A DNA stretch of 64,000 nt from Lachnospiraceae bacterium (GCA_017461725.1 JAFTXG010000018.1:1-64000); one strand, 5' to 3'. Positions 1 through 64,000 are shown, counted from the stretch's first letter. Translations and numbers: made by a program. The notes: a model not told the origin generated them from the sequence alone.

Positions 1-570
1 AACAGACAGTCCAAGATCGTCCGTCCTCTAGCGTTGGGCCTGCTGGATGGCGAGGATAAGAAGACCGCTCAGCAGCGGCTGGTGAAGGCGGTCGCCGACT
101 GCAATTACCATGTTGGAACCGGCTTCCTGTCCACCGTGTTCCTGCTGCCGACTCTCACGGAAGCAGGCGAAACGGAAACCGCATACAAGATGCTGGAAAA
201 CACCGAGAAACCCGGCTGGCTGGGCGAAGTGCTGGACGGCGCCACCACCGTATGGGAGACCTGGGAGGGCAATGTGAGCCGAAACCATTATTCTCCCGGC
301 GCTGTGTGTCAGTGGCTGTTTGACACTGTGGGCGGTATTCAGCCTGATGGTGAGAACCGCTTTGTGATCAAACCCATTCCCGGCGGTACGCTGACCTATG
401 CCAAGGCAAGTTATCAGAGCATCTATGGCACCGTGGAAAGCGGCTGGGAAAGAGGCGAAAACGGCACAGTATTCACGGTAACAGTTCCGGCTAATACCGC
501 GGCCTGCCTGGTACTGCCCAACGGCGACCGATGGATTCTGAATCCCGGCACCCACGCTTATACCATCTGA
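1..570 (+). CDS. alpha-L-rhamnosidase (GH78), C-terminal part only
   Basis: The reading frame is open from base 1 and stops at 570, so the gene begins before the window and only about 189 C-terminal residues are seen. The segment reads as the end of the GH78 (alpha/alpha)6 barrel (GTGFLSTVFLLPTL, then a TTVWETWEG stretch) followed by the C-terminal beta-sandwich (GTVESGWERG, TVPANTAACLVLPNG). The family releases terminal L-rhamnose from pectin side chains or plant glycosides. It lies 17 bp before a sugar kinase and arabinose genes, consistent with a plant-polysaccharide locus. The family is recognised with good confidence; the substrate is inferred. Confidence 0.8.
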   Translation, partial: NRQSKIVRPLALGLLDGEDKKTAQQRLVKAVADCNYHVGTGFLSTVFLLPTLTEAGETETAYKMLENTEKPGWLGEVLDGATTVWETWEGNVSRNHYSPGAVCQWLFDTVGGIQPDGENRFVIKPIPGGTLTYAKASYQSIYGTVESGWERGENGTVFTVTVPANTAACLVLPNGDRWILNPGTHAYTI

Positions 571-587
571 AGAAATGAGGGAAACAA

Positions 588-2120
588 ATGTGTAAGACTG
601 CACTTGGTATTGAACTCGGCTCCACCCGGATCAAGGCGGTAGCCATTGACGAAAAGAATATCCCCGTATCTTCCGGTGACTATACCTGGAAGAGTACATA
701 TGAAAATGGAATCTGGACTTACAACCTTGCGGAAGTCTGGACAGGCCTGAAAACCGCTCTTGCTGGCGTGGAAAACCGGGAGTCTGTGCAGGCTATGGGC
801 ATCTCCGGTATGATGCACGGTTACCTGGCCTTCGACAAGGACTGGAATTTGCTGGTGCCTTTCCGCACCTGGCAGAACACCATCACCGGACAGGCTGCGG
901 AGGAACTGACAGCTCTGTTTGGCTTCAATATCCCTCAGCGCTGGAGCATTGCCCATCTGTATCAGGCAATTCTGAACGGAGAAGAGCATATCAGCCAAAT
1001 CGCCCACATCACCACTCTGGCTGGCTATGTGCACTATATGCTGACTGGTGTCAATGCTATTGGTATTGGCGAAGCATCCGGTATGTTCCCCATCGACAGC
1101 GAGAAGAATTGCTACGAGGAAGCCCTGCTTGCCAAATTTGATGCGCTGGTAGCGTCCAGAAATCTTCCCTGGAAGAGTCTGACCGATATTCTTCCTGATG
1201 TGCTGGTAGCAGGCGAGGAAGCAGGCAAGCTGACCGAGTCTGGTGCAGCCATGCTGGATGATCTGTTTGCTCCAGGTATTCCCTTTGCTCCCGCGGAAGG
1301 TGACGCAGGTACAGGTATGACCGCTACCAATGCGGTGGCTCCCAGAACCGGCAATGTGTCCGCGGGCACTTCCATCTTTTCTATGGTGGTTCTGGAGCAG
1401 CCCTTGAAGAAGGTCTACGAAGAGATTGATCTTGTGACTACCCCCACCGGCAAGCCTGTGGCTATGGTTCATTGCAACAACTGTACCAACGACAGTAATG
1501 CGTGGGTGTCTGTTCTGAAAGAAACTGCTAACCTCTTTGGTGCGGAACCCTCCAACAGTGATGTGTACACCAAGCTGTATCAGAAGGCGCTGGAAGGCGA
1601 TGCTGACTGCGGCGGCGTGCTGGTGTGCAACTACATGGCAGGTGAGGGTGTTTCTCATCTGGATGAAGGTCGTCCTATGGTTGTAAGAAAGCCAGACAGC
1701 AAGTTTACACTGGCAAACTTCTTCCGGGCAACACTCTATTCCACCATGTCCACGCTGAAGATCGGCATGGACATTTTAGCGGAAGAAAAGGTGGCAATTG
1801 ACAGCCTGACAGGTCACGGCGGTTTGTTCAAGACTCCCGTTGTGGGCCAGAAATTCATGGCAGCGGCCTGCAACGCACCCGTCACCTGCATGGAAACCGC
1901 AGGCGAGGGTGGCCCCTACGGCATGGCGCTGCTGGCGGCGTGCATGGCAAATAAGGCAGAGGGCGAATCTCTGGAGGACTACCTGAATGCCCATGTCTTC
2001 GCGGATGCTAAGGGGACAACCATTGCTCCCGAGCAGGCAGATGTGGACGGATTCAATACATACATCGAACAGTATAAGCAGCTTCTGAAGGTTGAAAGAA
2101 AAGCCGTGGAAGTCATTTAA
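588..2120 (+). CDS. FGGY-family carbohydrate kinase, probable L-ribulokinase
   Basis: A 510-residue FGGY sugar kinase. The N-terminal nucleotide-binding lobe starts [15 protein letters not shown], and the second lobe carries a [25 protein letters not shown]-type phosphate-binding region (about residues 240-265) and a [13 protein letters not shown] motif (about 405-417). It is shorter than E. coli AraB, but lies directly upstream of araA (13 bp) and araD, so phosphorylation of L-ribulose by ATP is the likely reaction. Family identity is clear; the substrate is inferred from the operon, and a xylulokinase-like activity cannot be excluded. The ATG at 588 follows a GAGG-type ribosome site. Confidence 0.82.
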
Positions 2121-2133
2121 GGAGGAAAAAGAT

Positions 2134-3603
2134 ATGAAATATAATTTTTGGTTTGTGGTCGGTTCTCAGGACCTGTACGGCGAGGAAGTCCTGAAGACTG
2201 TTGCTGAGCGTGCAGCTGAGATGGCTGCGGAAATGAGCAAGAGCTTGCCTTATCCTTTGGTTTACAAGGTCACTGCCATGAGCAATGCCCAGATCACTCA
2301 AATCGTCAAGGAAGCCAACTACGACGACACCTGTGCTGGTATCATCACTTGGTGTCATACATTCAGTCCCTCCAAAATGTGGATCAATGGTTTAGCTAAC
2401 CTGCAGAAGCCCTACTGTCATTTTGCTACCCAATACAATTTGGAGATACCCAATGATGAGATTGATATGGACTTCATGAACCTGAATCAGGCAGCCCATG
2501 GCGACCGGGAGCACGGCTTTATTGCCGCTCGCCTGAGAATACCCCGCAAGGTGATCGCAGGCTACTGGAAGAACGAAAACGTTCTTGCCAAGATCGGCAG
2601 CTGGATGAAGGCTGCTGTTGGTGTTGCTGTTTCCAAAAACCTGAAGGTTATGCGCTTTGGCGATAATATGCGTGAAGTCGCTGTCACGGAAGGCGACAAG
2701 GTAGAAGTCCAGACTAAGCTGGGCTGGCAGGTGAACACCTGGGCGGTTGGCGACCTGGTCAAGGAAATGAATGCGGTCACCGAGGAAGAAATCGACGCCC
2801 TGATGGCAGTCTATACCGAGAAATATGAGATCAACACCCCCAACATCAATGCCATCCGCTATCAGGCCCGTGAAGAGATCGCCATGAAGAAGATGATGGA
2901 TGCCAACGGCTGCATGGCATTCTCCAACACCTTCCAGGATCTGTACGGCATGGAACAACTGCCCGGCCTTGCTTCCCAGCACCTGATGGCTCAGGGCTAC
3001 GGCTACGGCGGTGAGGGCGACTGGAAGGTCTCCGCCATGACTGCCATCATGAAGGCCATGGGCGAGGGCGGCAACGGCGCTTCTGCCTTCATGGAGGACT
3101 ATACTTACCACCTCGTTGAGGGTCAGGAATACTCTCTGGGCGCCCACATGCTGGAGGTCTGTCCTTCTCTGGCTGCAACTGATGTCAAGCCCAAGATCGA
3201 GACCCATCATCTGGGCATCGGTATGAACGAAAAGGATCCTGCCCGTTTGGTATTCGAGGGCAAGGAAGGCGATGCCATCGTAGTTTCTCTCATCGACATG
3301 GGCGGCCGTCTGCGCCTGATTGTTCAGGATATTGTCTGCGTTAAGCCCATTCTGCCCATGCCCAACCTGCCTGTGGCCCGTGTCATGTGGAAGGCAATGC
3401 CCAACCTGACCGATGGTGTGGAGTGCTGGATTACTGCTGGTGGTGCTCACCATACCGTCCTCAGTTATGACGTTACCGCAGAGCAGATGAAGGACTGGGC
3501 AAGAATGATGGACATTGAATTCGTCCACATCACGAAGGATACCACTGTGGATGCTCTGGAGAAGGAACTGTTCCTGAACGACCTGGCATGGAAACTGAAG
3601 TGA
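2134..3603 (+). CDS. araA: L-arabinose isomerase
   Basis: A 489-residue protein of the usual AraA length. It begins [18 protein letters not shown], a hallmark AraA N-terminus, and contains the conserved [23 protein letters not shown] stretch (split here around residues 286-308). The enzyme interconverts L-arabinose and L-ribulose using a divalent metal. I chose the ATG at 2134 because AAGGAGG lies just upstream at about 2119-2125 and the N-terminal motif starts there; an in-frame ATG at 2092 would only add a tail overlapping the kinase gene. It is the middle gene of a kinase-araA-araD operon. Confidence 0.96.
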
Positions 3604-3613
3604 GGGTGATACG

Positions 3614-4306
3614 ATGCTGGAAGAATTGAAAGAAATAGTTTGCAAAGCAAACTTAGAACTACCGAAATACGGTCTTGTGACTTTCACCTGGGGTAATGTG
3701 TCTGGCGTTGATCGAGAAAAGGGGCTGATGGTTATCAAACCCTCCGGTGTGGAATACGACAACATGAAGCCGGAAGATATGGTTGTTGTCTCTCTGGCAA
3801 CCGGTGAGCGGGTCGAAGGTAAGTGGAAGCCTTCTTCCGACACGGCTACCCATGTGGCGCTGTATAATGCATTCCCCAACATCGGCGGCATCGTCCATAC
3901 CCATTCCCGTTGGGCAACCAGCTGGGCGCAGGCCGGACGGGGCGTTCCTGCCTACGGTACCACTCACGGTGACTATTTCTACGGCGAGATTCCCTGCACC
4001 CGGAAGATGACTCCTGCTGAAATAGCAGGGGAGTACGAACTGGAGACGGGAAACGTCATTATTGAGACATTCGAAGGAAAGTCCGCTGACGATATCCCCG
4101 CCGTTCTGGTTCATAGTCACGGTCCCTTCACTTGGGGCACCGATCCTCACAATGCTGTCCACAATGCTGTGGTTCTGGAAGAACTGGCCTTCATGGCTTT
4201 CCATACCGAAGCCATCACCCCCGGCAAGGAAACCATGCAGCAGGAGCTGCTGGATAAGCACTACCTGCGTAAGCACGGAAAGAATGCCTACTATGGACAA
4301 TATTAA
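3614..4306 (+). CDS. araD: L-ribulose-5-phosphate 4-epimerase
   Basis: A 230-residue class II aldolase/adducin-family protein. It shows the phosphate-site motif TWGNVSGVD near residue 23, VIKPSGV, the zinc ligands in [14 protein letters not shown] (about residues 95-108) and a third histidine region HSHGPFTWG (about 168-176). It converts L-ribulose 5-phosphate to D-xylulose 5-phosphate, feeding the pentose phosphate pathway. It starts 11 bp after araA with GAGGGTG as ribosome site. The order kinase-araA-araD makes a full arabinose catabolic operon. Confidence 0.96.
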
Positions 4307-4310
4307 TTGA

Positions 4311-4454
4311 AAGGCAGAAGGTTTTCCTCATTTTACGGGAACCGTCACTGCCGATCAGGATAAGAGCAGCAAAATGCGAAACGCTCTGGAAATCGGTCTC
4401 AGAAATGTCCATACAATTGTTTTAAGGAGAAGCAATGAAAAAAGAACAACTTAG
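4311..4454 (+). other. open frame without a start, possible gene remnant
   Basis: Between araD and the broken isomerase a frame of 47 codons stays open to a TAG at 4452 and reads like protein (GFPHFTGTVTADQDKSSKM). It has no start codon with a ribosome site. It may be the tail of a gene lost in the same rearrangement that damaged the next gene, or chance. I do not recognise a family. Confidence 0.2.
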
Positions 4455-5093
4455 CCTGATGACCTTCACTTTGGATGTGGATGTAGCCATGAAGAAAATG
4501 ACCGTGAATTTTTTATGATTGTACCTGTGAACCCGCAGAAGGACGAGAAGGCGTGTGCCAAACTCGGGAAAGCAACGGTGCGGAAGCGGCTGAAAAAGTA
4601 TTTCTCTCTGGCAGTATCCTTGGCAGAGGGCAGCGGCATCCAGGTTTGTTTTGAAACCACACCCCAGGATTATTCCTGCCTGTCCGGCACAGAGGATTGC
4701 CGTTGGGTTTTGGAGCAGGTGAACGGTTTGGGACTGGTGTACGACACCGCCAACATGCTCCCCCACGGGGATGATCCGCTGGAATATTACGAAGCGCTGA
4801 AGGATCATATCGTACACATCCATGTGAAAGACGTGGCTTTGACCAAGGCAACGCTGTGGGATCGTATGATTTATGCAGAACGGGCAAAGAGCGGCGAAGT
4901 GATGAAATGCTGCCTGTTTGGTCAGGGCGTAATTCCTCTGAAGGAGATCCTGCAGAGGCTGGATCGCGATGGTTATCAGGGCGGCTATGCCTTGGAATAT
5001 AGTCATCCCCCAAAATACCCGGCAGTCGCAGAACAAAATGCAAAGCGACTGAAAGAGCATATTGCGTTCTTGAACTTTTCGCTGAAGTCATGA
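4435..5093 (+). pseudogene. sugar phosphate isomerase/epimerase with internal deletion
   Basis: A good start (ATG 4435 after AAGGAGAAG) opens MKKEQLSLMTFTLDVDVAMK, typical of a xylose-isomerase-like TIM-barrel protein, but the frame stops at 4518 after 27 codons. The rest of the fold continues in another frame from about 4512: MIVPVNPQKDE, the metal-site motifs VCFETTP and LVYDTANMLPHGDD, IHVKDV and ALEYSHPP, ending at 5093. Against the usual 270-300 residues, roughly 70 residues between the two parts are missing. The simplest reading is an internal out-of-frame deletion leaving a nonfunctional gene. Expression of the 192-residue C-terminal part alone from ATG 4515 is possible but would lack the first barrel strands. 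Confidence 0.7.
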
Positions 5094-5174
5094 GAACCCT
5101 AACACATAAAATGCCTACGCACGAGATAGTGAATATGCAAAGAACGTGTATCGAAGAACATGGGAGGAATCGTT

Positions 5175-6218
5175 ATGATCAAAATTGGAATCCTGGGCTG
5201 TGGTAAGATCGCTCAGGTACGTCACATTCCGGAATATGCAGAAAATAAGGATGCACAAATCGTTGGCTTCTATGACATCAATCTGGATCGGGCTAAAGAT
5301 CTGGCAGAATGTTACGGAGGCACTGCTTATGAAACTGCAGAGGAGCTGCTGGCAAATCCTGAGATTGATGCGGTATCTATCTGCGCCGTCAACTTTACTC
5401 ACGCAGACTTGACCATTGCAGCCTTGAATGCAGGTAAACATGTCCTGTGCGAAAAACCTATGGCAACCACTTTGGAGGACTGCGAAGCTATGGTGGAGGC
5501 AGCGAGGAAGAACGGTAAGTACCTGATGATCGGTCATAACCAGCGTCTTGCCAAGGCCCACAGCGTTGCGAGAAAGTTGATTGTAGACGGCCTCATCGGT
5601 GAGGTCGTTACCTTCCGTACAACTTTTGGTCACGGTGGTCCCGAGACCTGGTCCGTAGACCCCGGAAAGAATACTTGGTTCTTCGATAAGAGTAAGGCTG
5701 CAATGGGTGCGATGGCAGATCTCGGCATTCACAAAACTGACTTGATTCAGTTCCTCACCGGACAGAGAGTCATCCGTACCACTGCACGAGTTACCACTTT
5801 GGATAAGCGGGATGCAGATGGCAAACTGATTGGCGTGGACGATAATGCGATTTGTATCTATGAAATGAGTAACGGTGCATTCGGTACGATGACCGCCAGC
5901 TGGACCCATTACGGAGCAGAAGATAACTCCACCGTTCTCTACGGTACCAAGGGTATCATGCGCATCTATGATGATCCTGCCATCGCTATCAAGGTAATCC
6001 TAAACGACGGTAACAAGATTTTCTACGATGTGGAGGCTATTCAGACCAACGACAATCAGACCAAGTCTGGCATCATCGATCTTTGGATGGATTGTCTCGT
6101 CAACGACAAGGCACCCGAGATCTCCGGAGAGAGCGCTCTGGCTGCCATGCGGGCTGTATTTGCGTCTATCGAATCTTCCGAAACCGGTAAATCTGTAGAA
6201 GTTCCTAAAAATAGATAG
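5175..6218 (+). CDS. Gfo/Idh/MocA family oxidoreductase
   Basis: A 347-residue NAD(P)-dependent sugar or cyclitol dehydrogenase. The N-terminal Rossmann motif is GILGCGKIAQVRHIPEY (residues 5-21), the family signature EKP is at residues 93-95, and a C-terminal alpha/beta substrate domain contains the GAMADLGIHKTDL region. Start chosen at ATG 5175 behind GGAGGA; an upstream in-frame ATG at 5160 lacks a ribosome site. It sits 12 bp before an intact sugar isomerase, a frequent pairing in catabolism of unusual sugars or inositol-type polyols. The substrate cannot be read from sequence. Confidence 0.88.
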   Translation: MIKIGILGCGKIAQVRHIPEYAENKDAQIVGFYDINLDRAKDLAECYGGTAYETAEELLANPEIDAVSICAVNFTHADLTIAALNAGKHVLCEKPMATTLEDCEAMVEAARKNGKYLMIGHNQRLAKAHSVARKLIVDGLIGEVVTFRTTFGHGGPETWSVDPGKNTWFFDKSKAAMGAMADLGIHKTDLIQFLTGQRVIRTTARVTTLDKRDADGKLIGVDDNAICIYEMSNGAFGTMTASWTHYGAEDNSTVLYGTKGIMRIYDDPAIAIKVILNDGNKIFYDVEAIQTNDNQTKSGIIDLWMDCLVNDKAPEISGESALAAMRAVFASIESSETGKSVEVPKNR

Positions 6219-6230
6219 GAGGGATCTGTT

Positions 6231-7154
6231 ATGATGAAATTAGGTCTGTTAACCGCCATATTGGATGGTTGGAGCTTTGAAGAGGTGGTGGACATTGCCT
6301 CTGAAATGGACTTCAAGTGTCTGGAAGTAGCCTGCTGGCCTTCCGGTAAGGCAGAGCGACGCTATGCAGGTGTCAGTCATATCGACTGCGAGCGTGTCTG
6401 CGAGGATGATGAGTACGCAAAGTACATTCTGGAGCTGGTTGCATCCAAGAATATGAAGATTTCCTCCTTGGCCTTCTATCCCAATACCATGGACCCCAAT
6501 CTGGAGAAGCGGGAAGCTGCCATCACCCATCTGAAAGCTGTCATCAGGGCATCATCCAAATTGGGTGTGGGCATGGTTACTACATTCATTGGCAAGGATC
6601 AATATAAGACCGTGGAAGAGAATATCAAGCTGTTTAAGCAGATTTGGCCTGGACTGATTAAGCTGGCAGAAGACTGTGGTGTCAAGGTTGCTATTGAGAA
6701 CTGTCCCATGCTCTTCGGCGCTGACCAGTGGCCCGGCGGTCAGAATCTGATGTGTACACCTGTGGTGTTCAGGAAGCTGTTCGAAATCATCCCCTCCAAG
6801 AATTTCGGTCTGAACTTTGATCCCAGCCACTATGTCTGGCAGGGCTTGGACTATCTGAAAACGGTTTACGACTTCTCTGACCGGATCTTCCATATCCATT
6901 TCAAGGATATCAAGCTGTATCCCGAGAAGCTGAAGGAGTGCGGTGTGCTTGCCTATCCTCTGGACTATATGTCCCCTAAGATTCCCGGTCTGGGTGATGT
7001 GAACTGGGGCGCTTTCATCTCCGCACTGAATGACATTCGCTTTAATGGCGGCGCCGTTATCGAGGTGGAGGACAAGGCATTTGAAGGCTCCAGAGAAGAT
7101 ATCCTGAATTCTATCCGGCTTTCGAAGCGGTATCTGGATAACTTCATTATTTAA
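6231..7154 (+). CDS. sugar phosphate isomerase/epimerase (AP endonuclease 2 family TIM barrel)
   Basis: A 307-residue xylose-isomerase-like TIM-barrel protein. Metal-binding positions of the family are visible in VAIENCPM (about residue 152), NFDPSHYVWQ (about 197), IHFKDIK (about 222) and AVIEVED (about 281). It is intact, unlike the paralogous pseudogene upstream, and probably acts with the preceding oxidoreductase in converting a keto-sugar or related compound. GGAGG lies just before ATG 6231; ATG 6234 is an equally possible start. The exact reaction is unknown. Confidence 0.82.
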   Translation: MMKLGLLTAILDGWSFEEVVDIASEMDFKCLEVACWPSGKAERRYAGVSHIDCERVCEDDEYAKYILELVASKNMKISSLAFYPNTMDPNLEKREAAITHLKAVIRASSKLGVGMVTTFIGKDQYKTVEENIKLFKQIWPGLIKLAEDCGVKVAIENCPMLFGADQWPGGQNLMCTPVVFRKLFEIIPSKNFGLNFDPSHYVWQGLDYLKTVYDFSDRIFHIHFKDIKLYPEKLKECGVLAYPLDYMSPKIPGLGDVNWGAFISALNDIRFNGGAVIEVEDKAFEGSREDILNSIRLSKRYLDNFII

Positions 7155-7216
7155 GTCAAATATGGATGCTGATAAGGCTTCCCGGGCTTTTGTCATGTCC
7201 TTTCAGAACTTTCCGG

Positions 7217-7245
7217 TTGTGCAAGGGAGAAAAACAAGATATAAT
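7217..7245 (+). promoter_or_regulatory. sigma-A type promoter for the serine hydrolase gene
   Basis: TTGTGC at 7217-7222 and TATAAT at 7240-7245 are separated by exactly 17 bp, 33 bp before the ATG at 7278. This separates the following gene from the sugar operon. Confidence 0.6.
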
Positions 7246-7277
7246 GAGGTCATCATAACAATGAAAGGATCTCCATT

Positions 7278-8132
7278 ATGAAAAACTTATTGGATAAACT
7301 GGCAAAATGCTCCGAGGAAAATAATTATTCGGTCTACCGCATCGCTGCTATGGACGGCGACACCGGCGAGACGGAGCAGATCGAACTGCGAAAGATGAAT
7401 GCCTGCATGAATTCCTATTCGGTGGCTAAGGCCTACACGATGACGGCCATCGGCATGCTGGTGGACGATAAGCTGCTCTCGCTGGATGAGAAAATCACCG
7501 ATATCCTCGCGGGGGATTACACGGACATTGCGGATGACCGTTGGCACCAGGTGACCGTGGATATGGCGCTCACGCACCGGATCGGCCTGCCGAAGAATTT
7601 CCTTGACATTGATGCGAAGGACCCGATGGATTTTGGGGAGGATTATCTGGCATATATTCTGCAGCAGACCTTGGAGGTCGATCCTGGGACTGAATATATC
7701 TACACCGATGCGGCGTACTATCTGTTGGCGCTGGTGGTGGAGAAACGTACTGATATGTCATTGGACACCTTTTTGTGGAAACGCCTGTTTACGCCTCTGG
7801 GATTCCGGGAGGTGGCGTGGAGCCGCTGCCCCAAGGGACATGCCATGGGAGCGACCGGCCTGTATGTGCGCACGGACGACATGGTGAAGCTGGGTGTTCT
7901 GTACCTGAACGGCGGCAAGTGGAATGGACAGCAGATCGTTTCTGAGGAGTGGGTGCAGACTGCGCTGACCCACGAGTATGAGTTCCACAAGACTGGATAT
8001 GGCGAGTCCTACGGGAAGGGCGGTATGCTGGGTCAGATGCTGTTGGTGGTGCCGGAGAAGCGACTGGCGGTGGCATGGCACGGATACGGCGTGAAGGCGG
8101 TGGAACTGACGCGAGTGGCGGCACTTGACTAA
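7278..8132 (+). CDS. serine hydrolase, class C beta-lactamase/esterase fold
   Basis: A 284-residue member of the penicillin-binding-protein-like fold. The nucleophile motif SxxK is S48-V-A-K51; the second motif is Y142-T-D144 where many relatives have YxN; WHGYG near the end sits where the KTG/HxG motif normally lies. No signal peptide is seen, so it is probably cytoplasmic. Related proteins are esterases or peptidases rather than true beta-lactamases, and the substrate here is unknown. Own promoter at 7217-7245. The next gene, a radical SAM protein, starts 57 bp later and may be co-transcribed. Confidence 0.8.
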   Translation: MKNLLDKLAKCSEENNYSVYRIAAMDGDTGETEQIELRKMNACMNSYSVAKAYTMTAIGMLVDDKLLSLDEKITDILAGDYTDIADDRWHQVTVDMALTHRIGLPKNFLDIDAKDPMDFGEDYLAYILQQTLEVDPGTEYIYTDAAYYLLALVVEKRTDMSLDTFLWKRLFTPLGFREVAWSRCPKGHAMGATGLYVRTDDMVKLGVLYLNGGKWNGQQIVSEEWVQTALTHEYEFHKTGYGESYGKGGMLGQMLLVVPEKRLAVAWHGYGVKAVELTRVAALD

Positions 8133-8189
8133 AGGAGTTGTCCCTGAGATAGGTGGAGGTGCCGTTATTTTTCCTCACAAGGGGGTATT

Positions 8190-9017
8190 ATGTATTCACG
8201 GGTTTACATAGAGATCACCAACATCTGTAATATGCACTGTTCCTTCTGCCACGGGCATGGTCGGGTCCACCGACGAATGGATCGTGATGAGTTTGCGTAC
8301 ATTCTTGATCAGCTGGAGGGACAGACCGATTATATTTATTATCATCTCATGGGCGAGCCGCTGACCCACCCTGATCTGCCCCTGTTTCTGCAGATGGCTG
8401 TGCAGAGGGGCTTTCGGTCGGTGATCACCACCAACGGGAAGCTTCTCGCCAAACGAGGGGATGAGATCATTGCCTCCGGCGTGCACAAGGTCAGTATCTC
8501 GGTTCACAGCTTCGAACAGGACGACGATGAGGCTTACAAGCGATATCTGTCCGAGGTGGCTGATTTTGCCGATAAGGCGTCAAAGGCCGGGATCATTGTG
8601 GTGCTCCGTTTTTGGAACAGGGACCATGACGACGGGCGAAATGACCGGGCAGTGACTTTCCTGCGCCGACGGTTCACGGGTGAGTGGGCAGAAAATACGC
8701 GAGGAATCCGGATCAGAAACAAGCTCCATCTGGAGTGGGGAGACCGCTTTGCGTGGCCTGATGTGGACGCGCCTGTGCAGGGAAGCGAGGTTTTCTGCTA
8801 CGGACTGCGCGACCATTTCGGTATTCTCTGCGACGGCTCCGTGGTGCCCTGCTGTATGGACAGCGACGGTGTGATCACGCTGGGCAATATTTTCAGCGAG
8901 GATATTTCGGATATCCTGGCATCGCCACGGGCTCGGGAGATGGTGCAGGGGTTTGAGCGGCGAACTGCTTCCGAGGAGCTTTGCCGCAGATGCGGCTATG
9001 CACAGCGGTTTGTATGA
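8190..9017 (+). CDS. radical SAM protein with SPASM-like C-terminal cysteines
   Basis: A 275-residue radical SAM enzyme. The cluster motif CxxxCxxC is C12-NMH-C16-SF-C19, preceded by EITNICN, and a GEPLTHPDL motif lies near residue 55. The C-terminal third has a cysteine pattern of the SPASM/twitch type (CYGLRDH, GSVVPCCMD, GNIF, and a final CRRCGY). Such proteins modify peptides or activate enzymes using SAM and two Fe-S clusters. No precursor peptide or sulfatase was found nearby, so the target is unknown. Start ATG 8190 follows AAGGGGG. Confidence 0.85.
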   Translation: MYSRVYIEITNICNMHCSFCHGHGRVHRRMDRDEFAYILDQLEGQTDYIYYHLMGEPLTHPDLPLFLQMAVQRGFRSVITTNGKLLAKRGDEIIASGVHKVSISVHSFEQDDDEAYKRYLSEVADFADKASKAGIIVVLRFWNRDHDDGRNDRAVTFLRRRFTGEWAENTRGIRIRNKLHLEWGDRFAWPDVDAPVQGSEVFCYGLRDHFGILCDGSVVPCCMDSDGVITLGNIFSEDISDILASPRAREMVQGFERRTASEELCRRCGYAQRFV

Positions 9018-9149
9018 ATCTTTTGTGAACTTCACCGAAGGAGGCTTCTTTTCAACTTTTTTTCATAATTTTCCATTAGGATGATATAAGGGTCAAAAGA
9101 CTTTTTGACACCCACATCTCAGGATGAGAAAAGTGTGAGGAGGCTGCAG

Positions 9150-9824
9150 ATGAAGCTGTTGATTATAGAAGATGAAATTCCGCTGGCGGAATCTCTGAGG
9201 GATTTTTTGCGGGGAGAAGGCTTTGAGGTGGAATGTGCATACAACGGTGCGGACGGGGCTGCGTTCGCCGAGACCGGTATTTACGACCTGGTGATCCTGG
9301 AGGCGATGATGCCAGGGATGGACGGATATGAGGTTGCGCGGAAGGTGCGTGAGGATCACTGTGGCACCCCGATCCTGATGCTCAGCGCTAAGGCGGAGCC
9401 GGAGGACGAGACAGAGGGCTTGAATGCAGGAGCGGACTATTATCTGACAAAGCCGTTGGACAGTGGGAAACTGCTGGCCTGTATCCACGCATTGCTTCGC
9501 CGGCAGGGGATATGGATCAATGAGCTGGTGGTGGGAAATACTGCGCTCAATCTGTCCAATTCCACGCTGGTGTGCGGGGAAAATCAGGTGCGGCTCTCCG
9601 CGAGAGAGTTCGAGGTGATGCGGTTTTTGATGTCATCGGAGGGGAAAATTGTTCCCAAGGAGCTGATCCTCTGCCGTGTATGGGGCTTCGATTCCAACGC
9701 GGTGGAGAACCACGTGGAGGTCTATGTGGGGATGCTCCGAAAGAAATTGAAGCGTGTGGGTTCCAATGTGCGGATCAATGCGATTCGGAGGTTGGGATAT
9801 ATTCTGGAGATAGATGAAGGTTGA
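9150..9824 (+). CDS. OmpR-type response regulator with Glu at the phosphoacceptor site
   Basis: A 224-residue receiver plus winged-helix DNA-binding protein. The receiver has the acidic pair E7-D8 and the conserved lysine in LTKPLD, but the phosphoacceptor motif reads VILEAMMPGMDG: codon 51 is GAG (9300-9302), so Asp is replaced by Glu. The C-terminal part (about 125-224) is a Trans_reg_C domain (LSAREFEVMRFL, ENHVEVYVGMLRKKL). No histidine kinase gene is adjacent. The ATG at 9150 has AGGAGG upstream; an in-frame ATG at 9105 has none. Glu at this site often mimics the active state, so this may be a phosphorylation-independent regulator; that is inference. Confidence 0.9.
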   Translation: MKLLIIEDEIPLAESLRDFLRGEGFEVECAYNGADGAAFAETGIYDLVILEAMMPGMDGYEVARKVREDHCGTPILMLSAKAEPEDETEGLNAGADYYLTKPLDSGKLLACIHALLRRQGIWINELVVGNTALNLSNSTLVCGENQVRLSAREFEVMRFLMSSEGKIVPKELILCRVWGFDSNAVENHVEVYVGMLRKKLKRVGSNVRINAIRRLGYILEIDEG

Positions 9825-9888
9825 GCGTTTTTGGGCATCTTTCCTGAGCGGACGGAGATTAATTCGGATATATTCGGATATAGTGGAG

Positions 9889-9933
9889 AAAGAACGGCTT
9901 ACATCCAAGCGGGTGCAGGCCGTTCTTTCTTTA
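9889..9933. terminator. rho-independent terminator, probably bidirectional
   Basis: The arms AAAGAACGGC (9889-9898) and GCCGTTCTTT (9919-9928) are perfectly complementary over 10 bp and end in a T-rich tail. It lies between the convergent response regulator and DUF4340 genes and can serve both. Confidence 0.8.
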
Positions 9934-9981
9934 TGCAAAGCTTTTTGGTTGTATAGTGCGTATGTCAGTTCGGATCATAAC

Positions 9982-11403
9982 TTAGTTCAGAACGATCGTC
10001 TGTACTGCCTCAACCAGGTCCATGACGGCGGATCGGGAAACCAGGGAGACGCTCTCGCCGTCCACGACCGCCAGACAGAGGCTTCCGTCGTAGCGGTAAA
10101 GCTGGATGGTCACCTGAGGGAAGTTCTCATTGTCCAGATATACCGTCAGGCTGATTTCTTCCTTCTGGTCAGCCGTCTCATCGGTGAAGCTGTCGGCGGT
10201 CAGGGCCTGCAGCGCAGTCTGTAGTTCGGAGATATCCAGTTCCTGCTCGCCGTAGAACCATACCCGATCAGCGTTTTCGGCCTCTTCGTCCAGTGTGGAG
10301 GTGATGGAGTGGTTATTACCCTCCAACGAGACATCAATCTGAGTAACTTGATCAAACTCTGCCCAGATCACTTCCTGGTGGCGCAGCTCATCGTAGGAGA
10401 TGGCCGTCAGCTTGTCATAGTTGGTATCCGTCAGTTCGTAGACGATCGGTGAATCGCCGATCCGCACATATTTGCTGACGGAGGGCAGAGTTGCCAGTCC
10501 GCTGGCTGCAGCCTCATTGGCAGCGTTAAGCTCCTCTGGATTCTGACCGATGTGGATGACGCAGGTGTCGGAGAGTTCATTGTCCTCCTCATCTGTGTAG
10601 GTGTAATTGATCGTCACCGTCAATTCGGGATTATTCAGGCCGAAGGTTTCCAGTTCTTCCTCAGTGGCATTATAGGTGGCATAGTCCTGAAGGGACAGCG
10701 CGGAGATGGCATCCAGATAGTTCTCCACGGTGTCCGTGTCCAGCGGCAGATTCTGACCATCCTGCTCGGTGAAATAGATGTCATCGGGATGGTAGGAATC
10801 GGTGCTGTCCTCCACGAAACTGATCTGATAATTTTCCAGTCCGGCAAACGACAGATCTGTCACCTGATCAAAGCTGGGAGTGTCATCATGGAGGATCATC
10901 GCGGACAGTTTTGTCTCCAGGAAGTCCATGGGATCCTCGCTGGCCAGATACACGTTTCCGTCGCCGATATCGATGTAGCGCTGCTCATCCATCTTGCTGA
11001 AAGCACCCAGTTTGATCTCGTAGCTCGCGTCCGCGGTGGAGAAGCTGATGGTACACTCGGGCTCATCCAGACCGTACTGGCTGTAGTCCTCCACCTGCTC
11101 GATGATGAAGGCCACACGGAAGGATTCAAAGTGGGAGAGGATATCATTCACTTTTTCCTCGCTGACAGGGAATGCCTCGTCAGCGTCGTAGAGCCAGTTG
11201 CTCTCGCCCTTGTGGAAACCTAGCCCATCCTCGGCGTATTGCCAGGAGAGGGTCTGAACGGTGTCGGGGGCAATCTCCAGAAGGACAGCATCGGTGTTCT
11301 GGATCTGTTCCTGTTTTTCTTCGTACTGTGATAATGCGTAGGTTGCGATGCAGGCTACCGCCAGAATGGCAGCCAGCACGAGGATTCGTTTAGACCGTTT
11401 CAT
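9982..11403 (-). CDS. DUF4340-type membrane-anchored protein of a gliding-type ABC system
   Basis: A 473-residue protein with one N-terminal membrane segment (residues about 6-24) and a large extracytoplasmic part containing repeated DUF4340-like units: SWQYAEDGLGFHKGE, DYSQYGLDEPE and TFGLNNPELTVTI, each followed by a strand rich in Tyr/Asp. In this family the protein accompanies an ABC-2 permease and a GldG-like subunit. Its start overlaps the upstream GldG-like gene by 14 bp, so it is the last gene of a four-gene operon. Substrate and role are not established. Confidence 0.8.
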   Translation of the reverse strand: MKRSKRILVLAAILAVACIATYALSQYEEKQEQIQNTDAVLLEIAPDTVQTLSWQYAEDGLGFHKGESNWLYDADEAFPVSEEKVNDILSHFESFRVAFIIEQVEDYSQYGLDEPECTISFSTADASYEIKLGAFSKMDEQRYIDIGDGNVYLASEDPMDFLETKLSAMILHDDTPSFDQVTDLSFAGLENYQISFVEDSTDSYHPDDIYFTEQDGQNLPLDTDTVENYLDAISALSLQDYATYNATEEELETFGLNNPELTVTINYTYTDEEDNELSDTCVIHIGQNPEELNAANEAAASGLATLPSVSKYVRIGDSPIVYELTDTNYDKLTAISYDELRHQEVIWAEFDQVTQIDVSLEGNNHSITSTLDEEAENADRVWFYGEQELDISELQTALQALTADSFTDETADQKEEISLTVYLDNENFPQVTIQLYRYDGSLCLAVVDGESVSLVSRSAVMDLVEAVQTIVLN

Positions 11404-12817
11404 TCTGTTTGCCTCTCTTTCTCACGATAATCAGTATACCGATGGCCAGATAAGTCAGCGGGAACACACCAATCATCAGTGTCTTCAGCGTGGAGGCTGT
11501 GGTTTCGCTGATGGTCAGATAATTGTAGTTCAGGGACTTGCTGCGGATAGCCAATGCCTCGCGCTCTCCGATCAGGGAGGACAGGGAATTCATTGCCAGA
11601 TCCACGTTTGCGCCGGAGGAGTAGGCGTTATACATGTCACCGAGGAAATCCGATGCGGAGAACCAGATGAGCTGACCGTCGCCGTCGGACTCGATGGAGA
11701 CCGCAAGCGTGAAGGGACCGTCGATGTCGCCCTCCTCCTTCTCATAGGTATCCAGCTCGAAACCGGCAATCTTGCTGAAGGCATCGCCTGAGGTGGTCAG
11801 CAGCTCGGTCACGGTTCCCTGGCTGGAATATCCGATACTTAGACCCTGGGAAAGGGACAGGATGGGATAATAATTAGATTCGATCAGAGAATCGGTGATC
11901 TCTGAACTCTCCATATCCGGCATCAGGATGTAGGGGTAGCCGAGGGCATAGTAGCTGCGGTTGCCCTCAATGACGATTCCCTCCACCATCTCCACGCCGT
12001 AATCGGCCAGCAGAGCATTCAGGTTGTCGAGGGCCGTGCCCTCCACCGGACCGGCCATGACGAAGAGCTTTCCGCCGCCGGAGACATAGTCCGCCAGCAT
12101 GGTCTTTTCCTCAGAGGAAATGTCGCTCTGGGGAGCGTAGATCATGATCGCGTCTGCTTCCTCGGGAATCGCATCCACCGTCAGCAGGGAGAGGGTGTTG
12201 AGTTCAATGTTCTCTTTCTCAATGGAATCGGCGAAGGTGGCCGGAAGCTCCGACTCGCCGTGCCCCTCCAGCACATAGAGCTGGGGAAGGTCCTCGGTCA
12301 CCACGTAATCGATGGCGGAGGTGATGGCACCCTCACCGTCAAAGCCGGAGGTGTAAGAGTAGTAGTCGAATTCGGTCAGATAGATCTCATTGTAGCTGAT
12401 GTAGCGGAAGCGCTCGCCAGACTCAACGATCAGTGAGTTGTTGGGGACATCTTCGTCCGTGTACTGCTCGGTGAAGGTGGGGAATGCGTCCGGATTTTTC
12501 TTTACCACACTGATGTGGTCGGACAGGCTGTCATACTTGCTGAGGAGGTTTTCCAGAATATCATCCTCCTGCTCGGCCTGAACGATCCAGTAGATGGTCA
12601 CATCCTGCTGAAGATTGTTGACCACCACCTTGGTGTTGCTGGTGATGGAGTACAGCTTGTTGGAGCTGATATCGATGCTGGTCAGGCTGGCGGGGAGAGT
12701 CGACGCAAAGACATTCACGACGATCAGGATCGCCAGCACGATGGCCGTGATCAGGAGGGAGTAGGAACCGCCTTTGAGGGCCAACTGACCGCTGCGGGGC
12801 TTTTTCGTTGTTTTCAT
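11390..12817 (-). CDS. GldG-like ABC transporter accessory subunit
   Basis: A 475-residue protein with one N-terminal membrane helix (about residues 18-40), a long extracytoplasmic domain resembling the ABC_transp_aux/GldG family (LYSITSNTKVVVNNLQQDVTIYW; YVLEGHGESELP; an SDISSEEKTMLADYVSGGGKLFV segment) and a C-terminal helix (about 446-466) followed by RKRGK. The ATG overlaps the permease stop codon (ATGA). It probably forms the exporter complex with the neighbouring permease and ATPase. GldG relatives in other phyla act in gliding and secretion; here the role is unknown. Confidence 0.82.
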   Translation of the reverse strand: MKTTKKPRSGQLALKGGSYSLLITAIVLAILIVVNVFASTLPASLTSIDISSNKLYSITSNTKVVVNNLQQDVTIYWIVQAEQEDDILENLLSKYDSLSDHISVVKKNPDAFPTFTEQYTDEDVPNNSLIVESGERFRYISYNEIYLTEFDYYSYTSGFDGEGAITSAIDYVVTEDLPQLYVLEGHGESELPATFADSIEKENIELNTLSLLTVDAIPEEADAIMIYAPQSDISSEEKTMLADYVSGGGKLFVMAGPVEGTALDNLNALLADYGVEMVEGIVIEGNRSYYALGYPYILMPDMESSEITDSLIESNYYPILSLSQGLSIGYSSQGTVTELLTTSGDAFSKIAGFELDTYEKEEGDIDGPFTLAVSIESDGDGQLIWFSASDFLGDMYNAYSSGANVDLAMNSLSSLIGEREALAIRSKSLNYNYLTISETTASTLKTLMIGVFPLTYLAIGILIIVRKRGKQNETV

Positions 12818-13680
12818 CAGTTGTACCTCCGTTTCTCAAGGGACTGTACCGACAGGAACAGGAAAAAGACGATGACAGACAGATAGTAGACAATGGCTGT
12901 CAGGTCAAATACACCGTTGATGAATACGTCCAGTCGGTCGAAGAGGGAGAGCTTTTTCATCAGGTCGGGCAGCAGTCCCTCGAATTTGGCGGAATCAAAG
13001 TAGTAGGTGGCGAAAATAACTGCCATCAGCGTCAGGCTGATTCCGTAGGACAGAGTCTCGTTTCTGGTCAAGCGGTGGAACACCCATCCGAAAATCATGG
13101 ACAGAACCATCAGTGTGATGGCTGAGCCGAGGGCAGAGGAGGAGACGTATTCCGCAAGGCTGATGCTGAAATAGTCAAACAGAATCACCGCGATGCCAAT
13201 GCCCGCCGCAAAGCCCTGGTTTTCCGTCAGGGAGGAGATGAACACACCCAAAGCCATCAGCGCAGCTCCCATGATAAAGAATGCCAGCAGTGCGCCGTAG
13301 GAGGTGATCAGATAGACCTCTCCGTACTGGGAAAAGATCACCGGGTAGGTGGCAATGATGCACAGGGGGAGCAGGTAGACCAGCAGCAGTGCCAGATACT
13401 TGCCCATGATCACCTGGGTGGTGGAGATGGGCAGAGCGTAGAGCAGCTGGTCTGTCTTTTGCTTTCGTTCCTCCGCGATGACTCTCATGGTCAGGATCGG
13501 AACGATGACCACAAAAATCAAGCTGGAGAAGCTGAAAACATACTCAAAGTTGCTGACTGCCGCCTGCAGATTGTACATCATCGCGCCGATACCCACAAAT
13601 ATAAGCAGAAACGCGCCGAATACGTAGGCCGTCAGGGAATGGAAATAGGTGCGCAGTTCGTGTTTTAATACAGCAATCAT
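12817..13680 (-). CDS. ABC-2 type permease, GldF-like
   Basis: A 287-residue integral membrane protein with about six hydrophobic segments. It starts MIAVLKHELRTYFHSLTAY, typical of ABC-2 permeases of the gliding class, and has the cytoplasmic loop RVIAEERKQKTDQLLYALPI followed by TTQVIMGKYLA. The start overlaps the end of the ATPase gene by 4 bp, and the end overlaps the GldG-like gene by 1 bp, so translation is probably coupled along the operon. Confidence 0.88.
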   Translation of the reverse strand: MIAVLKHELRTYFHSLTAYVFGAFLLIFVGIGAMMYNLQAAVSNFEYVFSFSSLIFVVIVPILTMRVIAEERKQKTDQLLYALPISTTQVIMGKYLALLLVYLLPLCIIATYPVIFSQYGEVYLITSYGALLAFFIMGAALMALGVFISSLTENQGFAAGIGIAVILFDYFSISLAEYVSSSALGSAITLMVLSMIFGWVFHRLTRNETLSYGISLTLMAVIFATYYFDSAKFEGLLPDLMKKLSLFDRLDVFINGVFDLTAIVYYLSVIVFFLFLSVQSLEKRRYN

Positions 13681-14672
13681 TCTTCATTCACCTCACTTTC
13701 CGCGGAGTCGTCCGGCGCAGTCTCGGAAACCGTTTCCGCCGAGTTGGACAGCTCGAGGAAGACATCCTCCAGATTGCCCTTCTTGAGGGCCATTTCATAG
13801 ATCACTTTGTCGCTGCCTGCGAAGGCCCGGAAAATGGCTGAGGACAGGGCATAAATGTCATCGTGCTCCGACTTGATGTGAGCGACAGTGAAGGCCGCAC
13901 CGTCCGTCTCGGAAGAGATGCCGCCGATATGCTCCACCTTGGCGGTGATTGCGGACAGCTCATCTTCGGTGGCATCGGTGGTCAGAATAATTTCATTGGG
14001 TGCCACAAGTGTCCGCTGCAATTCCTCGGGATCGCCGAAGGCAACCAGCTTTCCCTTTGCGATCATCAGGATCTGATCGCAGATGGCCTGGACTTCGGAG
14101 AGAATGTGGGAACTGAAAATGACGGTGTGAGTCTTTCCAAGCTCCGTGATCAGCTCGCGGATCTCAATGATCTGGATGGGGTCCAGACCTACGGTGGGCT
14201 CATCCAGAATGATGACCTTGGGATTGCCCAGCAGTGCCTGTGCGATGCCGACGCGCTGCTTGTAGCCCTTGGAGAGCGCGGAGATGCGGCGGTTTTTGAC
14301 ATTGGCGATGCCGGTCTTTTCGATCACTTCATTGACCTGCGCGGACAGCTCCGCACCCCGCAGGCCCTTCGCCTCGCCCACAAAGCGAAGATACTCCAGC
14401 GGAGATTCGTTCATGTACAGCGGCGGGTGCTCAGGCAGATAGCCGATCAGCTTTTTGGCGGCATTCGGTTCATCGAAGATGTCGTGGCCGTCGATGAGAA
14501 CTTTGCCATCGGTGGCGGAGAGACATCCGGTGATGATATTCATGGTGGTGGACTTTCCGGCACCGTTGGGGCCAAGAAAACCGTAGACGTGCCCTTCGGA
14601 GATCTCAAAGGAGACATCGTCCACCGCAAGGTGCTCACCATAGTATTTGGTAAGGTGTTTAACAGAGATCAT
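13677..14672 (-). CDS. ABC transporter ATP-binding protein, GldA-like
   Basis: A 331-residue ATPase. Walker A is GPNGAGKST (about residues 34-42), the signature region is ALSKGYKQRVGIAQALLGNPKVIILDEPTVGLDP with Walker B inside it, and the H-loop reads FSSHILSE. About 100 C-terminal residues beyond the core end in an acidic tail. It energises the ABC-2 permease encoded downstream. The ATG at 14672 follows AAAGGAGGAA, the best ribosome site in the operon, marking the first gene. Confidence 0.92.
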   Translation of the reverse strand: MISVKHLTKYYGEHLAVDDVSFEISEGHVYGFLGPNGAGKSTTMNIITGCLSATDGKVLIDGHDIFDEPNAAKKLIGYLPEHPPLYMNESPLEYLRFVGEAKGLRGAELSAQVNEVIEKTGIANVKNRRISALSKGYKQRVGIAQALLGNPKVIILDEPTVGLDPIQIIEIRELITELGKTHTVIFSSHILSEVQAICDQILMIAKGKLVAFGDPEELQRTLVAPNEIILTTDATEDELSAITAKVEHIGGISSETDGAAFTVAHIKSEHDDIYALSSAIFRAFAGSDKVIYEMALKKGNLEDVFLELSNSAETVSETAPDDSAESEVNEE

Positions 14673-14765
14673 GGTATTCCTCCTTTATCAATTTAGAAAA
14701 CCATAACGCTGTTTGCTGAAAGAAGACTGAAAAATGGGGAGGAAAGGTGTGAAAAAAGGATGAAA

Positions 14766-14811
14766 TCAAAAACAGGAAGCGGGCAAAGCTTAAGGTGCCT
14801 GTGCCCGCTTA
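14766..14811 (-). terminator. terminator of the AraC regulator gene
   Basis: Arms AAGCGGGCA (14777-14785) and TGCCCGCTT (14802-14810) pair perfectly; on the minus strand they are followed by CCTGTTTTTG. It lies just downstream of the minus-strand AraC gene and before the ABC operon. Confidence 0.7.
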
Positions 14812-14837
14812 TGGAAGAAAGAAAACATATATATGAT

Positions 14838-15623
14838 TCAAGGGTTGTCATTTTGTGTGGTAGCATATTTTATATACATCCTGGGAGACATACCAAATAA
14901 CTTTTTGAAGGATTTTGAAAACTGAAACAAATCAGGATAACCTACGGATGCAGCGACGGTTGAAGGTGATTCTCCATATGTAACCATTAATTCGGCTGCG
15001 GTGGTCAGTCGATGATTAATGATATATTCCTGCGGTGAAACACCCATACGTTTTGAAAAAATCGTGGAAAAATAACTTCGATCAAGATTAAGATGATCGG
15101 CAATTTCCTGCACTGTGATACCGTTAGCATATTCTGAGTGGATATAATGGACGGCTTTATCTACATAATCAAAGGTCGATTTTCCTTGTTCCAACAGTAC
15201 AGCAATTAGTCTCCAAAGGCAGCCGGCGAGAAATGCACTTCGACCATTTTCCATCTGCTTACAATGTATCATTTCTTCAAATATTTTACCGGCACCGGGA
15301 CATTTGATCACAGGTTGTGAAAGGATATCAGGGAGTGTTTGATTGGTGGTGAATCCGATCCAAATGTATTTCCAGGGTTTATCATGGTCCGCTTCATAAT
15401 AATGTTCTTCGTAAGGAGGAATAACAAAAATCTCGCCGGGGCCAACTTTGTGTGGAATCCCTTTTCTGACACAGGTGCCAAAACCTGAAGTGACATAATG
15501 CAATAACCAGTGACCGCGGACAGCAGGACCAAAGGAGTGAAGCGGAGCACAGTCTTCGTAGCCAAAACGGATGGGATTTAGACCACTGTAGTGACAGTCA
15601 ATAACGATTTCACAATAACGCAT
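14838..15623 (-). CDS. AraC family transcriptional regulator
   Basis: A 261-residue regulator. An N-terminal cupin-like sugar-sensing domain (GHWLLHYVTSGFGT; VGPGEIFVIPPYEEHYY) is followed by two helix-turn-helix units (about residues 160-258; EIADHLNLDRSYFSTIFSK and VAASVGYPDLFQFSKSFKK, with the closing GMSPRMY). It is divergent from the GH4/ABC operon across a 277-bp gap and is the obvious candidate to control it in response to an alpha-galactoside. The ribosome site before ATG 15623 is weak. Confidence 0.9.
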   Translation of the reverse strand: MRYCEIVIDCHYSGLNPIRFGYEDCAPLHSFGPAVRGHWLLHYVTSGFGTCVRKGIPHKVGPGEIFVIPPYEEHYYEADHDKPWKYIWIGFTTNQTLPDILSQPVIKCPGAGKIFEEMIHCKQMENGRSAFLAGCLWRLIAVLLEQGKSTFDYVDKAVHYIHSEYANGITVQEIADHLNLDRSYFSTIFSKRMGVSPQEYIINHRLTTAAELMVTYGESPSTVAASVGYPDLFQFSKSFKKLFGMSPRMYIKYATTQNDNP

Positions 15624-15900
15624 TTTACCATTTTTTGAGTTAACGGGAACCCAAATCTCCTTTCTTTTTTGTAGAAAAACGATCTAATAGAAAAATAGAT
15701 AATGAAAGTTAAAAAAAATTAGTGGATTTAGTGATAATGGCTATAAAAAGTGAATTATTGTCTTGAATTGATTTAATCATCGTTTACTTAAAAAGTCTAT
15801 CGTTTTCTCAGCATATCCAACATTATAACAAGTTTGTGTAACATAAATCAATATCGCTATAAGCTTTTTTCTGATAATATAAAGAAAAAAGGAGGGAGCT
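15624..15900. promoter_or_regulatory. divergent AT-rich intergenic region between araC-type regulator and GH4 operon
   Basis: 277 bp, very AT-rich. It must hold both promoters and the AraC operator. A strong ribosome site AAGGAGGGAG precedes ATG 15901. Possible -10 boxes (TATAAG, GATAATAT) lie at about 15858-15880, but I could not pick a -35 box with confidence, nor a clear direct repeat for the regulator. Confidence 0.4.
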
Positions 15901-17220
15901 ATGAAGATTACATTGTTGGGGGCCGGAAGCACTGTATTCACCAGAAATGTTATCGGTGACTGTCTGGGAATGGAAGCATTGCGGGATAGTACGTTTGCTC
16001 TTTATGACATTGACGGTGAACGTCTGAAAGAGACACAGGTCATTCTTGAAGCGATACAGAAGACAATCGGTGGTTATGGAAAATTAGAATATTATTGCGG
16101 AGTTGAGAATCGGAAAAAGGCGTTGCAGGGGGCTGATTTTGTAATTAATACGGTTCAGATCGGGGGATATGATCCCTGTACGATTACCGATTTTGAGATC
16201 CCTAAAAAGTACGGTTTGAGACAGACGATCGGTGATACCCTTGGAATCGGCGGTATCATGCGCGCCCTTAGAACAATTCCGGTCATGAAAGAGTTTGCTT
16301 GCGACATGGAGGAGGTTTGTCCGGACACCATATTCCTTAATTATACGAATCCCATGGCGATGCTTTCCGGATATATGCAGAGATATACGGGAGTAAATAC
16401 GATTGGATTGTGCCACAGTGTACAGGCCTGTACAGAACGTCTTTTTCAGGCCCTAGGCATGGAAGATAAGCTGGAGGGTAGAAAGGAATTGATTGCCGGT
16501 ATCAATCATATGTCCTGGCTCCTTGAGGTAAAGGATAAAAATGGAAATGATCTTTATCCGGAAATCAAAATGCGTGTGGCAGAAAAGATGAATGATCCGG
16601 AGTGTAAGGATAAGGTTCGCTATGACTACATCAACCACTTTGGATACTACTGTACAGAGTCCAGTGAACACAATGCAGAGTATAATATGTTTTATATCAA
16701 GAGCAAGTATCCGGAACTGATTGTACGATATAATATTCCTCTTGATGAATATCCCAGACGCTGTGAGAGGCATATCCGGGAATGGAAAACGGAGTATGCA
16801 GAGTTGATGAAGTCTGGAATAAAGGAACACAAGCGTTCCAATGAATATGCATCCAGAATTATGAATTCCGTTATTACCGGAGTGCCGTATCAAATCGGTG
16901 GAAATGTGTTGAACAAGGGACACCTGATCACTAATTTGCCGGAAAATGCCTGTGTGGAGGTCCCTTGTCTGGTCAATGGTCAGGGAATTCGTCCCTGCTA
17001 TGTGGGAGAACTTCCCGTTCAGTGTGCGGCGATGAACATGACCAATGTCAATGTACAGTTGTTGACAATAGAGGCAGCTCATACCTTGAAAAAAGAGCAT
17101 ATTTATCAGGCGGCAATGCTTGATCCTCATACGGGAAGTGAACTGGATATCGATACGATCAAAAAAATGGTTGACGAACTGATTGTGGCTCACGGTAATT
17201 ATCTGCCGAAATATCATTAG
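15901..17220 (+). CDS. alpha-galactosidase, glycoside hydrolase family 4
   Basis: A 439-residue NAD- and metal-dependent GH4 enzyme. The N-terminal Rossmann motif is LLGAGSTVFTRN; NYTNPMAM is the family signature; the metal-ligand motif reads LCHSVQ (about residues 169-174), and Cys-His-Ser-Val is the form found in alpha-galactosidases such as MelA. GH4 enzymes cleave by oxidation at C3 and elimination. With no signal peptide it acts in the cytoplasm on sugars imported by the ABC transporter encoded next. Some relatives act on alpha-glucosides or glucuronides, so the sugar is probable, not proven. Confidence 0.88.
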   Translation: MKITLLGAGSTVFTRNVIGDCLGMEALRDSTFALYDIDGERLKETQVILEAIQKTIGGYGKLEYYCGVENRKKALQGADFVINTVQIGGYDPCTITDFEIPKKYGLRQTIGDTLGIGGIMRALRTIPVMKEFACDMEEVCPDTIFLNYTNPMAMLSGYMQRYTGVNTIGLCHSVQACTERLFQALGMEDKLEGRKELIAGINHMSWLLEVKDKNGNDLYPEIKMRVAEKMNDPECKDKVRYDYINHFGYYCTESSEHNAEYNMFYIKSKYPELIVRYNIPLDEYPRRCERHIREWKTEYAELMKSGIKEHKRSNEYASRIMNSVITGVPYQIGGNVLNKGHLITNLPENACVEVPCLVNGQGIRPCYVGELPVQCAAMNMTNVNVQLLTIEAAHTLKKEHIYQAAMLDPHTGSELDIDTIKKMVDELIVAHGNYLPKYH

Positions 17221-17242
17221 TGTTTCCTATATAGTTCGATAA

Positions 17243-17297
17243 CTGTGCGAGAGAAAAAATGAAGGAGGTGAAGTATCCACAATGGTTTGTCGCACAG
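17243..17297 (+). promoter_or_regulatory. stem-loop between GH4 and binding-protein genes
   Basis: CTGTGCGA (17243-17250) pairs with TCGCACAG (17290-17297), and the flanks (AGTTCGAT and GAACGAT) partly extend the stem. The loop contains a strong AGGAGGTG followed by tiny frames of 16 and 6 codons. It may be an RNA processing or stability element, or a leader peptide region; nothing longer is encoded in 17221-17360. Confidence 0.4.
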
Positions 17298-17360
17298 ATT
17301 GAACGATAGAATGTGAATCAAAAATACAGTTTATTTTAACACAATACGAGGAGGTATAAA

Positions 17361-18827
17361 ATGAAAAAGAGAATGTTGTCCTTAATTCTTGTCGTTGTTA
17401 TGGTGATGAGCTTGCTTGCCGGCTGTCAGCCATCTGCAACCACGGAGACAGAGGCACCCACGAAAGCCCCGGAAACCCAGGCACCTGTGACTCAGGCCCC
17501 TGCCGATGATAAAACAGAGGCACCTGCTGAGGCAGATGATAAAGAGTGGTTTGGAACCGAAGACGGAAAGACGATTACCCTTCGGTTTTGGGCTGGAATC
17601 CAGCCTGAGTATGGCTATGCAGACATGGTAGAAAACTTTAATGCCGAGTATGCAGATAAAGGTTTACAGGTTGAGTATGTAAAGTATGTGAATAATACAG
17701 ACGGAAATCTGCAGTTGGATACTTACCTGCAGGGCGGCGGAGAGATTGATGTATTTATCGGTTACGGCGGAACCAGCAGATTGAAAAAGCGTGCTGAAGC
17801 GAATCTGATTATTGATATGAGTGAGTATATCGATAAGTACGGATTTGATATTGCTGCTGAGTTGGGCGGATCTTCCGCAGCGAAATATGTTAATGAGGAC
17901 GGAACAGTTTATGCACTGCCTACCCAGTACAGTAATAGCTGTTGGTTTATTATCAATGCAGATATGTTTCGCGAGGCGGGGTTAGAAATTCCTTATGATG
18001 GATGGACTTATGATGAGTTTTATGCTGCGTGTGAGAAGTTGACCACCGAGGATACATACGGTATGTGCTGGAGCTTGAATTTTGCTAACGGTGCATATCA
18101 GGTTCCCATGTCTTCTGTTCTTCAGGAAGCTGCATGGTATACGGACGAGAACGCAACCGAGTCCAACCTGAACCATGAGGTGTGGAAGAAGGGGATTCAG
18201 CTGATGGTTGATACCATGGAAAATGGTTGGGCAATCTCTCTTGAGGAAGAATTAGCCGACCAGGTTACTGTGGATACTCATTTCCTGACTGAAAAGTGTG
18301 CGATGTTCCTGACCAGTTCTCAGCTGAGACTTTGCATGGATACAGCTACCTATCCCCATGATTTTGAAACCGCTATGGTCCCTTTCCCCGTACCCAGCGA
18401 TGAGTATGCGACCCCCGAGTTAATGACTCACTCATCTCAGACTGGAACCGGAGATTTAATCTGTGTTCCGGAGAATACCGAGTATAAGGATGCGGCATTT
18501 GAGTTTGTTATGTGGTATATCAAGGGAGGAATGGCACCGTTGATCACCGGTGGACGTAACCCTCTGTGGGCAGGTATCACCAAGGAGCAGGTTACCGACG
18601 TACTGACCAAGAAGGCAGCAGGTACTGTCGATATGGAATCCATGATACATTTCCTGTCTGTTGACAGAACCCAGATTGTTGGCTCCGATTATAGCAGCGA
18701 TTATGATGGAGAGATCAAAGACATTCTCTGGGAAGAAGTTCAGGCGATTCTGTACGGAATGAAGACAGTGGAGCAGGGAATGAATGATGCAAAGAGCAGA
18801 GCAGATGAACTGCTTAAGCAAAACTAA
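17361..18827 (+). CDS. extracellular sugar-binding lipoprotein of an ABC importer
   Basis: A 488-residue family 1 solute-binding protein. The signal peptide ends in lipobox LLAGC with the lipid-accepting Cys22, followed by a Thr/Pro/Glu-rich linker and the binding fold (TITLRFWAGIQPEYG; LPTQYSNSCWFIINADMF; ITGGRNPLWAGI). It captures an oligosaccharide, probably an alpha-galactoside such as a raffinose-type sugar, for the two permeases downstream. The ATG at 17361 follows GAGGAGG. The importer ATPase is not encoded here, so a shared MsmX-type ATPase is likely. Confidence 0.92.
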   Translation: MKKRMLSLILVVVMVMSLLAGCQPSATTETEAPTKAPETQAPVTQAPADDKTEAPAEADDKEWFGTEDGKTITLRFWAGIQPEYGYADMVENFNAEYADKGLQVEYVKYVNNTDGNLQLDTYLQGGGEIDVFIGYGGTSRLKKRAEANLIIDMSEYIDKYGFDIAAELGGSSAAKYVNEDGTVYALPTQYSNSCWFIINADMFREAGLEIPYDGWTYDEFYAACEKLTTEDTYGMCWSLNFANGAYQVPMSSVLQEAAWYTDENATESNLNHEVWKKGIQLMVDTMENGWAISLEEELADQVTVDTHFLTEKCAMFLTSSQLRLCMDTATYPHDFETAMVPFPVPSDEYATPELMTHSSQTGTGDLICVPENTEYKDAAFEFVMWYIKGGMAPLITGGRNPLWAGITKEQVTDVLTKKAAGTVDMESMIHFLSVDRTQIVGSDYSSDYDGEIKDILWEEVQAILYGMKTVEQGMNDAKSRADELLKQN

Positions 18828-18861
18828 AACAATGTAATGATATAGCATTGTGATTGCTAAG

Positions 18862-18901
18862 GGGGGCATTATTGGTATTGTTATCAGACAGTAATGCCCC
18901 C
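18862..18901 (+). promoter_or_regulatory. strong intercistronic hairpin
   Basis: GGGGGCATTA (18862-18871) and TAATGCCCCC (18892-18901) pair perfectly over 10 bp with a 20-nt loop and no T-run after it. It sits between the binding-protein and permease genes, where such hairpins typically protect the upstream mRNA and give more binding protein than permease. Confidence 0.7.
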
Positions 18902-18949
18902 GGAGATGTGTTCAAAAGGAACGGTAAGAGCAGAGAAAGGTGGAAAAGT

Positions 18950-19864
18950 ATGAGGGAAAAAGCTCCTGAACTGAAGCGTCGGAGAGCAAAAAAGAGGAGA
19001 GAGGCCTTCATGGCACTATTATTTCTTTTGCCAAGTCTGATGGGTTTGATATTCTTGAGTCTGCTTCCAATGGTTATTTCGATGGTTGCATCACTGACTG
19101 ATTGGGAATATACACGTGGATTGGGCAATTGGAATTATGTGGGGGTCAAAAACTTTCTGGATTTGTTCACTGATGCATGGTTTATCAAGTCGCTCAAAAA
19201 TACTATTTTTTATACAATTGGAACTGTTCCCATCGGTATTTTTATTGCGCTGGTTATTGCATCATTGATTGACAATTTCTGTAGTGACAAGATCGCCGGT
19301 TATGTACGAATTGCATTGTATATGCCAAATATATGCAATGTTGTGGCGGTATCGGTTATCTGGATGGCATTATACTCTACGCAGGGACCGATCACAAATA
19401 TGGTCAGAGCGTTGGGATGGGAAGACCCGCCCCGATGGCTGGCAAATTATCATTGGGCATTGCCCTCAGTTATGGTAGTGGCCGTATGGGCTAAACTGGG
19501 ATATAACGTATTTATGTACGGTGCGGCGATGGCAGCATTGCCCAGAGATCTGTATGAGGCGGCCGATCTGGATGGCGCAAGTGAAGTTCAGAAGTTTCGT
19601 TATCTGACCATTCCACTTTTGCAGCCGACAACATTTTTCCTAACCATCACAGCCATTATTTCCAGTTTCCAGTCTTTCGGCTATACAAATGTTATGACTA
19701 AAGGTGGACCGATTGATGCTACATATACATTAGTGTATTACATTTACAAAACAGCATTTTCTTATACGAAAACAGGCTATGCATCTGCGATTGCTGTAGT
19801 GCTGTTTGCAATGTTGCTGGTGGTAACGATCATCCAGTGGATACACAACAATAGAGATGAATAG
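18950..19864 (+). CDS. sugar ABC transporter permease (MalF/MsmF type)
   Basis: A 304-residue inner-membrane permease with about six helices. The ATPase-contact (EAA) loop is YEAADLDGASEVQKFRYLTI (about residues 202-221). I start it at ATG 18950, behind AGAAAGGTGG; the frame is open further upstream but runs through the intercistronic hairpin. It pairs with the next permease to import the ligand of the lipoprotein encoded upstream. Confidence 0.9.
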   Translation: MREKAPELKRRRAKKRREAFMALLFLLPSLMGLIFLSLLPMVISMVASLTDWEYTRGLGNWNYVGVKNFLDLFTDAWFIKSLKNTIFYTIGTVPIGIFIALVIASLIDNFCSDKIAGYVRIALYMPNICNVVAVSVIWMALYSTQGPITNMVRALGWEDPPRWLANYHWALPSVMVVAVWAKLGYNVFMYGAAMAALPRDLYEAADLDGASEVQKFRYLTIPLLQPTTFFLTITAIISSFQSFGYTNVMTKGGPIDATYTLVYYIYKTAFSYTKTGYASAIAVVLFAMLLVVTIIQWIHNNRDE

Positions 19865-19875
19865 GAGGTAAAGAG

Positions 19876-20745
19876 ATGGCGAAAATCGCTTCAGTCGGCA
19901 GCAATACTCCGAAAAATCGTGCTATGCGGTTTCTTGTGACATTATTTATTATAGCACTTACTGTTTTTATGGTGTCGCCTTTTATCTGGATGGTATCTGC
20001 GGCGTTTAAAAAAGAAGCCGATGTAATGACAACACAGCTTCAATTGCTTCCGGGTTATTTTTATCCGAACAACTTTTTGAAGGTGTTAGGGTTCAATTCT
20101 GCCAGCGATTACCACTTTATTCGCTCCTACGCAAATTCAATTAAGGTCGGTGTGTTGGCAACCATGGTATCAGTCGGCAGCAGTGTGCTTGCAGGATATG
20201 CTTTTGCTAAATTGAGATTTCCGGGATCCGGAGCGTTGTTTATTTTGTATTTGTCACAGTTGATGATTCCTTCACAGCTCACATTGATTCCAAGATTCGT
20301 TATTTTTTCTGAGATTGGGTTGACGGGAACGCATTGGGCACTGATTTTGCCTAAAGTGGTATCAGTTTCTTCCACGTTTATGATGAGACAGGCATTTTTG
20401 TCCGTACCAGATGAACTTCGTGAGTCGGCAAAGATAGATGGAGCGGGAGAATTTCGCACTTTCCTGCAAATTATGGCACCTATGGCGATTCCGAGCATCG
20501 CTGCCATTGCCACGGTACAGTTTATGGGATCATGGAACAATTATATGGATCCGCTGATTTTTATTTCAAACTGGAGACAGTGGACATTACCGTTGGCTTT
20601 GAATGCTTTTGTTGGAGATACAGGAAGACAGTATGGCTTGACGATGGCAGCTTGCTGTATGGCAACAATACCGGTATTTGTTGTATTTCTGTCGGGACAG
20701 AAGTTTTTCCTTCGGGGACTTACAGTTGGTTCGGTGAAAGGATAA
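19876..20745 (+). CDS. sugar ABC transporter permease (MalG/MsmG type)
   Basis: A 289-residue permease with six predicted helices and the EAA loop RESAKIDGAGEFRTFLQI (about residues 196-213). AGGAGG precedes ATG 19876. It is the second membrane half of the importer and closes with KFFLRGLTVGSVKG, the standard C-terminus of this subfamily. Confidence 0.93.
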   Translation: MAKIASVGSNTPKNRAMRFLVTLFIIALTVFMVSPFIWMVSAAFKKEADVMTTQLQLLPGYFYPNNFLKVLGFNSASDYHFIRSYANSIKVGVLATMVSVGSSVLAGYAFAKLRFPGSGALFILYLSQLMIPSQLTLIPRFVIFSEIGLTGTHWALILPKVVSVSSTFMMRQAFLSVPDELRESAKIDGAGEFRTFLQIMAPMAIPSIAAIATVQFMGSWNNYMDPLIFISNWRQWTLPLALNAFVGDTGRQYGLTMAACCMATIPVFVVFLSGQKFFLRGLTVGSVKG

Positions 20746-20748
20746 CAG

Positions 20749-21348
20749 ATGGATAAAAAAACAAAGATCCTGATGATCGCCAGTATTATGCTGCTTGTGT
20801 TGATCTGCATAGGTACGCTGTTCATTTGCTGGATCATTCGTGGACCAAAGCGGGAAGAGTCCAGAAGCTTGGATACCTATGGGGAGTGGAGCCTTCCGGA
20901 GAAATACTCAAAATTATTGATTTTTCCTGAAGCGGTTCCCGCTTCTGCAACAGATATCTCTTATTATTATCAATTTCAGGAAGGCTGGAATCGTCCGATG
21001 TGCCAGCTTTTTCTGGCGTGTACGTTGACGGACGCTGAATATGAGGCAGAGAAGCAGAGACTGTCGGAAACTGCCGCATCCGGTGAAAATGGTATAAATA
21101 GAGCAAAGTATGATGAGAATTCATTTTTATATCCGGCCTATGTTGCGATTGAAGGATATGATTTTTGTTATGAGTATGCGCTGCTCAACGAAGAGGACAG
21201 ACAGATTTTCTATGTGTATGTGATGAATACGATCTATAGAGATGTAAAATTTGATCGAAAATATCTGCCGGATTACTATATGGAGAATTTTGAAAATTTT
21301 GAGGTGGATGGACTGGATCGGTTTACCATATATGGAAACGGAGATTGA
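20749..21348 (+). CDS. membrane-anchored protein of unknown function
   Basis: A 199-residue protein with one N-terminal transmembrane helix (about residues 8-30) followed by a hydrophilic, Tyr- and acid-rich extracellular part. I recognise no family. It starts 4 bp after the second permease and ends 18 bp before the giant LRR gene, so it is embedded in the sugar operon. It may belong with the surface protein encoded next. Confidence 0.6.
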   Translation: MDKKTKILMIASIMLLVLICIGTLFICWIIRGPKREESRSLDTYGEWSLPEKYSKLLIFPEAVPASATDISYYYQFQEGWNRPMCQLFLACTLTDAEYEAEKQRLSETAASGENGINRAKYDENSFLYPAYVAIEGYDFCYEYALLNEEDRQIFYVYVMNTIYRDVKFDRKYLPDYYMENFENFEVDGLDRFTIYGNGD

Positions 21349-21366
21349 AAAGAAACGGAGGTTTTT

Positions 21367-24300
21367 ATGAAAAACAAGTATGGTCATTGGAGAGTATGTC
21401 TGTTATTATCGGTTGTGCTGTGCGCTGTTGTTATGAAAACCTGCTTGGGAGTAAATGCCGCGGGGACGATCAACTGGAATTTTATCGATGGGACATTAAC
21501 GATTTCAGGTACTGGTGAAATGGAAGATTATTCTAATGGTTCACAGCCTTGGAATGAAGATTTAAATAGTATTCAACAAGTAGTCATAGAAGAAGGAGTA
21601 TCTTCAGTAGCGGCTTATTTATGCTTTAGGGCATCGAATTTAGAAACAGTATCACTTCCATCCACAATTACAAGAATTGGCGGCAGTGCATTCAGGACTT
21701 GTGTTAATTTGACCTCATTGTCTATTCCGGGATCGGTAAGTGAAATGGGAACCGCAATTTGTCTTAATTCATCAAGACTGGAAAGTGTAATATTAGGAGA
21801 AGGGATTACCTATTTGGGAGATCGCATGTTTGAAAGCACAAGTAATCTTAAAGAAATCACTTGGCCGGTTAGTTTGACCTTAATTGGTAACGATGCATTA
21901 AAAAATACAACAAGTCTTGATACAATTAGATATGCTGGAACAATTGAACAATGGAAAGATGTATTGAGACAAGTAGACGCACAACCGTTGAAAAAGAATT
22001 CGTTATCGGTTAATTGTACAGATGGTGTATTTGTTTATGACGAATCATTAGCAGAAGTAGGACAAAGTGGTGATGTGTCATGGGTTTATGATGATAATAT
22101 TGATACGCTTATGGTTTATGGCTCTGGAGCGATGCAGGATTATGGAAACGGTACGCAACCTTGGAATGCAAAAATGAGCGACATCAGGTATGTTGTAGTA
22201 AGTGAGGGTGTTACTACCGTTTCTACTTATTTATGTTTTAGGGCTTCAAATTTAGAATATGTAGAATTGTCCTCTACAGTGATACAGATTGGTGCAAGTG
22301 CTTTTCGCACCTGCGGTAGTTTGAAAACATTTACAATACCGGGATCGGTGGAGAGCATTGGTAATGCAATGTGTTTAAACCAAACAGGATTGGAGCAAAT
22401 TACGTTTAAAGAAGGTATTTCATATTTGAGTGATCGTATGCTTGAGGGAGCTACGAACTTGAAAACCATAGTATGGCCGAAAAGTTTATATGAGCTTGGC
22501 AGTGATTCCTTGAAGAATACGAATGCTTTGACAACAATTATATATGGTGGAACCATTGAAGAATGGAAAAATGTTCTGTGGCAAGAGGGTGCAGAGAGAC
22601 TTCGTGATGGGTCAATAACAGTAACCTGTGCAGATGGCACATATGTTTATAGTGAAGAGTGTTTTTTGATGGGGACTACAGGAGCAGTTAATTGGGTTTA
22701 TGATCTACAGTCTAAAAGAATGACTGTTTACGGAAACGGAGCGATGGGGACGCATCTTAAAGGTGAACAGCCGTGGTACTCTGTGATGACAGAAATGGAA
22801 AGTTTGGTTGTAAAAGAAGGGGTAACTACAGTTTGCGATTATATGTGTTGGCAAGCCAATCAATTACAATATGTATCGTTGTCTGACACAATAGATTACA
22901 TAGGGCAGCGGGCGTTTAGTGAGTGCCATAGTTTGTGTGAATTAGATATTCCGGGAAGCGTATGCGAATTTGGGTTGTACACTTGCTATGCCTCCGGAGG
23001 TTTGGAGGAGATTGGTTTCGGTAGCGGAATCACCGGACTTAGCGAAAAAATGTTAATGAATTCAACCGGAATAAAAACAATAAACTGGCCTAAAACATTA
23101 ACTTCGATTGGTAGTCATGCATTGAAAGGATTGTATTTATTGGAGACGATTAATTACAGTGGAACGGTGAGTGAGTGGAAAACGTTATTAAGTCAGGAAA
23201 AATATGCATCTCCGTTGAAAGATAAAAAAATAACCGTTAATTGCGCAGATGGTGTATATATATATGGAATTTTTGGACAATGTGGAAATAGCATCGCATA
23301 TACATTGGATGAAAGTACAGGTATATTGACAATCACAGGTAGTGGATCAATGGAAGATTATACATCGGCAGATGATGTACCGTGGGCGGCATATACAGAA
23401 CAGATTAATAAGGTTGTATTGAAAATGGGTGTAACGTATGTTGGATCAAATTGTTTTGCGAATTGTACTGCGATAGAGTCAGTAGTTTATATTGGAAATC
23501 AAAATGACTGGAATACATTATGTGAAACTGCGGGAGACGGTAACGACTCTCTGTTTGCGGCGGATGTGTTGTTAAGAAGTGAAGGGCGTTGCGGGGAAAA
23601 TGTCACCTGGCAGTTGAGCAATCAGGGAAGAGTATTGACGATCAGTGGTTCTGGAGCGATGGACAATTATGAAAACGCTGATGATGTTCCTTGGCGCGAC
23701 AGCAGAGATACGATAACTACGGTAATCATCGAAAGTGGTGTCACCAGTGTAGGATATTATGCACTGGCATACTGTGAGGAACTGGTGGATGTCAGTATGG
23801 CGGGCAGCGTGGAGATACTGGAAACCTATGCATTCAGACAGAGTACGAAGCTTCAGCATATTATACTTCCCGAAGGGTTAAATATTATCGGTGCAAAGGC
23901 ATTTTATGATTGTACAAGCTTGGAAAGCATCACTTTTCCGTCAACCCTGACAAATATTGATATGAGAGCATTTGGAGCATGTTATAAGCTTAAATCGATT
24001 TCGTATCAGGGAACATGTTATGCGTGGGATTTAGTTGAGATCAGCATTAATGAAAATGGAAATCTGACAGGAGAGAACATTACATTTTTGCAGTCTATAC
24101 CAATTGCCAGTGAGGATTTCTCCGATATTACAGCTGCTGACTGGTACAATGCGTCGGTGCAGTATATGTATGAACGTGGTTTGATGGCAGGAGAAAACGG
24201 CGTATTCGGAAGTGAAAACCTGTTATCGGGAACAGCGGTTTTAGGTATCCTGTACATAAACAGTGGGGCTCCTGCAAATTATGGTGGCCCCGAGGCGTGG

Positions 24301-25452
24301 GCAAGGAGCTGTTCTTTGATTTCAGATACTCCCCAGACATTTGATCAAAGTACATTATCTGCATTATTGTATCGATATATGCTGTATAATACTTACCCCC
24401 AAGGTCAGTGGGAGAATATTGTATTTACGGAGGAAGAGGCCAACCTCTGGGCAGAAGCAAATGGTTTTTGGAGCGAAATAGAAAACAGCTGTTCGGGCTG
24501 GGATGATGGAATGTCACTGACCAGAGTGCAGGGTGCATCTGTTCTGGCAGCCTTTTTGCAGAGTGAGAAGGCAGTTGCGGACAGGACCTTAGCTATACAT
24601 GGTAAAATCAAATCATTGATTAGTCAGGGAGGAGATGGAAGATTACATATTATTTGCCCGAATTTGAGTGGTATTGTGACTAAGCCAGGTGATGTGACCT
24701 TTATGTTAACACCAAATGGAAAAACTATACTGATCGATACGGCTGCAGAACAGGCAGTGGAGAAGGTAATTGGTTTTCTGGAGGCAGTAGATGTGAAAAC
24801 ACTTGACTATTTGATTATCACTCATCCGGATGCAGACCATATTGGTAATGTACAAGCAGTGGCCGAGTTTATCTGTGAGACACAAAATGGCAGCATCGTC
24901 AATTATTGGTTAAATTTTGAGGACAGCAGAGATAACCGTGTCTCGACGCAGAGCTATTTGGTTGAGAAAGGAACCTTTGTAAATAACGAAGTAAGGGCAG
25001 GAGATCAGTTGACAATTGATGGTATTGATGTTCTTGTATTCGGTCCGGAACAGTCAGATTTTCAGGACAGTGTGGTGAACAATCACTCGATTGTTATGAA
25101 ATTTACATATGGAACATCGACGTTTTTAACCGGAGGAGATATTTATACTGCTAAGGAAAATGGACTGATGGAAGCTTATGGAAATCAATTACAGGCTGAT
25201 GTAATGAAGACAAATCATCATGGAAGTTATACATCAAACAGTGTAAATTGGATAGAACAGATAGATCCGCAGATTGCATTTACTTGCAGTAATGATAATG
25301 GCTGTTCAGTTACCTGTAAAGTATTTGGAGAGAAACAGATTGTGCATTATTCCAGCGGTATGGACGGTGTAGTTATGATATCTATGGATAATCAATGCAA
25401 TTATGAGGTGAATTCCGGGTATGACAGCAGACTGCGCAGAAGCTATGAGTAA
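21367..25452 (+). CDS. giant secreted protein: BspA-type LRRs, SLH-like region and ComEC-like metallo-beta-lactamase domain
   Basis: 1361 residues with a signal peptide (about 1-32). Residues about 33-890 hold five repeat modules, three of about 205 residues and two shorter, each opening with a GTLTISGTGEMEDY-type hairpin, then LRR_5 units (VSLPSTITRIGGSAF, LSIPGSVSEMG). Residues about 915-1060 resemble S-layer-homology units (FSDITAADWYNASVQYMYERG). Residues about 1090-1361 form a metallo-beta-lactamase fold with HPDADHIGN and TNHHGSYTSN, as in the extracellular domain of ComEC. Probably a cell-surface binding protein with an attached hydrolase. The LRR part is more AT-rich than its neighbours. 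Co-transcription with the sugar importer is suggested by 18-20 bp gaps. Confidence 0.85.
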   Translation: MKNKYGHWRVCLLLSVVLCAVVMKTCLGVNAAGTINWNFIDGTLTISGTGEMEDYSNGSQPWNEDLNSIQQVVIEEGVSSVAAYLCFRASNLETVSLPSTITRIGGSAFRTCVNLTSLSIPGSVSEMGTAICLNSSRLESVILGEGITYLGDRMFESTSNLKEITWPVSLTLIGNDALKNTTSLDTIRYAGTIEQWKDVLRQVDAQPLKKNSLSVNCTDGVFVYDESLAEVGQSGDVSWVYDDNIDTLMVYGSGAMQDYGNGTQPWNAKMSDIRYVVVSEGVTTVSTYLCFRASNLEYVELSSTVIQIGASAFRTCGSLKTFTIPGSVESIGNAMCLNQTGLEQITFKEGISYLSDRMLEGATNLKTIVWPKSLYELGSDSLKNTNALTTIIYGGTIEEWKNVLWQEGAERLRDGSITVTCADGTYVYSEECFLMGTTGAVNWVYDLQSKRMTVYGNGAMGTHLKGEQPWYSVMTEMESLVVKEGVTTVCDYMCWQANQLQYVSLSDTIDYIGQRAFSECHSLCELDIPGSVCEFGLYTCYASGGLEEIGFGSGITGLSEKMLMNSTGIKTINWPKTLTSIGSHALKGLYLLETINYSGTVSEWKTLLSQEKYASPLKDKKITVNCADGVYIYGIFGQCGNSIAYTLDESTGILTITGSGSMEDYTSADDVPWAAYTEQINKVVLKMGVTYVGSNCFANCTAIESVVYIGNQNDWNTLCETAGDGNDSLFAADVLLRSEGRCGENVTWQLSNQGRVLTISGSGAMDNYENADDVPWRDSRDTITTVIIESGVTSVGYYALAYCEELVDVSMAGSVEILETYAFRQSTKLQHIILPEGLNIIGAKAFYDCTSLESITFPSTLTNIDMRAFGACYKLKSISYQGTCYAWDLVEISINENGNLTGENITFLQSIPIASEDFSDITAADWYNASVQYMYERGLMAGENGVFGSENLLSGTAVLGILYINSGAPANYGGPEAWARSCSLISDTPQTFDQSTLSALLYRYMLYNTYPQGQWENIVFTEEEANLWAEANGFWSEIENSCSGWDDGMSLTRVQGASVLAAFLQSEKAVADRTLAIHGKIKSLISQGGDGRLHIICPNLSGIVTKPGDVTFMLTPNGKTILIDTAAEQAVEKVIGFLEAVDVKTLDYLIITHPDADHIGNVQAVAEFICETQNGSIVNYWLNFEDSRDNRVSTQSYLVEKGTFVNNEVRAGDQLTIDGIDVLVFGPEQSDFQDSVVNNHSIVMKFTYGTSTFLTGGDIYTAKENGLMEAYGNQLQADVMKTNHHGSYTSNSVNWIEQIDPQIAFTCSNDNGCSVTCKVFGEKQIVHYSSGMDGVVMISMDNQCNYEVNSGYDSRLRRSYE

Positions 25453-25471
25453 GAAGGGGAAATAATAATTC

Positions 25472-26191
25472 ATGAATGTCAGAAACTATGATAAAGAACC
25501 ATATTCCATCTTGTGTTTCGGAGACTCCAACACATGGGGGTGTATCCCCATGTGGGAGGAGTCAACGGAACCTTCCAGGCGCTATGCCTGGGGAACACGC
25601 TGGACCAGCATTTTGCAGGAAAATCTAGGGCCTAGAGTGCGGGTGATCGAGGAAGGACTGGGTGGACGGACAACGATCCATGAATTGCCGAAGCCTAACG
25701 GTGAGGGGAGATTAAAGGTGGCGGAGTCGTTTCTTCCGGTGTGTTTGCTGACGAATCGCCCCGTAGATATGGTGATCCTCATGTTGGGGACGAACGATTT
25801 GCATATACCGATCTGTCCAACAAAAGAGACATTGGGCGAGGGGGTAAGAGAGCTGATCCATGTGATTGATGAGGAGAAAAAGGCATGGAACGGAGATAAG
25901 CGACCGAGAATTCTCTTGATTGCACCGCCCAGACTGGAAAAGGCAAAGGGACGAACTGAGCTTTGGCGCAATTTCGGAGAAAACGGGTTACAGCTTTCTC
26001 TGATGTTTGGGGAGGTCTATCGGCAGGTAGCACTGGATGAACAGGTGGACTTTTTGGATGCAGGGGCGTATATTGGTCCCAGTGAGGCGGACGGCATCCA
26101 TTTGACTGCCGAGGCACATTTCATACTGGGAAAGGAGATCACAGAAAAGGTGGAGGAAATTCTTTGTAACGAACAGGTTAACCTTAAATAG
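25472..26191 (+). CDS. SGNH/GDSL hydrolase (esterase)
   Basis: A 239-residue esterase with all four SGNH blocks: CFGDSNTWG (Ser nucleophile, about residue 19), GLGGRTT, MLGTNDL and DGIHLT (catalytic Asp and His). No signal peptide is visible. The arylesterase/acyl-CoA thioesterase subfamily is likely, and it may remove acetyl groups from imported glycans. It is the last gene of the long sugar operon, followed by a hairpin terminator. Confidence 0.88.
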   Translation: MNVRNYDKEPYSILCFGDSNTWGCIPMWEESTEPSRRYAWGTRWTSILQENLGPRVRVIEEGLGGRTTIHELPKPNGEGRLKVAESFLPVCLLTNRPVDMVILMLGTNDLHIPICPTKETLGEGVRELIHVIDEEKKAWNGDKRPRILLIAPPRLEKAKGRTELWRNFGENGLQLSLMFGEVYRQVALDEQVDFLDAGAYIGPSEADGIHLTAEAHFILGKEITEKVEEILCNEQVNLK

Positions 26192-26213
26192 AATAAGGAG
26201 TTCGATATTTTCA

Positions 26214-26258
26214 TTAAAGCGGGCATGGGCTGAATAAAGCTGGTGTCCGCTTTTTGTT
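26214..26258 (+). terminator. terminator of the GH4-ABC-LRR-esterase operon
   Basis: AAGCGGGCA pairs with TGTCCGCTT (one G-U pair) and is followed by a run of five Ts at about 26251-26255. Confidence 0.7.
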
Positions 26259-26269
26259 ATATTTATGTA

Positions 26270-26321
26270 TTGACACAGTGGTCGACATGATGTAGAATGG
26301 CAGTGGGTCTACATCATGTAG
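26270..26321 (+). promoter_or_regulatory. promoter with two BlaI-type operators
   Basis: TTGACA (26270-26275) and TAGAAT (26293-26298) are 17 bp apart. Two near-identical palindromes, CGACATGATGTAG (26283-26295) and CTACATCATGTAG (26309-26321), carry the TACA/TGTA half sites bound by BlaI/MecI repressors. The first overlaps the -10 box and the second covers the start of the transcript, giving clear autorepression geometry. Confidence 0.85.
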
Positions 26322-26339
26322 AATGAAAGGGGAATCGAC

Positions 26340-26702
26340 ATGAGTGATTATCAGATGGGGCCGATCGAGTCCCGGTTTGCCGACATTATCTGGCAGAATG
26401 AACCGATCTCTTCCACGGAGCTGGCCAAGCGCAGCGAGGAGATGTTCAAGTGGAAGAAATCCACCACCTATACGGTGCTGAAGCGCCTCTGTGACAAGGG
26501 GATTTTTCAGAATCAGAAGGGCACAGTGACCTCCCTGATCTCCAGACAGGAGCTCTATGCTGTCCAGAGTGAGCGGTTCGTGGAGGAAAACTTTGACGGC
26601 TCGCTGCCCGCGTTTCTGGCGGCGTTCACAGCCAGGAAGAGTCTGTCTCCCGATGAGGTCGCACAGCTTCGCCGCATGGTTGCGGAGTATGAGGAGGTGT
26701 GA
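26340..26702 (+). CDS. BlaI/MecI/CopY family repressor
   Basis: A 120-residue winged-helix repressor (ESRFADIIWQNEPISSTELAK; KKSTTYTVLKRLCDKGIF) with a C-terminal dimerisation helix set (SLSPDEVAQLRRMV). Members dissociate from DNA after cleavage by the partner M56 protease. The two operators in its own promoter and the M56 gene 2 bp downstream make a complete regulatory pair. No beta-lactamase is adjacent, so the controlled response is probably cell-envelope stress elsewhere or this operon itself. Confidence 0.93.
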   Translation: MSDYQMGPIESRFADIIWQNEPISSTELAKRSEEMFKWKKSTTYTVLKRLCDKGIFQNQKGTVTSLISRQELYAVQSERFVEENFDGSLPAFLAAFTARKSLSPDEVAQLRRMVAEYEEV

Positions 26703-26704
26703 GC

Positions 26705-29263
26705 ATGGAGGCATTATTTCTCAATCTTTTGAACATGAGCATAACCACCGGTTGGCTGGTGCTGGCGGTGATTCTGTTCCGTGTGCTGTTTCGGAAAGCA
26801 CCGAAGTCCCTTCGGGTGATACTCTGGGCATTGGTGGGTATTCGCCTGATGTTTCCGTTCTCCATCGAGAGCGTAGTCAGTCTGATTCCCAGTGCGGAGA
26901 CCGTGCCGGTGGAGGTTCTGGAGACCGGCATGCCGGCGGTCCATACCGGGATTCAGGCGGTGAATACGGTGATCAACACGCAGCTGAATGAGCTGGCGGA
27001 AGCCCTCGAGGATGGAACGATTTCGTTTATCGGCGGGTCGGAGGTGGGCGCCGAGATCAGTACAGAGACAGATATTGAGATCAATCCCGCGCAGGAGCTC
27101 ACCCGGTGGGCGGCCGTGGGCTGGATCGTTGGCATGGCGGTGATGCTTCTCTACACGGTGATCAGTTATCTGCGGATAGCCCGAAAAGTCAGAGAGGCGG
27201 TGCCGGGGGAAGAGAGTGGCATCTGGCTGTGCGACCATATCTCCACGCCCTTTATCCTGGGCATTTTCCGCCCTCAGATATATCTGCCGTCGACCATGAC
27301 CGAGCAGGATATGGAGTACGTCATCGCCCACGAGAGGGCACATTTGAAGCGAAAAGATCACTGGTGGAAGCCGCTGGGCTTTCTGCTGCTCGCGGTGTAC
27401 TGGTTTAATCCCTTGATATGGATCGCTTATGTGCTTCTCTGTCGCGATATTGAGCTGGCCTGTGACGAGCGGGTGATCCGGGAGATGGGCGCGGAGAGCA
27501 AGAAGCCCTACTCCGACGCGCTGATCAATTGCAGCGTTTCGCGGAAGATGATCGCGGCCTGCCCGCTGGCTTTCGGAGAGGTCGGTGTGAAGGGTCGGAT
27601 CAAATCTGTTCTGAATTATAAAAAGCCCGGTTTCTGGGTGCTGATCGTCGCGCTGGTCGGCAGTATCATTGTTGCGGTGTGCTTCCTCACTGATCCGCCC
27701 GGGAACAATCTGGACGCAAAGCTTCAGGTATTTATCGATTGCGAGATCGCTAATCATAATCAGTCGGAGAAAAGTGTGGACAATTTCTGTTGTCTGGACT
27801 GGGAGGTCCTGGGGAGAGAGCGGTTCGGTAGTCGGACCACGGTTTATCTGTGGGCACTGTATCAGGAGTACAGTTACGACAATGGTCTGGAGGTGGAGGC
27901 CGGCTCCCACATGCCGGTTGTGATCACGGTAGATTACGACGGCTACAACTACGAGTTGGTAGAGTATTGGACTCCCAGAGACGGTTCCTACTGGGTTGAG
28001 GATATCCGCGGCAAATTCCCGGCGTATCTGTGGGGCAAGGCGACGGATTCCCAGCGGTATATCAAGGAACAGTTAGCGGACTGCGACCGGATGGCGGAGG
28101 AACATTTTGCGGAGGTTGTCATTGGCGATGAGGAGTATGATTTGCGATATGAATTCAAATACTCCGAGGATGCTATAAAACCCACTATTCTGCTCAATAG
28201 CGTAGATCGGACCTTTCGGTTGGTGTTTTCCGGATACAGCAGTTATCTTCCTGAGGGAAATTACATCATTGCAGAGGGTGGAATACTTGTCCTTCTTGAT
28301 GGGGAAAACCGCTATCGCTTTAATCGTGAGAATGGGGTATATATGTTTGATGCAGCAAAATCATCACCCGCACCCATTCCCGATAGGGCTGGGTTTCAAC
28401 AGGTGAAAGAGGGTCTGTCAGAAGAGGAGTGGAATGCTCCGCCGGATGATAAACAGGTCGCATTTCCTGCTGAGGCTATCGTGGATGGACGCATCATCTA
28501 TCGATATCCATATTCCGTTGAATCGCTGGATCCCTGCATCGTTTTTTATCCGGATGAACAAAAGTTTTCATTCTTTCATTCGGCATTTAGTGCGTTCTTG
28601 TTTTTCGGGAGATATGAGAAGGTTGGAGATATCCTTACGCTAAAAATGTATGATCTCGATGCGGAGCTGAAATTCCGCGAGGTGGACGGTAATTACGTTT
28701 TTCTGGCGGAGGAGTCGATGAAAATTCCTACGTACCGATACGCCGCAAGCGAATCGAAAAAGATGAGCTCTGTTCCCGACGGAGCAGTGTTTGAACTGGT
28801 ATTGCCGGATAAAATCCTGAATCTGACTGAACCTCCCAGAATGGTGGTGTATCAGGCTCACGAGATGGTGGAAGCAACCATCGGGAACACTGTGTGGGAT
28901 TATGAGCTGGATGATGGTACACGATGTCAACTCGTAGGCTGCGGCAGCGCCATGTATGAGAATCGGGATCGGCTGAATGTGATAAATTTGGAAGAGGATG
29001 ACCCCTTATTGATGTGGCTGCAGTTTGGCGTGGATCCCGATAAAATCACGGTGACCTGCTGGAATCTGGACGAGGAAAATCCCGAGCCGGAGATCCTCGA
29101 GACAGATGATGTTGTTTGGCATCTTTATCCGAAGGACGGCAATTACGTTTACGAGATCAAGGCCGAGTGGACGGAGTTTCCACGCTTCAGCGGTACAGTG
29201 GAGTATGGATTCTGTGCGCGAAAATCGGTTATAGAGACCGAGGCGGGCACGGGAAATAATTGA
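26705..29263 (+). CDS. M56 (BlaR1-type) membrane metallopeptidase with unusual sensor region
   Basis: 852 residues. The N-terminal membrane protease domain has helices at about 12-30, 38-58 and 138-158 and the zinc motif H209-ERA-H213, then another helix pair near 225-245. After a further helix (about 317-337) come some 510 extracellular residues. They lack the SxxK/KTG penicillin-binding domain of BlaR1 and instead show several beta-rich stretches (WEVLGRERFGSRTTVYLWALY; YRFNRENGVYMFD; GTVEYGFCARKS), so the signal sensed is unknown. ATG 26705 has GAGGAGG at the right distance; GTG 26699 is less likely. Confidence 0.85.
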   Translation: MEALFLNLLNMSITTGWLVLAVILFRVLFRKAPKSLRVILWALVGIRLMFPFSIESVVSLIPSAETVPVEVLETGMPAVHTGIQAVNTVINTQLNELAEALEDGTISFIGGSEVGAEISTETDIEINPAQELTRWAAVGWIVGMAVMLLYTVISYLRIARKVREAVPGEESGIWLCDHISTPFILGIFRPQIYLPSTMTEQDMEYVIAHERAHLKRKDHWWKPLGFLLLAVYWFNPLIWIAYVLLCRDIELACDERVIREMGAESKKPYSDALINCSVSRKMIAACPLAFGEVGVKGRIKSVLNYKKPGFWVLIVALVGSIIVAVCFLTDPPGNNLDAKLQVFIDCEIANHNQSEKSVDNFCCLDWEVLGRERFGSRTTVYLWALYQEYSYDNGLEVEAGSHMPVVITVDYDGYNYELVEYWTPRDGSYWVEDIRGKFPAYLWGKATDSQRYIKEQLADCDRMAEEHFAEVVIGDEEYDLRYEFKYSEDAIKPTILLNSVDRTFRLVFSGYSSYLPEGNYIIAEGGILVLLDGENRYRFNRENGVYMFDAAKSSPAPIPDRAGFQQVKEGLSEEEWNAPPDDKQVAFPAEAIVDGRIIYRYPYSVESLDPCIVFYPDEQKFSFFHSAFSAFLFFGRYEKVGDILTLKMYDLDAELKFREVDGNYVFLAEESMKIPTYRYAASESKKMSSVPDGAVFELVLPDKILNLTEPPRMVVYQAHEMVEATIGNTVWDYELDDGTRCQLVGCGSAMYENRDRLNVINLEEDDPLLMWLQFGVDPDKITVTCWNLDEENPEPEILETDDVVWHLYPKDGNYVYEIKAEWTEFPRFSGTVEYGFCARKSVIETEAGTGNN

Positions 29264-29272
29264 CAAAAACGG

Positions 29273-29304
29273 GCCCTGCGGAGGTGATTCTGCGGGGCTT
29301 GTTT
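29273..29304 (+). terminator. terminator after the BlaI/M56 operon
   Basis: GCCCTGCGGA (29273-29282) pairs with TCTGCGGGGC (29289-29298) with two G-U pairs, followed by TTGTTT. Confidence 0.6.
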
Positions 29305-29361
29305 GCGCAAAAAAAGCATACATAAAATACAAGCAAATAATGCGTTTACAAATGTTAGACA

Positions 29362-29390
29362 TTGACAACAGATCGGTGATCTGATATGAT
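29362..29390 (+). promoter_or_regulatory. sigma-A promoter of the TraB-type lipoprotein gene
   Basis: TTGACA at 29362-29367 and TATGAT at 29385-29390 with a 17-bp spacer, 38 bp upstream of ATG 29429. Confidence 0.8.
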
Positions 29391-29428
29391 AAAATTATAA
29401 CGAAATACGAAGAAAGGCGGCAAAATTG

Positions 29429-31834
29429 ATGAAAAAAGCATTATTACTGATTTTATGTGCAGCGATGATCGTGACCATGGCAGCCTGCGGTGATGCCCAG
29501 ACAGAGACTCCCGAGACTACTGTAGCCCCCACCGAAGCAACTGCCGCCCCCACCGAAGCCCCTACGGAGGCACCGACGGAACCGGAGCCTACGGCACAGG
29601 AGATTTACGCTCAGGCGATCGAGAAACTGAGTGAGATGGATTCCATGACATTGGAGATCAGTGCCAATACGAAGACAGTGTTGGGTAATCAGACGTTTAC
29701 GGAGAAAAGTTCACAAACGCTGGTGTTACAAAACATGGGAGAGACATCTTTTGCTGCTTCCCTGCAGGATACCACCTATCTGGGTACATATTGTACCAAG
29801 AGTGGAGAAATTTATGTGGATGGAACCCTGTATTTTAATATTACTCCAGATGGAAATATGCGTGCAACGCGGGTGAATTATAAGACCGAGATGGGCGCGG
29901 AGGAGTATTTAGATCGGATGATTCCGGCGCAGTTGTTGGATGCCGGTCTGTATGAGACCATTGAAAAGACAGGGGAAAATCAGTTGCTCTTTTCAGCGGC
30001 GAACGGACTGGAGGAGTGGGCTGAAATAGATGGTGCAGTGATAAAAGAAGGAAGCGGAACAGCATTATTGAGTGAAAGCGGAGCGCTGTCCGGAAGTACC
30101 TATCGTGTGATTTATCAGTTGGGAACAGCAGAAGTGACCTATGAGGTATCGGTAGAAATTATTGCTGATGAGGCAGCGGCGATAGAAGCACCTGACAATG
30201 CAGATAATTATCGGCTGTTGGAAGGAACGGCATATCTTGGACCGTATTTGCTGCAGCGTGCAATGGGATGCATTTATCAGATGGATACGACAACGATTGT
30301 GGAGACAGAATCTGCTTTCAGTGCGGCTACCGGGTGGTCGTATGTATATCAGGAGACGACAAATACATATATCGGATCGGATACAAAACTGGCAAAATTC
30401 GATTATGTTTACCAGCTGACCGATTTATATACCGGAGAGACCTATTATGATGATGTAATCAGCGAATTGTTCGAAAACGGTAAATATACATATACCTATA
30501 ATAACGGGAAACCGGACGAGTATGAGCTCCAGTATTCGGTGATTTCAGATGCACTCTGGGAAGCTAATGTGAAAGCGATCCCTCAGCAGTCGTTCATTGC
30601 TTCCTATGAGGTTGGAAATTATGGTGGGATGATATTGCTGGAGTATCAGCTCAGCGAAACTGCGGACAAGAAACTGACTACCGGTGTGGCCGGATTGATG
30701 TTTGCGGAGGCTGATACATTGGATAATCTGGCATCTGCCTATCGGACAGAGAATGCTACCGGATATATCGGCTTTGATGCAGCGACGGGTATTCCCACTG
30801 CGGTTGGGTTCGATTACACGGGAGTTCATACGATTGAAGGTGTAGAGTATCAGTTGGTCTATGCACTGGGCCGTACATTCATGACAGGACAGGATGCTGC
30901 ATATGAGACCATTACCGGTAATTCTTTGGAAGACGATGGTGAGAATGAAGGAGCAACCCCCCTGTTTTACAAGGTTACCGGAGCAGATGGGCAGCAGATG
31001 TGGCTGCTGGGAACGATACATGTCGGAGATGAGCGGACAGATGGTCTCCCTGAGGAGATTTGGGCTGCGTTCGATTCTGCAGATTCGTTAGCGGTAGAAT
31101 TTGATATGGATGCGTTTACGGAACAGACGGAGAATGATCCCCAGTTTGCATCACAGCTGCTGCAGTTGTATGTATATTCGGACGGGACTACAACGCAGGA
31201 TCATATTTCTGACCCGGAAGTGTATGAGTGCGCATTAAAGCGGATGAAGGCTTCCGGCATGATGAATTCTACGGTCGAGGCCATGAAGGCATACATCTGG
31301 GCTCAGAATCTCGGCAACTATAGCATGGAGTGGAATTACGAACTGTCCTCCGACGAAGGAATGGATCAGCGTCTTCTGGATCGCGCGAAGGAGCAGGAAA
31401 AGAAAATACTTGAGGTGGAATCGGGACTTTCACAGCTCACCATGCTTACCGGATTTTCCGATGAATTACAGGAAATGTTGTTGGCCAGCGCCGTATTTAC
31501 GACGCCAGTGGAGGAGATTATCGCGACCAATGAGTTGTATGAACTTTGGTGTGCGGGAGATGAGGCGGAATTGATTGCCTATCTGTACGGCGAGGATGAA
31601 CCCCAAGAGGGTGAAGAGGAGATGACCGAGGAGGAAAAACTTCTCTACGAAGAATATGAGAAGGCGATGGAGACGGACCGCAATGCTGCGATGCTGGAGG
31701 TGGCAAAGGGTTACCTGGAGAGCGGAGAGGTTGTGTTCTATGCGGTAGGTCTTGCTCATCTGATTGCGGAGGATGGACTGGTCAATACACTGAGAGAGGC
31801 AGGCTACACCGTGGAACTGGTACCTTACTCATGA
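29429..31834 (+). CDS. lipoprotein with C-terminal TraB/GumN-like domain
   Basis: 801 residues. The signal peptide ends in TMAAC with Cys20; a Thr/Pro/Glu-rich spacer (about 22-55) follows, then a beta-rich region (about 56-500) that I cannot assign, with several DYVYQLTDLYTGETYYDD-like strands. The last 290 residues are TraB/GumN-like: WLLGTIHVGD (GxxH motif) and the late AVGLAHLIAEDGLV. Members are proposed metalloproteases, but function is not established. It stands alone with its own promoter and terminator. TTG 29426 is a weaker start alternative. Confidence 0.82.
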   Translation: MKKALLLILCAAMIVTMAACGDAQTETPETTVAPTEATAAPTEAPTEAPTEPEPTAQEIYAQAIEKLSEMDSMTLEISANTKTVLGNQTFTEKSSQTLVLQNMGETSFAASLQDTTYLGTYCTKSGEIYVDGTLYFNITPDGNMRATRVNYKTEMGAEEYLDRMIPAQLLDAGLYETIEKTGENQLLFSAANGLEEWAEIDGAVIKEGSGTALLSESGALSGSTYRVIYQLGTAEVTYEVSVEIIADEAAAIEAPDNADNYRLLEGTAYLGPYLLQRAMGCIYQMDTTTIVETESAFSAATGWSYVYQETTNTYIGSDTKLAKFDYVYQLTDLYTGETYYDDVISELFENGKYTYTYNNGKPDEYELQYSVISDALWEANVKAIPQQSFIASYEVGNYGGMILLEYQLSETADKKLTTGVAGLMFAEADTLDNLASAYRTENATGYIGFDAATGIPTAVGFDYTGVHTIEGVEYQLVYALGRTFMTGQDAAYETITGNSLEDDGENEGATPLFYKVTGADGQQMWLLGTIHVGDERTDGLPEEIWAAFDSADSLAVEFDMDAFTEQTENDPQFASQLLQLYVYSDGTTTQDHISDPEVYECALKRMKASGMMNSTVEAMKAYIWAQNLGNYSMEWNYELSSDEGMDQRLLDRAKEQEKKILEVESGLSQLTMLTGFSDELQEMLLASAVFTTPVEEIIATNELYELWCAGDEAELIAYLYGEDEPQEGEEEMTEEEKLLYEEYEKAMETDRNAAMLEVAKGYLESGEVVFYAVGLAHLIAEDGLVNTLREAGYTVELVPYS

Positions 31835-31884
31835 GTGGCTTGACTTTAATTGATTGCCAAATTAAACAGGATTAACGATGCAGA

Positions 31885-31917
31885 TTCCCCCGGCAGTGTT
31901 TTCTGCCGGGGGATTTG
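31885..31917 (+). terminator. strong rho-independent terminator
   Basis: CCCCCGGCAG (31887-31896), a six-base loop, and CTGCCGGGGG (31903-31912) pair perfectly, followed by ATTTGT, 53 bp after the lipoprotein stop codon. Confidence 0.8.
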
Positions 31918-31936
31918 TCGGCTCTGATGATTTTGA

Positions 31937-31965
31937 TTGCCTTTGTTGGACAGTAGAGGTATAAT
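31937..31965 (+). promoter_or_regulatory. probable promoter of the peptidase operon
   Basis: TTGCCT (31937-31942), 17-bp spacer, TATAAT (31960-31965), 74 bp before the M42 peptidase start. Confidence 0.6.
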
Positions 31966-32038
31966 TGTCACAATAGGAGCTTGCCGGAAGCGACAGGATT
32001 TTGACCTTGGGTGAAGAAAAAGAGAGGGAGGAATACAA

Positions 32039-33127
32039 ATGGCAGATATCAAATTGATCGAAGATCTCACCAACGCCTTTGGCCCCAGTGGGTTCGAGGA
32101 GGAAGTTTGCAGAATGATCAAAAAACACACGTCTGGGTTTGAAGTCACCAACGACGCGATGTGCAATGTATACATGAAACAGTCCGATTTTTCGGGCAGA
32201 AAGCCGGTCATCATGCTGGACGCCCACACCGACGAGTGCGGCATGATGGTTCAGAGTATCCGGGAGAACGGCTTGCTTAACTTCGTGACGCTGGGCAGTG
32301 TCCATGTGACCAATCTTCCGGCCCACGCAGTTATTGTCCGCAACCGCCAGGGAAAAAAGATCAAGGGCATCATCACCTCCAAGCCGGTGCATTTCATCCG
32401 GGGAACCAAGGCGGATTCCTGTGAGCTGAATATCGAGGAACTGGCCATCGATGTGGGTGCCTGCAGCAAGCGGGAGGTCATGGAGGTGTTCGGCATCCGG
32501 GTGGGAGACCCGGTGGTACCGGATATTCAGTTTGAGTACAATGAGGAGCTGGGGCTCTGCTACGGAAAGGCCTTCGACAATCGTATGGGCTGTGTCTGCA
32601 TCGTCGAGACCATGAGAGCACTGCGGGGCGAAGAATTGGCGGTGGATGTGGTCGGAGCCTTTGCGGTACAGGAGGAGGCCGGAATGAGAGGTGCCACTGT
32701 GACGTCGCAGGTGGTTAAACCGGATCTTGCCATCGTGTTTGAGGGCTCTCCGGCGGATGATTTCTATTACAGCGCCGGGCTGGCGCAGGGAAGCCTGAGA
32801 AAGGGTACCCAGATCCGTCACATGGATGTGAGCTACATCTCCAACCCGGAGTTTATCCGGCTGGCACAGGAGATCGGAGATAAATACGGGATCCGCTATC
32901 AGGACGCGGTACGAAGAGGCGGCGGTACCGACGCCGGAAAGATCAGTCTGGAGGGGAAGGCAGTGCCTGTGCTGGTGCTGGGCATTCCGTCCCGGTATGT
33001 TCATACACAGAGCAATTTCTGCGCCATGGAGGACATCGATGCCACTATCCGGATGGCGGTTGAGGTGATCCGGGCGCTGAATGAGGAGACCATGGCACGG
33101 ATATTGAGAAAAGACATACTGAAATAA
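32039..33127 (+). CDS. M42 family aminopeptidase
   Basis: A 362-residue M42 metallopeptidase. It starts with TNAFGPSGFE, the substrate-binding signature. Two-metal ligands appear in LDAHTDE (His63, Asp65), KAFDNRMGC, VQEEAGMRGA (catalytic Glu pair) and the C-terminal YVHTQSN. Members form large tetrahedral cytoplasmic complexes that degrade oligopeptides from the N-terminus. GAGGGAGG precedes the ATG. Two more peptidase genes follow, suggesting a peptide-utilisation operon. Confidence 0.92.
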   Translation: MADIKLIEDLTNAFGPSGFEEEVCRMIKKHTSGFEVTNDAMCNVYMKQSDFSGRKPVIMLDAHTDECGMMVQSIRENGLLNFVTLGSVHVTNLPAHAVIVRNRQGKKIKGIITSKPVHFIRGTKADSCELNIEELAIDVGACSKREVMEVFGIRVGDPVVPDIQFEYNEELGLCYGKAFDNRMGCVCIVETMRALRGEELAVDVVGAFAVQEEAGMRGATVTSQVVKPDLAIVFEGSPADDFYYSAGLAQGSLRKGTQIRHMDVSYISNPEFIRLAQEIGDKYGIRYQDAVRRGGGTDAGKISLEGKAVPVLVLGIPSRYVHTQSNFCAMEDIDATIRMAVEVIRALNEETMARILRKDILK

Positions 33128-33178
33128 AGACGTACCGACGTGAAAATATAATTTAAAGATATTGCTGGGAGTGTTGAG

Positions 33179-35245
33179 ATGGAAAGAGTACAGATTGATG
33201 ATTTTGGAAAGTTAAATTATTTGTCCGAGCTGGCCGTGTCGCCCGACGGAAAGGCACTGGCTTTTGTGTGCAGTCAGGCCGATGTGAAGGAAAATTGCTA
33301 TAAGTCTGCCATCTGGATCATGGAGAACGGAAAGTGCCGTCGCCTGACCACCGGTGGAAATGAGGCGGGCTTTCAGTGGCTGGACGCGGAGCACATCATG
33401 TTCCCCGGCGATCGGAAAAAAGCGCACAAGCCCGCACCGGGACAGGCTGTCACGGTGTACAATATCATCAATATCCACGGTGGCGAGGCGGAGGAGTATT
33501 TCACCGTGCCCATGAAGTGCGGAAAGATCGTGAAGATCAGCGACAGCGAGTTTCTGTTGACCGCCATCTACGACCACTATGGCATTGACATCACCGGGCT
33601 GGAGGGTGCCGAGAAGGAGGCTGCCATCGCGCAGATCGAGGAAAACAAGGACTATGAGGTGTTCGACGAGCTTCCCTTCTGGAGCAACGGCAAGGGTGTG
33701 ATCAACAAAAAGCGCAGCCGCCTGTACCGCTATGACAGGGAAAGCAAGGAACTGACGCTTTTGAGCCCCGAGTGGATGAATGTGGGCGGTTTTGACTACG
33801 ACGAGACCACGGATAGGGTTGTATATTACGGCTCCGAGTATCAGTGGATCGACGAGCGAAAGAGCGATATGTATGTGTGCCGGGTACTCGGAGAGAATCA
33901 TGCCCAGTCTGAGCAGATGCTGTGTGAATCAGGGCAAGGAGAACAGAGACAGAGTGAACAGGTACAGATCCGGCTTGACCGCCGCTTCAGCGTGAACTCC
34001 GCGGTCTGGGCGGGCGGAAGCATTTTCTTTTCGGCATCCGACGGTATGCGCTATGGCACGGCGGAGAATCCCTGTCAGTTCATTGCTGACCCGGTGACCG
34101 GACAGTGGGGAATGATCACGGATCTGGACTGCAGTATGCACTCCAGCGTGGGCTCCGATGCCCGTCACGGCGGGGGCAGCAGCTCCAAGGTCATCGACGG
34201 CGACTGGTATTTTTCCAGCACGAGAGGGTTCAATACAGCTATCGTAAAATTGTCGGCGGACGGTAACGAGGAGATAATTTCTCCTGATATCAGCGGTTCG
34301 ATTGATTGTTGGGATTACTTTGGAGGAAAATTTTATTGTGTAGGAATGAGAAACGGAGGCCTTCAGGAAATCTATTCGTTCGAGGCAGGGGGCCAGACTG
34401 AGGAAAAGCTGACCTCATTTAACGATGAATATTTGAGCACCCACGCGGTGAGTCAGCTGAGGTCTTTAACTTTTGTGGACAGCGACGGTGTGGAGATCGA
34501 CGGCTGGGTGATCGAGCCGGTGGACTATGATCCTGAGAAGTCATACCCCGCGATTCTGGATGTGCACGGCGGCCCCAAGACTGTCTACGGCGAGGTGTTC
34601 TTCCACGAGATGCAGCTGTGGGCGGGCGAGGGATACTTTGTGTTCTTCTGCAATCCACGCGGCGGAGACGGCAAGGGCAACGAGTTCGCCGATATTGCCG
34701 GACCGAATTACGGCGTGAAGGACTACAATGACCTGATGGAGTTCACCGACAAGGTGCTGGAGGCATATCCTCAGATTGACCGATCACGGGTTGGCATGAC
34801 CGGCGGAAGCTACGGCGGTTTCATGGCCAACTGGATCGTGGGCCACACTGACCGGTTTGCGGCGGTGGCGTCCCAGCGCAGTATCTCCAACTTTATCAGC
34901 AAGTGTCTGACCACTGACATCGGTTATTATCATAATCTGAGCGCAGTGCAGAGCGATCCCTGGTCCTCACCCGAGGAGATGTGGAACCGTTCACCGTTAA
35001 AGTATGCGGACAAATGCGTGACCCCGACTCTGTTTATTCAGTCCGACGAGGATTATCGCTGCTGGATGGCTGACGCGATCCAGATGTTCACCGCGTTGCG
35101 GATGCACGGCTGCCCCACCAGACTGTGTCTGTTCCACGGGGAGAACCATGAGCTTTCCCGCAACGGAAAGCCCAAGCACCGCATCCGCAGACTGAGGGAG
35201 ATCACGGACTGGTTTGATACCTATCTGAAGAAGGAGGAAAATTGA
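33179..35245 (+). CDS. S9 family prolyl oligopeptidase-like peptidase
   Basis: A 688-residue two-domain serine peptidase. A beta-propeller (about residues 1-410, repeated SPDGKALAFV-type blades) precedes an alpha/beta hydrolase domain with nucleophile Ser544 in GGSYGG, the acid in SDEDYRC (about 622) and His657 in GENHE. It is cytoplasmic (no signal peptide) and probably an acylaminoacyl- or dipeptidyl-peptidase acting on peptides trimmed by its neighbours. It begins 51 bp after the M42 gene. Confidence 0.92.
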   Translation: MERVQIDDFGKLNYLSELAVSPDGKALAFVCSQADVKENCYKSAIWIMENGKCRRLTTGGNEAGFQWLDAEHIMFPGDRKKAHKPAPGQAVTVYNIINIHGGEAEEYFTVPMKCGKIVKISDSEFLLTAIYDHYGIDITGLEGAEKEAAIAQIEENKDYEVFDELPFWSNGKGVINKKRSRLYRYDRESKELTLLSPEWMNVGGFDYDETTDRVVYYGSEYQWIDERKSDMYVCRVLGENHAQSEQMLCESGQGEQRQSEQVQIRLDRRFSVNSAVWAGGSIFFSASDGMRYGTAENPCQFIADPVTGQWGMITDLDCSMHSSVGSDARHGGGSSSKVIDGDWYFSSTRGFNTAIVKLSADGNEEIISPDISGSIDCWDYFGGKFYCVGMRNGGLQEIYSFEAGGQTEEKLTSFNDEYLSTHAVSQLRSLTFVDSDGVEIDGWVIEPVDYDPEKSYPAILDVHGGPKTVYGEVFFHEMQLWAGEGYFVFFCNPRGGDGKGNEFADIAGPNYGVKDYNDLMEFTDKVLEAYPQIDRSRVGMTGGSYGGFMANWIVGHTDRFAAVASQRSISNFISKCLTTDIGYYHNLSAVQSDPWSSPEEMWNRSPLKYADKCVTPTLFIQSDEDYRCWMADAIQMFTALRMHGCPTRLCLFHGENHELSRNGKPKHRIRRLREITDWFDTYLKKEEN

Positions 35246-35247
35246 CG

Positions 35248-36456
35248 ATGTGTGATACCATAGGAAGACTTCACGGCACGCCGACACCTATCTTTGCAAA
35301 GAACAGTGACCGCAGCCCCAACGAGCTGCAGGTGCTGGAGTGGTACCCGGCGGCCGCTCACACTGAGAAAAAAGTTATGACCACCTACATAGAGGTGGAT
35401 CAGGTGAAGGAGACCAAGGCACACATGCTGTCCCGCCCCATCTGGCTGTGGGGAGGGGAGATCGGTGTCAATGAGTGCGGTGTCTGCATCGGCAATGAGG
35501 CCGTATTCACCAAGGGCAGATATGATGACATGGGACTGACCGGTATGGATATGGTCCGCATTGCGCTGGAGCGCAGTGAGAGCGCAAAGGAAGCGCTGGA
35601 CTGGCTGATCCGGGTGCTGGAGCAGTACGGTCAGGGTGGAAACTGTGGCTTCGACCACAGCTTTTACTATGACAACGGATTTCTGGTCATGGACCGGAAT
35701 GAGATATACATCCTGCAGACTGCAGGAAAGAACTGGGTATATAAAAAGACCGACTGTGAGGCGATCTCCAACCGCCTTTCCATCGGCAGGGACGGTGACG
35801 CCTACAGCGGAGAGGTGTGCGATTTCGCGAGAAAGTATACGGATCCGGTAGTAACCACTGCGTCCAAATCCGGACAGAGAAGACGGATGTGTTCCTGTGC
35901 GCTGGAGAAGGCCACGTCACTGCAGGAAATGTTTGGCGCGCTTCGCCAGCATGAGGACGAGACTGCACCTCTCTGCCGCGGAAGTGTGGGCAGTCCCTGC
36001 ATGCACTTCGGTGCCAAGATCGGCGACCACACCACCCAGTCCCTGGCGGTGGAACTGCCGGAAAACGGTCAGATCCGCCTGTGGGCGACGGGACGTTCCA
36101 TGCCCTGCGTGTCCATCTTCAAGCCCTTCCTTCTGGGCAATGAGCTTGTAGCTCCCTTCTTTGCAGCGGAGGATGAGCGGGCGAAGGCCTACTGGATGGA
36201 GGCGGAGAGGTTTAACCGCAAGCTGATCGGTCATATTCTCCCTGCCGAATACTACGCAGAGCGGGATGCCATCGAGTCGGAACTGATCAGACTCAGCCAG
36301 AACGCGGATGCGAAAGCCATGCACGAGCTGAGCCTGCTGGCGGTGGAAAAAGAGCGGGCTTTTGTGGAAAAGTGGAAGAAAGCAGCACTTACCGAGGGGA
36401 AAACCTCGGAAATTTTCCGTGAAAACTGGATGAAAAAGAACGAGCAGTTGAAATGA
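35248..36456 (+). CDS. C69 family dipeptidase (Ntn hydrolase)
   Basis: 402 residues starting MCDTIG. In this family the N-terminal Cys freed after Met removal is the nucleophile, so Cys2 fixes the start at ATG 35248 (AAGGAGG upstream, 2 bp after the S9 stop codon) rather than at TTG 35242. Conserved features include FAKNSDRSPNE, ECGVCIGNEAVF and an SNRLSIGRDGD stretch. It hydrolyses dipeptides in the cytoplasm and completes the M42-S9-C69 peptidase set. Confidence 0.92.
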   Translation: MCDTIGRLHGTPTPIFAKNSDRSPNELQVLEWYPAAAHTEKKVMTTYIEVDQVKETKAHMLSRPIWLWGGEIGVNECGVCIGNEAVFTKGRYDDMGLTGMDMVRIALERSESAKEALDWLIRVLEQYGQGGNCGFDHSFYYDNGFLVMDRNEIYILQTAGKNWVYKKTDCEAISNRLSIGRDGDAYSGEVCDFARKYTDPVVTTASKSGQRRRMCSCALEKATSLQEMFGALRQHEDETAPLCRGSVGSPCMHFGAKIGDHTTQSLAVELPENGQIRLWATGRSMPCVSIFKPFLLGNELVAPFFAAEDERAKAYWMEAERFNRKLIGHILPAEYYAERDAIESELIRLSQNADAKAMHELSLLAVEKERAFVEKWKKAALTEGKTSEIFRENWMKKNEQLK

Positions 36457-36468
36457 GTTGCAGTTTAG

Positions 36469-36499
36469 CGCCGGCCGGTCAATTTTCGACAGGCCGGCG
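36469..36499. terminator. GC-rich hairpin between convergent genes
   Basis: CGCCGGCC (36469-36476) pairs with GGCCGGCG (36492-36499). No T-run follows on either strand, so this is a weak terminator call. Confidence 0.4.
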
Positions 36500-36511
36500 A
36501 TCGTATAGCGA

Positions 36512-37342
36512 TTACCTGCATTTTGCTGCGACCCGGCAGGCTCTCTTATAACACTCCGCAAAATAATCCTCGGGGGCCATTTTTCCGTAGATATCGTTTT
36601 CATGTCGTCCGGGCTTGGAAATCATATTCAGTTCGAAGGTCAGGCAGTCATTGAAGTTATGCTTTTTCAGTCTGGCAGCGATGTCATCCCAGTCTGCGAT
36701 GCCGTCAAAGGGCAGCAGATGGAGATCGTCAATATAGGTGATCTCACCGTTAAAATCCCGGATTCCCAAATTATCATTCAGGTGGGTACATAAAAGACGG
36801 TCGCCGTAAAGCTTTAGCATATCCTTGGAATGATTGTAGCACATTTCGTGACCCGTATCCCAGCAGAATCCAACGGTAGGGTTATTGCAAAAGGCATCCA
36901 TCAGCGCAGCAAGATATTCCTCGCCTTCAGTGTTTTCAAAGGCGATTTTGATGCCGTACTGTTTCGCGGTTTCCACCACCTCTCCGAATCGTTCTATTCC
37001 GGCAGCGGTAGGGGTATGGTCATTAAAGCCGATAAATGCGTGGACAACCATGATCGGGACCTGATACTTTGCACAGAAAAGAAGGCAGTGTTTCAGCTCC
37101 TGTACGGCGGCATCCCCCTTTTCAACGTCAGTGCCCCACATGTCAGCCGCTTTGAGAAACGGTGCATGAATGGATTGAATGATCAGATTATTTTCGAGTG
37201 CAGCGGCAGCATAATCATCCATCGGTTTATTTTCATTCCAACATAAGAATACACCATCAAATCCGGCCTGACCGATCAGGCGGATTTTTTCAATCATATC
37301 TAAATCAGCGCTCACATAAAGACAAAGCTTTCGGTTCCACAT
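36512..37342 (-). CDS. sugar phosphate isomerase/epimerase (TIM barrel)
   Basis: A 276-residue xylose-isomerase-like protein with metal-site motifs IAFENTEGEEY, CWDTGHEMCYN, CTHLNDN and FELNM near the end. The start is set at the ATG of MWNRKLCLYVS (37342) because GGGAGGAC precedes it; the open frame extends 12 codons upstream without a ribosome site. It stands alone between convergent peptidase and divergent lipoprotein genes; the reaction is unknown. Confidence 0.82.
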   Translation of the reverse strand: MWNRKLCLYVSADLDMIEKIRLIGQAGFDGVFLCWNENKPMDDYAAAALENNLIIQSIHAPFLKAADMWGTDVEKGDAAVQELKHCLLFCAKYQVPIMVVHAFIGFNDHTPTAAGIERFGEVVETAKQYGIKIAFENTEGEEYLAALMDAFCNNPTVGFCWDTGHEMCYNHSKDMLKLYGDRLLCTHLNDNLGIRDFNGEITYIDDLHLLPFDGIADWDDIAARLKKHNFNDCLTFELNMISKPGRHENDIYGKMAPEDYFAECYKRACRVAAKCR

Positions 37343-37442
37343 ATCAAAGTCCTCCCAGTGATGTTGCGTTTTCATCATTATAACACAAATGTTACAAATA
37401 TTACGGAAAATTTAAATTATTATTACGTTTGTGAAAGAAAAC

Positions 37443-37471
37443 TTGTATTTATTATAGCTATACGATAAGAT
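37443..37471 (+). promoter_or_regulatory. promoter of the SH3-like lipoprotein gene
   Basis: TTGTAT (37443-37448), 17 bp, TAAGAT (37466-37471), 49 bp before ATG 37521. Confidence 0.55.
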
Positions 37472-37520
37472 TAAATCAAGAGAATTGTACAGCTTTTGCA
37501 GCGCAAAGGAGGACCGTGGG

Positions 37521-38630
37521 ATGAAAAGAAGAATGGGTTGGTTTGTGATCGTATTGAGCTTGTGTCTGGGACTTACCGCCTGCCAGGATCGAAATGTGGC
37601 GGGAGATGTTTCCACTGAGGATGTACAGAATGAAGTCGAAGGGTCTTCTGAGGCTGAGACGACCGAAGCACCGCAGCTGGAGTCAGAGGAGGAAAATGGT
37701 TCGGAGGAAACGGCCGAGGAAACGACGGAGGCAGCGACAGAGGAGCCGGTGACGGAAGCGCCGACAACGGAGGCAGAGAGAATATCCTTTCATATGGATA
37801 ATCCCATAGCGTTCAGCGGTGATATTGTTCAGCGAGTCGAGAGCGGAAATACGGTGCTTGTGGATCTGAACGGTGATGGGGTAGAGGAGCGCTTGACCGT
37901 TCAGTTTGAAGACATAAAGGGTTATCCTTCGATTTCACCGGTACTTCAGATTGATGAATTGTTTTTTACACGGAAAGAAGTGACCGAATTCTACTATCTG
38001 GAAGTGCCGGAAACGGAATATTATTATCTGATTGATTTGGACACTGCGGACAAGTGGGTGGAAATCGCTTTTTATAAGACCGGACCCAGCAGTGACCCCG
38101 GAACACTTTTCCTTCGTTACAATGATGGAGAATTGGTTTGCGTCGGACGTGTTCCGGTTGGACCGCCTTTGCGGGACAATGGAGAGACCGGCTATACCGT
38201 ATTGGGTGATGGGAAAATCACCGGAAGAGGGCGATATAGTGTGGTTGAAACTTCATGGGCGAACATGACATGGAAATTGACAGATGGTTCGGAGTTTCAT
38301 GCGGTGATTGATGAAGAAATACCGGAATATTATGAGTTTGTGTTGTATCGCACCAAAGAAGAATGGCTCGAAGTGACTCATGAATTACCCATTTACACAG
38401 AAATGCGGGAAGATACTGATCAAATTGTGACATTGCCTGTCGGAACAAAAATGGAGTTTGTTCGCCATTATCCGGAAGGTGATTGGCTGGAACTTATCTA
38501 TGGGGAAGAAGAAAACGTGGGTTGGATCAGAGTGATCAGGAGTGAGAAAGGTACGACTATCCTGCCTGTGAATACAGACCAGTGGTTTGGTTTGTATACA
38601 TATATCGACGGATTTAACACGGCAGATTAG
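37521..38630 (+). CDS. lipoprotein with C-terminal SH3-like domain, function unknown
   Basis: 369 residues. Signal peptide with lipobox LTAC (Cys21), an acidic Glu/Thr-rich linker (about 22-100), a middle region with a calcium-like VDLNGDGVEERLTV stretch resembling FG-GAP/VCBS strands, and a C-terminal SH3-like unit (TLPVGTKMEFVRHYPEGDW, about 305-345). Probably surface-exposed and bound to the membrane by lipid. ATG 37521 follows AAAGGAGG. No family with known function is recognised. Confidence 0.75.
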   Translation: MKRRMGWFVIVLSLCLGLTACQDRNVAGDVSTEDVQNEVEGSSEAETTEAPQLESEEENGSEETAEETTEAATEEPVTEAPTTEAERISFHMDNPIAFSGDIVQRVESGNTVLVDLNGDGVEERLTVQFEDIKGYPSISPVLQIDELFFTRKEVTEFYYLEVPETEYYYLIDLDTADKWVEIAFYKTGPSSDPGTLFLRYNDGELVCVGRVPVGPPLRDNGETGYTVLGDGKITGRGRYSVVETSWANMTWKLTDGSEFHAVIDEEIPEYYEFVLYRTKEEWLEVTHELPIYTEMREDTDQIVTLPVGTKMEFVRHYPEGDWLELIYGEEENVGWIRVIRSEKGTTILPVNTDQWFGLYTYIDGFNTAD

Positions 38631-38661
38631 GTAAAGTGTTGGGATTAGCTAATGTCCGTAA

Positions 38662-38700
38662 AAGCAAGGGGGCTTTCACAGCCCCCTCTTGCTATCTTTA
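38662..38700. terminator. bidirectional terminator
   Basis: AGCAAGGGGGCT pairs with AGCCCCCTCTTGCT around a TTCAC loop (one bulge). It lies between the convergent lipoprotein and ABC-F genes and partly abuts the ABC-F stop codon. Confidence 0.75.
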
Positions 38701-40695
38701 CTCTGCCAGTTCCTCCCAGAGCACATACAGCTCGTCCAGCCTGCTCTGGATTTTGTCACTTTCCCGTGACAGCTCCAGCAGCTTACCGGCATTTCTCGCC
38801 ACCTCAGGATCGTTCATCTGCTCAGCCAGAGCGTCCTTTTTCTCCTCCAGCTGCTCAATTTCTTTCTCAGTCTTGGCCAGATCATTCTGGCGTTTGCGCT
38901 CGCGGGCCTGCTCCTCTTTTCGCTGTGCCCACTGGGCTTTGTTCTCGGAAACTGCGCCGGTGGATACGGGATTACCGGAATAGGTATTGCCGGAAAGGCC
39001 GCTGATGGTGCCGCCGAAGGCAGCAGCTGCCCGGGAGGAAGCATTTCCGCCGGAGGAGGTGCTGGCCTGTCCGGTCAGCTTTAACGTCAGTTCCTCTTTC
39101 TTTTCCAGATAATAATCATAATTGCCCAGATAATTTACAAAGGTCTGATTGGTCAGCTCCAGAATGCGGGTGGCAGTCTGGTTGATGAAATATCGGTCGT
39201 GGGAGACGAAAAGCACGGTCCCGGTGTAGTGGGACAGGGCGTTTTCCAGGATCTCACGGGAATTGATATCCAGATGGTTGGTGGGCTCGTCAAGGATCAG
39301 GAAATTACAGTCGCTGAGCATCAGCTTGGCCAGGGACACGCGTCCCCGCTCGCCGCCGCTAAGGTCACCGATCCGCTTGAACACATCGTCGCCGGTGAAC
39401 AGAAAAGCCGCCAGAATATTGCGGATCTCTGTGTTGGTCATGGTGGGGTAGGTGTCGGACAGCTCCTCAAACAGAGTCTTTTCCATATGGAGGACCTGAT
39501 GCTCTTGGTCGTAGTAGCCGACGAAGACCTTTGCGCCCAGTGTCAGCTTTCCGCTGTCGGCGGGCAGCTGACCGGTGATCAGTTTAAGCAGAGTGGTCTT
39601 TCCGGTACCATTGTCGCCGATGACGGCCACACGCTCGCCCCGCTTGATATCCAGTGATACACCGGAGAACAGGGGACGGCCCGGGAAGGACATGGACAGA
39701 TCCTCCGCCGCAAGCACATCATTGCCGCTGACCACATTGGGGGACAGGGTGATGTGCATGGAGGCGTCCACCTCCTGAGGCTTTTCCAGCACTTCGATCT
39801 TGGAGAGCATCTTCTCGCGGCTCTCGGCCCGCTTGATGGATTTCTCCCGGTTGAAGGACTTCAGCTTGGCGATGACCTCCTCCTGATGCTTGATCTCCGC
39901 CTGCTGATTTAAGTACTGACGCATCTTCGCGTCGAATAACTGGCGCTTTTTCTCGGCGTAGGCACTGTAATTGCCCTTGAAGGTCATCACAGCTCCCTGC
40001 TCCACCTCGAAGATCTTGGTGACCACACGATCCAGGAAGTATCGGTCGTGGGCGACGATCAGCACAGCACCGGGATAGTTGATCAGGAAGGTCTCCAACC
40101 ATGCGATGGAGTGCATATCCAGATGGTTGGTGGGCTCGTCAAGCAGGATCACGTCGGGGCGGGAGAGCAGAAGCCGTCCCAGGAATACGCGGGTCTTCTG
40201 GCCGCCGGAGAGGGTGCAGACCGGGCGCTCATAGTCTGCCTCGGAAAAACCGAGACCTTTAAGTACGCCGATGATCTCGCTCTTCCAGGCGTAGCCGCCC
40301 ATCTGCTCGAAGCGCTCCATGGCTTTGGCATAGGACTCCATCAGTGCCTCGAGGGCCTCGCCGGAGAGGGTGGTCATTTCCCGTTCCATGGAGCGGATAC
40401 GCTCCTCCAGAGCGATGGTTTCCCGCTTGACCTCCAGCATGGTCTCGTATATGGACATCTCGGAGGCTGCATCCTGGTGCTGGGCCAGATAGCCCAGGGT
40501 TTTTCCCTTGGCCAGGATCACCTCGCCGGAATCGGGGGTCAGCTCACCCACGATCAGCCTGAGCAGGGTGGATTTTCCTGCGCCATTGATCCCGACGATG
40601 GCGGCTTTTTCGCGCTCCTCCAGATGAAAAGTAGCATCATTTATGACTGTCTGCAAAGTAAATGCCTTGCTGATATGGTTGCAGGCAAGAATCAT
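38698..40695 (-). CDS. ABC-F family ATPase (Uup/YdiF type)
   Basis: 665 residues with two ABC domains and no membrane part. Walker A GINGAGKST and GDNGTGKTT; signatures TLSGGQKTRVFLGRLLLS and DLSGGERGRVSLAKLMLS, each followed by LLDEPTNHLD or LILDEPTNHLD; a linker between domains rich in Lys/Glu; and a C-terminal coiled coil (about 600-665). ABC-F proteins act on the ribosome, some giving antibiotic protection. The start is ATG 40695 (MILACNHISKAF) behind AAGGAG; an upstream open frame is not credible coding sequence. Its leader contains a long hairpin. Confidence 0.92.
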   Translation of the reverse strand: MILACNHISKAFTLQTVINDATFHLEEREKAAIVGINGAGKSTLLRLIVGELTPDSGEVILAKGKTLGYLAQHQDAASEMSIYETMLEVKRETIALEERIRSMEREMTTLSGEALEALMESYAKAMERFEQMGGYAWKSEIIGVLKGLGFSEADYERPVCTLSGGQKTRVFLGRLLLSRPDVILLDEPTNHLDMHSIAWLETFLINYPGAVLIVAHDRYFLDRVVTKIFEVEQGAVMTFKGNYSAYAEKKRQLFDAKMRQYLNQQAEIKHQEEVIAKLKSFNREKSIKRAESREKMLSKIEVLEKPQEVDASMHITLSPNVVSGNDVLAAEDLSMSFPGRPLFSGVSLDIKRGERVAVIGDNGTGKTTLLKLITGQLPADSGKLTLGAKVFVGYYDQEHQVLHMEKTLFEELSDTYPTMTNTEIRNILAAFLFTGDDVFKRIGDLSGGERGRVSLAKLMLSDCNFLILDEPTNHLDINSREILENALSHYTGTVLFVSHDRYFINQTATRILELTNQTFVNYLGNYDYYLEKKEELTLKLTGQASTSSGGNASSRAAAAFGGTISGLSGNTYSGNPVSTGAVSENKAQWAQRKEEQARERKRQNDLAKTEKEIEQLEEKKDALAEQMNDPEVARNAGKLLELSRESDKIQSRLDELYVLWEELAE

Positions 40696-40730
40696 GGTTG
40701 GTTCTCCTTGTGATATAATCAATCGCAGCT

Positions 40731-40772
40731 CCGGTTTTATCCGACAGTGAATGATCTGTCGAATAAAACCGG
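40731..40772 (-). promoter_or_regulatory. long hairpin in the ABC-F mRNA leader
   Basis: CCGGTTTTATCCGACAG (40731-40747) pairs with CTGTCGAATAAAACCGG (40756-40772) with one mismatch, an 8-nt loop between. On the minus-strand transcript it lies 36 nt before the ABC-F start. No U-run follows, so it is not a simple terminator; it could affect translation or RNA stability. Confidence 0.6.
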
Positions 40773-40786
40773 ATATAACTCTCATT

Positions 40787-40815
40787 AGTATAATATAAGT
40801 CGGCTGGCGTGGCAA
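40787..40815 (-). promoter_or_regulatory. promoter of the ABC-F gene
   Basis: Read on the minus strand: TTGCCA (40815-40810), 17 bp, TATACT (40792-40787). It implies a leader of about 85 nt containing the hairpin. Confidence 0.65.
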
Positions 40816-40908
40816 GCTAAACCGAAAATGCACACTGATTTTTTTGAAAAAACTAACAAAAAAAGTGAAAAAAAGATGATTGTTCTGAAAGAAATTCACG
40901 AAGAATAT

Positions 40909-40937
40909 TTGACAAGTGGGTATGGTGACGTTATAAT
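40909..40937 (+). promoter_or_regulatory. consensus promoter of the rex operon
   Basis: TTGACA (40909-40914) and TATAAT (40932-40937), both perfect, with a 17-bp spacer. It gives a leader of about 85 nt before rex. Confidence 0.85.
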
Positions 40938-40947
40938 GTATTTTAAG

Positions 40948-40981
40948 AGTATGATATGATTTGGCATAAGTATGTCATACT
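40948..40981 (+). promoter_or_regulatory. imperfect inverted repeat in the rex leader
   Basis: AGTATGATAT (40948-40957) is mirrored by GTATGTCATACT (40970-40981) with one mismatch, just downstream of the promoter. It may be an operator or an RNA hairpin. It does not match the usual Rex site (TTGTTAA-N4-TTAACAA), so assignment to Rex is unsupported. Confidence 0.35.
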
Positions 40982-41029
40982 GTGAATTTCGGCAGCTGAG
41001 TCGGCTGCTCGGACAAGGTGGGAAACAAC

Positions 41030-41665
41030 ATGGATCAGAAGGTTATTTCCAGTGCGGTAATTAAGCGTCTGCCCCGATATCATCGCTATCTGGGGGATTT
41101 GTTGGAGAGCGGCATTGAGCGCATATCGTCCAACGAGTTGAGCGAAAAGATGAATGTGACGGCATCACAGATCCGTCAGGATTTAAATAACTTTGGCGGT
41201 TTCGGCCAGCAGGGATACGGATATAATGTGGAGTATCTGTACCACGAGATCGCAAAGATTCTGGGCATTGACCGGGAAAATTCCATGATTATCATCGGTG
41301 GAGGACATTTCGGTCAGACCTTGGCGAACTACAGTAAATTTGAGCAGAGAGGCTTTGTGACCAAAGCGATTTTCGATGTGAGCCCTGAGCGGATCGGAGA
41401 GTCGGTTCGCGGGATCATGACTTACAGCATGGACGAGCTGGAGTCGTGGCTTGCGGAAAATCCGGTGGAGATCGCAGTGTTGACGATCCCGAAGCAGGCG
41501 GCGCAGGAGGTGGCTGACCGTCTGGTGGCCTGTGGCGTGAAGGCGATCTGGAACTTTGCCCATCTGGATCTGAAGGTTCCGAAGGGCGTGGTGGTGGAAA
41601 ATGTGCATCTGTCTGAGAGTCTGATGCAGCTGTCTTACCGCATCGCGGCCAAAAAGGAGAAATAA
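41030..41665 (+). CDS. rex: redox-sensing transcriptional repressor Rex
   Basis: A 211-residue NADH/NAD sensor. Winged helix at about 1-80 (VTASQIRQDLNNFGGFGQQGYGYN is diagnostic) and a Rossmann domain (IIIGGGHFGQTLANY at about 90-104) that reads the NADH/NAD ratio. It represses fermentation and hydrogenase genes when NAD is abundant. ATG 41030 behind AAGGTGGG is preferred to GTG 41018. It is directly followed by acpS with no gap. Confidence 0.95.
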   Translation: MDQKVISSAVIKRLPRYHRYLGDLLESGIERISSNELSEKMNVTASQIRQDLNNFGGFGQQGYGYNVEYLYHEIAKILGIDRENSMIIIGGGHFGQTLANYSKFEQRGFVTKAIFDVSPERIGESVRGIMTYSMDELESWLAENPVEIAVLTIPKQAAQEVADRLVACGVKAIWNFAHLDLKVPKGVVVENVHLSESLMQLSYRIAAKKEK

Positions 41666-42046
41666 ATGATACTTGGTATCGGTATTGATATGACAGAGAT
41701 TGAGCGGATAGAGAAAGCCTGCGAGCGTCAGGCTTTCTTTCTTCGTATTTATACCCCTGCGGAGCAGGAATTATATGGCGGAAACATCCCCTCGCTGGCG
41801 GCACGGTTTGCAGTCAAGGAGGCGGTGGTGAAGGCCTTTGGCACCGGATTTCGCGGCATTCAGCCCTCGGAGATTGAGACGGTCAGCGATGAGCTGGGCA
41901 AGCCTGTGGTAAAGCTGTACGGCGAGGCGAGGAAGAGGTTCGGGGAGATGGGATGTAAACAGATCCATGTGTCCATCACTCACACAAAGACTACCGCCGC
42001 GGCGATGGTGGTTCTGGAAGGAGAGAGAGCATGCGCAGATTGTTGA
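41666..42046 (+). CDS. acpS: holo-[acyl-carrier-protein] synthase
   Basis: A 126-residue phosphopantetheinyl transferase: IGIDMTEIERI with the metal-binding Asp8, ARFAVKEAVVKAFGTG with the catalytic WxxKE-like region, and a late HVSITHTKTTAAAMVVLE. It transfers 4'-phosphopantetheine from CoA to the acyl carrier protein for fatty acid synthesis. It begins immediately after the rex stop codon and overlaps nnr by 16 bp. Confidence 0.95.
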   Translation: MILGIGIDMTEIERIEKACERQAFFLRIYTPAEQELYGGNIPSLAARFAVKEAVVKAFGTGFRGIQPSEIETVSDELGKPVVKLYGEARKRFGEMGCKQIHVSITHTKTTAAAMVVLEGERACADC

Positions 42047-43755
42047 CGGCGGGAGAGGCGAAGGCCCTGGACCGGTATACCATAACCGAGGTGGGTGTTC
42101 CGTCGGTAGTGTTGATGGAGCGGGCATCCCTGGCTGTGGCTGAGGCCTGTGAGGATATACTCAGGGGAGAACGTACTGCTTTCAGCTGCGGTATCCCAAA
42201 AAGCGATGTCCCGAAACTGAACGGTGCTTCAAAAAAAAGCAGTATCCCGGAAAACAGTGTCCAAATCTGTGCATCGAAAACGCGGATATTGAGCGTCTGT
42301 GCCATGGGAAATAACGGTGCCGACGGCGTGGCCGTTGCACGAATCCTTTATTTAAAGGGATATGCGGCACAGATACTGTTGATCGGCGATGAGGCGAAAG
42401 CGACTGAGGAGATGAAACTGCAGCTTGCCATCGCCCGGAATCTGGAGATTCCCGTATGCAAGGCGGACGAGGAAAAGGAATATATTAGAGCAGGAGAATA
42501 CGATCTGATCATTGACGCAATCTTCGGTGTCGGACTCACCAGACCGGTGGAAGGGCAGTATGCCTCGTTGGTCCGGCAGATCAATGAGAGCCAGGCGAAG
42601 GTAGTCGCTGTGGATATTCCCAGTGGTGTCAGCTCCGATGACGGCAAAGTTCTCGGCTGTGCGGTGAAGACTGATGTGACTGTGACCTTCGGTGCAGAAA
42701 AGCTGGGCATGATCCTGTACCCCGGAACTGAGTACTGCGGTCGGAGAGTGATTGCGGATATCGGTCTGGCGGAGGAGAGATACTTCGCAGCGCCATGCGC
42801 AGGGGTTGAGGCAGTTGATGCTTTGAATGCCGGAGAGAAGCCGACAGGGAAGAAGCAGATTGAGAAAAGAGCGGTCGGGAGAGAAACGGGCGCGGAAACC
42901 TTGGTTGGGAAACATCCCGCGATCACATATGATAAAACGGATATAAGTCGTCTCCCTGCCCGCCCGGCTTACTCAAACAAAGGAACCTTCGGCCGGGTTC
43001 TGGTGATCGCAGGCAGTGCAAACATGGGCGGTGCGGCCCTGTTTGCCGGGATGGCGGCCTACCGCATGGGTGCCGGTCTGGTGGAGATCGCCACGGTGGC
43101 GGAAAATCGCGGCTTTCTCATGGAGAGGCTGCCGGAGGCGGTGCTGACCATATATGATCCGGTGGATGAGCCGGCGAGCTGGCTTTTCTCGGCAGTGAAG
43201 CGGTCGAAGGCAGTGGTGGTTGGTCCCGGTATGGGAACCGGGGAGAGCACCGGAAAGATATTGCAGTATTTGCTGACGGAAAAGGAGATCCCGCTGATTA
43301 TTGACGCAGACGGTCTCAATGTTCTGGCGGCATCGGAAACCCTGGGCGATCAGCTTTCAGAGCGGGTGATCCTGACTCCCCATCTGGGTGAAATGTCCCG
43401 TCTGACCGGAAAAACGGTCAGAGAACTGCAGAGTAAGTTGATTTGTTCGGCAGTGGAGTACAGTGAAAAGTCCGGGGCAGTTTGTGTGATGAAGGATGCC
43501 AGAACCATTGTGGCATCCCACGACGGCAGGGTTTATGTCAATACCAGCGGCAACTGCGGGATGGCCACCGGTGGTTCAGGGGATCTGTTGGCCGGCATGC
43601 TGGGAGCCCTTTTGGCAGAGGGGATGAAGCCCTTTGAGAGCGCCTGCCTGGGCGTATATCTTCATGGGTTATACGGCGATAAAGCCAGAGAACGATATGG
43701 CGTGCGGACGATGATTGCCACCGATTTCGGAGAGATCATCGGCGAACCGATCTAG
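42031..43755 (+). CDS. nnr: bifunctional NAD(P)H-hydrate epimerase/dehydratase
   Basis: 574 residues. The N-terminal YjeF_N epimerase domain (about 1-250: AMGNNGADGVAVARIL, IFGVGLTRPVEGQ, VDIPSGVSSDDG) and the C-terminal ribokinase-like ADP-dependent dehydratase (about 305-574: AGSANMGGAALFAG, TPHLGEMSRLTG, ATGGSGDLLAGMLGALLAEG) repair hydrated NADH and NADPH. About 30 extra Ser/Lys-rich residues (about 52-85) interrupt the first domain before AMGNNG, and a polar linker of some 45 residues joins the two domains. Translation is coupled to acpS by overlap. Confidence 0.93.
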   Translation: MRRLLTAGEAKALDRYTITEVGVPSVVLMERASLAVAEACEDILRGERTAFSCGIPKSDVPKLNGASKKSSIPENSVQICASKTRILSVCAMGNNGADGVAVARILYLKGYAAQILLIGDEAKATEEMKLQLAIARNLEIPVCKADEEKEYIRAGEYDLIIDAIFGVGLTRPVEGQYASLVRQINESQAKVVAVDIPSGVSSDDGKVLGCAVKTDVTVTFGAEKLGMILYPGTEYCGRRVIADIGLAEERYFAAPCAGVEAVDALNAGEKPTGKKQIEKRAVGRETGAETLVGKHPAITYDKTDISRLPARPAYSNKGTFGRVLVIAGSANMGGAALFAGMAAYRMGAGLVEIATVAENRGFLMERLPEAVLTIYDPVDEPASWLFSAVKRSKAVVVGPGMGTGESTGKILQYLLTEKEIPLIIDADGLNVLAASETLGDQLSERVILTPHLGEMSRLTGKTVRELQSKLICSAVEYSEKSGAVCVMKDARTIVASHDGRVYVNTSGNCGMATGGSGDLLAGMLGALLAEGMKPFESACLGVYLHGLYGDKARERYGVRTMIATDFGEIIGEPI

Positions 43756-43853
43756 TTTTACCGGGCAATTTTCGGAGAAATTCTCCACAAATTGAATAGC
43801 CTGTTTTCTGAGGGAAATACTTTAGGCATAATCAAAAAAGTGGAGAACTGAAA

Positions 43854-44201
43854 ATGGTAGTAAAACGTGGAGATATTTATTATGCAGATTTGAGTCCGGT
43901 GGTGGGATCTGAGCAGGGCGGGGTTCGTCCCGTGCTGATCATCCAAAATGATTGCGGCAACCGACACAGCCCTACAGTGATCTGTGCGGCGATCACCTCT
44001 CGGATGAACAAGGCAAAATTGCCGACACATGTGGAGCTGGAGGCCGTCCAGTGCCGAATGGCGAAGGATTCAGTCATTTTGCTGGAGCAGGTGCGCACCA
44101 TCGACAAGCAGCGCCTGAAAGAAAAAATCTGTCATCTGAACCAGGAGAAGATGGATCTGGTCAACCGCGCTTTGTGCGTCAGCCTGGAGTTATACATATA
44201 G
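43854..44201 (+). CDS. MazF/PemK-type mRNA interferase without adjacent antitoxin
   Basis: A 115-residue toxin-family protein: [31 protein letters not shown], the conserved [10 protein letters not shown] and a [15 protein letters not shown] stretch. It closely matches the EndoA/NdoA type, which cleaves RNA at specific short sequences. In relatives a small MazE/NdoAI antitoxin gene normally sits directly upstream; here the 98 bp between nnr and this gene hold no start-to-stop frame of useful size. The antitoxin may lie elsewhere, or the protein may have another use. Confidence 0.9.
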
Positions 44202-44217
44202 AAAGAAGCTTCAGGTA

Positions 44218-44247
44218 TTGACGGAATTTATTTAGTTATGATATAAT
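44218..44247 (+). promoter_or_regulatory. promoter of the CNNM/CBS protein gene
   Basis: TTGACG (44218-44223), 18 bp, TATAAT (44242-44247), about 90 bp upstream of ATG 44337. Confidence 0.65.
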
Positions 44248-44336
44248 TCTAATTTAATGGTGATACCTGTTTGAGAGTATACCAAATCAGATAAACACCG
44301 GACAACGGTGAAACAGAAAGGAAGTAAAAGGGCGTT

Positions 44337-45644
44337 ATGGACGACGGTTATGCCTCGTGGAGTATTCTTGTTGTAGTTGGTTTGGTGGTGGAGTTTATCT
44401 ATCACGGTTACTTGGCGGCGCTGAAAGCATTGAATGAGGCCGCGCTGGAGAGGGAAGCTTCAGAGGAGGACAGCGAGGAGGCCAGAGACCTTCTCGAGCT
44501 GGTCAAAAAAAGAAAAAAGATTCGCACCTGTCAGCTGACCTGGTCGGTGCTGATCACGATGAGCTGGGGATTGATTGCAGTAAATGGTCTGCATGAATGG
44601 TTATTGGAAAGTTCACTGAAGAAGGCGTGGGTGACAGCGGCAGTCTGCGTTACGGTGCTCGCGTTGGCGATTCTGTTTGTCAGCATCGGACATCTGGTGC
44701 CCAAGTGGATTGCTTCCAGACGCCCTGAAAAATGGGCGAAGAAGCTGAACGGTCTGGCAAATTTGCTTTCTGTACCTGTCTGGCCTCTGACGCTGGTTGC
44801 GGAAGGCATTGCGATGGTAGTGGTTAGGCTTTTCGGTATTGATCCCCACGCGGAGGATGTTGTGACCGAGGAGGAGATCGTCTCCATGGTCAATGAAGGT
44901 CAGGAGCAGGGTATCTTCGAGGCCAACGAGGCAGAGATGATCAATAATATCATTGAGTTCGGCGACAAGCAGGCTGGCGAGATCATGACCCACCGAAAAA
45001 ATGTGGTGGCAGTGTCCGGAGATACTGACTTGGAACATGCGGTGCTGGCCATGTTGGATGAGGGATTTTCCCGTGTTCCGGTTTACGAGGAGGAGCTTGA
45101 TGATGTGATCGGCTTCCTCAATCTGAAGGATGCCATAAAAGTGTCCAGAGATGCGTCCTTAAAGCGTAAACCCATCCGCGAGATCGATGGGCTGCTTCGC
45201 GAGATCACCTTTATCCCGGAGACCAGAAATGTCAGCGATCTGTTTAAGACCATGCAGTCTGAGAAGATACATATCGTCATGGTTGTGGACGAGTACGGTC
45301 AGATCGCGGGACTGATCACCATGGAGGATATTCTGGAGGAAATCGTCGGAAATATTCTGGATGAGTACGATGCAGAGGAAAAGTTTGTGACCCGTCTGGA
45401 GGGCGGCTATCTGCTCAAAGGTCTCACCCCGCTGGAGGAAGTGGAGGAGATTTTGGATATCCGTCTGGAAGAGGAGGAGTATGAGACACTCAACGGTCTG
45501 CTGATTTCCCGGTTGGGACGTATTCCCGGCGAGGATGAAAAGCCTGAGCTTGATTACGAGGGATATCATTTTGCAGTCCAGAAGCTGGAAAATAAGACGA
45601 TTCACACGGTCAAGGTCACGCCCTTGCCGAAGGAGGAAGTTTGA
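44337..45644 (+). CDS. CNNM/CorC-type membrane protein with CBS pair (hemolysin C family)
   Basis: 435 residues. The N-terminal transmembrane part (helices about 8-28, 65-85, 98-118, 135-160) is an atypical DUF21/CNNM domain interrupted by an acidic cytoplasmic loop (EASEEDSEEARD). Two CBS domains follow (about 215-340; IMTHRKNVVAVSGD, MVVDEYGQIAGLITMEDILEEIVG) and a C-terminal CorC_HlyC domain (about 350-430). Proteins of this type are linked to magnesium or cobalt efflux; hemolysis is a historical name. It overlaps the MATE gene by 4 bp. Confidence 0.88.
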   Translation: MDDGYASWSILVVVGLVVEFIYHGYLAALKALNEAALEREASEEDSEEARDLLELVKKRKKIRTCQLTWSVLITMSWGLIAVNGLHEWLLESSLKKAWVTAAVCVTVLALAILFVSIGHLVPKWIASRRPEKWAKKLNGLANLLSVPVWPLTLVAEGIAMVVVRLFGIDPHAEDVVTEEEIVSMVNEGQEQGIFEANEAEMINNIIEFGDKQAGEIMTHRKNVVAVSGDTDLEHAVLAMLDEGFSRVPVYEEELDDVIGFLNLKDAIKVSRDASLKRKPIREIDGLLREITFIPETRNVSDLFKTMQSEKIHIVMVVDEYGQIAGLITMEDILEEIVGNILDEYDAEEKFVTRLEGGYLLKGLTPLEEVEEILDIRLEEEEYETLNGLLISRLGRIPGEDEKPELDYEGYHFAVQKLENKTIHTVKVTPLPKEEV

Positions 45645-47020
45645 TTCGGACAGTTAAAGCTACATTTGAAGATAAACGGTTTTTAGCAAAAACGGCAGCC
45701 ATCGCGCTGCCGGTTGCTTTTCAGTCACTGTTGAACACGGTGGTCAATATGATCGATACCATGATGATTGGTACCCTCGGCGAGGTGTCCATCGCGGCGG
45801 TCGGTCTGGCGAACAAAGTGTTCTTTGTGTTTGGTCTGCTGATTTTCGGTATCGCCAGCGGTGCCAGTGTGCTGAGTGCCCAGTTCTGGGGAAACCATGA
45901 TATTAAAAATATCCGCCGTGTGCAGGGCTTGTCGCTGCTCATCGGACTGGGCGGAAGCCTGATCTTTGTGATCTCCGGTCTGATCTGCCCGGAGTTTGTC
46001 ATGCGGATATTTACGGACAGTCAGGAGACCATCCGTATCGGAGCCATCTATCTGGCCATCGTCTGTGTCAGTTATCCGTTGACCGCGGTGACGAATATCT
46101 ATACGTCGCTGCTTAGGTCCACCGGCATTGTCGGTGCACCGGTGGTGATCAGTTTGATCACTATCCTGATCAATGTGTGTTTTAATTATCTTTTGATTTT
46201 TGGTAAATTCGGTTTCTCGGCCATGGGTGTGGCCGGTGCGGCTATTGCCACGCTGATTGCCCGCATTGTGGAGTGTATCCTGATCATGGCACTGGTGTAT
46301 GGGAAAAAGACGGCTCTGGCGGCGAAGTTTTCTGAATTGTTTGGCTACAGCAGAAGATTTCTTAAAGAATATTGCCGCAGCTCACTGCCGGTGGTGTTCA
46401 ATGAGTTTACCTGGGGCCTTGGTGTGACCATGTATTCGTTGGTTTACGGGCGGATGATTGACAGCGATTCAGTTGTGGCGGCCATGACCATCTTTGAGAC
46501 CTTCCAGAATCTGATGCAGGTCATGGTTATGGGCCTGGCTTCGGCGGCAGCGGTGGTGATCGGAAATACCCTGGGTGCCGGAGACAAAGAGCGTGCCTGG
46601 GATGAGGGCAAAAAACTGATTTGCCTGCAGATTTTGGTGTCCCTTGTGTTTACCGTATTCATCCTGTTGACCAGAAGTTATTATGCGGTATTCTATTCCG
46701 TATCCGATATGGTGGCCAATGCGGTGACTAACCTGATGGTGATCTACGCTCTGTATCTGACCAGCAAAAACGTAAATCTGATGTATATTGTGGGGCTGTT
46801 TCGCGGGGGAGGAGACACCCGTGTGGGCCTGGTTCTGGACATCTGCGGTGTCTGGGTTATCGGTGTGCCCATGGCGGTGATCGGCGGCCTGGTGCTGAAG
46901 CTGCCGATCTGGTGGGTGTATGCGATGGTGTCCATCGAGGAGCTGGTGAAAAACGTGGTCTGCACGTGGCGGTTCAAGTCAAAGAAGTGGATTAATAATT
47001 TAAACGAGCGAATTTCGTAA
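45641..47020 (+). CDS. MATE family efflux transporter
   Basis: A 459-residue transporter with about 12 helices in two related halves (FQSLLNTVVNMIDTMMIGTLG near residue 27; FNEFTWGLGVTMYSLVYGR near 250). MATE proteins export cationic drugs or metabolites using sodium or proton gradients. The start is an unusual TTG at 45641 overlapping the previous stop codon (TTGA) with AGGAGG 4 bp upstream; the next ATG would delete the first helix. Confidence 0.9.
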   Translation: MIRTVKATFEDKRFLAKTAAIALPVAFQSLLNTVVNMIDTMMIGTLGEVSIAAVGLANKVFFVFGLLIFGIASGASVLSAQFWGNHDIKNIRRVQGLSLLIGLGGSLIFVISGLICPEFVMRIFTDSQETIRIGAIYLAIVCVSYPLTAVTNIYTSLLRSTGIVGAPVVISLITILINVCFNYLLIFGKFGFSAMGVAGAAIATLIARIVECILIMALVYGKKTALAAKFSELFGYSRRFLKEYCRSSLPVVFNEFTWGLGVTMYSLVYGRMIDSDSVVAAMTIFETFQNLMQVMVMGLASAAAVVIGNTLGAGDKERAWDEGKKLICLQILVSLVFTVFILLTRSYYAVFYSVSDMVANAVTNLMVIYALYLTSKNVNLMYIVGLFRGGGDTRVGLVLDICGVWVIGVPMAVIGGLVLKLPIWWVYAMVSIEELVKNVVCTWRFKSKKWINNLNERIS

Positions 47021-47089
47021 GTGCTTGACCCAAAGGGGTTAAAAATGGCTGCGGCAGAAAGGTTTCCGATCAAAAATGCGCGGAAATAC

Positions 47090-47118
47090 TTGACGGAGCA
47101 GAGGAAAGAGAGTAAGAT
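47090..47118 (+). promoter_or_regulatory. promoter of yebC
   Basis: TTGACG (47090-47095), 17 bp, TAAGAT (47113-47118), 70 bp before ATG 47188. Confidence 0.65.
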
Positions 47119-47187
47119 ATTTTAGATGATGATCCAAAGGCATGTACCTGCGGATCGGTTGAACGTTTTAGACAAGGAGAGAAAAAG

Positions 47188-47916
47188 ATGTCCGGACATT
47201 CCAAATTTGCAAATATTAAGCATAAGAAAGAGAAAAATGATGCAGCGAAGGGTAAGATTTTTACCGTCATCGGCCGTGAGATCGCCGTGGCAGTAAAGGA
47301 GGGTGGTCCCGATCCTGCAAACAACAGTAAGCTGCGTGATGTCATCGCCAAGGCGAAGGCAAACAACATGCCCAACGACACCATCGAGCGTGGTATCAAG
47401 AAGGCAGCCGGCGATGCGAACTCCGTAAACTATACCGCACTGACCTATGAGGGCTACGGCCCCAACGGTGTGGCGATCATCGTAGACACCCTGACTGACA
47501 ATAAGAACCGTACCGCATCCAACGTGCGCAATGCCTTCACCAAGGGCGGCGGAAATGTGGGAACCACCGGCTGTGTATCCTTCATGTTTGACAAGAAGGG
47601 TCTGATCATCATCGACAAGGAAGACTTCGAGATGGATGCGGACGAGCTGATGATGGTTGCTTTGGATGCAGGTGCAGAGGACTTTTCTGAGGAGGATGAC
47701 TGCTTCGAGATTACCACCGATCCCGACGACTTCAGCCAGGTTCGCGAGGAGCTGGAGAAGCAGGGTATTCCCATGGCCAGCGCAGAGGTGACCATGATCC
47801 CTCAGACCTATGTGGAACTGACCGATGAGCAGGATCTGAAGATGATGAACCGCATCCTGGATCTGCTCGATGAGGATGACGACGTGCAGAACGTGTACCA
47901 CAACTGGGATGAGTAA
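47188..47916 (+). CDS. yebC: YebC/PmpR family protein, 3' end supplied by an integrated element
   Basis: A full-length 242-residue YebC protein: [14 protein letters not shown] start, [31 protein letters not shown] and the ending [10 protein letters not shown]. Family members act in translation of difficult peptide stretches or as transcription regulators. The last 153 bp (47764-47916) recur at 54333-54485 with three synonymous differences, so the gene has been cut by an integrative element and its reading frame restored exactly. After the stop codon the DNA becomes AT-rich element sequence. Confidence 0.96.
47764..47916 (+). repeat. left direct repeat of the yebC-targeted element (attL side)
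   Basis: This 153-bp stretch, from GGTATTCCCATGGC to the yebC stop codon, matches 54333-54485 at 150 of 153 positions. The differences (47778 C/G, 47790 G/T, 47892 C/T) all fall in third codon positions and keep Ala, Val and Asn. The identical first 14 bp (47764-47777) are the likely crossover region. Confidence 0.92.
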
Positions 47917-47939
47917 TTGAGCGTTCAGTAAAAACGTGA

Positions 47940-47965
47940 AAAAACCTTATTTTATAAGGGTTTTC
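47940..47965 (+). terminator. terminator after the reconstructed yebC
   Basis: AAAACCTTAT pairs with ATAAGGGTTTT (one bulged G) around a three-base loop, 24 bp after the stop codon. Being in element DNA, it replaces the host terminator now displaced to 54522. Confidence 0.55.
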
Positions 47966-48077
47966 GGCCTGCTCTGAAAGAGTTAAAAAACATAAAAAAG
48001 GCATTTTTTGCTACCAACAATGATAAACTTAAAGTTTTGAATGTGTCCAGTGATGGATAGATGACGGGTAGAGATGT

Positions 48078-48138
48078 AAGCCTCTTTTTTCAACGGTATA
48101 TCACCATAGAGATGATGAACCGATGAGAAAGGAGGCTT
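48078..48138 (+). promoter_or_regulatory. hairpin covering the integrase ribosome binding site
   Basis: AAGCCTCTTTTTT (48078-48090) can pair along 13 bp, including two G-U pairs, with 48126-48138, which contains GGAGG (48131-48135), the ribosome site of the integrase GTG at 48143. In the folded RNA the site would be hidden; the downstream arm also ends in a T-run, so it could terminate read-through from yebC. Confidence 0.65.
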
Positions 48139-48142
48139 TTTT

Positions 48143-49051
48143 GTGTTTAACGAAGATGTGCTAAAGGAGTTTATTTTTCATTGCAGAATGAAGAAATACT
48201 CCGAACGGACGCTGAAAGGGTATAAGAATAATAATTTAGCCCTGTTCCGATTTATCAAAAATGAGTATGGGATTGCAACACTGGAGGATACCCATTATCA
48301 GGCAGTGCAGGGATATATTCAGTTCCTGACCGACAAGCATTTGACGGAAACGTATATTAATGGTCTGATCAAGTGTTTTCGGGCATATTTCCGATATTGC
48401 CATGAAGAAGGATATATCCAGAGGAATCCCATGGACAAAATCAAATTCCAGAAAGAGCCCTTGACGCTGATCAATACGTTCACAAATGCGGAAGTGTTGA
48501 GGATGGTGCAGTTCTACAATGGGAAACGGTTTTTGGATATCCGCAACAAGCTGATTATGGTGTTGCTGTTTGATACTGGAATGAGGAATACGGAACTGTG
48601 CTCGTTGCGGGAAATCGATTTGCGAGAAACCTATATCAGCATATTAGGAAAAGGGCGGAAAGAACGTCATGTTCCGATCACACCGATTATGAACAAGGTT
48701 CTGATTCAGTATCAGCGGGTGAAGAATGAGTATATTAAGGATAAGTTGGGGTATGAAACTGAGTATCTGCTTCTGTCGCAGAAAGGGCGTAAACTTACCG
48801 TGGAGACCGTAGAGCGGATCGTATTGGAGGCGGGGCTGAATGTGGGAGTCAGACCGTGTGTGAGGATTTCGCCCCATACGTGCCGACACTATTACGCCCA
48901 GACTCAGCTATACAACGGCTGTGATCTGTTTAGCCTGTCGAGACTGCTTGGACATAGCAATATCAATATTACGAAAACCTACCTACAGTCAATGCATGAG
49001 GACAATTTTCTGGAGCTGGCAATTAAGACAAGCCCGCTGGCAAATTTATAG
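48143..49051 (+). CDS. tyrosine recombinase/integrase of the yebC element
   Basis: 302 residues. An N-terminal SAM-like core-binding domain (about 1-90) precedes the catalytic domain with R148 (TGMRNTEL), K170 (ILGKGRK), H245-xx-R248 (SPHTCRHYY), H271 (LGHSNI) and nucleophile Y280 (TKTYL). All active-site residues are present, so it is probably functional. The start is GTG 48143 with GGAGG 7 bp before it, inside a masking hairpin. It lies next to the left junction as expected for the enzyme that inserted the element into yebC. Confidence 0.93.
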   Translation: MFNEDVLKEFIFHCRMKKYSERTLKGYKNNNLALFRFIKNEYGIATLEDTHYQAVQGYIQFLTDKHLTETYINGLIKCFRAYFRYCHEEGYIQRNPMDKIKFQKEPLTLINTFTNAEVLRMVQFYNGKRFLDIRNKLIMVLLFDTGMRNTELCSLREIDLRETYISILGKGRKERHVPITPIMNKVLIQYQRVKNEYIKDKLGYETEYLLLSQKGRKLTVETVERIVLEAGLNVGVRPCVRISPHTCRHYYAQTQLYNGCDLFSLSRLLGHSNINITKTYLQSMHEDNFLELAIKTSPLANL

Positions 49052-49080
49052 AACTTAAAGTGGATAAGGAGATTGGATAT

Positions 49081-49596
49081 ATGAACACTATTACAGAGAC
49101 AGAAATCAAGAGAGCGTGGAGAGAGATGGCCGACAACATCATAGCAGAACTGATTGACAAGGGGATAGATTCAGCGTTTGACCGAGATACATATACAATG
49201 TGGCAGACCTTAATTAATAAGCCTAATTTGGGCGGTGAAAGTCCGTCAGCGGAAGAAACTACCCTGAGAGCGTTTGCGATCCTTATTTTGGAAATCAGAA
49301 AGCTAATCAGGGATCAAAAAGTTATCTATGTCAATCTGCTGGTCGATGAAAAATCCTATTTTGGATCAAAATTCATTCCAACAGAGATCAAGCTGACAGA
49401 GCAATCATTTATGATTCACGGTGACACTGGCACCGAGACAACGACAAGCATTGAAATTGCAAGGGAACACATAGACGGAGTGGAACTTGACACGGTGGCA
49501 AGGGGATTTTTATTAGGAACGGTAGAGGAAGTGTCAGGCGGGAAGAATTATGTCTGGTCAATCGATTGGACTGATTTTCCGTTAGAGAAGATTTGA
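49081..49596 (+). CDS. element-encoded protein of unknown function
   Basis: 171 residues, soluble, mixed alpha then beta (IKRAWREMADNIIAELIDKG at the start; a strand-rich ending SIDWTDFPLEKI). No family recognised. ATG 49081 follows AAGGAG with 9-bp spacing; GTG 49060 lacks a ribosome site. It follows the integrase by 29 bp and probably shares its transcript, so a role in integration control or maintenance is possible. Confidence 0.6.
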   Translation: MNTITETEIKRAWREMADNIIAELIDKGIDSAFDRDTYTMWQTLINKPNLGGESPSAEETTLRAFAILILEIRKLIRDQKVIYVNLLVDEKSYFGSKFIPTEIKLTEQSFMIHGDTGTETTTSIEIAREHIDGVELDTVARGFLLGTVEEVSGGKNYVWSIDWTDFPLEKI

Positions 49597-49611
49597 ACCA
49601 GAGGAACATAA

Positions 49612-49650
49612 AAAAGAGGGATAGTCAGCAGTGGCTATCCCTCGATTTAT
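49612..49650. terminator. bidirectional terminator
   Basis: GAGGGATAG and CTATCCCTC pair perfectly around a TCAGCAGTGG loop, between the convergent unknown gene and Xre gene. Confidence 0.7.
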
Positions 49651-49865
49651 AATGTTTGGTCATCATCTGATGGAATGTATTGGACAATATCTTGAATTTG
49701 ACAATTAAGAATCCGACAAAGGTCATTTAAAGTTTTTGTTGATACATCTTTATTGTGCTTTAATCTATGAAGGGTACTATGTGAAAGATTATGCTTGCTA
49801 GTGAGCGTGTACCAGTTCTCTGTTGAGTTTTCTAAGGTTTTCCAAAAGGGGGAATAATCAATCAT
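49647..49865 (-). CDS. Xre family helix-turn-helix regulator
   Basis: A 72-residue phage-repressor-like DNA-binding protein; the HTH reads TLTSKHNLSHSTLHRLK and a typical second part LNDLCRILNCQIQDIV follows. GGAGG precedes the ATG on the minus strand. It is divergent from the SHOCT membrane genes, whose promoter lies between, and is the probable master regulator of the element. Confidence 0.85.
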   Translation of the reverse strand: MIDYSPFWKTLENSTENWYTLTSKHNLSHSTLHRLKHNKDVSTKTLNDLCRILNCQIQDIVQYIPSDDDQTL

Positions 49866-49916
49866 TTTTGTCCTCCAAAGATGTGGATGATTTTAGAATA
49901 AAGTATATTCTTACAC

Positions 49917-49945
49917 TTGAATATCTTCGGAAAAACGAATATAAT
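49917..49945 (+). promoter_or_regulatory. promoter of the SHOCT membrane gene pair
   Basis: TTGAAT (49917-49922), 17 bp, TATAAT (49940-49945). An inverted repeat GAATA-N5-TATTC lies just upstream at about 49896-49910 and is a candidate Xre operator. Confidence 0.6.
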
Positions 49946-49977
49946 GTATGAAAAAACAAATGAGGAGGCGTTTGTAT

Positions 49978-50316
49978 ATGTATAACGAAATTGGAGAGAA
50001 AATTAAAAGACTGGCACAGGTGTCTTGTATCATAGGAGCGGTGGGGTCTGTGATTCTTGGAATTGCTATGCTTGATGAAGGAATCGATGCAGGGGTTGGT
50101 GTGATTCTATTCTGTCCGTTACTGTTTTTTATTTCATCGTGGATAACCTATGGGTTTGGACAACTGGTGGATGATGTGCATAAATTAGCTCAAAATAAAG
50201 GCGGAATCCATCAAGAGAATGAAGATATTAAAGGTAAAATTGATACCTTGAAAAAGTGGAAACAGGAAGGGTTGATTACTGAAACTGAATATATAAATAA
50301 GATGGAGGAAATGTGA
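49978..50316 (+). CDS. small membrane protein with C-terminal SHOCT-like motif
   Basis: 112 residues: two hydrophobic helices (about 15-35 and 40-62), a charged linker and a C-terminal helix-turn-helix-like end IDTLKKWKQEGLITETEYINK, the short SHOCT pattern. ATG 49978 is preferred because GAGGAGG precedes it. The stop codon overlaps the next start (TGATG). Unknown function; SHOCT ends are thought to mediate oligomerisation. Confidence 0.7.
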   Translation: MYNEIGEKIKRLAQVSCIIGAVGSVILGIAMLDEGIDAGVGVILFCPLLFFISSWITYGFGQLVDDVHKLAQNKGGIHQENEDIKGKIDTLKKWKQEGLITETEYINKMEEM

Positions 50317-50954
50317 TGAATGGAGAAAAGAGGCGAAATATTAAAGCGCCAGTTGTTTTGTTAATACTCTCTTTCGTTTGTAATACAATAATTCAAATTG
50401 TCTTGGCTATAGCAGATAGACTTGAACTTGCAGACAATTGGTTTGGATTTGTTCTTTTAATGGCGGTAGGTGTAGGTGGGATTTCGTACTATTACATTTC
50501 TGCACAAAAGGAGAAAAAACGTACAGAATATTACGTTATAGGATTCAGTGCTTTGGCTATAGTTTGTATGGGGGATTTGTTTGGCAATTTGCCGATATAT
50601 GTTATTAAGAATTTAGTGTACTTGGCAATTTGTGTCCTTATGGTATGTTTAAAGTTCATAAAAAAGAACAAGAGAATTTTTAGTGTTGGATGTTGCCTTT
50701 ATGGAAGTTATGCGTTTTTGATATTCTTTTTGGGTGTAGAGGATGGCTTACTTTTTGGTGGTTGGTTAGAATTAATAGCTTTATGGCTGATTTGGTGTGA
50801 TGAGATGAAGGAATTCAAAAAGAAAAAGGAACAGGTAGTAGATTATGTTGAACTGGAGAATGACCTAAAGAAATTGAAGGAACTTCGTGAAATGGGACGT
50901 ATATCTGAACAAGAGTATGATGAGATGAAGACAAAAATATTAAACAAGTTTTGA
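50316..50954 (+). CDS. polytopic membrane protein with C-terminal SHOCT motif
   Basis: 212 residues with about five or six hydrophobic helices in residues 8-160, then a coiled charged tail ending LKKLKELREMGRISEQEYDE, a good SHOCT match. Coupled to the preceding gene by one-base overlap. The shared C-terminal motif suggests that the two proteins act together in the membrane; phage-exclusion or stress functions are conceivable but not shown. Confidence 0.7.
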   Translation: MNGEKRRNIKAPVVLLILSFVCNTIIQIVLAIADRLELADNWFGFVLLMAVGVGGISYYYISAQKEKKRTEYYVIGFSALAIVCMGDLFGNLPIYVIKNLVYLAICVLMVCLKFIKKNKRIFSVGCCLYGSYAFLIFFLGVEDGLLFGGWLELIALWLIWCDEMKEFKKKKEQVVDYVELENDLKKLKELREMGRISEQEYDEMKTKILNKF

Positions 50955-51058
50955 CACGAGAGAGTATAAAATAGTTATGTGAAGATAAAGCACATACCCT
51001 ATTTTGTTTGAGTGGAGAACGAAATATAAATGTAAAATAGCCCTGCGCGGTGGTCAGG

Positions 51059-51098
51059 TAAAGCCCTGTGAGTCTTTGAAGACACATGGGGCTTTTTT
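51059..51098 (+). terminator. terminator of the SHOCT operon
   Basis: AAAGCCCTGTG pairs with CACATGGGGCTTT (two-base bulge), followed by a run of seven Ts. Confidence 0.65.
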
Positions 51099-51107
51099 TG
51101 CAAAAGA

Positions 51108-51186
51108 TATCAAAAGAAACCTGTTTGATTCTGTATCAAAAGACGCTTGACAAGTAACAAAAGTTTGATATAATATAAGTATCAAA
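51108..51186 (+). promoter_or_regulatory. TATCAAA repeat array and promoter of the serine recombinase
   Basis: TATCAAA occurs at 51108-51114, 51134-51140 and 51180-51186; the opposite orientation TTTGAT(A/T) at 51124-51130 and 51164-51170. Within it lies TTGACA (51147-51152), 16 bp, TATAAT (51169-51174). The layout fits a recombinase binding/resolution site that also autoregulates the gene. Confidence 0.6.
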
Positions 51187-51225
51187 ACTAATGAAGGTTA
51201 AAATAAATACATATCGGAGGGCGGT

Positions 51226-51900
51226 ATGATATACGGTTATTGTAGAATCAGTACAGCAAAACAGTCGATTGAAAGACAGAAAAGAAACATCAAAGATAAA
51301 TACCCAGATGCTGTACTGATAGAAGAGGTTTTTACAAGAACGAAAATTAATCGTAAAGAATGGAATCGACTATTTAAAAAAGCAAATGAAGGAGACACTA
51401 TTGTGTTCGATAGTGTTAGCCGTATGTCTGGCAATGCTGATGAAGGATTTTCTGCTTATGAAGATTTGTATCAGAGAAAGGTAAATTTGGTTTTTTTGAA
51501 GGAGCCACACATTAACACCGAGACCTACAAAAAAGCCCTAGAGAACAACATACAGCTGACAGGTGGGAGTGTAGATTATATTTTGGAGGGTGTAAATAAA
51601 TATCTGATGGCATTAGCAAAAGAGCAGATAAGACTTGCTTTTGAACAGAGCGAAAAAGAAGTACAAGATTTACATCAGCGAACCAAAGAGGGGATTGAAA
51701 CCGCTAGATTAGCAGGAAAGCAGATTGGTCAAAAAAAGGGTGCAACGCTTATAACTAAAAAGTCTATTGATATGAAAGCGAAAATTATTAAAATGGCTAA
51801 ATCCTTTGAAGGTAATATGACTGACAAAGAAGTGATGGAAACATTGAAACTTGCGAGAAATACCTACTATAAATACAAGAGGGAGATAATTGCTGAATAG
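51226..51900 (+). CDS. serine recombinase (resolvase/invertase family)
   Basis: 224 residues. The catalytic domain starts MIYGYCRIST with nucleophile Ser9, then the family motif DSVSRMSGNADEGF (conserved Arg) and the long E-helix (about 115-150). The C-terminal part ends in a helix-turn-helix (MTDKEVMETLKLARNTYYKY). It resembles small resolvases from plasmids rather than large serine integrases. A second recombinase in the element suggests resolution of multimers or a plasmid-like phase. Confidence 0.9.
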   Translation: MIYGYCRISTAKQSIERQKRNIKDKYPDAVLIEEVFTRTKINRKEWNRLFKKANEGDTIVFDSVSRMSGNADEGFSAYEDLYQRKVNLVFLKEPHINTETYKKALENNIQLTGGSVDYILEGVNKYLMALAKEQIRLAFEQSEKEVQDLHQRTKEGIETARLAGKQIGQKKGATLITKKSIDMKAKIIKMAKSFEGNMTDKEVMETLKLARNTYYKYKREIIAE

Positions 51901-51905
51901 CTAGA

Positions 51906-51944
51906 AAAGAACTGTAATATGAAACCTATTGCAGTTCTTTTTTT
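51906..51944 (+). terminator. terminator of the serine recombinase gene
   Basis: AAGAACTG and CAGTTCTT pair, extended by TAAT/ATTG, followed by a run of seven Ts. Confidence 0.75.
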
Positions 51945-52112
51945 ACGGTAATTATACGACTTTAAAAGAAAAACGTCATAAAAATAATGTTTTTTAAAAT
52001 AAAATGTTAGGCGAAAATAACGAGACGAGAAAAACTACTTGACAACTGATTAATTTGCACAAAAAATAATGAGGAAAAGGATAAATAAATATAAAAAATA
52101 ACTAAATAGGTA

Positions 52113-52141
52113 TTGACGGAAATGGCAAAGTGTGTTAAAAT
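52113..52141 (+). promoter_or_regulatory. promoter in the leader of the replication-like gene
   Basis: TTGACG (52113-52118), 17 bp, TAAAAT (52136-52141); implies an untranslated leader of nearly 390 nt. Confidence 0.55.
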
Positions 52142-52184
52142 AATATCAAACGAAAAATGAAGGTTCGCTTTGAAGAAGAAGGAC

Positions 52185-52206
52185 GGAGGTGAATATCATG
52201 TAATAG
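52185..52206 (+). promoter_or_regulatory. start-stop minimal reading frame
   Basis: GGAGGT (52185-52190), 7 bp, ATG (52198-52200), then TAA TAG. A ribosome loading here would initiate and terminate at once. Either a real start-stop control element or a decayed leader peptide. Confidence 0.45.
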
Positions 52207-52535
52207 ACATTGCTATTTGGGTGAGTAGAAATTTCGAAAAGTCTTATGCAAATCTATATTTTCTTAATACAAGGTAATCCCAGTATTCGTTGAAATAAAT
52301 ATTTGTAAATAAGCTGTGTGATACACATGGTTTGTTAAAGTGCGCTAATTTTTAGAAAAGCCACTGTTAAATTTGAGAGCATGTTTGAGTGCACTTGTGC
52401 GCTCAATAGTATTCTTATTTAATATTCTTCTTTATTGTATTGGGTGTATTTTTTTGCACAAATACAAGCGTGTTTTAAACTTAAAAAATAATAACACACA
52501 GTATTAAGTGTGTGGTCGAAAGGAGTAATTAATTA

Positions 52536-53408
52536 TTGAGCAGGAAAATTGAATATGATTCTATTACTAATTTAAAAGGGACTGCTGCCCATTTTTTTAC
52601 TGTACCAAAGTCTGTAATTGAAAATACTGAATTGGATTATAGACGAGTTGCTTTATTTGTTTATTTGCGCAGTTACAAAGGATTAAATGAACGAGTGTGC
52701 TTTTCTGTTCCGTTGTTTTTGCAATGGGCAAATCTTAAAAATGATACACACTCGGGTGGTGTAAACGACAAAATTATAGATACTTTAGACTGTTTAAATG
52801 ATTTGGGCTATGTGACGTATTTGGGTGATAAGCCCAAGAATAAGACTTTTTGTATGGATGTACAGTTTAACACACAGCAGGTTTTTGACGAGTGTAGCAG
52901 TGATAGGTTTGCTATTGTTTATCTTGATGAAATTGAGAAGATTATGACCTACAGGAACATGAATATAAAGGATACTCATTTCAATTGTAATGCGGTGCTT
53001 CTTGTGTTTGTTTTTTTAAGGATGATGATTAATCGCAGACCAAATCAATTGAAACCAGAAGAACAAAGCATAGATAAAATTGAAGAAAGAAAGCAAAGAT
53101 TGCCAGAAGCATATAATGATACATATAAAGATATTGCAGAAATCCTTGGTTTATCGGAACGGACTGTATCAAAGTCTGTAGAGGTATTGGAAGAATTAGG
53201 GTTAATTATGATGCAACAAGCATATCACATAAAAATTGCAGACGGTGAGTATCGAACGGCTGATATGATTTTTGCAAATATGCAAAAAAGAGATAGAGGA
53301 GAGTTGCTTGCCAGTGGTAAAGAGTACGCTTATGCAGAAATTGTACAGAAAGCAAAAAATATTAATCAGCACAATAAATATTACCATTTGAAGACAGGAG
53401 AGATTTGA
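52536..53408 (+). CDS. winged-helix replication-initiator-like protein
   Basis: 290 residues with an N-terminal segment (about 25-105: ENTELDYRRVALFVYLR, SVPLFLQWANL, CLNDLGYVTYL) and a second one (about 185-225: DIAEILGLSERTVSKSVEVLEELGLI) that both look like winged helices, the layout of some plasmid and phage replication initiators. No catalytic motif is seen. The start is TTG 52536 with AAAGGAG 11 bp upstream. It may initiate element replication or regulate transcription; the family is not identified with certainty. Confidence 0.55.
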   Translation: MSRKIEYDSITNLKGTAAHFFTVPKSVIENTELDYRRVALFVYLRSYKGLNERVCFSVPLFLQWANLKNDTHSGGVNDKIIDTLDCLNDLGYVTYLGDKPKNKTFCMDVQFNTQQVFDECSSDRFAIVYLDEIEKIMTYRNMNIKDTHFNCNAVLLVFVFLRMMINRRPNQLKPEEQSIDKIEERKQRLPEAYNDTYKDIAEILGLSERTVSKSVEVLEELGLIMMQQAYHIKIADGEYRTADMIFANMQKRDRGELLASGKEYAYAEIVQKAKNINQHNKYYHLKTGEI

Positions 53409-54121
53409 TGAAAACATTCAATGAAAAAACAAAAGAAAAAAACATAAAAGTGTTTGCAGATTTGGAAAAAGATAATTTTGCAATTCTGAATCTAAAGAAA
53501 AATGAACAGATTAAGCATTGTATTGACAATAAGATGCCTGAATATTACCACACGGGGTGGGCAGTAACCAGTGAAGGGAGAGTGTGGAGTTTGAATAGGA
53601 ATCGATGGCTGGTTCCTCGGAATCAAAATGGTTATTGGCGAGTAGAGAACATATATGTTCACCGGCTGGTTGATTACTATTTTCTTTCCGATGAAGAAAA
53701 GATTATTAAAATGGTGCTGGAAGAACACAATAAGAATTGTAACGAGTCAGATAGATGGAGTGGAGAAGTTCATCACATAATCGCAGGAAGTAAGGCGGAT
53801 TCGACAAAGATGACTAATGAGGAAAGGATAGAAGCGTGTATGAAAGTAAATAATAAAGCGAATCTTTTTTTTCAAATTGAGAATGTTGACCATAAAGATG
53901 TGCACAGAATTATGAAGGGAGAAAAAACTATAGGTGAGAAAAAAGGAACAGAACAATTGGATGTTTTTAATTCTATAGTGAGAAATTCAAAACCGTCAGC
54001 ATATATTTCATATGACGAAAATGGTAAAAAGATGATAAACATGACCTTGAAGCTGAAGGGGACAACCCCTGAAGAAGATGAGAGATTGGATAAAGAGATA
54101 GGACATAAATTTTTGGCATAA
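53408..54121 (+). CDS. HNH/NUMOD4-like endonuclease candidate
   Basis: 237 residues. Residues about 40-90 (GWAVTSEGRVWSLNRNRWL, NGYWRVENIYVHRLV) resemble the NUMOD4 plus HNH arrangement of homing endonucleases; EVHHIIAGS (about 121-129) has the paired His expected of the HNH site, and NKANLFFQIENVDHKDVHR supplies Asn and His further on. The start overlaps the previous stop by one base. It could nick DNA for element spread or act as a defence or replication nuclease. Confidence 0.55.
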   Translation: MKTFNEKTKEKNIKVFADLEKDNFAILNLKKNEQIKHCIDNKMPEYYHTGWAVTSEGRVWSLNRNRWLVPRNQNGYWRVENIYVHRLVDYYFLSDEEKIIKMVLEEHNKNCNESDRWSGEVHHIIAGSKADSTKMTNEERIEACMKVNNKANLFFQIENVDHKDVHRIMKGEKTIGEKKGTEQLDVFNSIVRNSKPSAYISYDENGKKMINMTLKLKGTTPEEDERLDKEIGHKFLA

Positions 54122-54147
54122 GTGACATAAATATTTTGTGTTATCAT

Positions 54148-54198
54148 TGATAAAAAATGGCCTTGAGGAAAAGTATGCTAAGGTCATTTTTATTTGTT
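54148..54198 (+). terminator. terminator after the HNH-like gene
   Basis: AAATGGCCTTGAG pairs with CTAAGGTCATTT (with mismatches), followed by TTTATTTG. Confidence 0.6.
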
Positions 54199-54275
54199 GC
54201 TTTAAATAAAGATTCTCGTATATCTGCACTGGTGAGCTTGAAAATCCAAAAAGACTATGATATACTAAATCTCAG

Positions 54276-54290
54276 TGATGAAGTTCATCA
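54276..54290 (+). repeat. palindrome near the right end of the element
   Basis: TGATGAAGTTCATCA is a perfect 7-bp inverted repeat with a central G, 43 bp before the right repeat. A possible arm-type site for integrase or excisionase. Confidence 0.4.
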
Positions 54291-54332
54291 TAAAATTCAT
54301 AGTGATATACATTAACTTTTCAGGGCAAAAAT

Positions 54333-54485
54333 GGTATTCCCATGGCGAGCGCAGAGGTTACCATGATCCCTCAGACCTATGTGGAACTGACCGATGAGCA
54401 GGATCTGAAGATGATGAACCGCATCCTGGATCTGCTCGATGAGGATGACGACGTGCAGAATGTGTACCACAACTGGGATGAGTAA
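54333..54485 (+). repeat. right direct repeat: displaced yebC 3' end (attR side)
   Basis: 153 bp matching 47764-47916 with three synonymous changes. It has no yebC 5' part, so it is a remnant: the codons end in GATGAGTAA and are followed by a host-type terminator. Upstream is element sequence (CAGGGCAAAAAT). This marks the right junction. Confidence 0.92.
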
Positions 54486-54521
54486 GGCTTAGCCAATAAT
54501 AAATTCTATCTGATTACTAAG

Positions 54522-54562
54522 AACGGCCGTCACTAAGTGCGAGAGTGGCGGCTGTTATTTTT
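54522..54562 (+). terminator. original host terminator of yebC
   Basis: AACGGCCGTCAC (54522-54533) pairs with GTGGCGGCTGTT (54545-54556) over 12 bp (two G-U pairs), then ATTTTT. The same two arms recur at 55670-55704. The remainder of 54563-54840 shows nothing I can name. Confidence 0.75.
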
Positions 54563-54841
54563 ACTTGATCTGTGTTGTATTTTATGTTATACTATAACTA
54601 CAAATAAGATTGGTTTGTTCAAAAATCAGTTTTATCACATCTGTTTTTCTAATACAAAGTCGGAAGAATTCCCGAAAAAAGAATAGCAGTGAAAAAGATG
54701 GCCTGCGGTGTACGATGCATGCATGAAATGAAATAATTTCTTGCGGTTTATTTTGTGTGGGTAAATCTCTGATTATGACGACAGGAGTTGTGTAAAGAGA
54801 GGTAGGTACAAAGGGTTATTGTTTTTTATGCAGATATTGGG

Positions 54842-54870
54842 TTGCGATTTTTTAACCCATGTTATAAAAT
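54842..54870 (+). promoter_or_regulatory. promoter of the HAD phosphatase gene
   Basis: TTGCGA (54842-54847), 17 bp, TAAAAT (54865-54870), 77 bp before ATG 54947. Confidence 0.5.
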
Positions 54871-54946
54871 AAGTATATGCAAAAATGGGAAGAGCAAATA
54901 ATCGAACGAGAACAGGTATCTCAATAAATGGATTGAATAGGAGCAA

Positions 54947-55558
54947 ATGATTGTGATTCGTCATATTATTTTTGACATCGGCAATGTACTGGTGGCATTC
55001 CAGTGGGAGAAAAGGTTCAAGTCGTTTTGCAGTTCACCGGAGGAACTTGAACGCTTGGCAAAAGCCACTGTATTAAGTGATATGTGGAAAGAGTACGACC
55101 GCGGTGTGCTGAGCGAAGACGAGTTAATGGACGGCTTTATTCGTAATGATCCGGAGTTGGAGTCGGTGATCCGAACCTGTCTGAGTAGTTACAGTGGAAT
55201 GCTGCGGACATATGATTACACCATTTCCTGGATAAAAGAATTAAAGCAGAATGGATATAACGTATATTATCTTTCCAACATGCCGGCGGTCGCTGTCAGA
55301 GATTGTGCGGATGATCTGGAATTTATCAGGAAAACGGATGGCGGGATTTTATCCTATAGCGAACGTATGGTCAAGCCGGATCCGGCGATCTACTATTTAT
55401 TGATGGAGCGCTATGGCCTCAGACCGGAAGAGTGCGTGTTCCTGGATGACTCGGAGAAAAATATAAAAACAGCCTGCGCTTTGGGGATGCAAGGGATATT
55501 GTTTCAAAATAAGGAGCAGGCCTGTGAGGAGCTGAGGAAGCTGGGAGTAAATGCTTAA
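54947..55558 (+). CDS. HAD superfamily hydrolase, YihX-like
   Basis: A 203-residue HAD phosphatase. Motif I is FDIGNVLV (Asp10 nucleophile), motif II sits in NVYYLSNMP, motif III is the Lys of MVKPDPAIY, and motif IV is FLDDSEKNI. It resembles the alpha-D-glucose-1-phosphatase YihX subgroup, so a sugar phosphate substrate is likely. Ribosome site AGGAG before the ATG. Just right of the integrated element and not part of it. Confidence 0.85.
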   Translation: MIVIRHIIFDIGNVLVAFQWEKRFKSFCSSPEELERLAKATVLSDMWKEYDRGVLSEDELMDGFIRNDPELESVIRTCLSSYSGMLRTYDYTISWIKELKQNGYNVYYLSNMPAVAVRDCADDLEFIRKTDGGILSYSERMVKPDPAIYYLLMERYGLRPEECVFLDDSEKNIKTACALGMQGILFQNKEQACEELRKLGVNA

Positions 55559-55588
55559 CGGTGCGTTTGCCGACTGATTATTTCTGGG

Positions 55589-55617
55589 TTGCACAGTAAT
55601 GAGAAATGTGGTATAGT
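55589..55617 (+). promoter_or_regulatory. promoter of the antitoxin RNA
   Basis: TTGCAC (55589-55594), 17 bp, TATAGT (55612-55617). Transcription would begin near 55624, leading straight into the terminator at 55670-55714. Confidence 0.75.
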
Positions 55618-55623
55618 AAATCT

Positions 55624-55714
55624 ATCGGGAAGCCAGAGCGGCTACCCCCGTGTAACAGGCGTTACAATGAACGGCCGTCACTAGTGGTGATAGTGGCGGC
55701 TGTTACTCTTTTTT
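55624..55714 (+). ncRNA. probable type I antitoxin RNA
   Basis: About 90 nt from the promoter at 55589-55617 to the terminator formed by AACGGCCGTCAC (55670-55681) and GTGGCGGCTGTT (55693-55704) with T6 at 55709-55714. It is antisense to the 3' end and downstream part of the toxin gene (55703-55798, minus). An internal stem GTAAC/GTTAC precedes the terminator. No coding potential. The position and length match RatA-type antitoxins. Confidence 0.72.
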
Positions 55715-55798
55715 ACTCTTAAAGATCTGATAACACAGAGCAATAAGAGCCACAATAAACATACAAAACTGAAACAAGTCAGCATATGTAACATTCAT
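55703..55798 (-). CDS. holin-like type I toxin, 31 residues
   Basis: A tiny hydrophobic peptide: MNVTYADLFQFC, a membrane helix (MFIVALIALCY), then QIFKSKKE. A short N-terminal part, one helix and a lysine-rich tail match the putative holin-like toxin (Hol-Tox/TxpA-like) family common in Firmicutes. GGAGGG (55810-55805) is 6 nt before ATG 55798; an ATG at 55804 overlaps that site. Overproduction of relatives depolarises the membrane. The gene is opposed by the antitoxin RNA at 55624-55714. Confidence 0.82.
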   Translation of the reverse strand: MNVTYADLFQFCMFIVALIALCYQIFKSKKE

Positions 55799-55804
55799 TG
55801 GCAT

Positions 55805-55846
55805 CCCTCCTTTCTTTCGTCTGGAGGGACCAGTATCCCTCCATAA
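55805..55846 (-). promoter_or_regulatory. leader hairpin able to compete for the toxin ribosome site
   Basis: On the minus strand GGAGGGA, a six-base loop and TCCCTCC form a stem in the leader (about 55843-55824). The TCCCTCC arm is also complementary to the toxin ribosome site GGAGGG (55810-55805), so two exclusive folds are possible. Confidence 0.55.
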
Positions 55847-55884
55847 AAGAGGGTAGCCGCCTGGCTCCGGTTTCCCGGACCTAA

Positions 55885-55913
55885 ATCATAGCACAGGCAA
55901 AAGCATTTTACAA
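55885..55913 (-). promoter_or_regulatory. promoter of the toxin gene
   Basis: Read on the minus strand: TTGTAA (55913-55908), 17 bp, TATGAT (55890-55885). Transcription would begin near 55878, exactly at the outer edge of the long inverted repeat. Confidence 0.72.
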
Positions 55914-55928
55914 CCCGCCAAAATGCTG

Positions 55929-55965
55929 CACCCCAAATCCACACGGATAGTGTGGATTTGGGGTG
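55929..55965. terminator. perfect 16-bp hairpin
   Basis: CACCCCAAATCCACAC (55929-55944), loop GGATA, GTGTGGATTTGGGGTG (55950-55965). Perhaps the terminator of the minus-strand gene ending at 56010, insulating the toxin promoter; the T-run on either side is weak. A partial copy of one arm (AGTGTGGATTT) recurs at about 55980. Confidence 0.55.
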
Positions 55966-56009
55966 TATTATTGTTCAAATAGTGTGGATTTTGTGAGTGT
56001 ATATCTTTT

Positions 56010-56555
56010 TTATAGCACTCTTATCTCAAATGCAGTGGTCTGGGGCGGGATACTCGCAGTCATAAAGTCTGCGTGCCTTACCCGCACCCGCATCCCCGGC
56101 GTTAGCCGGTCAAAACGAATGGGGCGTCCTTGACGATCCAAAATTCGGGCATTTTCCGGCACATTGAAACGGATGATCGTGGACACATCACGGCCGCTGA
56201 TGGTGGTGAAGCTTCGGTTTCGTCGATCAATCTCCAGAATGTTTCCGGTGGTCATGACATCCTGCTGCGGACTTCTGATAATTCGGATGAGGTATGCGGT
56301 GGATTGAGGCGGTATGCTTCTCGTCATCGCTGAGGAGATGGTTGCATTTATGATCATACCCACGCGCAGCGCGGATGGCGGAACGGGGTTACCGTTGGAA
56401 CCGAGGATGATCGTGCGCTGGGTTACCACTAGTCTTACCGTCTGTTCTGTCCGTCTGTTTCGCGGACCGTCAAGATAGGTCACGGTGACCAGTCTCGTAC
56501 CCCGGTCAGATGAGATTTCTCTGATGGTACCGTTTGAAATATTGATAACCGGCAT
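56010..56555 (-). CDS. beta-rich protein with internal duplication, function unknown
   Basis: 181 residues made of two related halves of about 85 residues. Each has GTIREISSDRGTRLVTVTY- or GNILEIDRRNRSFTTISG-like strands, then a TIILGSNGNPV or ARILDRQGRPI turn, then LRVGMIINA or LTPGMRVRV, and an almost identical ending SIPPQSTAY or SIPPQTTAF. This looks like two OB-type barrels. The start is placed at the ATG of MPVINI (56555) after AAAGGA; longer starts (56582, 56621) are possible. No signal peptide, no known function. Confidence 0.65.
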   Translation of the reverse strand: MPVINISNGTIREISSDRGTRLVTVTYLDGPRNRRTEQTVRLVVTQRTIILGSNGNPVPPSALRVGMIINATISSAMTRSIPPQSTAYLIRIIRSPQQDVMTTGNILEIDRRNRSFTTISGRDVSTIIRFNVPENARILDRQGRPIRFDRLTPGMRVRVRHADFMTASIPPQTTAFEIRVL

Positions 56556-56646
56556 GGCGAAAAAATCCTTTTTTATTATCATATTCCGAGGTGGAACAGC
56601 CGTCACCAGTGGAGATTTCAAAGATCGGAGAGAAGTTAAATATCGC

Positions 56647-57486
56647 TCAGATCCGGTTTTTCAAACTCTTTCGATACTGTGTCGGAGAAACGCCGAATTG
56701 CTTGTGAAAATAGCTGGAGAAGTGCGGATAACTGTTAAATCCCACCCTCTCAGGGATGTCCTGCAAGGCCAGGTCTGTATTGAGAATCAAATGTGCTGCG
56801 CGGGTTAAACGGACCTTTAACAGATACCCGTGCAGGCTGCTTCCCGTGCTGGACAGAAACAGACGGTTCAGATAATATTCGTGATAGCCTGCCAGTGTGG
56901 CAAGGTCTTTGTTGGTCAAATCTTTTTCGTAATTTTCGTCAATGTAGTTCATGATAAAATCCACGGTGGAGCGGGCAGGAACCTTTATCTGGCAATGTAG
57001 GTCAATCAGAAGTTCTTTCAAAACGCTGCTGCTGATTTCTCGAAAATAGAGACTGTTTCCGTTGAACGCCTTAAGTATCTTCTCGATATATCGATAAAAA
57101 CGACTGCCATCCTGTAAAAAAAGATGGGAATTTAAAAAATCGGAATCCTCCACCGGTTGAAAACTGATGGGGAAGTCCGGTTCTTTTTTTGTAAGACTCA
57201 CAGGCGCATAGGGCAGGATCCAGCTGTTATTTTCCTGGGTCAGGTCAAAGTTGAGACTGACCAAAGAGAAGTTTTCCGGTGACAGGATGTTGTACTGACT
57301 ACCACAGGCGCAGTACATCAGGGAGCCCGGGCTTAGCTGGTAATGTTGATTTTCGATAAAAATATCTGCTTTACCGTTTACGGTATAAAAAATCCGGCAG
57401 TCTCTTACCTTCACGGGATAATCGCTGGTTTGATACTTGATTTGTGAAGCAAAACGAAGATGCGGATTGAGATCGCAAAGTTTCAT
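56647..57486 (-). CDS. AraC family transcriptional regulator
   Basis: 279 residues. N-terminal cupin sensing domain (about 20-130; LSPGSLMYCACGSQYNI) and C-terminal double helix-turn-helix (about 175-275; NKDLATLAGYHEYYLNRLF, PERVGFNSYPHFSSYFHKQF, GVSPTQYRK). The ATG at 57486 has AAGGATG upstream. It is divergent from the U32-like and Fe-S cluster across about 230 bp and is its likely regulator, responding to an unknown small molecule. Confidence 0.9.
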   Translation of the reverse strand: MKLCDLNPHLRFASQIKYQTSDYPVKVRDCRIFYTVNGKADIFIENQHYQLSPGSLMYCACGSQYNILSPENFSLVSLNFDLTQENNSWILPYAPVSLTKKEPDFPISFQPVEDSDFLNSHLFLQDGSRFYRYIEKILKAFNGNSLYFREISSSVLKELLIDLHCQIKVPARSTVDFIMNYIDENYEKDLTNKDLATLAGYHEYYLNRLFLSSTGSSLHGYLLKVRLTRAAHLILNTDLALQDIPERVGFNSYPHFSSYFHKQFGVSPTQYRKSLKNRI

Positions 57487-57715
57487 GGAATCATCCTTCT
57501 TTCCTGAGAAATGGTTGTGTGTAGTTGAAGCTGAATGTTTGTTTTTCGAAAGTTCACGTTTGTTTTGTGGATGTATTGTAGCATGTTTCTGTGATAAAGT
57601 AAAGATGCAGTTAGGCGGTGTATTCACAATGCTCAACACAGAATATCGCTGCCTATCTACTGGGTGGAAAAAACAGCTGCAGTAAATTTGTGTGTCAGCT
57701 ATGCGAGGGCAGATA

Positions 57716-58642
57716 ATGAAATTTACAGTCGGATTACAATTTACAAACGAAGCATTTCTGGACTGCATTGTGGAACAGAAGAAGCACATCGATGAGGTGT
57801 ACTTTTCCTGGGGGGATTTCCCCAACGGCAGAAGCAGTCAGCTATTGGATGCCGATTTGACACCTTGGGAGCTTCAACATCGACAGATGGAGGTATTGGC
57901 ACGTCTCTCCGGGGAGGGGATCGGCCTGAATCTTCTGTTCAATGCCAATTGCTATGGTGCAGACAGTCAGTCCCGTTTGTTTTTTGAAAAAATCGGCATG
58001 ACCGCAGACTATATATTGACAAATTACGGTTTAAAATCTGTGACCACCACGTCTCCGCTGATTGCCAAATTTATTAAGTCCAATTTTCCGACGGTTCAAG
58101 TGCGGGCATCGGTCAATATGGAGATTGGCACGATACAGGGGATGGACTATCTGGCAAATTATTTTGACGGCTACTATATGAAGCGGGAGCATAACCGGGA
58201 TTTTGTAAAAATTGAGGAACTGAGTGCCTGGTGCCGGGAAAACGGAAAAAAACTGTACTTGTTGGCGAACAGCGGCTGTCTGAATCACTGCTCTGCCCAT
58301 AATTTTCATGACAATCTGGTGGCTCATGAGCATGAAATATCCCGGATGGACAATGCCTACAATTTCGGCGGCATCTGTCGTGAGTATTTGAAGGATGAGC
58401 GCCATTATCTGTCGTTGATTCATGATACTAATTTTATCCGACCGGAAGATATCTATAAATACGAACCCTATTTTGAACAGGTAAAACTGGCTACACGGGT
58501 GAACCGGGCACCTGTATTGGTGTTAGACAGCTATATCAGAGGCAAATATAGCGGAAACATATTAGAGCTTTTGGAACCGGCTCACCGCATTTATCCCTAT
58601 GTGATTGAAAACGGTGAACCGCTTAGACTTGTGAAATTATAA
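57716..58642 (+). CDS. U32 peptidase-like TIM-barrel protein with candidate Fe-S cysteines
   Basis: 308 residues. The overall pattern (TVGLQFTNEAFLD, YFSWGDFP, VRASVNMEIGT, LVLDSYIRG) looks like a U32-type barrel. Four cysteines, C79 (NANCYG), C188 and C192 (GCLNHC) and C221 (GGICREY), are spaced as in UbiU/UbiV-type U32 proteins, where they hold a 4Fe-4S cluster. Such proteins perform oxygen-independent hydroxylations rather than proteolysis. Start chosen at ATG 57716 (GAGGG before it). First gene of the Fe-S cluster operon. Family call is moderate; the reaction is unknown. Confidence 0.55.
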   Translation: MKFTVGLQFTNEAFLDCIVEQKKHIDEVYFSWGDFPNGRSSQLLDADLTPWELQHRQMEVLARLSGEGIGLNLLFNANCYGADSQSRLFFEKIGMTADYILTNYGLKSVTTTSPLIAKFIKSNFPTVQVRASVNMEIGTIQGMDYLANYFDGYYMKREHNRDFVKIEELSAWCRENGKKLYLLANSGCLNHCSAHNFHDNLVAHEHEISRMDNAYNFGGICREYLKDERHYLSLIHDTNFIRPEDIYKYEPYFEQVKLATRVNRAPVLVLDSYIRGKYSGNILELLEPAHRIYPYVIENGEPLRLVKL

Positions 58643-58660
58643 ATAACAGGAGGAAAAACT

Positions 58661-59740
58661 GTGCTTACAAGTAAAATGATCAAGGATGCCGCGTTGGCGG
58701 CAGGTGCAGACGCGTGCGGGATCGCACCCATGTCCCGGTTTGACGGCGCACCTGACGAGATGAACCCGCAGTTTCTGTTTCCTGAAGCGAAAAGCTGTAT
58801 CGGATTTGTATTTCGCATCCCCAGAGGTGTGCAGCGAGGAATCGAGGAAGGAACCCAGTTTTATCAGTATCCGTCCATGGCTTACGGCGGAATTAATGAG
58901 ATTTTTGCGCCTGCGGTTTTGTATCAGGTGGGAAAACTGATCGAGGATGAGGGATACGAGGCCTTTGTTTATCGAAATACCGGTGCTCGCGGAGTGGTTT
59001 CCGATATGGATGGAAGTCCGGGAAATACATTGTCTCCGGAGGAGCAGATTGAAATCAATGAAAATGCCAAGACGTCCACGGCCCATCACAGAAGCGTACA
59101 GTTTACCCGGCCTGCCAGAGAGGGCGGAGTGGCACCTGATTTGCAGTTCCAGTTTCGTCTGGCGGCGGTGGCCTGCGGTCTGGGTGAAATCGGTTGGAGC
59201 AAGATGCTGTTGACACCGGAGTTCGGTCCGCTGCAGCGGGTGGCGTTTCTCTTTACCGACGCGGAACTGGAATACGATGAAATGTATAATGGCAAGCCGC
59301 TGTGCAGAAAATGCGGAGCCTGTGTGAGAGAATGTCCCGGTGGCTGTATTCCGGCGCTTAATTCGGGGAAAACGGTTACTGTGAATCTGGACGGAAAAAT
59401 CTGTGAGTGGGCTGACATCGATATGTGGAGATGCTACGCTTTCTATACCCATGCGGGAAGACACTATAATCCGTTTGTGCCAAAGGAGGTCTGGGATGCC
59501 AATGAGGACGGCGCGCTGAATCTGATGGAGGGCATCACTGATGTGGCCGATGAGCAGGAGATCATGAAGGTTTACACCGCACTTCAGAAATATTTCCCCA
59601 GTTGGGTGGGTTATAATATGGCAAAATGCGGCGGATGCATTCGTGGCTGTGTCTCCGTTCTGGAGAAAAAGGGCGGCTGCATGGAGGGTAGATTTGAGAG
59701 TCCTCTGCGCACCAAAAAAGCCTGGAAGCTGGAACGCTGA
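58661..59740 (+). CDS. QueG-like two-cluster Fe-S protein, copy 1
   Basis: 359 residues. Start GTG 58661 with AGGAGG. The N-terminal half (AALAAGADACGIAPMSRF, EAKSCIGFVFRIP, CGLGEIGWSKMLL then TPEFGPLQRVAFLFT) matches the epoxyqueuosine-reductase/reductive-dehalogenase fold, with GLGEIGW where QueG has GLGWIGK. Cluster cysteines: CRKCGACVRECP (about 214-225) and, near the end, CGGCIRGC. Substrate unknown; it is too divergent for true QueG. Longest of three tandem paralogues. Confidence 0.75.
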   Translation: MLTSKMIKDAALAAGADACGIAPMSRFDGAPDEMNPQFLFPEAKSCIGFVFRIPRGVQRGIEEGTQFYQYPSMAYGGINEIFAPAVLYQVGKLIEDEGYEAFVYRNTGARGVVSDMDGSPGNTLSPEEQIEINENAKTSTAHHRSVQFTRPAREGGVAPDLQFQFRLAAVACGLGEIGWSKMLLTPEFGPLQRVAFLFTDAELEYDEMYNGKPLCRKCGACVRECPGGCIPALNSGKTVTVNLDGKICEWADIDMWRCYAFYTHAGRHYNPFVPKEVWDANEDGALNLMEGITDVADEQEIMKVYTALQKYFPSWVGYNMAKCGGCIRGCVSVLEKKGGCMEGRFESPLRTKKAWKLER

Positions 59741-59757
59741 GATGGGAGGATGATAGG

Positions 59758-60651
59758 ATGCTTACAAGCGAACTGATCAAAGAAAAGGCGAAAAGCCTGG
59801 GAGCGACAATTTGTGGAATAGGAAGAGTTTACGACGAAGAAAATCCACAGCGTGATCCGAAAATGATTTTACCAAAGGCGAAATCGATTATCGGGTTTGG
59901 ATTTGCGGTGCCTAAGGGGCTTTACAAGGCCATGGAGCGGGGAAATCAGTATTATACCTATACCACCCTGGGTGTGAAATACATTGACGAGGAAATGGCA
60001 GAGATTTTTCTGCTGAAAATGGGAGGTCTGATCGAAAATCACGGTTATGATGCCTGCCTACAGAAGGCGATTCCGAATCTGCGGATCAAAGGGGATAAAA
60101 CCACGAACCCGGAAGTGATGGATACTTATGAGCTGATTCATGCGGAAGCGGTGGAAGAAGGAAAGCCCGCGCCCGATGTGATCATTGATTTTGGCAAGGC
60201 GGCAAAGGCCTGCGGTCTGGGAGAGATGGGCCTGAATGGGAAAATCGTCAACAGACAGTATGGTCCGTTCATGCGCTATTGCTTCATCATCACGGACGCA
60301 CCTCTGGATTATGACGAGCCGTTGACCGAAGCAGTTTGTGATAAATGCGGGGCCTGTGCGCAGGCCTGCCCCGGCAATGCGATTTCTGATGGGGGTCTGG
60401 ATACCTGGCAGTGCAGCGTTTATTATAAGGGCGCACACAAGTCTAACCCATTCATGACAGAGGCATTTTTAAAGGATGACCCTGAGCGGGAGGACATTAT
60501 CAACGGACGCAAGCGCTTTGATGCGGAATCTGCGAGGGCACTCTACCCGGAGATGAAATTCCTGCCCAATACCCAGTGGGGATATTCCCCCTGCCTGTGC
60601 GGGCGGAAGTGCGATGTGGCCTGCTACAGGCATCTGGTCGGGAATCTATAA
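59758..60651 (+). CDS. QueG-like two-cluster Fe-S protein, copy 2
   Basis: 297 residues, same fold as its neighbours: AKSLGATICGIGRVYDEEN, KSIIGFGFAVPKGLYKAM, CGLGEMGLNGKIVN, YGPFMRYCFIITDAPLDYDE. Cluster cysteines CDKCGACAQACP (about 195-206) and CLCGRKCDVAC near the C-terminus. It starts 17 bp after copy 1. The three copies differ most in length and in the segment before the first cluster, suggesting different substrates or a hetero-complex. Confidence 0.75.
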   Translation: MLTSELIKEKAKSLGATICGIGRVYDEENPQRDPKMILPKAKSIIGFGFAVPKGLYKAMERGNQYYTYTTLGVKYIDEEMAEIFLLKMGGLIENHGYDACLQKAIPNLRIKGDKTTNPEVMDTYELIHAEAVEEGKPAPDVIIDFGKAAKACGLGEMGLNGKIVNRQYGPFMRYCFIITDAPLDYDEPLTEAVCDKCGACAQACPGNAISDGGLDTWQCSVYYKGAHKSNPFMTEAFLKDDPEREDIINGRKRFDAESARALYPEMKFLPNTQWGYSPCLCGRKCDVACYRHLVGNL

Positions 60652-60684
60652 TGGAGTGCCAAACGCATCGGAGGACAAGGGAAA

Positions 60685-61620
60685 ATGAAAGAGAAAATTA
60701 TTGGGATCGCGATGGCAAACGGAGCAGACCTGGTGGGGTTTGCCCCTGCGGACAGGTTTGACAAAGACGATGCTATTTTCAAAATCATGCCGGAAACAAA
60801 GACAGTTATCGGTTTGGCATTTCGCGTGTTGAGAGGCATTTATCGCGGTATTGAGGAGGGCAGTACATATTATCAGTACACCACCATGGCAGTGGAAAAT
60901 ATGGAAGAAACCATAATGCCTATGGCCCAGATGAAGGTGGCAATGATGATAGAGCAGGAAGGCTATACGGCGCTTCCGCAGAGACGTCATCAGCAGATTA
61001 TGGCTCAGGAGGACGGCATGAATCCTGAGGTGGCTTACGATGCCATTTATCGTGGAAGAACGGCAGAGGTTCAGATGGATTTCCTGGATGCTGCAGTGAA
61101 ATGTGGGCTGGGCGAGAAAGGTTTTTACAGGACGCTGCTCACGGATGAGTTCGGTCCGATGGTGAGATATTGTTTTATTTTGACGGACGCAGAGCTTCCT
61201 GCCAGTGAGATGATAGCTCCTCATCTCTGTGACAACTGCGGAAAATGTGCAAAGGGATGTCCCGGAAAAGCCATCGGAGCGGATGGCAGGGTGGACGACT
61301 GGCAGTGCGCTGTTTACTATAACGGAGCAAACGGAACAAAAAATCCGTTTATGCCGCCGGAGGCGTTTGCCGATCTGGATAACCGTCTGGAAATCATTGC
61401 GGGAGAAGCCAAAGTGAGCCCGGAAACGGCGAAAAAAATTCTGGATAAGATTTACTTTTATCCGCCGGCTCAGCATGCCTATCAGTGCTCCATCTGCGGA
61501 CGGGCCTGTGACATGGAATGTTATGTACATCTGGAGGAGAAGGGCGTGCTGACCAAGAAGTTTAAGACGCCTTTCCGGAAGCGGGAGCCCTGGCAGTTTG
61601 ACGTGAAGGATTTTGAATAG
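60685..61620 (+). CDS. QueG-like two-cluster Fe-S protein, copy 3
   Basis: 311 residues: MANGADLVGFAPADRFDKDD, KTVIGLAFRVLRGIYRGIEE, CGLGEKGFYRTLL, FGPMVRYCFILTDAELPASE. Cluster cysteines CDNCGKCAKGCP (about 184-195) and CSICGRACDMEC near the end. The ending CYVHLEEKGVLTKKFKTPFR parallels that of copy 1. It starts 33 bp after copy 2. Whether cobalamin is bound, as in QueG, cannot be judged. Confidence 0.75.
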   Translation: MKEKIIGIAMANGADLVGFAPADRFDKDDAIFKIMPETKTVIGLAFRVLRGIYRGIEEGSTYYQYTTMAVENMEETIMPMAQMKVAMMIEQEGYTALPQRRHQQIMAQEDGMNPEVAYDAIYRGRTAEVQMDFLDAAVKCGLGEKGFYRTLLTDEFGPMVRYCFILTDAELPASEMIAPHLCDNCGKCAKGCPGKAIGADGRVDDWQCAVYYNGANGTKNPFMPPEAFADLDNRLEIIAGEAKVSPETAKKILDKIYFYPPAQHAYQCSICGRACDMECYVHLEEKGVLTKKFKTPFRKREPWQFDVKDFE

Positions 61621-61674
61621 GCATCGAATGGCAAAGAAGTCGCAGGCGGAACAGCGTTCAAAGGAGAGTGTGAA

Positions 61675-63357
61675 ATGATCGCAGCAGACAGAGAACAGAA
61701 AAGGTGCACAATTCCTCATATCCTGTGCAGGGAAAAAAGACATTGGACAATTTCTGTGGATAAACATCAAGATTTTACCGATATCAGTCTTCTGGAAATG
61801 GAGGGCTTGGAGAATGTGGCCGGAGTGGAGGATGAAGGCTATATCGTGATTCCCAGAGCGCTGGGAAGTGATGATTACGGTCTTTGCCGGTTTGACAAGC
61901 ATCCGGAGGAATTTGAGGTTACCCTGCGGGAACTGAATATGCCAATTTTTGGATTAAAAACAAAGGATCGATGCTTTTTGGCAGTAGCCAGCGGCATGAC
62001 CTGGGATTTTTATCTGAGAATCCAGCAAAAGGGCGGACGCTACAGCATTTATCCGGGATTTTATGTGAACGAAGAGCAGCCGGAGGAGGATTTTAAGCTG
62101 GAGTTCTTTGAACTCACCGGTGAGGACGCAAATTACTCCGGAATGGCCAGAAAATATCGGAAATACCGTATGGATCGCGGCGAGTTAACTCCGCTGGCGG
62201 ACCGCATGGCGAGTAACCCTTACCTGGATTATTCCGTCAACTCCGCGATGATCCGCATTCGCTGCGGTTGGAAACCGGCGCCGCCTGAGGTGCTTCACCA
62301 GAGTGTGGAAAATGAGCCGCCCATGTATGTGGCCTGTGATTTCGACCGGGTGAGTGACCTTTTGGACGAGTTAAAGTTCCAGGGTGTGGATAAAGCGGAA
62401 GTTTGTCTGGTGGGCTGGAATGTGAAAGGACATGATGGAAGATGGCCTCAGGCGTTCCCCGTGTGTGAAGAACTGGGTGGTGAGGCGAAACTCAGAGCGC
62501 TGATCCAAAAAGCACAGGGGATGGGTTATCAGATCATCTGTCATACGAACAGTACAGACCAGTATGAGATAGCAGATTGTTATGATGAGGAAAATACACG
62601 CCGAAATAAAGCAATGGAGCCCATCAGCAACGCGTTTTGGAGTGGCGGGCAGATGTATGAGCTTTGTCCTCAGATCGGTTACGAGCAGGCACAGAAAATG
62701 CTCCCGGAGGTGGCATCTCTTGGGTTTAAAGGATCACACTATATCGATGTGATCGGAGTAATTTATCCCAGACGATGCTACCATGAAAAGCACCCGGTTT
62801 CCTTTCGCCAGTCCGTGGAGTATGCAAAGAAAATCTGCGCCATTGCGAGGGATGAGTTTGGAGGTATCTCCTCCGAGGGCGCTTACGATTACCTGGCACC
62901 GGACCTGGACTACGGACTGTATATCAGCTTTAAACAGGGAGGCGAGGGCATATGTGATAAACCGATTCCGTTCTGGCAGATGGTTTACCATGGCATCGTG
63001 CTGAGTAATCCTTATGCCATGACAGTCAATGCCACATTTAAGGAGCCGGACAGCCTGTTGAAAATGCTGGAATATGGCGGACGCCCCACCTATTATTACT
63101 ATTCGGCATTCATGGGCAACGGTAAAAACTGGATGGGCAGTATAGATGCCCGCTGTGATGACGATAAGGAATTGAAGGAGTCGGTAGAAAAGATAAAGAA
63201 AGGCTATGATATCTACCGCTCCATGACTTCACTGCACACTGCCTATATGGAAAAGCATGAAGAGGTGGAAGAAAACGTCTTCGAGGTCACCTATTCCAAC
63301 GGTGCCGTGGTGCGGGTGGACTATAATAAAAAAAACTATGAGATAAAAGGGGAATGA
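61675..63357 (+). CDS. glycosidase-like TIM-barrel protein, family uncertain
   Basis: 560 residues, no signal peptide. A beta-rich N-terminal part (about 1-170; GEDANYSGMARKYRKYRMDRG closes it) is followed by a barrel-like region (about 190-470) with acidic strand ends (VACDFDRVSD, ICHTNSTDQYE, SHYIDVIGVIYP, GGISSEGAYDYLAPDLDY) as in glycoside hydrolases of the DUF5696 or GH101-related type. It follows the third Fe-S gene by 54 bp and may be the sugar-cleaving step of the same pathway. Function inferred only from fold-like motifs. Confidence 0.5.
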   Translation: MIAADREQKRCTIPHILCREKRHWTISVDKHQDFTDISLLEMEGLENVAGVEDEGYIVIPRALGSDDYGLCRFDKHPEEFEVTLRELNMPIFGLKTKDRCFLAVASGMTWDFYLRIQQKGGRYSIYPGFYVNEEQPEEDFKLEFFELTGEDANYSGMARKYRKYRMDRGELTPLADRMASNPYLDYSVNSAMIRIRCGWKPAPPEVLHQSVENEPPMYVACDFDRVSDLLDELKFQGVDKAEVCLVGWNVKGHDGRWPQAFPVCEELGGEAKLRALIQKAQGMGYQIICHTNSTDQYEIADCYDEENTRRNKAMEPISNAFWSGGQMYELCPQIGYEQAQKMLPEVASLGFKGSHYIDVIGVIYPRRCYHEKHPVSFRQSVEYAKKICAIARDEFGGISSEGAYDYLAPDLDYGLYISFKQGGEGICDKPIPFWQMVYHGIVLSNPYAMTVNATFKEPDSLLKMLEYGGRPTYYYYSAFMGNGKNWMGSIDARCDDDKELKESVEKIKKGYDIYRSMTSLHTAYMEKHEEVEENVFEVTYSNGAVVRVDYNKKNYEIKGE

Positions 63358-63735
63358 AAGTGATTTTTTTGTGGTGCGCTCAAATCGTACAAATACTGGA
63401 ATGTTTTGTCAGTGTTCAAGCTGACGTTGAGGTGCTATGATTAGTACGCAGAATGTGTTGGAGAAGAGGATGGATGCCCCTGCGTGATAATATTGTGCAC
63501 ATTTGTGTAAATATTATCTATTTACGGTTGGGGCATATTAAGTCTACAATTTATCTAGAATTTTTGGGTTGAACGTGGATCAACATATCAAGAATGTTAA
63601 AATATGGTAAAACACATTAGATTTTTTGTTGATATTGATCAAAAAGACGGAAAAATTCGGGAGCGATAGGGTTGACTTCTGATGTTGTGCGATGCACAGC
63701 GCTGAAAATAAAGACATGGAGGTTTAAGGAGGAAG
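63358..63735 (+). other. AT-rich intergenic region before the ABC permease
   Basis: 378 bp with no convincing gene. It must contain a promoter for the permease operon, but no -35/-10 pair with good spacing stood out. AAGGAGGAAG (63726-63735) directly precedes the permease start. No terminator hairpin was seen after the glycosidase-like gene. Confidence 0.4.
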
Positions 63736-64000
63736 ATGAAACAGAAACAAAATAGGTTTGTCACGCTGCTTCGGGAGATTTGGAAGGCGAAGTATCTATA
63801 TCTTTTGCTGATCCCTTTTCTTGCCTGGCTGATCATGTTTTCCTATGTGCCCATGAGCGGTGTCGTCCTTGCGTTCAAAAAGTTTAATGCAAGGCTTGGC
63901 ATTTGGGGAAGTGAGTGGATCGGTTTGAAGCATTTCCAGCGCATTTTTATCACTCCGGCGGCGGTTGAGGCCATAAAAAATACGATCACTCTGAGTTTGC
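63736..64000 (+). CDS. LplB-type sugar ABC transporter permease, N-terminal part
   Basis: The frame runs off the window after 88 residues. It starts MKQKQNRFVTLLREIWKAKY, then a first helix (LYLLLIPFLAWLIMFSYVPM) and the VPMSGVVLAFKKFNARLGI segment typical of LplB/YtcP-class permeases that import polysaccharide fragments. It probably begins an importer operon serving the glycosidase-like and Fe-S genes upstream. Confidence 0.85.
   Translation, partial: MKQKQNRFVTLLREIWKAKYLYLLLIPFLAWLIMFSYVPMSGVVLAFKKFNARLGIWGSEWIGLKHFQRIFITPAAVEAIKNTITLSL

Follow-up and report, generated by a model that had tools for sequence, protein, structure and literature searches.

We propose that four genes in the window, the whole 64,000-nucleotide stretch of a Lachnospiraceae bacterium genome analysed here (GCA_017461725.1 JAFTXG010000018.1:1-64000), form an operon under AraC control that has spread horizontally and encodes one anaerobic reductive step, or a short pathway, directed at a carbohydrate-linked compound, a reading to which we give an even chance and in which both cofactor and substrate are presumed. 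The genes encode a U32-fold barrel followed by three proteins of the reductive dehalogenase (RDH)/QueG superfamily, here called Q1, Q2 and Q3. In plainer terms, the products are probably a team of oxygen-free enzymes built on iron-sulfur clusters, presumably with B12, whose task is to cleave or modify a bond of a sugar-linked compound. In window coordinates the locus comprises:

56647..57486, minus strand: AraC-family regulator of 279 aa (HTH_18, 76.5 bits), divergent from the operon
57536..57566, plus strand: putative AraC operator, direct repeat TGTTTGTTTT-N11-CGTTTGTTTT with a period of 21 bp
57716..58642, plus strand: U32-fold (beta-alpha)8 barrel of 308 aa, with invariant cysteines C79/C188/C192/C221; a probable [4Fe-4S] protein
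58661..59740, plus strand: Q1, RDH/QueG-superfamily protein of 359 aa with a GTG start and two 4Fe-4S motifs, the most conserved of the set; cluster cysteines C215/218/221/225, C258 and C323/326/330, and also Y70, N106 and R193
59758..60651, plus strand: Q2, RDH/QueG-superfamily protein of 297 aa with the same eight cluster cysteines
60685..61620, plus strand: Q3, RDH/QueG-superfamily protein of 311 aa with the same eight cluster cysteines
61675..63357, plus strand: DUF5696 (GH101-like) glycosidase-type protein (PF18952, 181 bits), often but not always the last gene of the operon

The U32, Q1, Q2 and Q3 reading frames are all intact and share one orientation; successive genes are separated by 18, 17 and 33 bp, and each has a ribosome-binding-site-like sequence. 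The U32 start given in the first-pass annotation, 57716, is right, and the best start for the AraC gene is 57486. Two ABC sugar-type permeases start at contig position 63736, and an integrase and a resolvase lie in a low-GC stretch just upstream of the module.

Rather than being scattered or unlinked in relatives, the genes, which had been described from the outset as a set, occur as a complete U32-Q1-Q2-Q3 series, in the same order, at 26 distinct loci; Clostridia account for nearly all of these, and Victivallales for one. A scan seeded with U32 gave 14 loci from Clostridia and one Victivallales (14/14 with the four genes in order), found in MAGs from the gut of animals such as deer, goat, buffalo and rabbit; further loci came from a class-wide survey, 26 being the total of distinct complete loci. 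As a guard against bias from seeding with U32, a survey was also seeded with Q1, in which U32 was adjacent or one gene away in 18 loci and was not so placed in three triads. Among 382 sampled Clostridia genomes, all 20 with a family-I Q1 also contain U32 (hypergeometric 1.6e-30, uncorrected for kinship). One genome holds two Q1-Q2-Q3 sets lacking U32 (L125 and L126) with a U32 gene elsewhere (L065), a further U32-less triad is present at L127 and a second lone U32 gene at L089, and thus U32 need not share an operon with Q1–Q3. Simpler sets of one U32 and one Q are also found (L076, L078, L080 and L081), as are relatives with one or two Q genes alone.

U32 and Q1–Q3 are under strong coding selection and constitute a real unit rather than a chance arrangement: codon-position identity is 0.39–0.45 at third positions compared to 0.78–0.94 at second positions, and the distance matrices of the four proteins correlate (r 0.71–0.94). 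Mean protein identity is by far the highest for Q1 (0.85, compared to 0.58 for U32). The Victivallales Q1 is 78% identical to that of the window, where Q1 shares 33% identity with Q2 and 37% with Q3; given the first two of these values, the split between the paralogues predates their spread. The four-gene set is ancient, and it is common to gut bacteria of plant-eating animals. The module is absent from sampled relatives within the window's own family, which together with the integrase and resolvase upstream suggests that it likely reached this genome by horizontal transfer. A plasmid search with Q1 returned only two distant RDHs.

An AraC-type gene adjoins the module in most family-I loci, and in most family-I loci the first gene is preceded by TGTTTGTTTT-N11-TGTTTGTTTT, a direct repeat with a period of 21 bp, which is the geometry of AraC-family sites. 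The repeat, most often spaced at 21 bp, is present with four or fewer mismatches in 26 of 45 loci, compared to 0–4 in shuffles, and it also precedes triads without U32. In the 3.2-Mb host genome the copy at 57536–57566 is the sole match at two or fewer mismatches, and a regulon search found no other operator-like site elsewhere in the genome. This copy is a candidate operator that the AraC protein may plausibly bind, and the control by AraC envisaged in the first-pass annotation is supported by the conservation of this operator-like repeat. A search for cobalamin riboswitches in eight of the loci and between 40 and 64 kb of the window gave none.

The barrel protein had been described as U32-type with four candidate cluster cysteines, and its predicted structure (pLDDT 82.7, pTM 0.83) bears this out, the best Foldseek match being the U32 protein Mk0906 (5d88, E 1.3e-9), to which the model aligns with Z 16.4 and an rmsd of 3.4 over 210 residues, compared to Z 13.1 for the next barrel. 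Neither Pfam nor NCBIfam gives a match for the protein itself, which does not reach the PF01136 gathering cut-off of 22.4 bits, and a U32 sequence profile matched no solved structure up to E 10. Against the same cut-off, family II scores 18.6–21.5 bits and family III 28–57 bits, with divergent relatives at 21.5 (L078) and 56.6 bits (L083). Judged from the model, the window barrel has the U32 fold, and it is linked to PF01136 through this fold and the intermediate relatives only. C79, C188, C192 and C221 are invariant across U32 families I and II, and the barrel is a probable [4Fe-4S] protein; some family-I and all family-II members have in addition a C-terminal tail with four extra cysteines. 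U32 oxidases perform O2-independent redox chemistry with a [4Fe-4S] cluster, and those that have been studied carry the cluster motif CX6CX15CX3C (PMC11574389).

The three downstream proteins were originally put forward as distinct two-cluster proteins of the QueG/RDH fold. The two clusters are upheld by eight cysteines that are invariant in 45/45 Q sequences, with ligands assigned as in QueG (PMC4646009), and the fold is predicted for Q1; in the active site the resemblance is to RDHs more than to QueG. The Q1 model (pLDDT 74, pTM 0.80, with residues 107–161 unreliable) gives Z values of about 15–16 to RDHs and QueG and 8.8 to CblC, and predicts a nitroreductase-like cobamide domain together with a ferredoxin domain, as in class III (RDH/QueG), while Q2 and Q3 are placed in the superfamily by sequence profiles. 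A pooled Q1–Q3 profile compared with solved structures matched PceA best (2.3e-15) and also QueG (6.3e-13).

Active-site Tyr and Arg residues are retained in nearly every Q copy. Arg193 of Q1 corresponds to RDH Arg305, is placed by the GPxxR motif and has no counterpart in QueG; Tyr70, which is near-universal in relatives, aligns with RDH Tyr246 across a difference in helix length and is thus less certain (roles of both RDH residues: PMC4646009). An ungapped reading with E80 in place of Tyr70 was dropped, as E80 varies outside family I and Y70 is kept. The equivalent of RDH Asn272 is N106 in Q1 and is missing from Q2 and Q3 of the window, and D160 of Q1 is a candidate counterpart of QueG Asp130. 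In family-I Q1–Q3 the AGLG motif becomes CGLG, whose cysteine (C172) brings the invariant cysteines to nine and sits next to the cofactor loop. Alignment to E. coli QueG showed that Q1–Q3 lack both its DYH motif and its C-terminal helical domain, ending soon after the second cluster, and their active site, as read from these alignments, is closer to that of RDHs.

The conserved Tyr and Arg and the top match to PceA might be taken to indicate genuine reductive dehalogenation, with a halogenated compound as the substrate, but the TIGR02486 (RDH) scores of Q1–Q3 are 43–55 bits against a cut-off of 160, no RDH-type Tat leader is present (the proteins begin at the N-terminal, cobamide domain), neither an RdhB-like partner nor a small membrane gene occurs among the conserved neighbours, and the genes lie in a sugar-type neighbourhood in animal-gut hosts; we consider dehalogenation improbable. 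It appears unlikely that the Q proteins instead perform no substrate chemistry and only transfer electrons to, or reactivate, U32 or a partner enzyme elsewhere. Three paralogues each with all eight cluster cysteines, the missing N106 in Q2 and Q3 and the simpler sets of one U32 and one Q would all suit such a role, but the near-universal Tyr and Arg, the existence of triads without a linked U32 and the fact that conservation is highest in Q1 rather than in U32 speak against it.

A role for the trio in queuosine synthesis was rejected, as the host genome (86% complete) encodes QueA and QueH with no QueG above cut-off; TIGR00276 (QueG) scores of Q1–Q3 are 27–48 bits against a cut-off of 200, and they are unlikely to be the cell's queuosine enzyme. 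RNA-modifying enzymes are known among both U32 oxidases and QueG (PMC11574389, PMC4646009), and the module could more generally act on tRNA or rRNA, its barrel in the manner of TrhP or RlhA. We regard this as very improbable given that the cell is already served by QueA, QueH and two ordinary U32 loci, that the QueG C-terminal domain missing along with DYH from Q1–Q3 is the proposed tRNA binder (PMC4646009), and that a patchy distribution with a dedicated AraC gene and operator-like repeat is unlike that of a housekeeping RNA enzyme. The genome also encodes another B12-binding protein, and use of a cobamide by the cell is therefore possible.

The sugar-type surroundings first noted in the window recur in other loci. 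DUF5696 adjoins Q3 in seven distinct genomes, that of L125 included, and seven genomes have a GFO/IDH/MocA dehydrogenase a short way downstream of Q3, two of them with other genes intervening; a cupin gene is present in nine loci and lies between Q1 and Q2 in seven, and solute-binding proteins and permeases complete the recurring set. Several of the simpler relatives have AraC or LacI regulators, solute-binding proteins, and GFO/IDH or amidohydrolases nearby, and two loci with a pair of Q genes sit among housekeeping genes. The sugar-type neighbours differ between loci, and genes of this kind abound in these genomes. The cupin gene, and a radical SAM/SPASM protein related to tungsten-cofactor maturases within two loci (L063 and L126), would fit a biosynthetic or maturation cluster for a peptide, a cofactor or the decoration of a polysaccharide. 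However, no precursor peptide or synthetase occurs among the conserved neighbours, and an AraC gene with transport and hydrolase genes is a context typical of catabolic loci, which speaks for catabolism and leaves biosynthesis distinctly unlikely.

For the proposed reductive pathway we infer the cobamide, the electron path, the chemistry and the substrate as follows. On sensing the compound or one of its breakdown products, AraC would activate the U32 promoter via the direct repeat. Low-potential electrons would pass from the distal to the proximal cluster of Q1–Q3 and on to a base-off cobamide in the nitroreductase-like domain, where at least Q1 may cleave or reduce a C-O (or C-X) bond with Tyr70 and Arg193 as the proton-donor pair. 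Q2 and Q3 could handle later intermediates or form a hetero-complex with Q1, U32 may perform or prime a redox step on the same substrate via its own [4Fe-4S] cluster, and the sugar part might be fed in by the optional GFO/IDH dehydrogenase, DUF5696 hydrolase and sugar permeases. Gene order, the co-occurrence of Q1 and U32, the correlated distance matrices, the folds and cluster motifs, the Tyr and Arg pair, the operator-like repeat, the recurring sugar-type neighbours and the genome's other B12-binding protein speak for this pathway. Counting against it are the missing cobalamin riboswitch, the change in sugar-type neighbours between loci, the triads with no linked U32 and the loss of the Asn272 equivalent in Q2 and Q3. 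The first-pass annotation, which was largely right, had put forward a glycoside or its aglycone as a possible substrate. More tentatively, and with rather less than an even chance, the module would give gut bacteria a hitherto undescribed anaerobic catabolic system, combining three class III cobamide reductases that do not dehalogenate with a U32 Fe-S barrel so that they jointly attack a glycoside or modified sugar of plant origin. To our knowledge, cobamide/[4Fe-4S] reductases have so far been described as dehalogenases or as QueG, and the established reactions of U32 oxidases are hydroxylations of ubiquinone and RNA, with prephenate dependence among the hallmarks of that hydroxylation. A system for a glycoside or modified sugar would, if real, represent a new reaction class for both superfamilies.

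An inducible, widely shared operon with three RDH/QueG-type proteins and one U32 would offer a first handle on both superfamilies in gut fermenters, and since it has a regulator and an operator-like repeat of its own, compounds can be screened directly for the one that induces it. The open-access literature (subscription papers and preprints lying outside this scope) contained nothing relevant on U32 with RDH/QueG, on QueG paralogues in the gut or on DUF5696, in agreement with the initial view that no system of this composition has been described. The iron-sulfur and U32 enzymes of human gut bacteria reviewed in PMC11574389 likewise place the U32 superfamily in anaerobic gut bacteria; the terms reductive dehalogenase and epoxyqueuosine are absent from that review, and thus no U32-RDH/QueG pairing is described there.

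Compared to the U32 oxidases (UbiU/UbiV, TrhP and RlhA; PF01136), the window barrel has the same (beta-alpha)8 fold and four cysteines in the loops of the barrel mouth, with a pair after the seventh strand, but it falls below the Pfam cut-off and replaces CX6CX15CX3C with CX3C, one downstream cysteine and C79, which lies in the N-terminal half in a pattern loosely recalling UbiV. With QueG (TIGR00276), Q1–Q3 share the fold, the spacing CxxCxxCxxxC...C...CxxC(x3)C and the lack of a leader peptide; they differ in having neither DYH nor the C-terminal helical domain, in possessing Arg193 and in not being the queuosine enzyme of the cell. With the RDHs (PceA and NpRdhA; TIGR02486) they have in common the fold, the 2x[4Fe-4S] motif, the GLG...GPxxR segment and the active-site Tyr and Arg, whereas they score far under the family cut-off, are shorter, lack the Tat leader and membrane partner, and occur as three paralogues in a row in another gene neighbourhood. 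The parts thus come from known superfamilies, while the four-gene assembly appears to be new.

The insertion peculiar to Q1 (58661-59740), the first of the three RDH/QueG-superfamily proteins of the module, spans residues 107-161 and is near-identical across all copies of the protein. Structure prediction gives it no fold (core pLDDT 33-44), and it is probably a loop that binds a partner or substrate.

The module lies directly downstream of a mobile element, a stretch of the window (48143-54121) in which GC content falls to 33-41% and which encodes an HTH protein as well as the following:
48143-49051, phage-type integrase
51226-51900, resolvase

Elsewhere in the window, adjoining GH4 and ABC sugar transporter genes, a 1361-aa protein (21367-25452) fuses a metallo-beta-lactamase domain to BspA-type leucine-rich repeats. 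The same genome encodes, outside the module, two small proteins (~280 aa) with weak similarity to QueG (28-30 bits):
contig C3, 38227-38613
contig C8, 149593-149889

In two related loci the operon itself includes a radical SAM/SPASM gene:
L063, 4783-5709
L126, 4887-5882
Their products are kin of tungsten-cofactor maturases (TIGR04317, ~240-250 bits, below the cut-off of 380), and no aldehyde oxidoreductase partner was identified adjoining either gene.

Four two-gene loci (L076, L078, L080 and L081), which combine one Q protein with a divergent U32 carrying a four-cysteine tail at its C-terminus, are likely the simpler form of the system. In loci L132-L137, Q-like proteins are paired without U32, in most cases with an AraC or LacI regulator; within Clostridia, these pairs make up a further RDH/QueG-superfamily sub-system, likewise undescribed.
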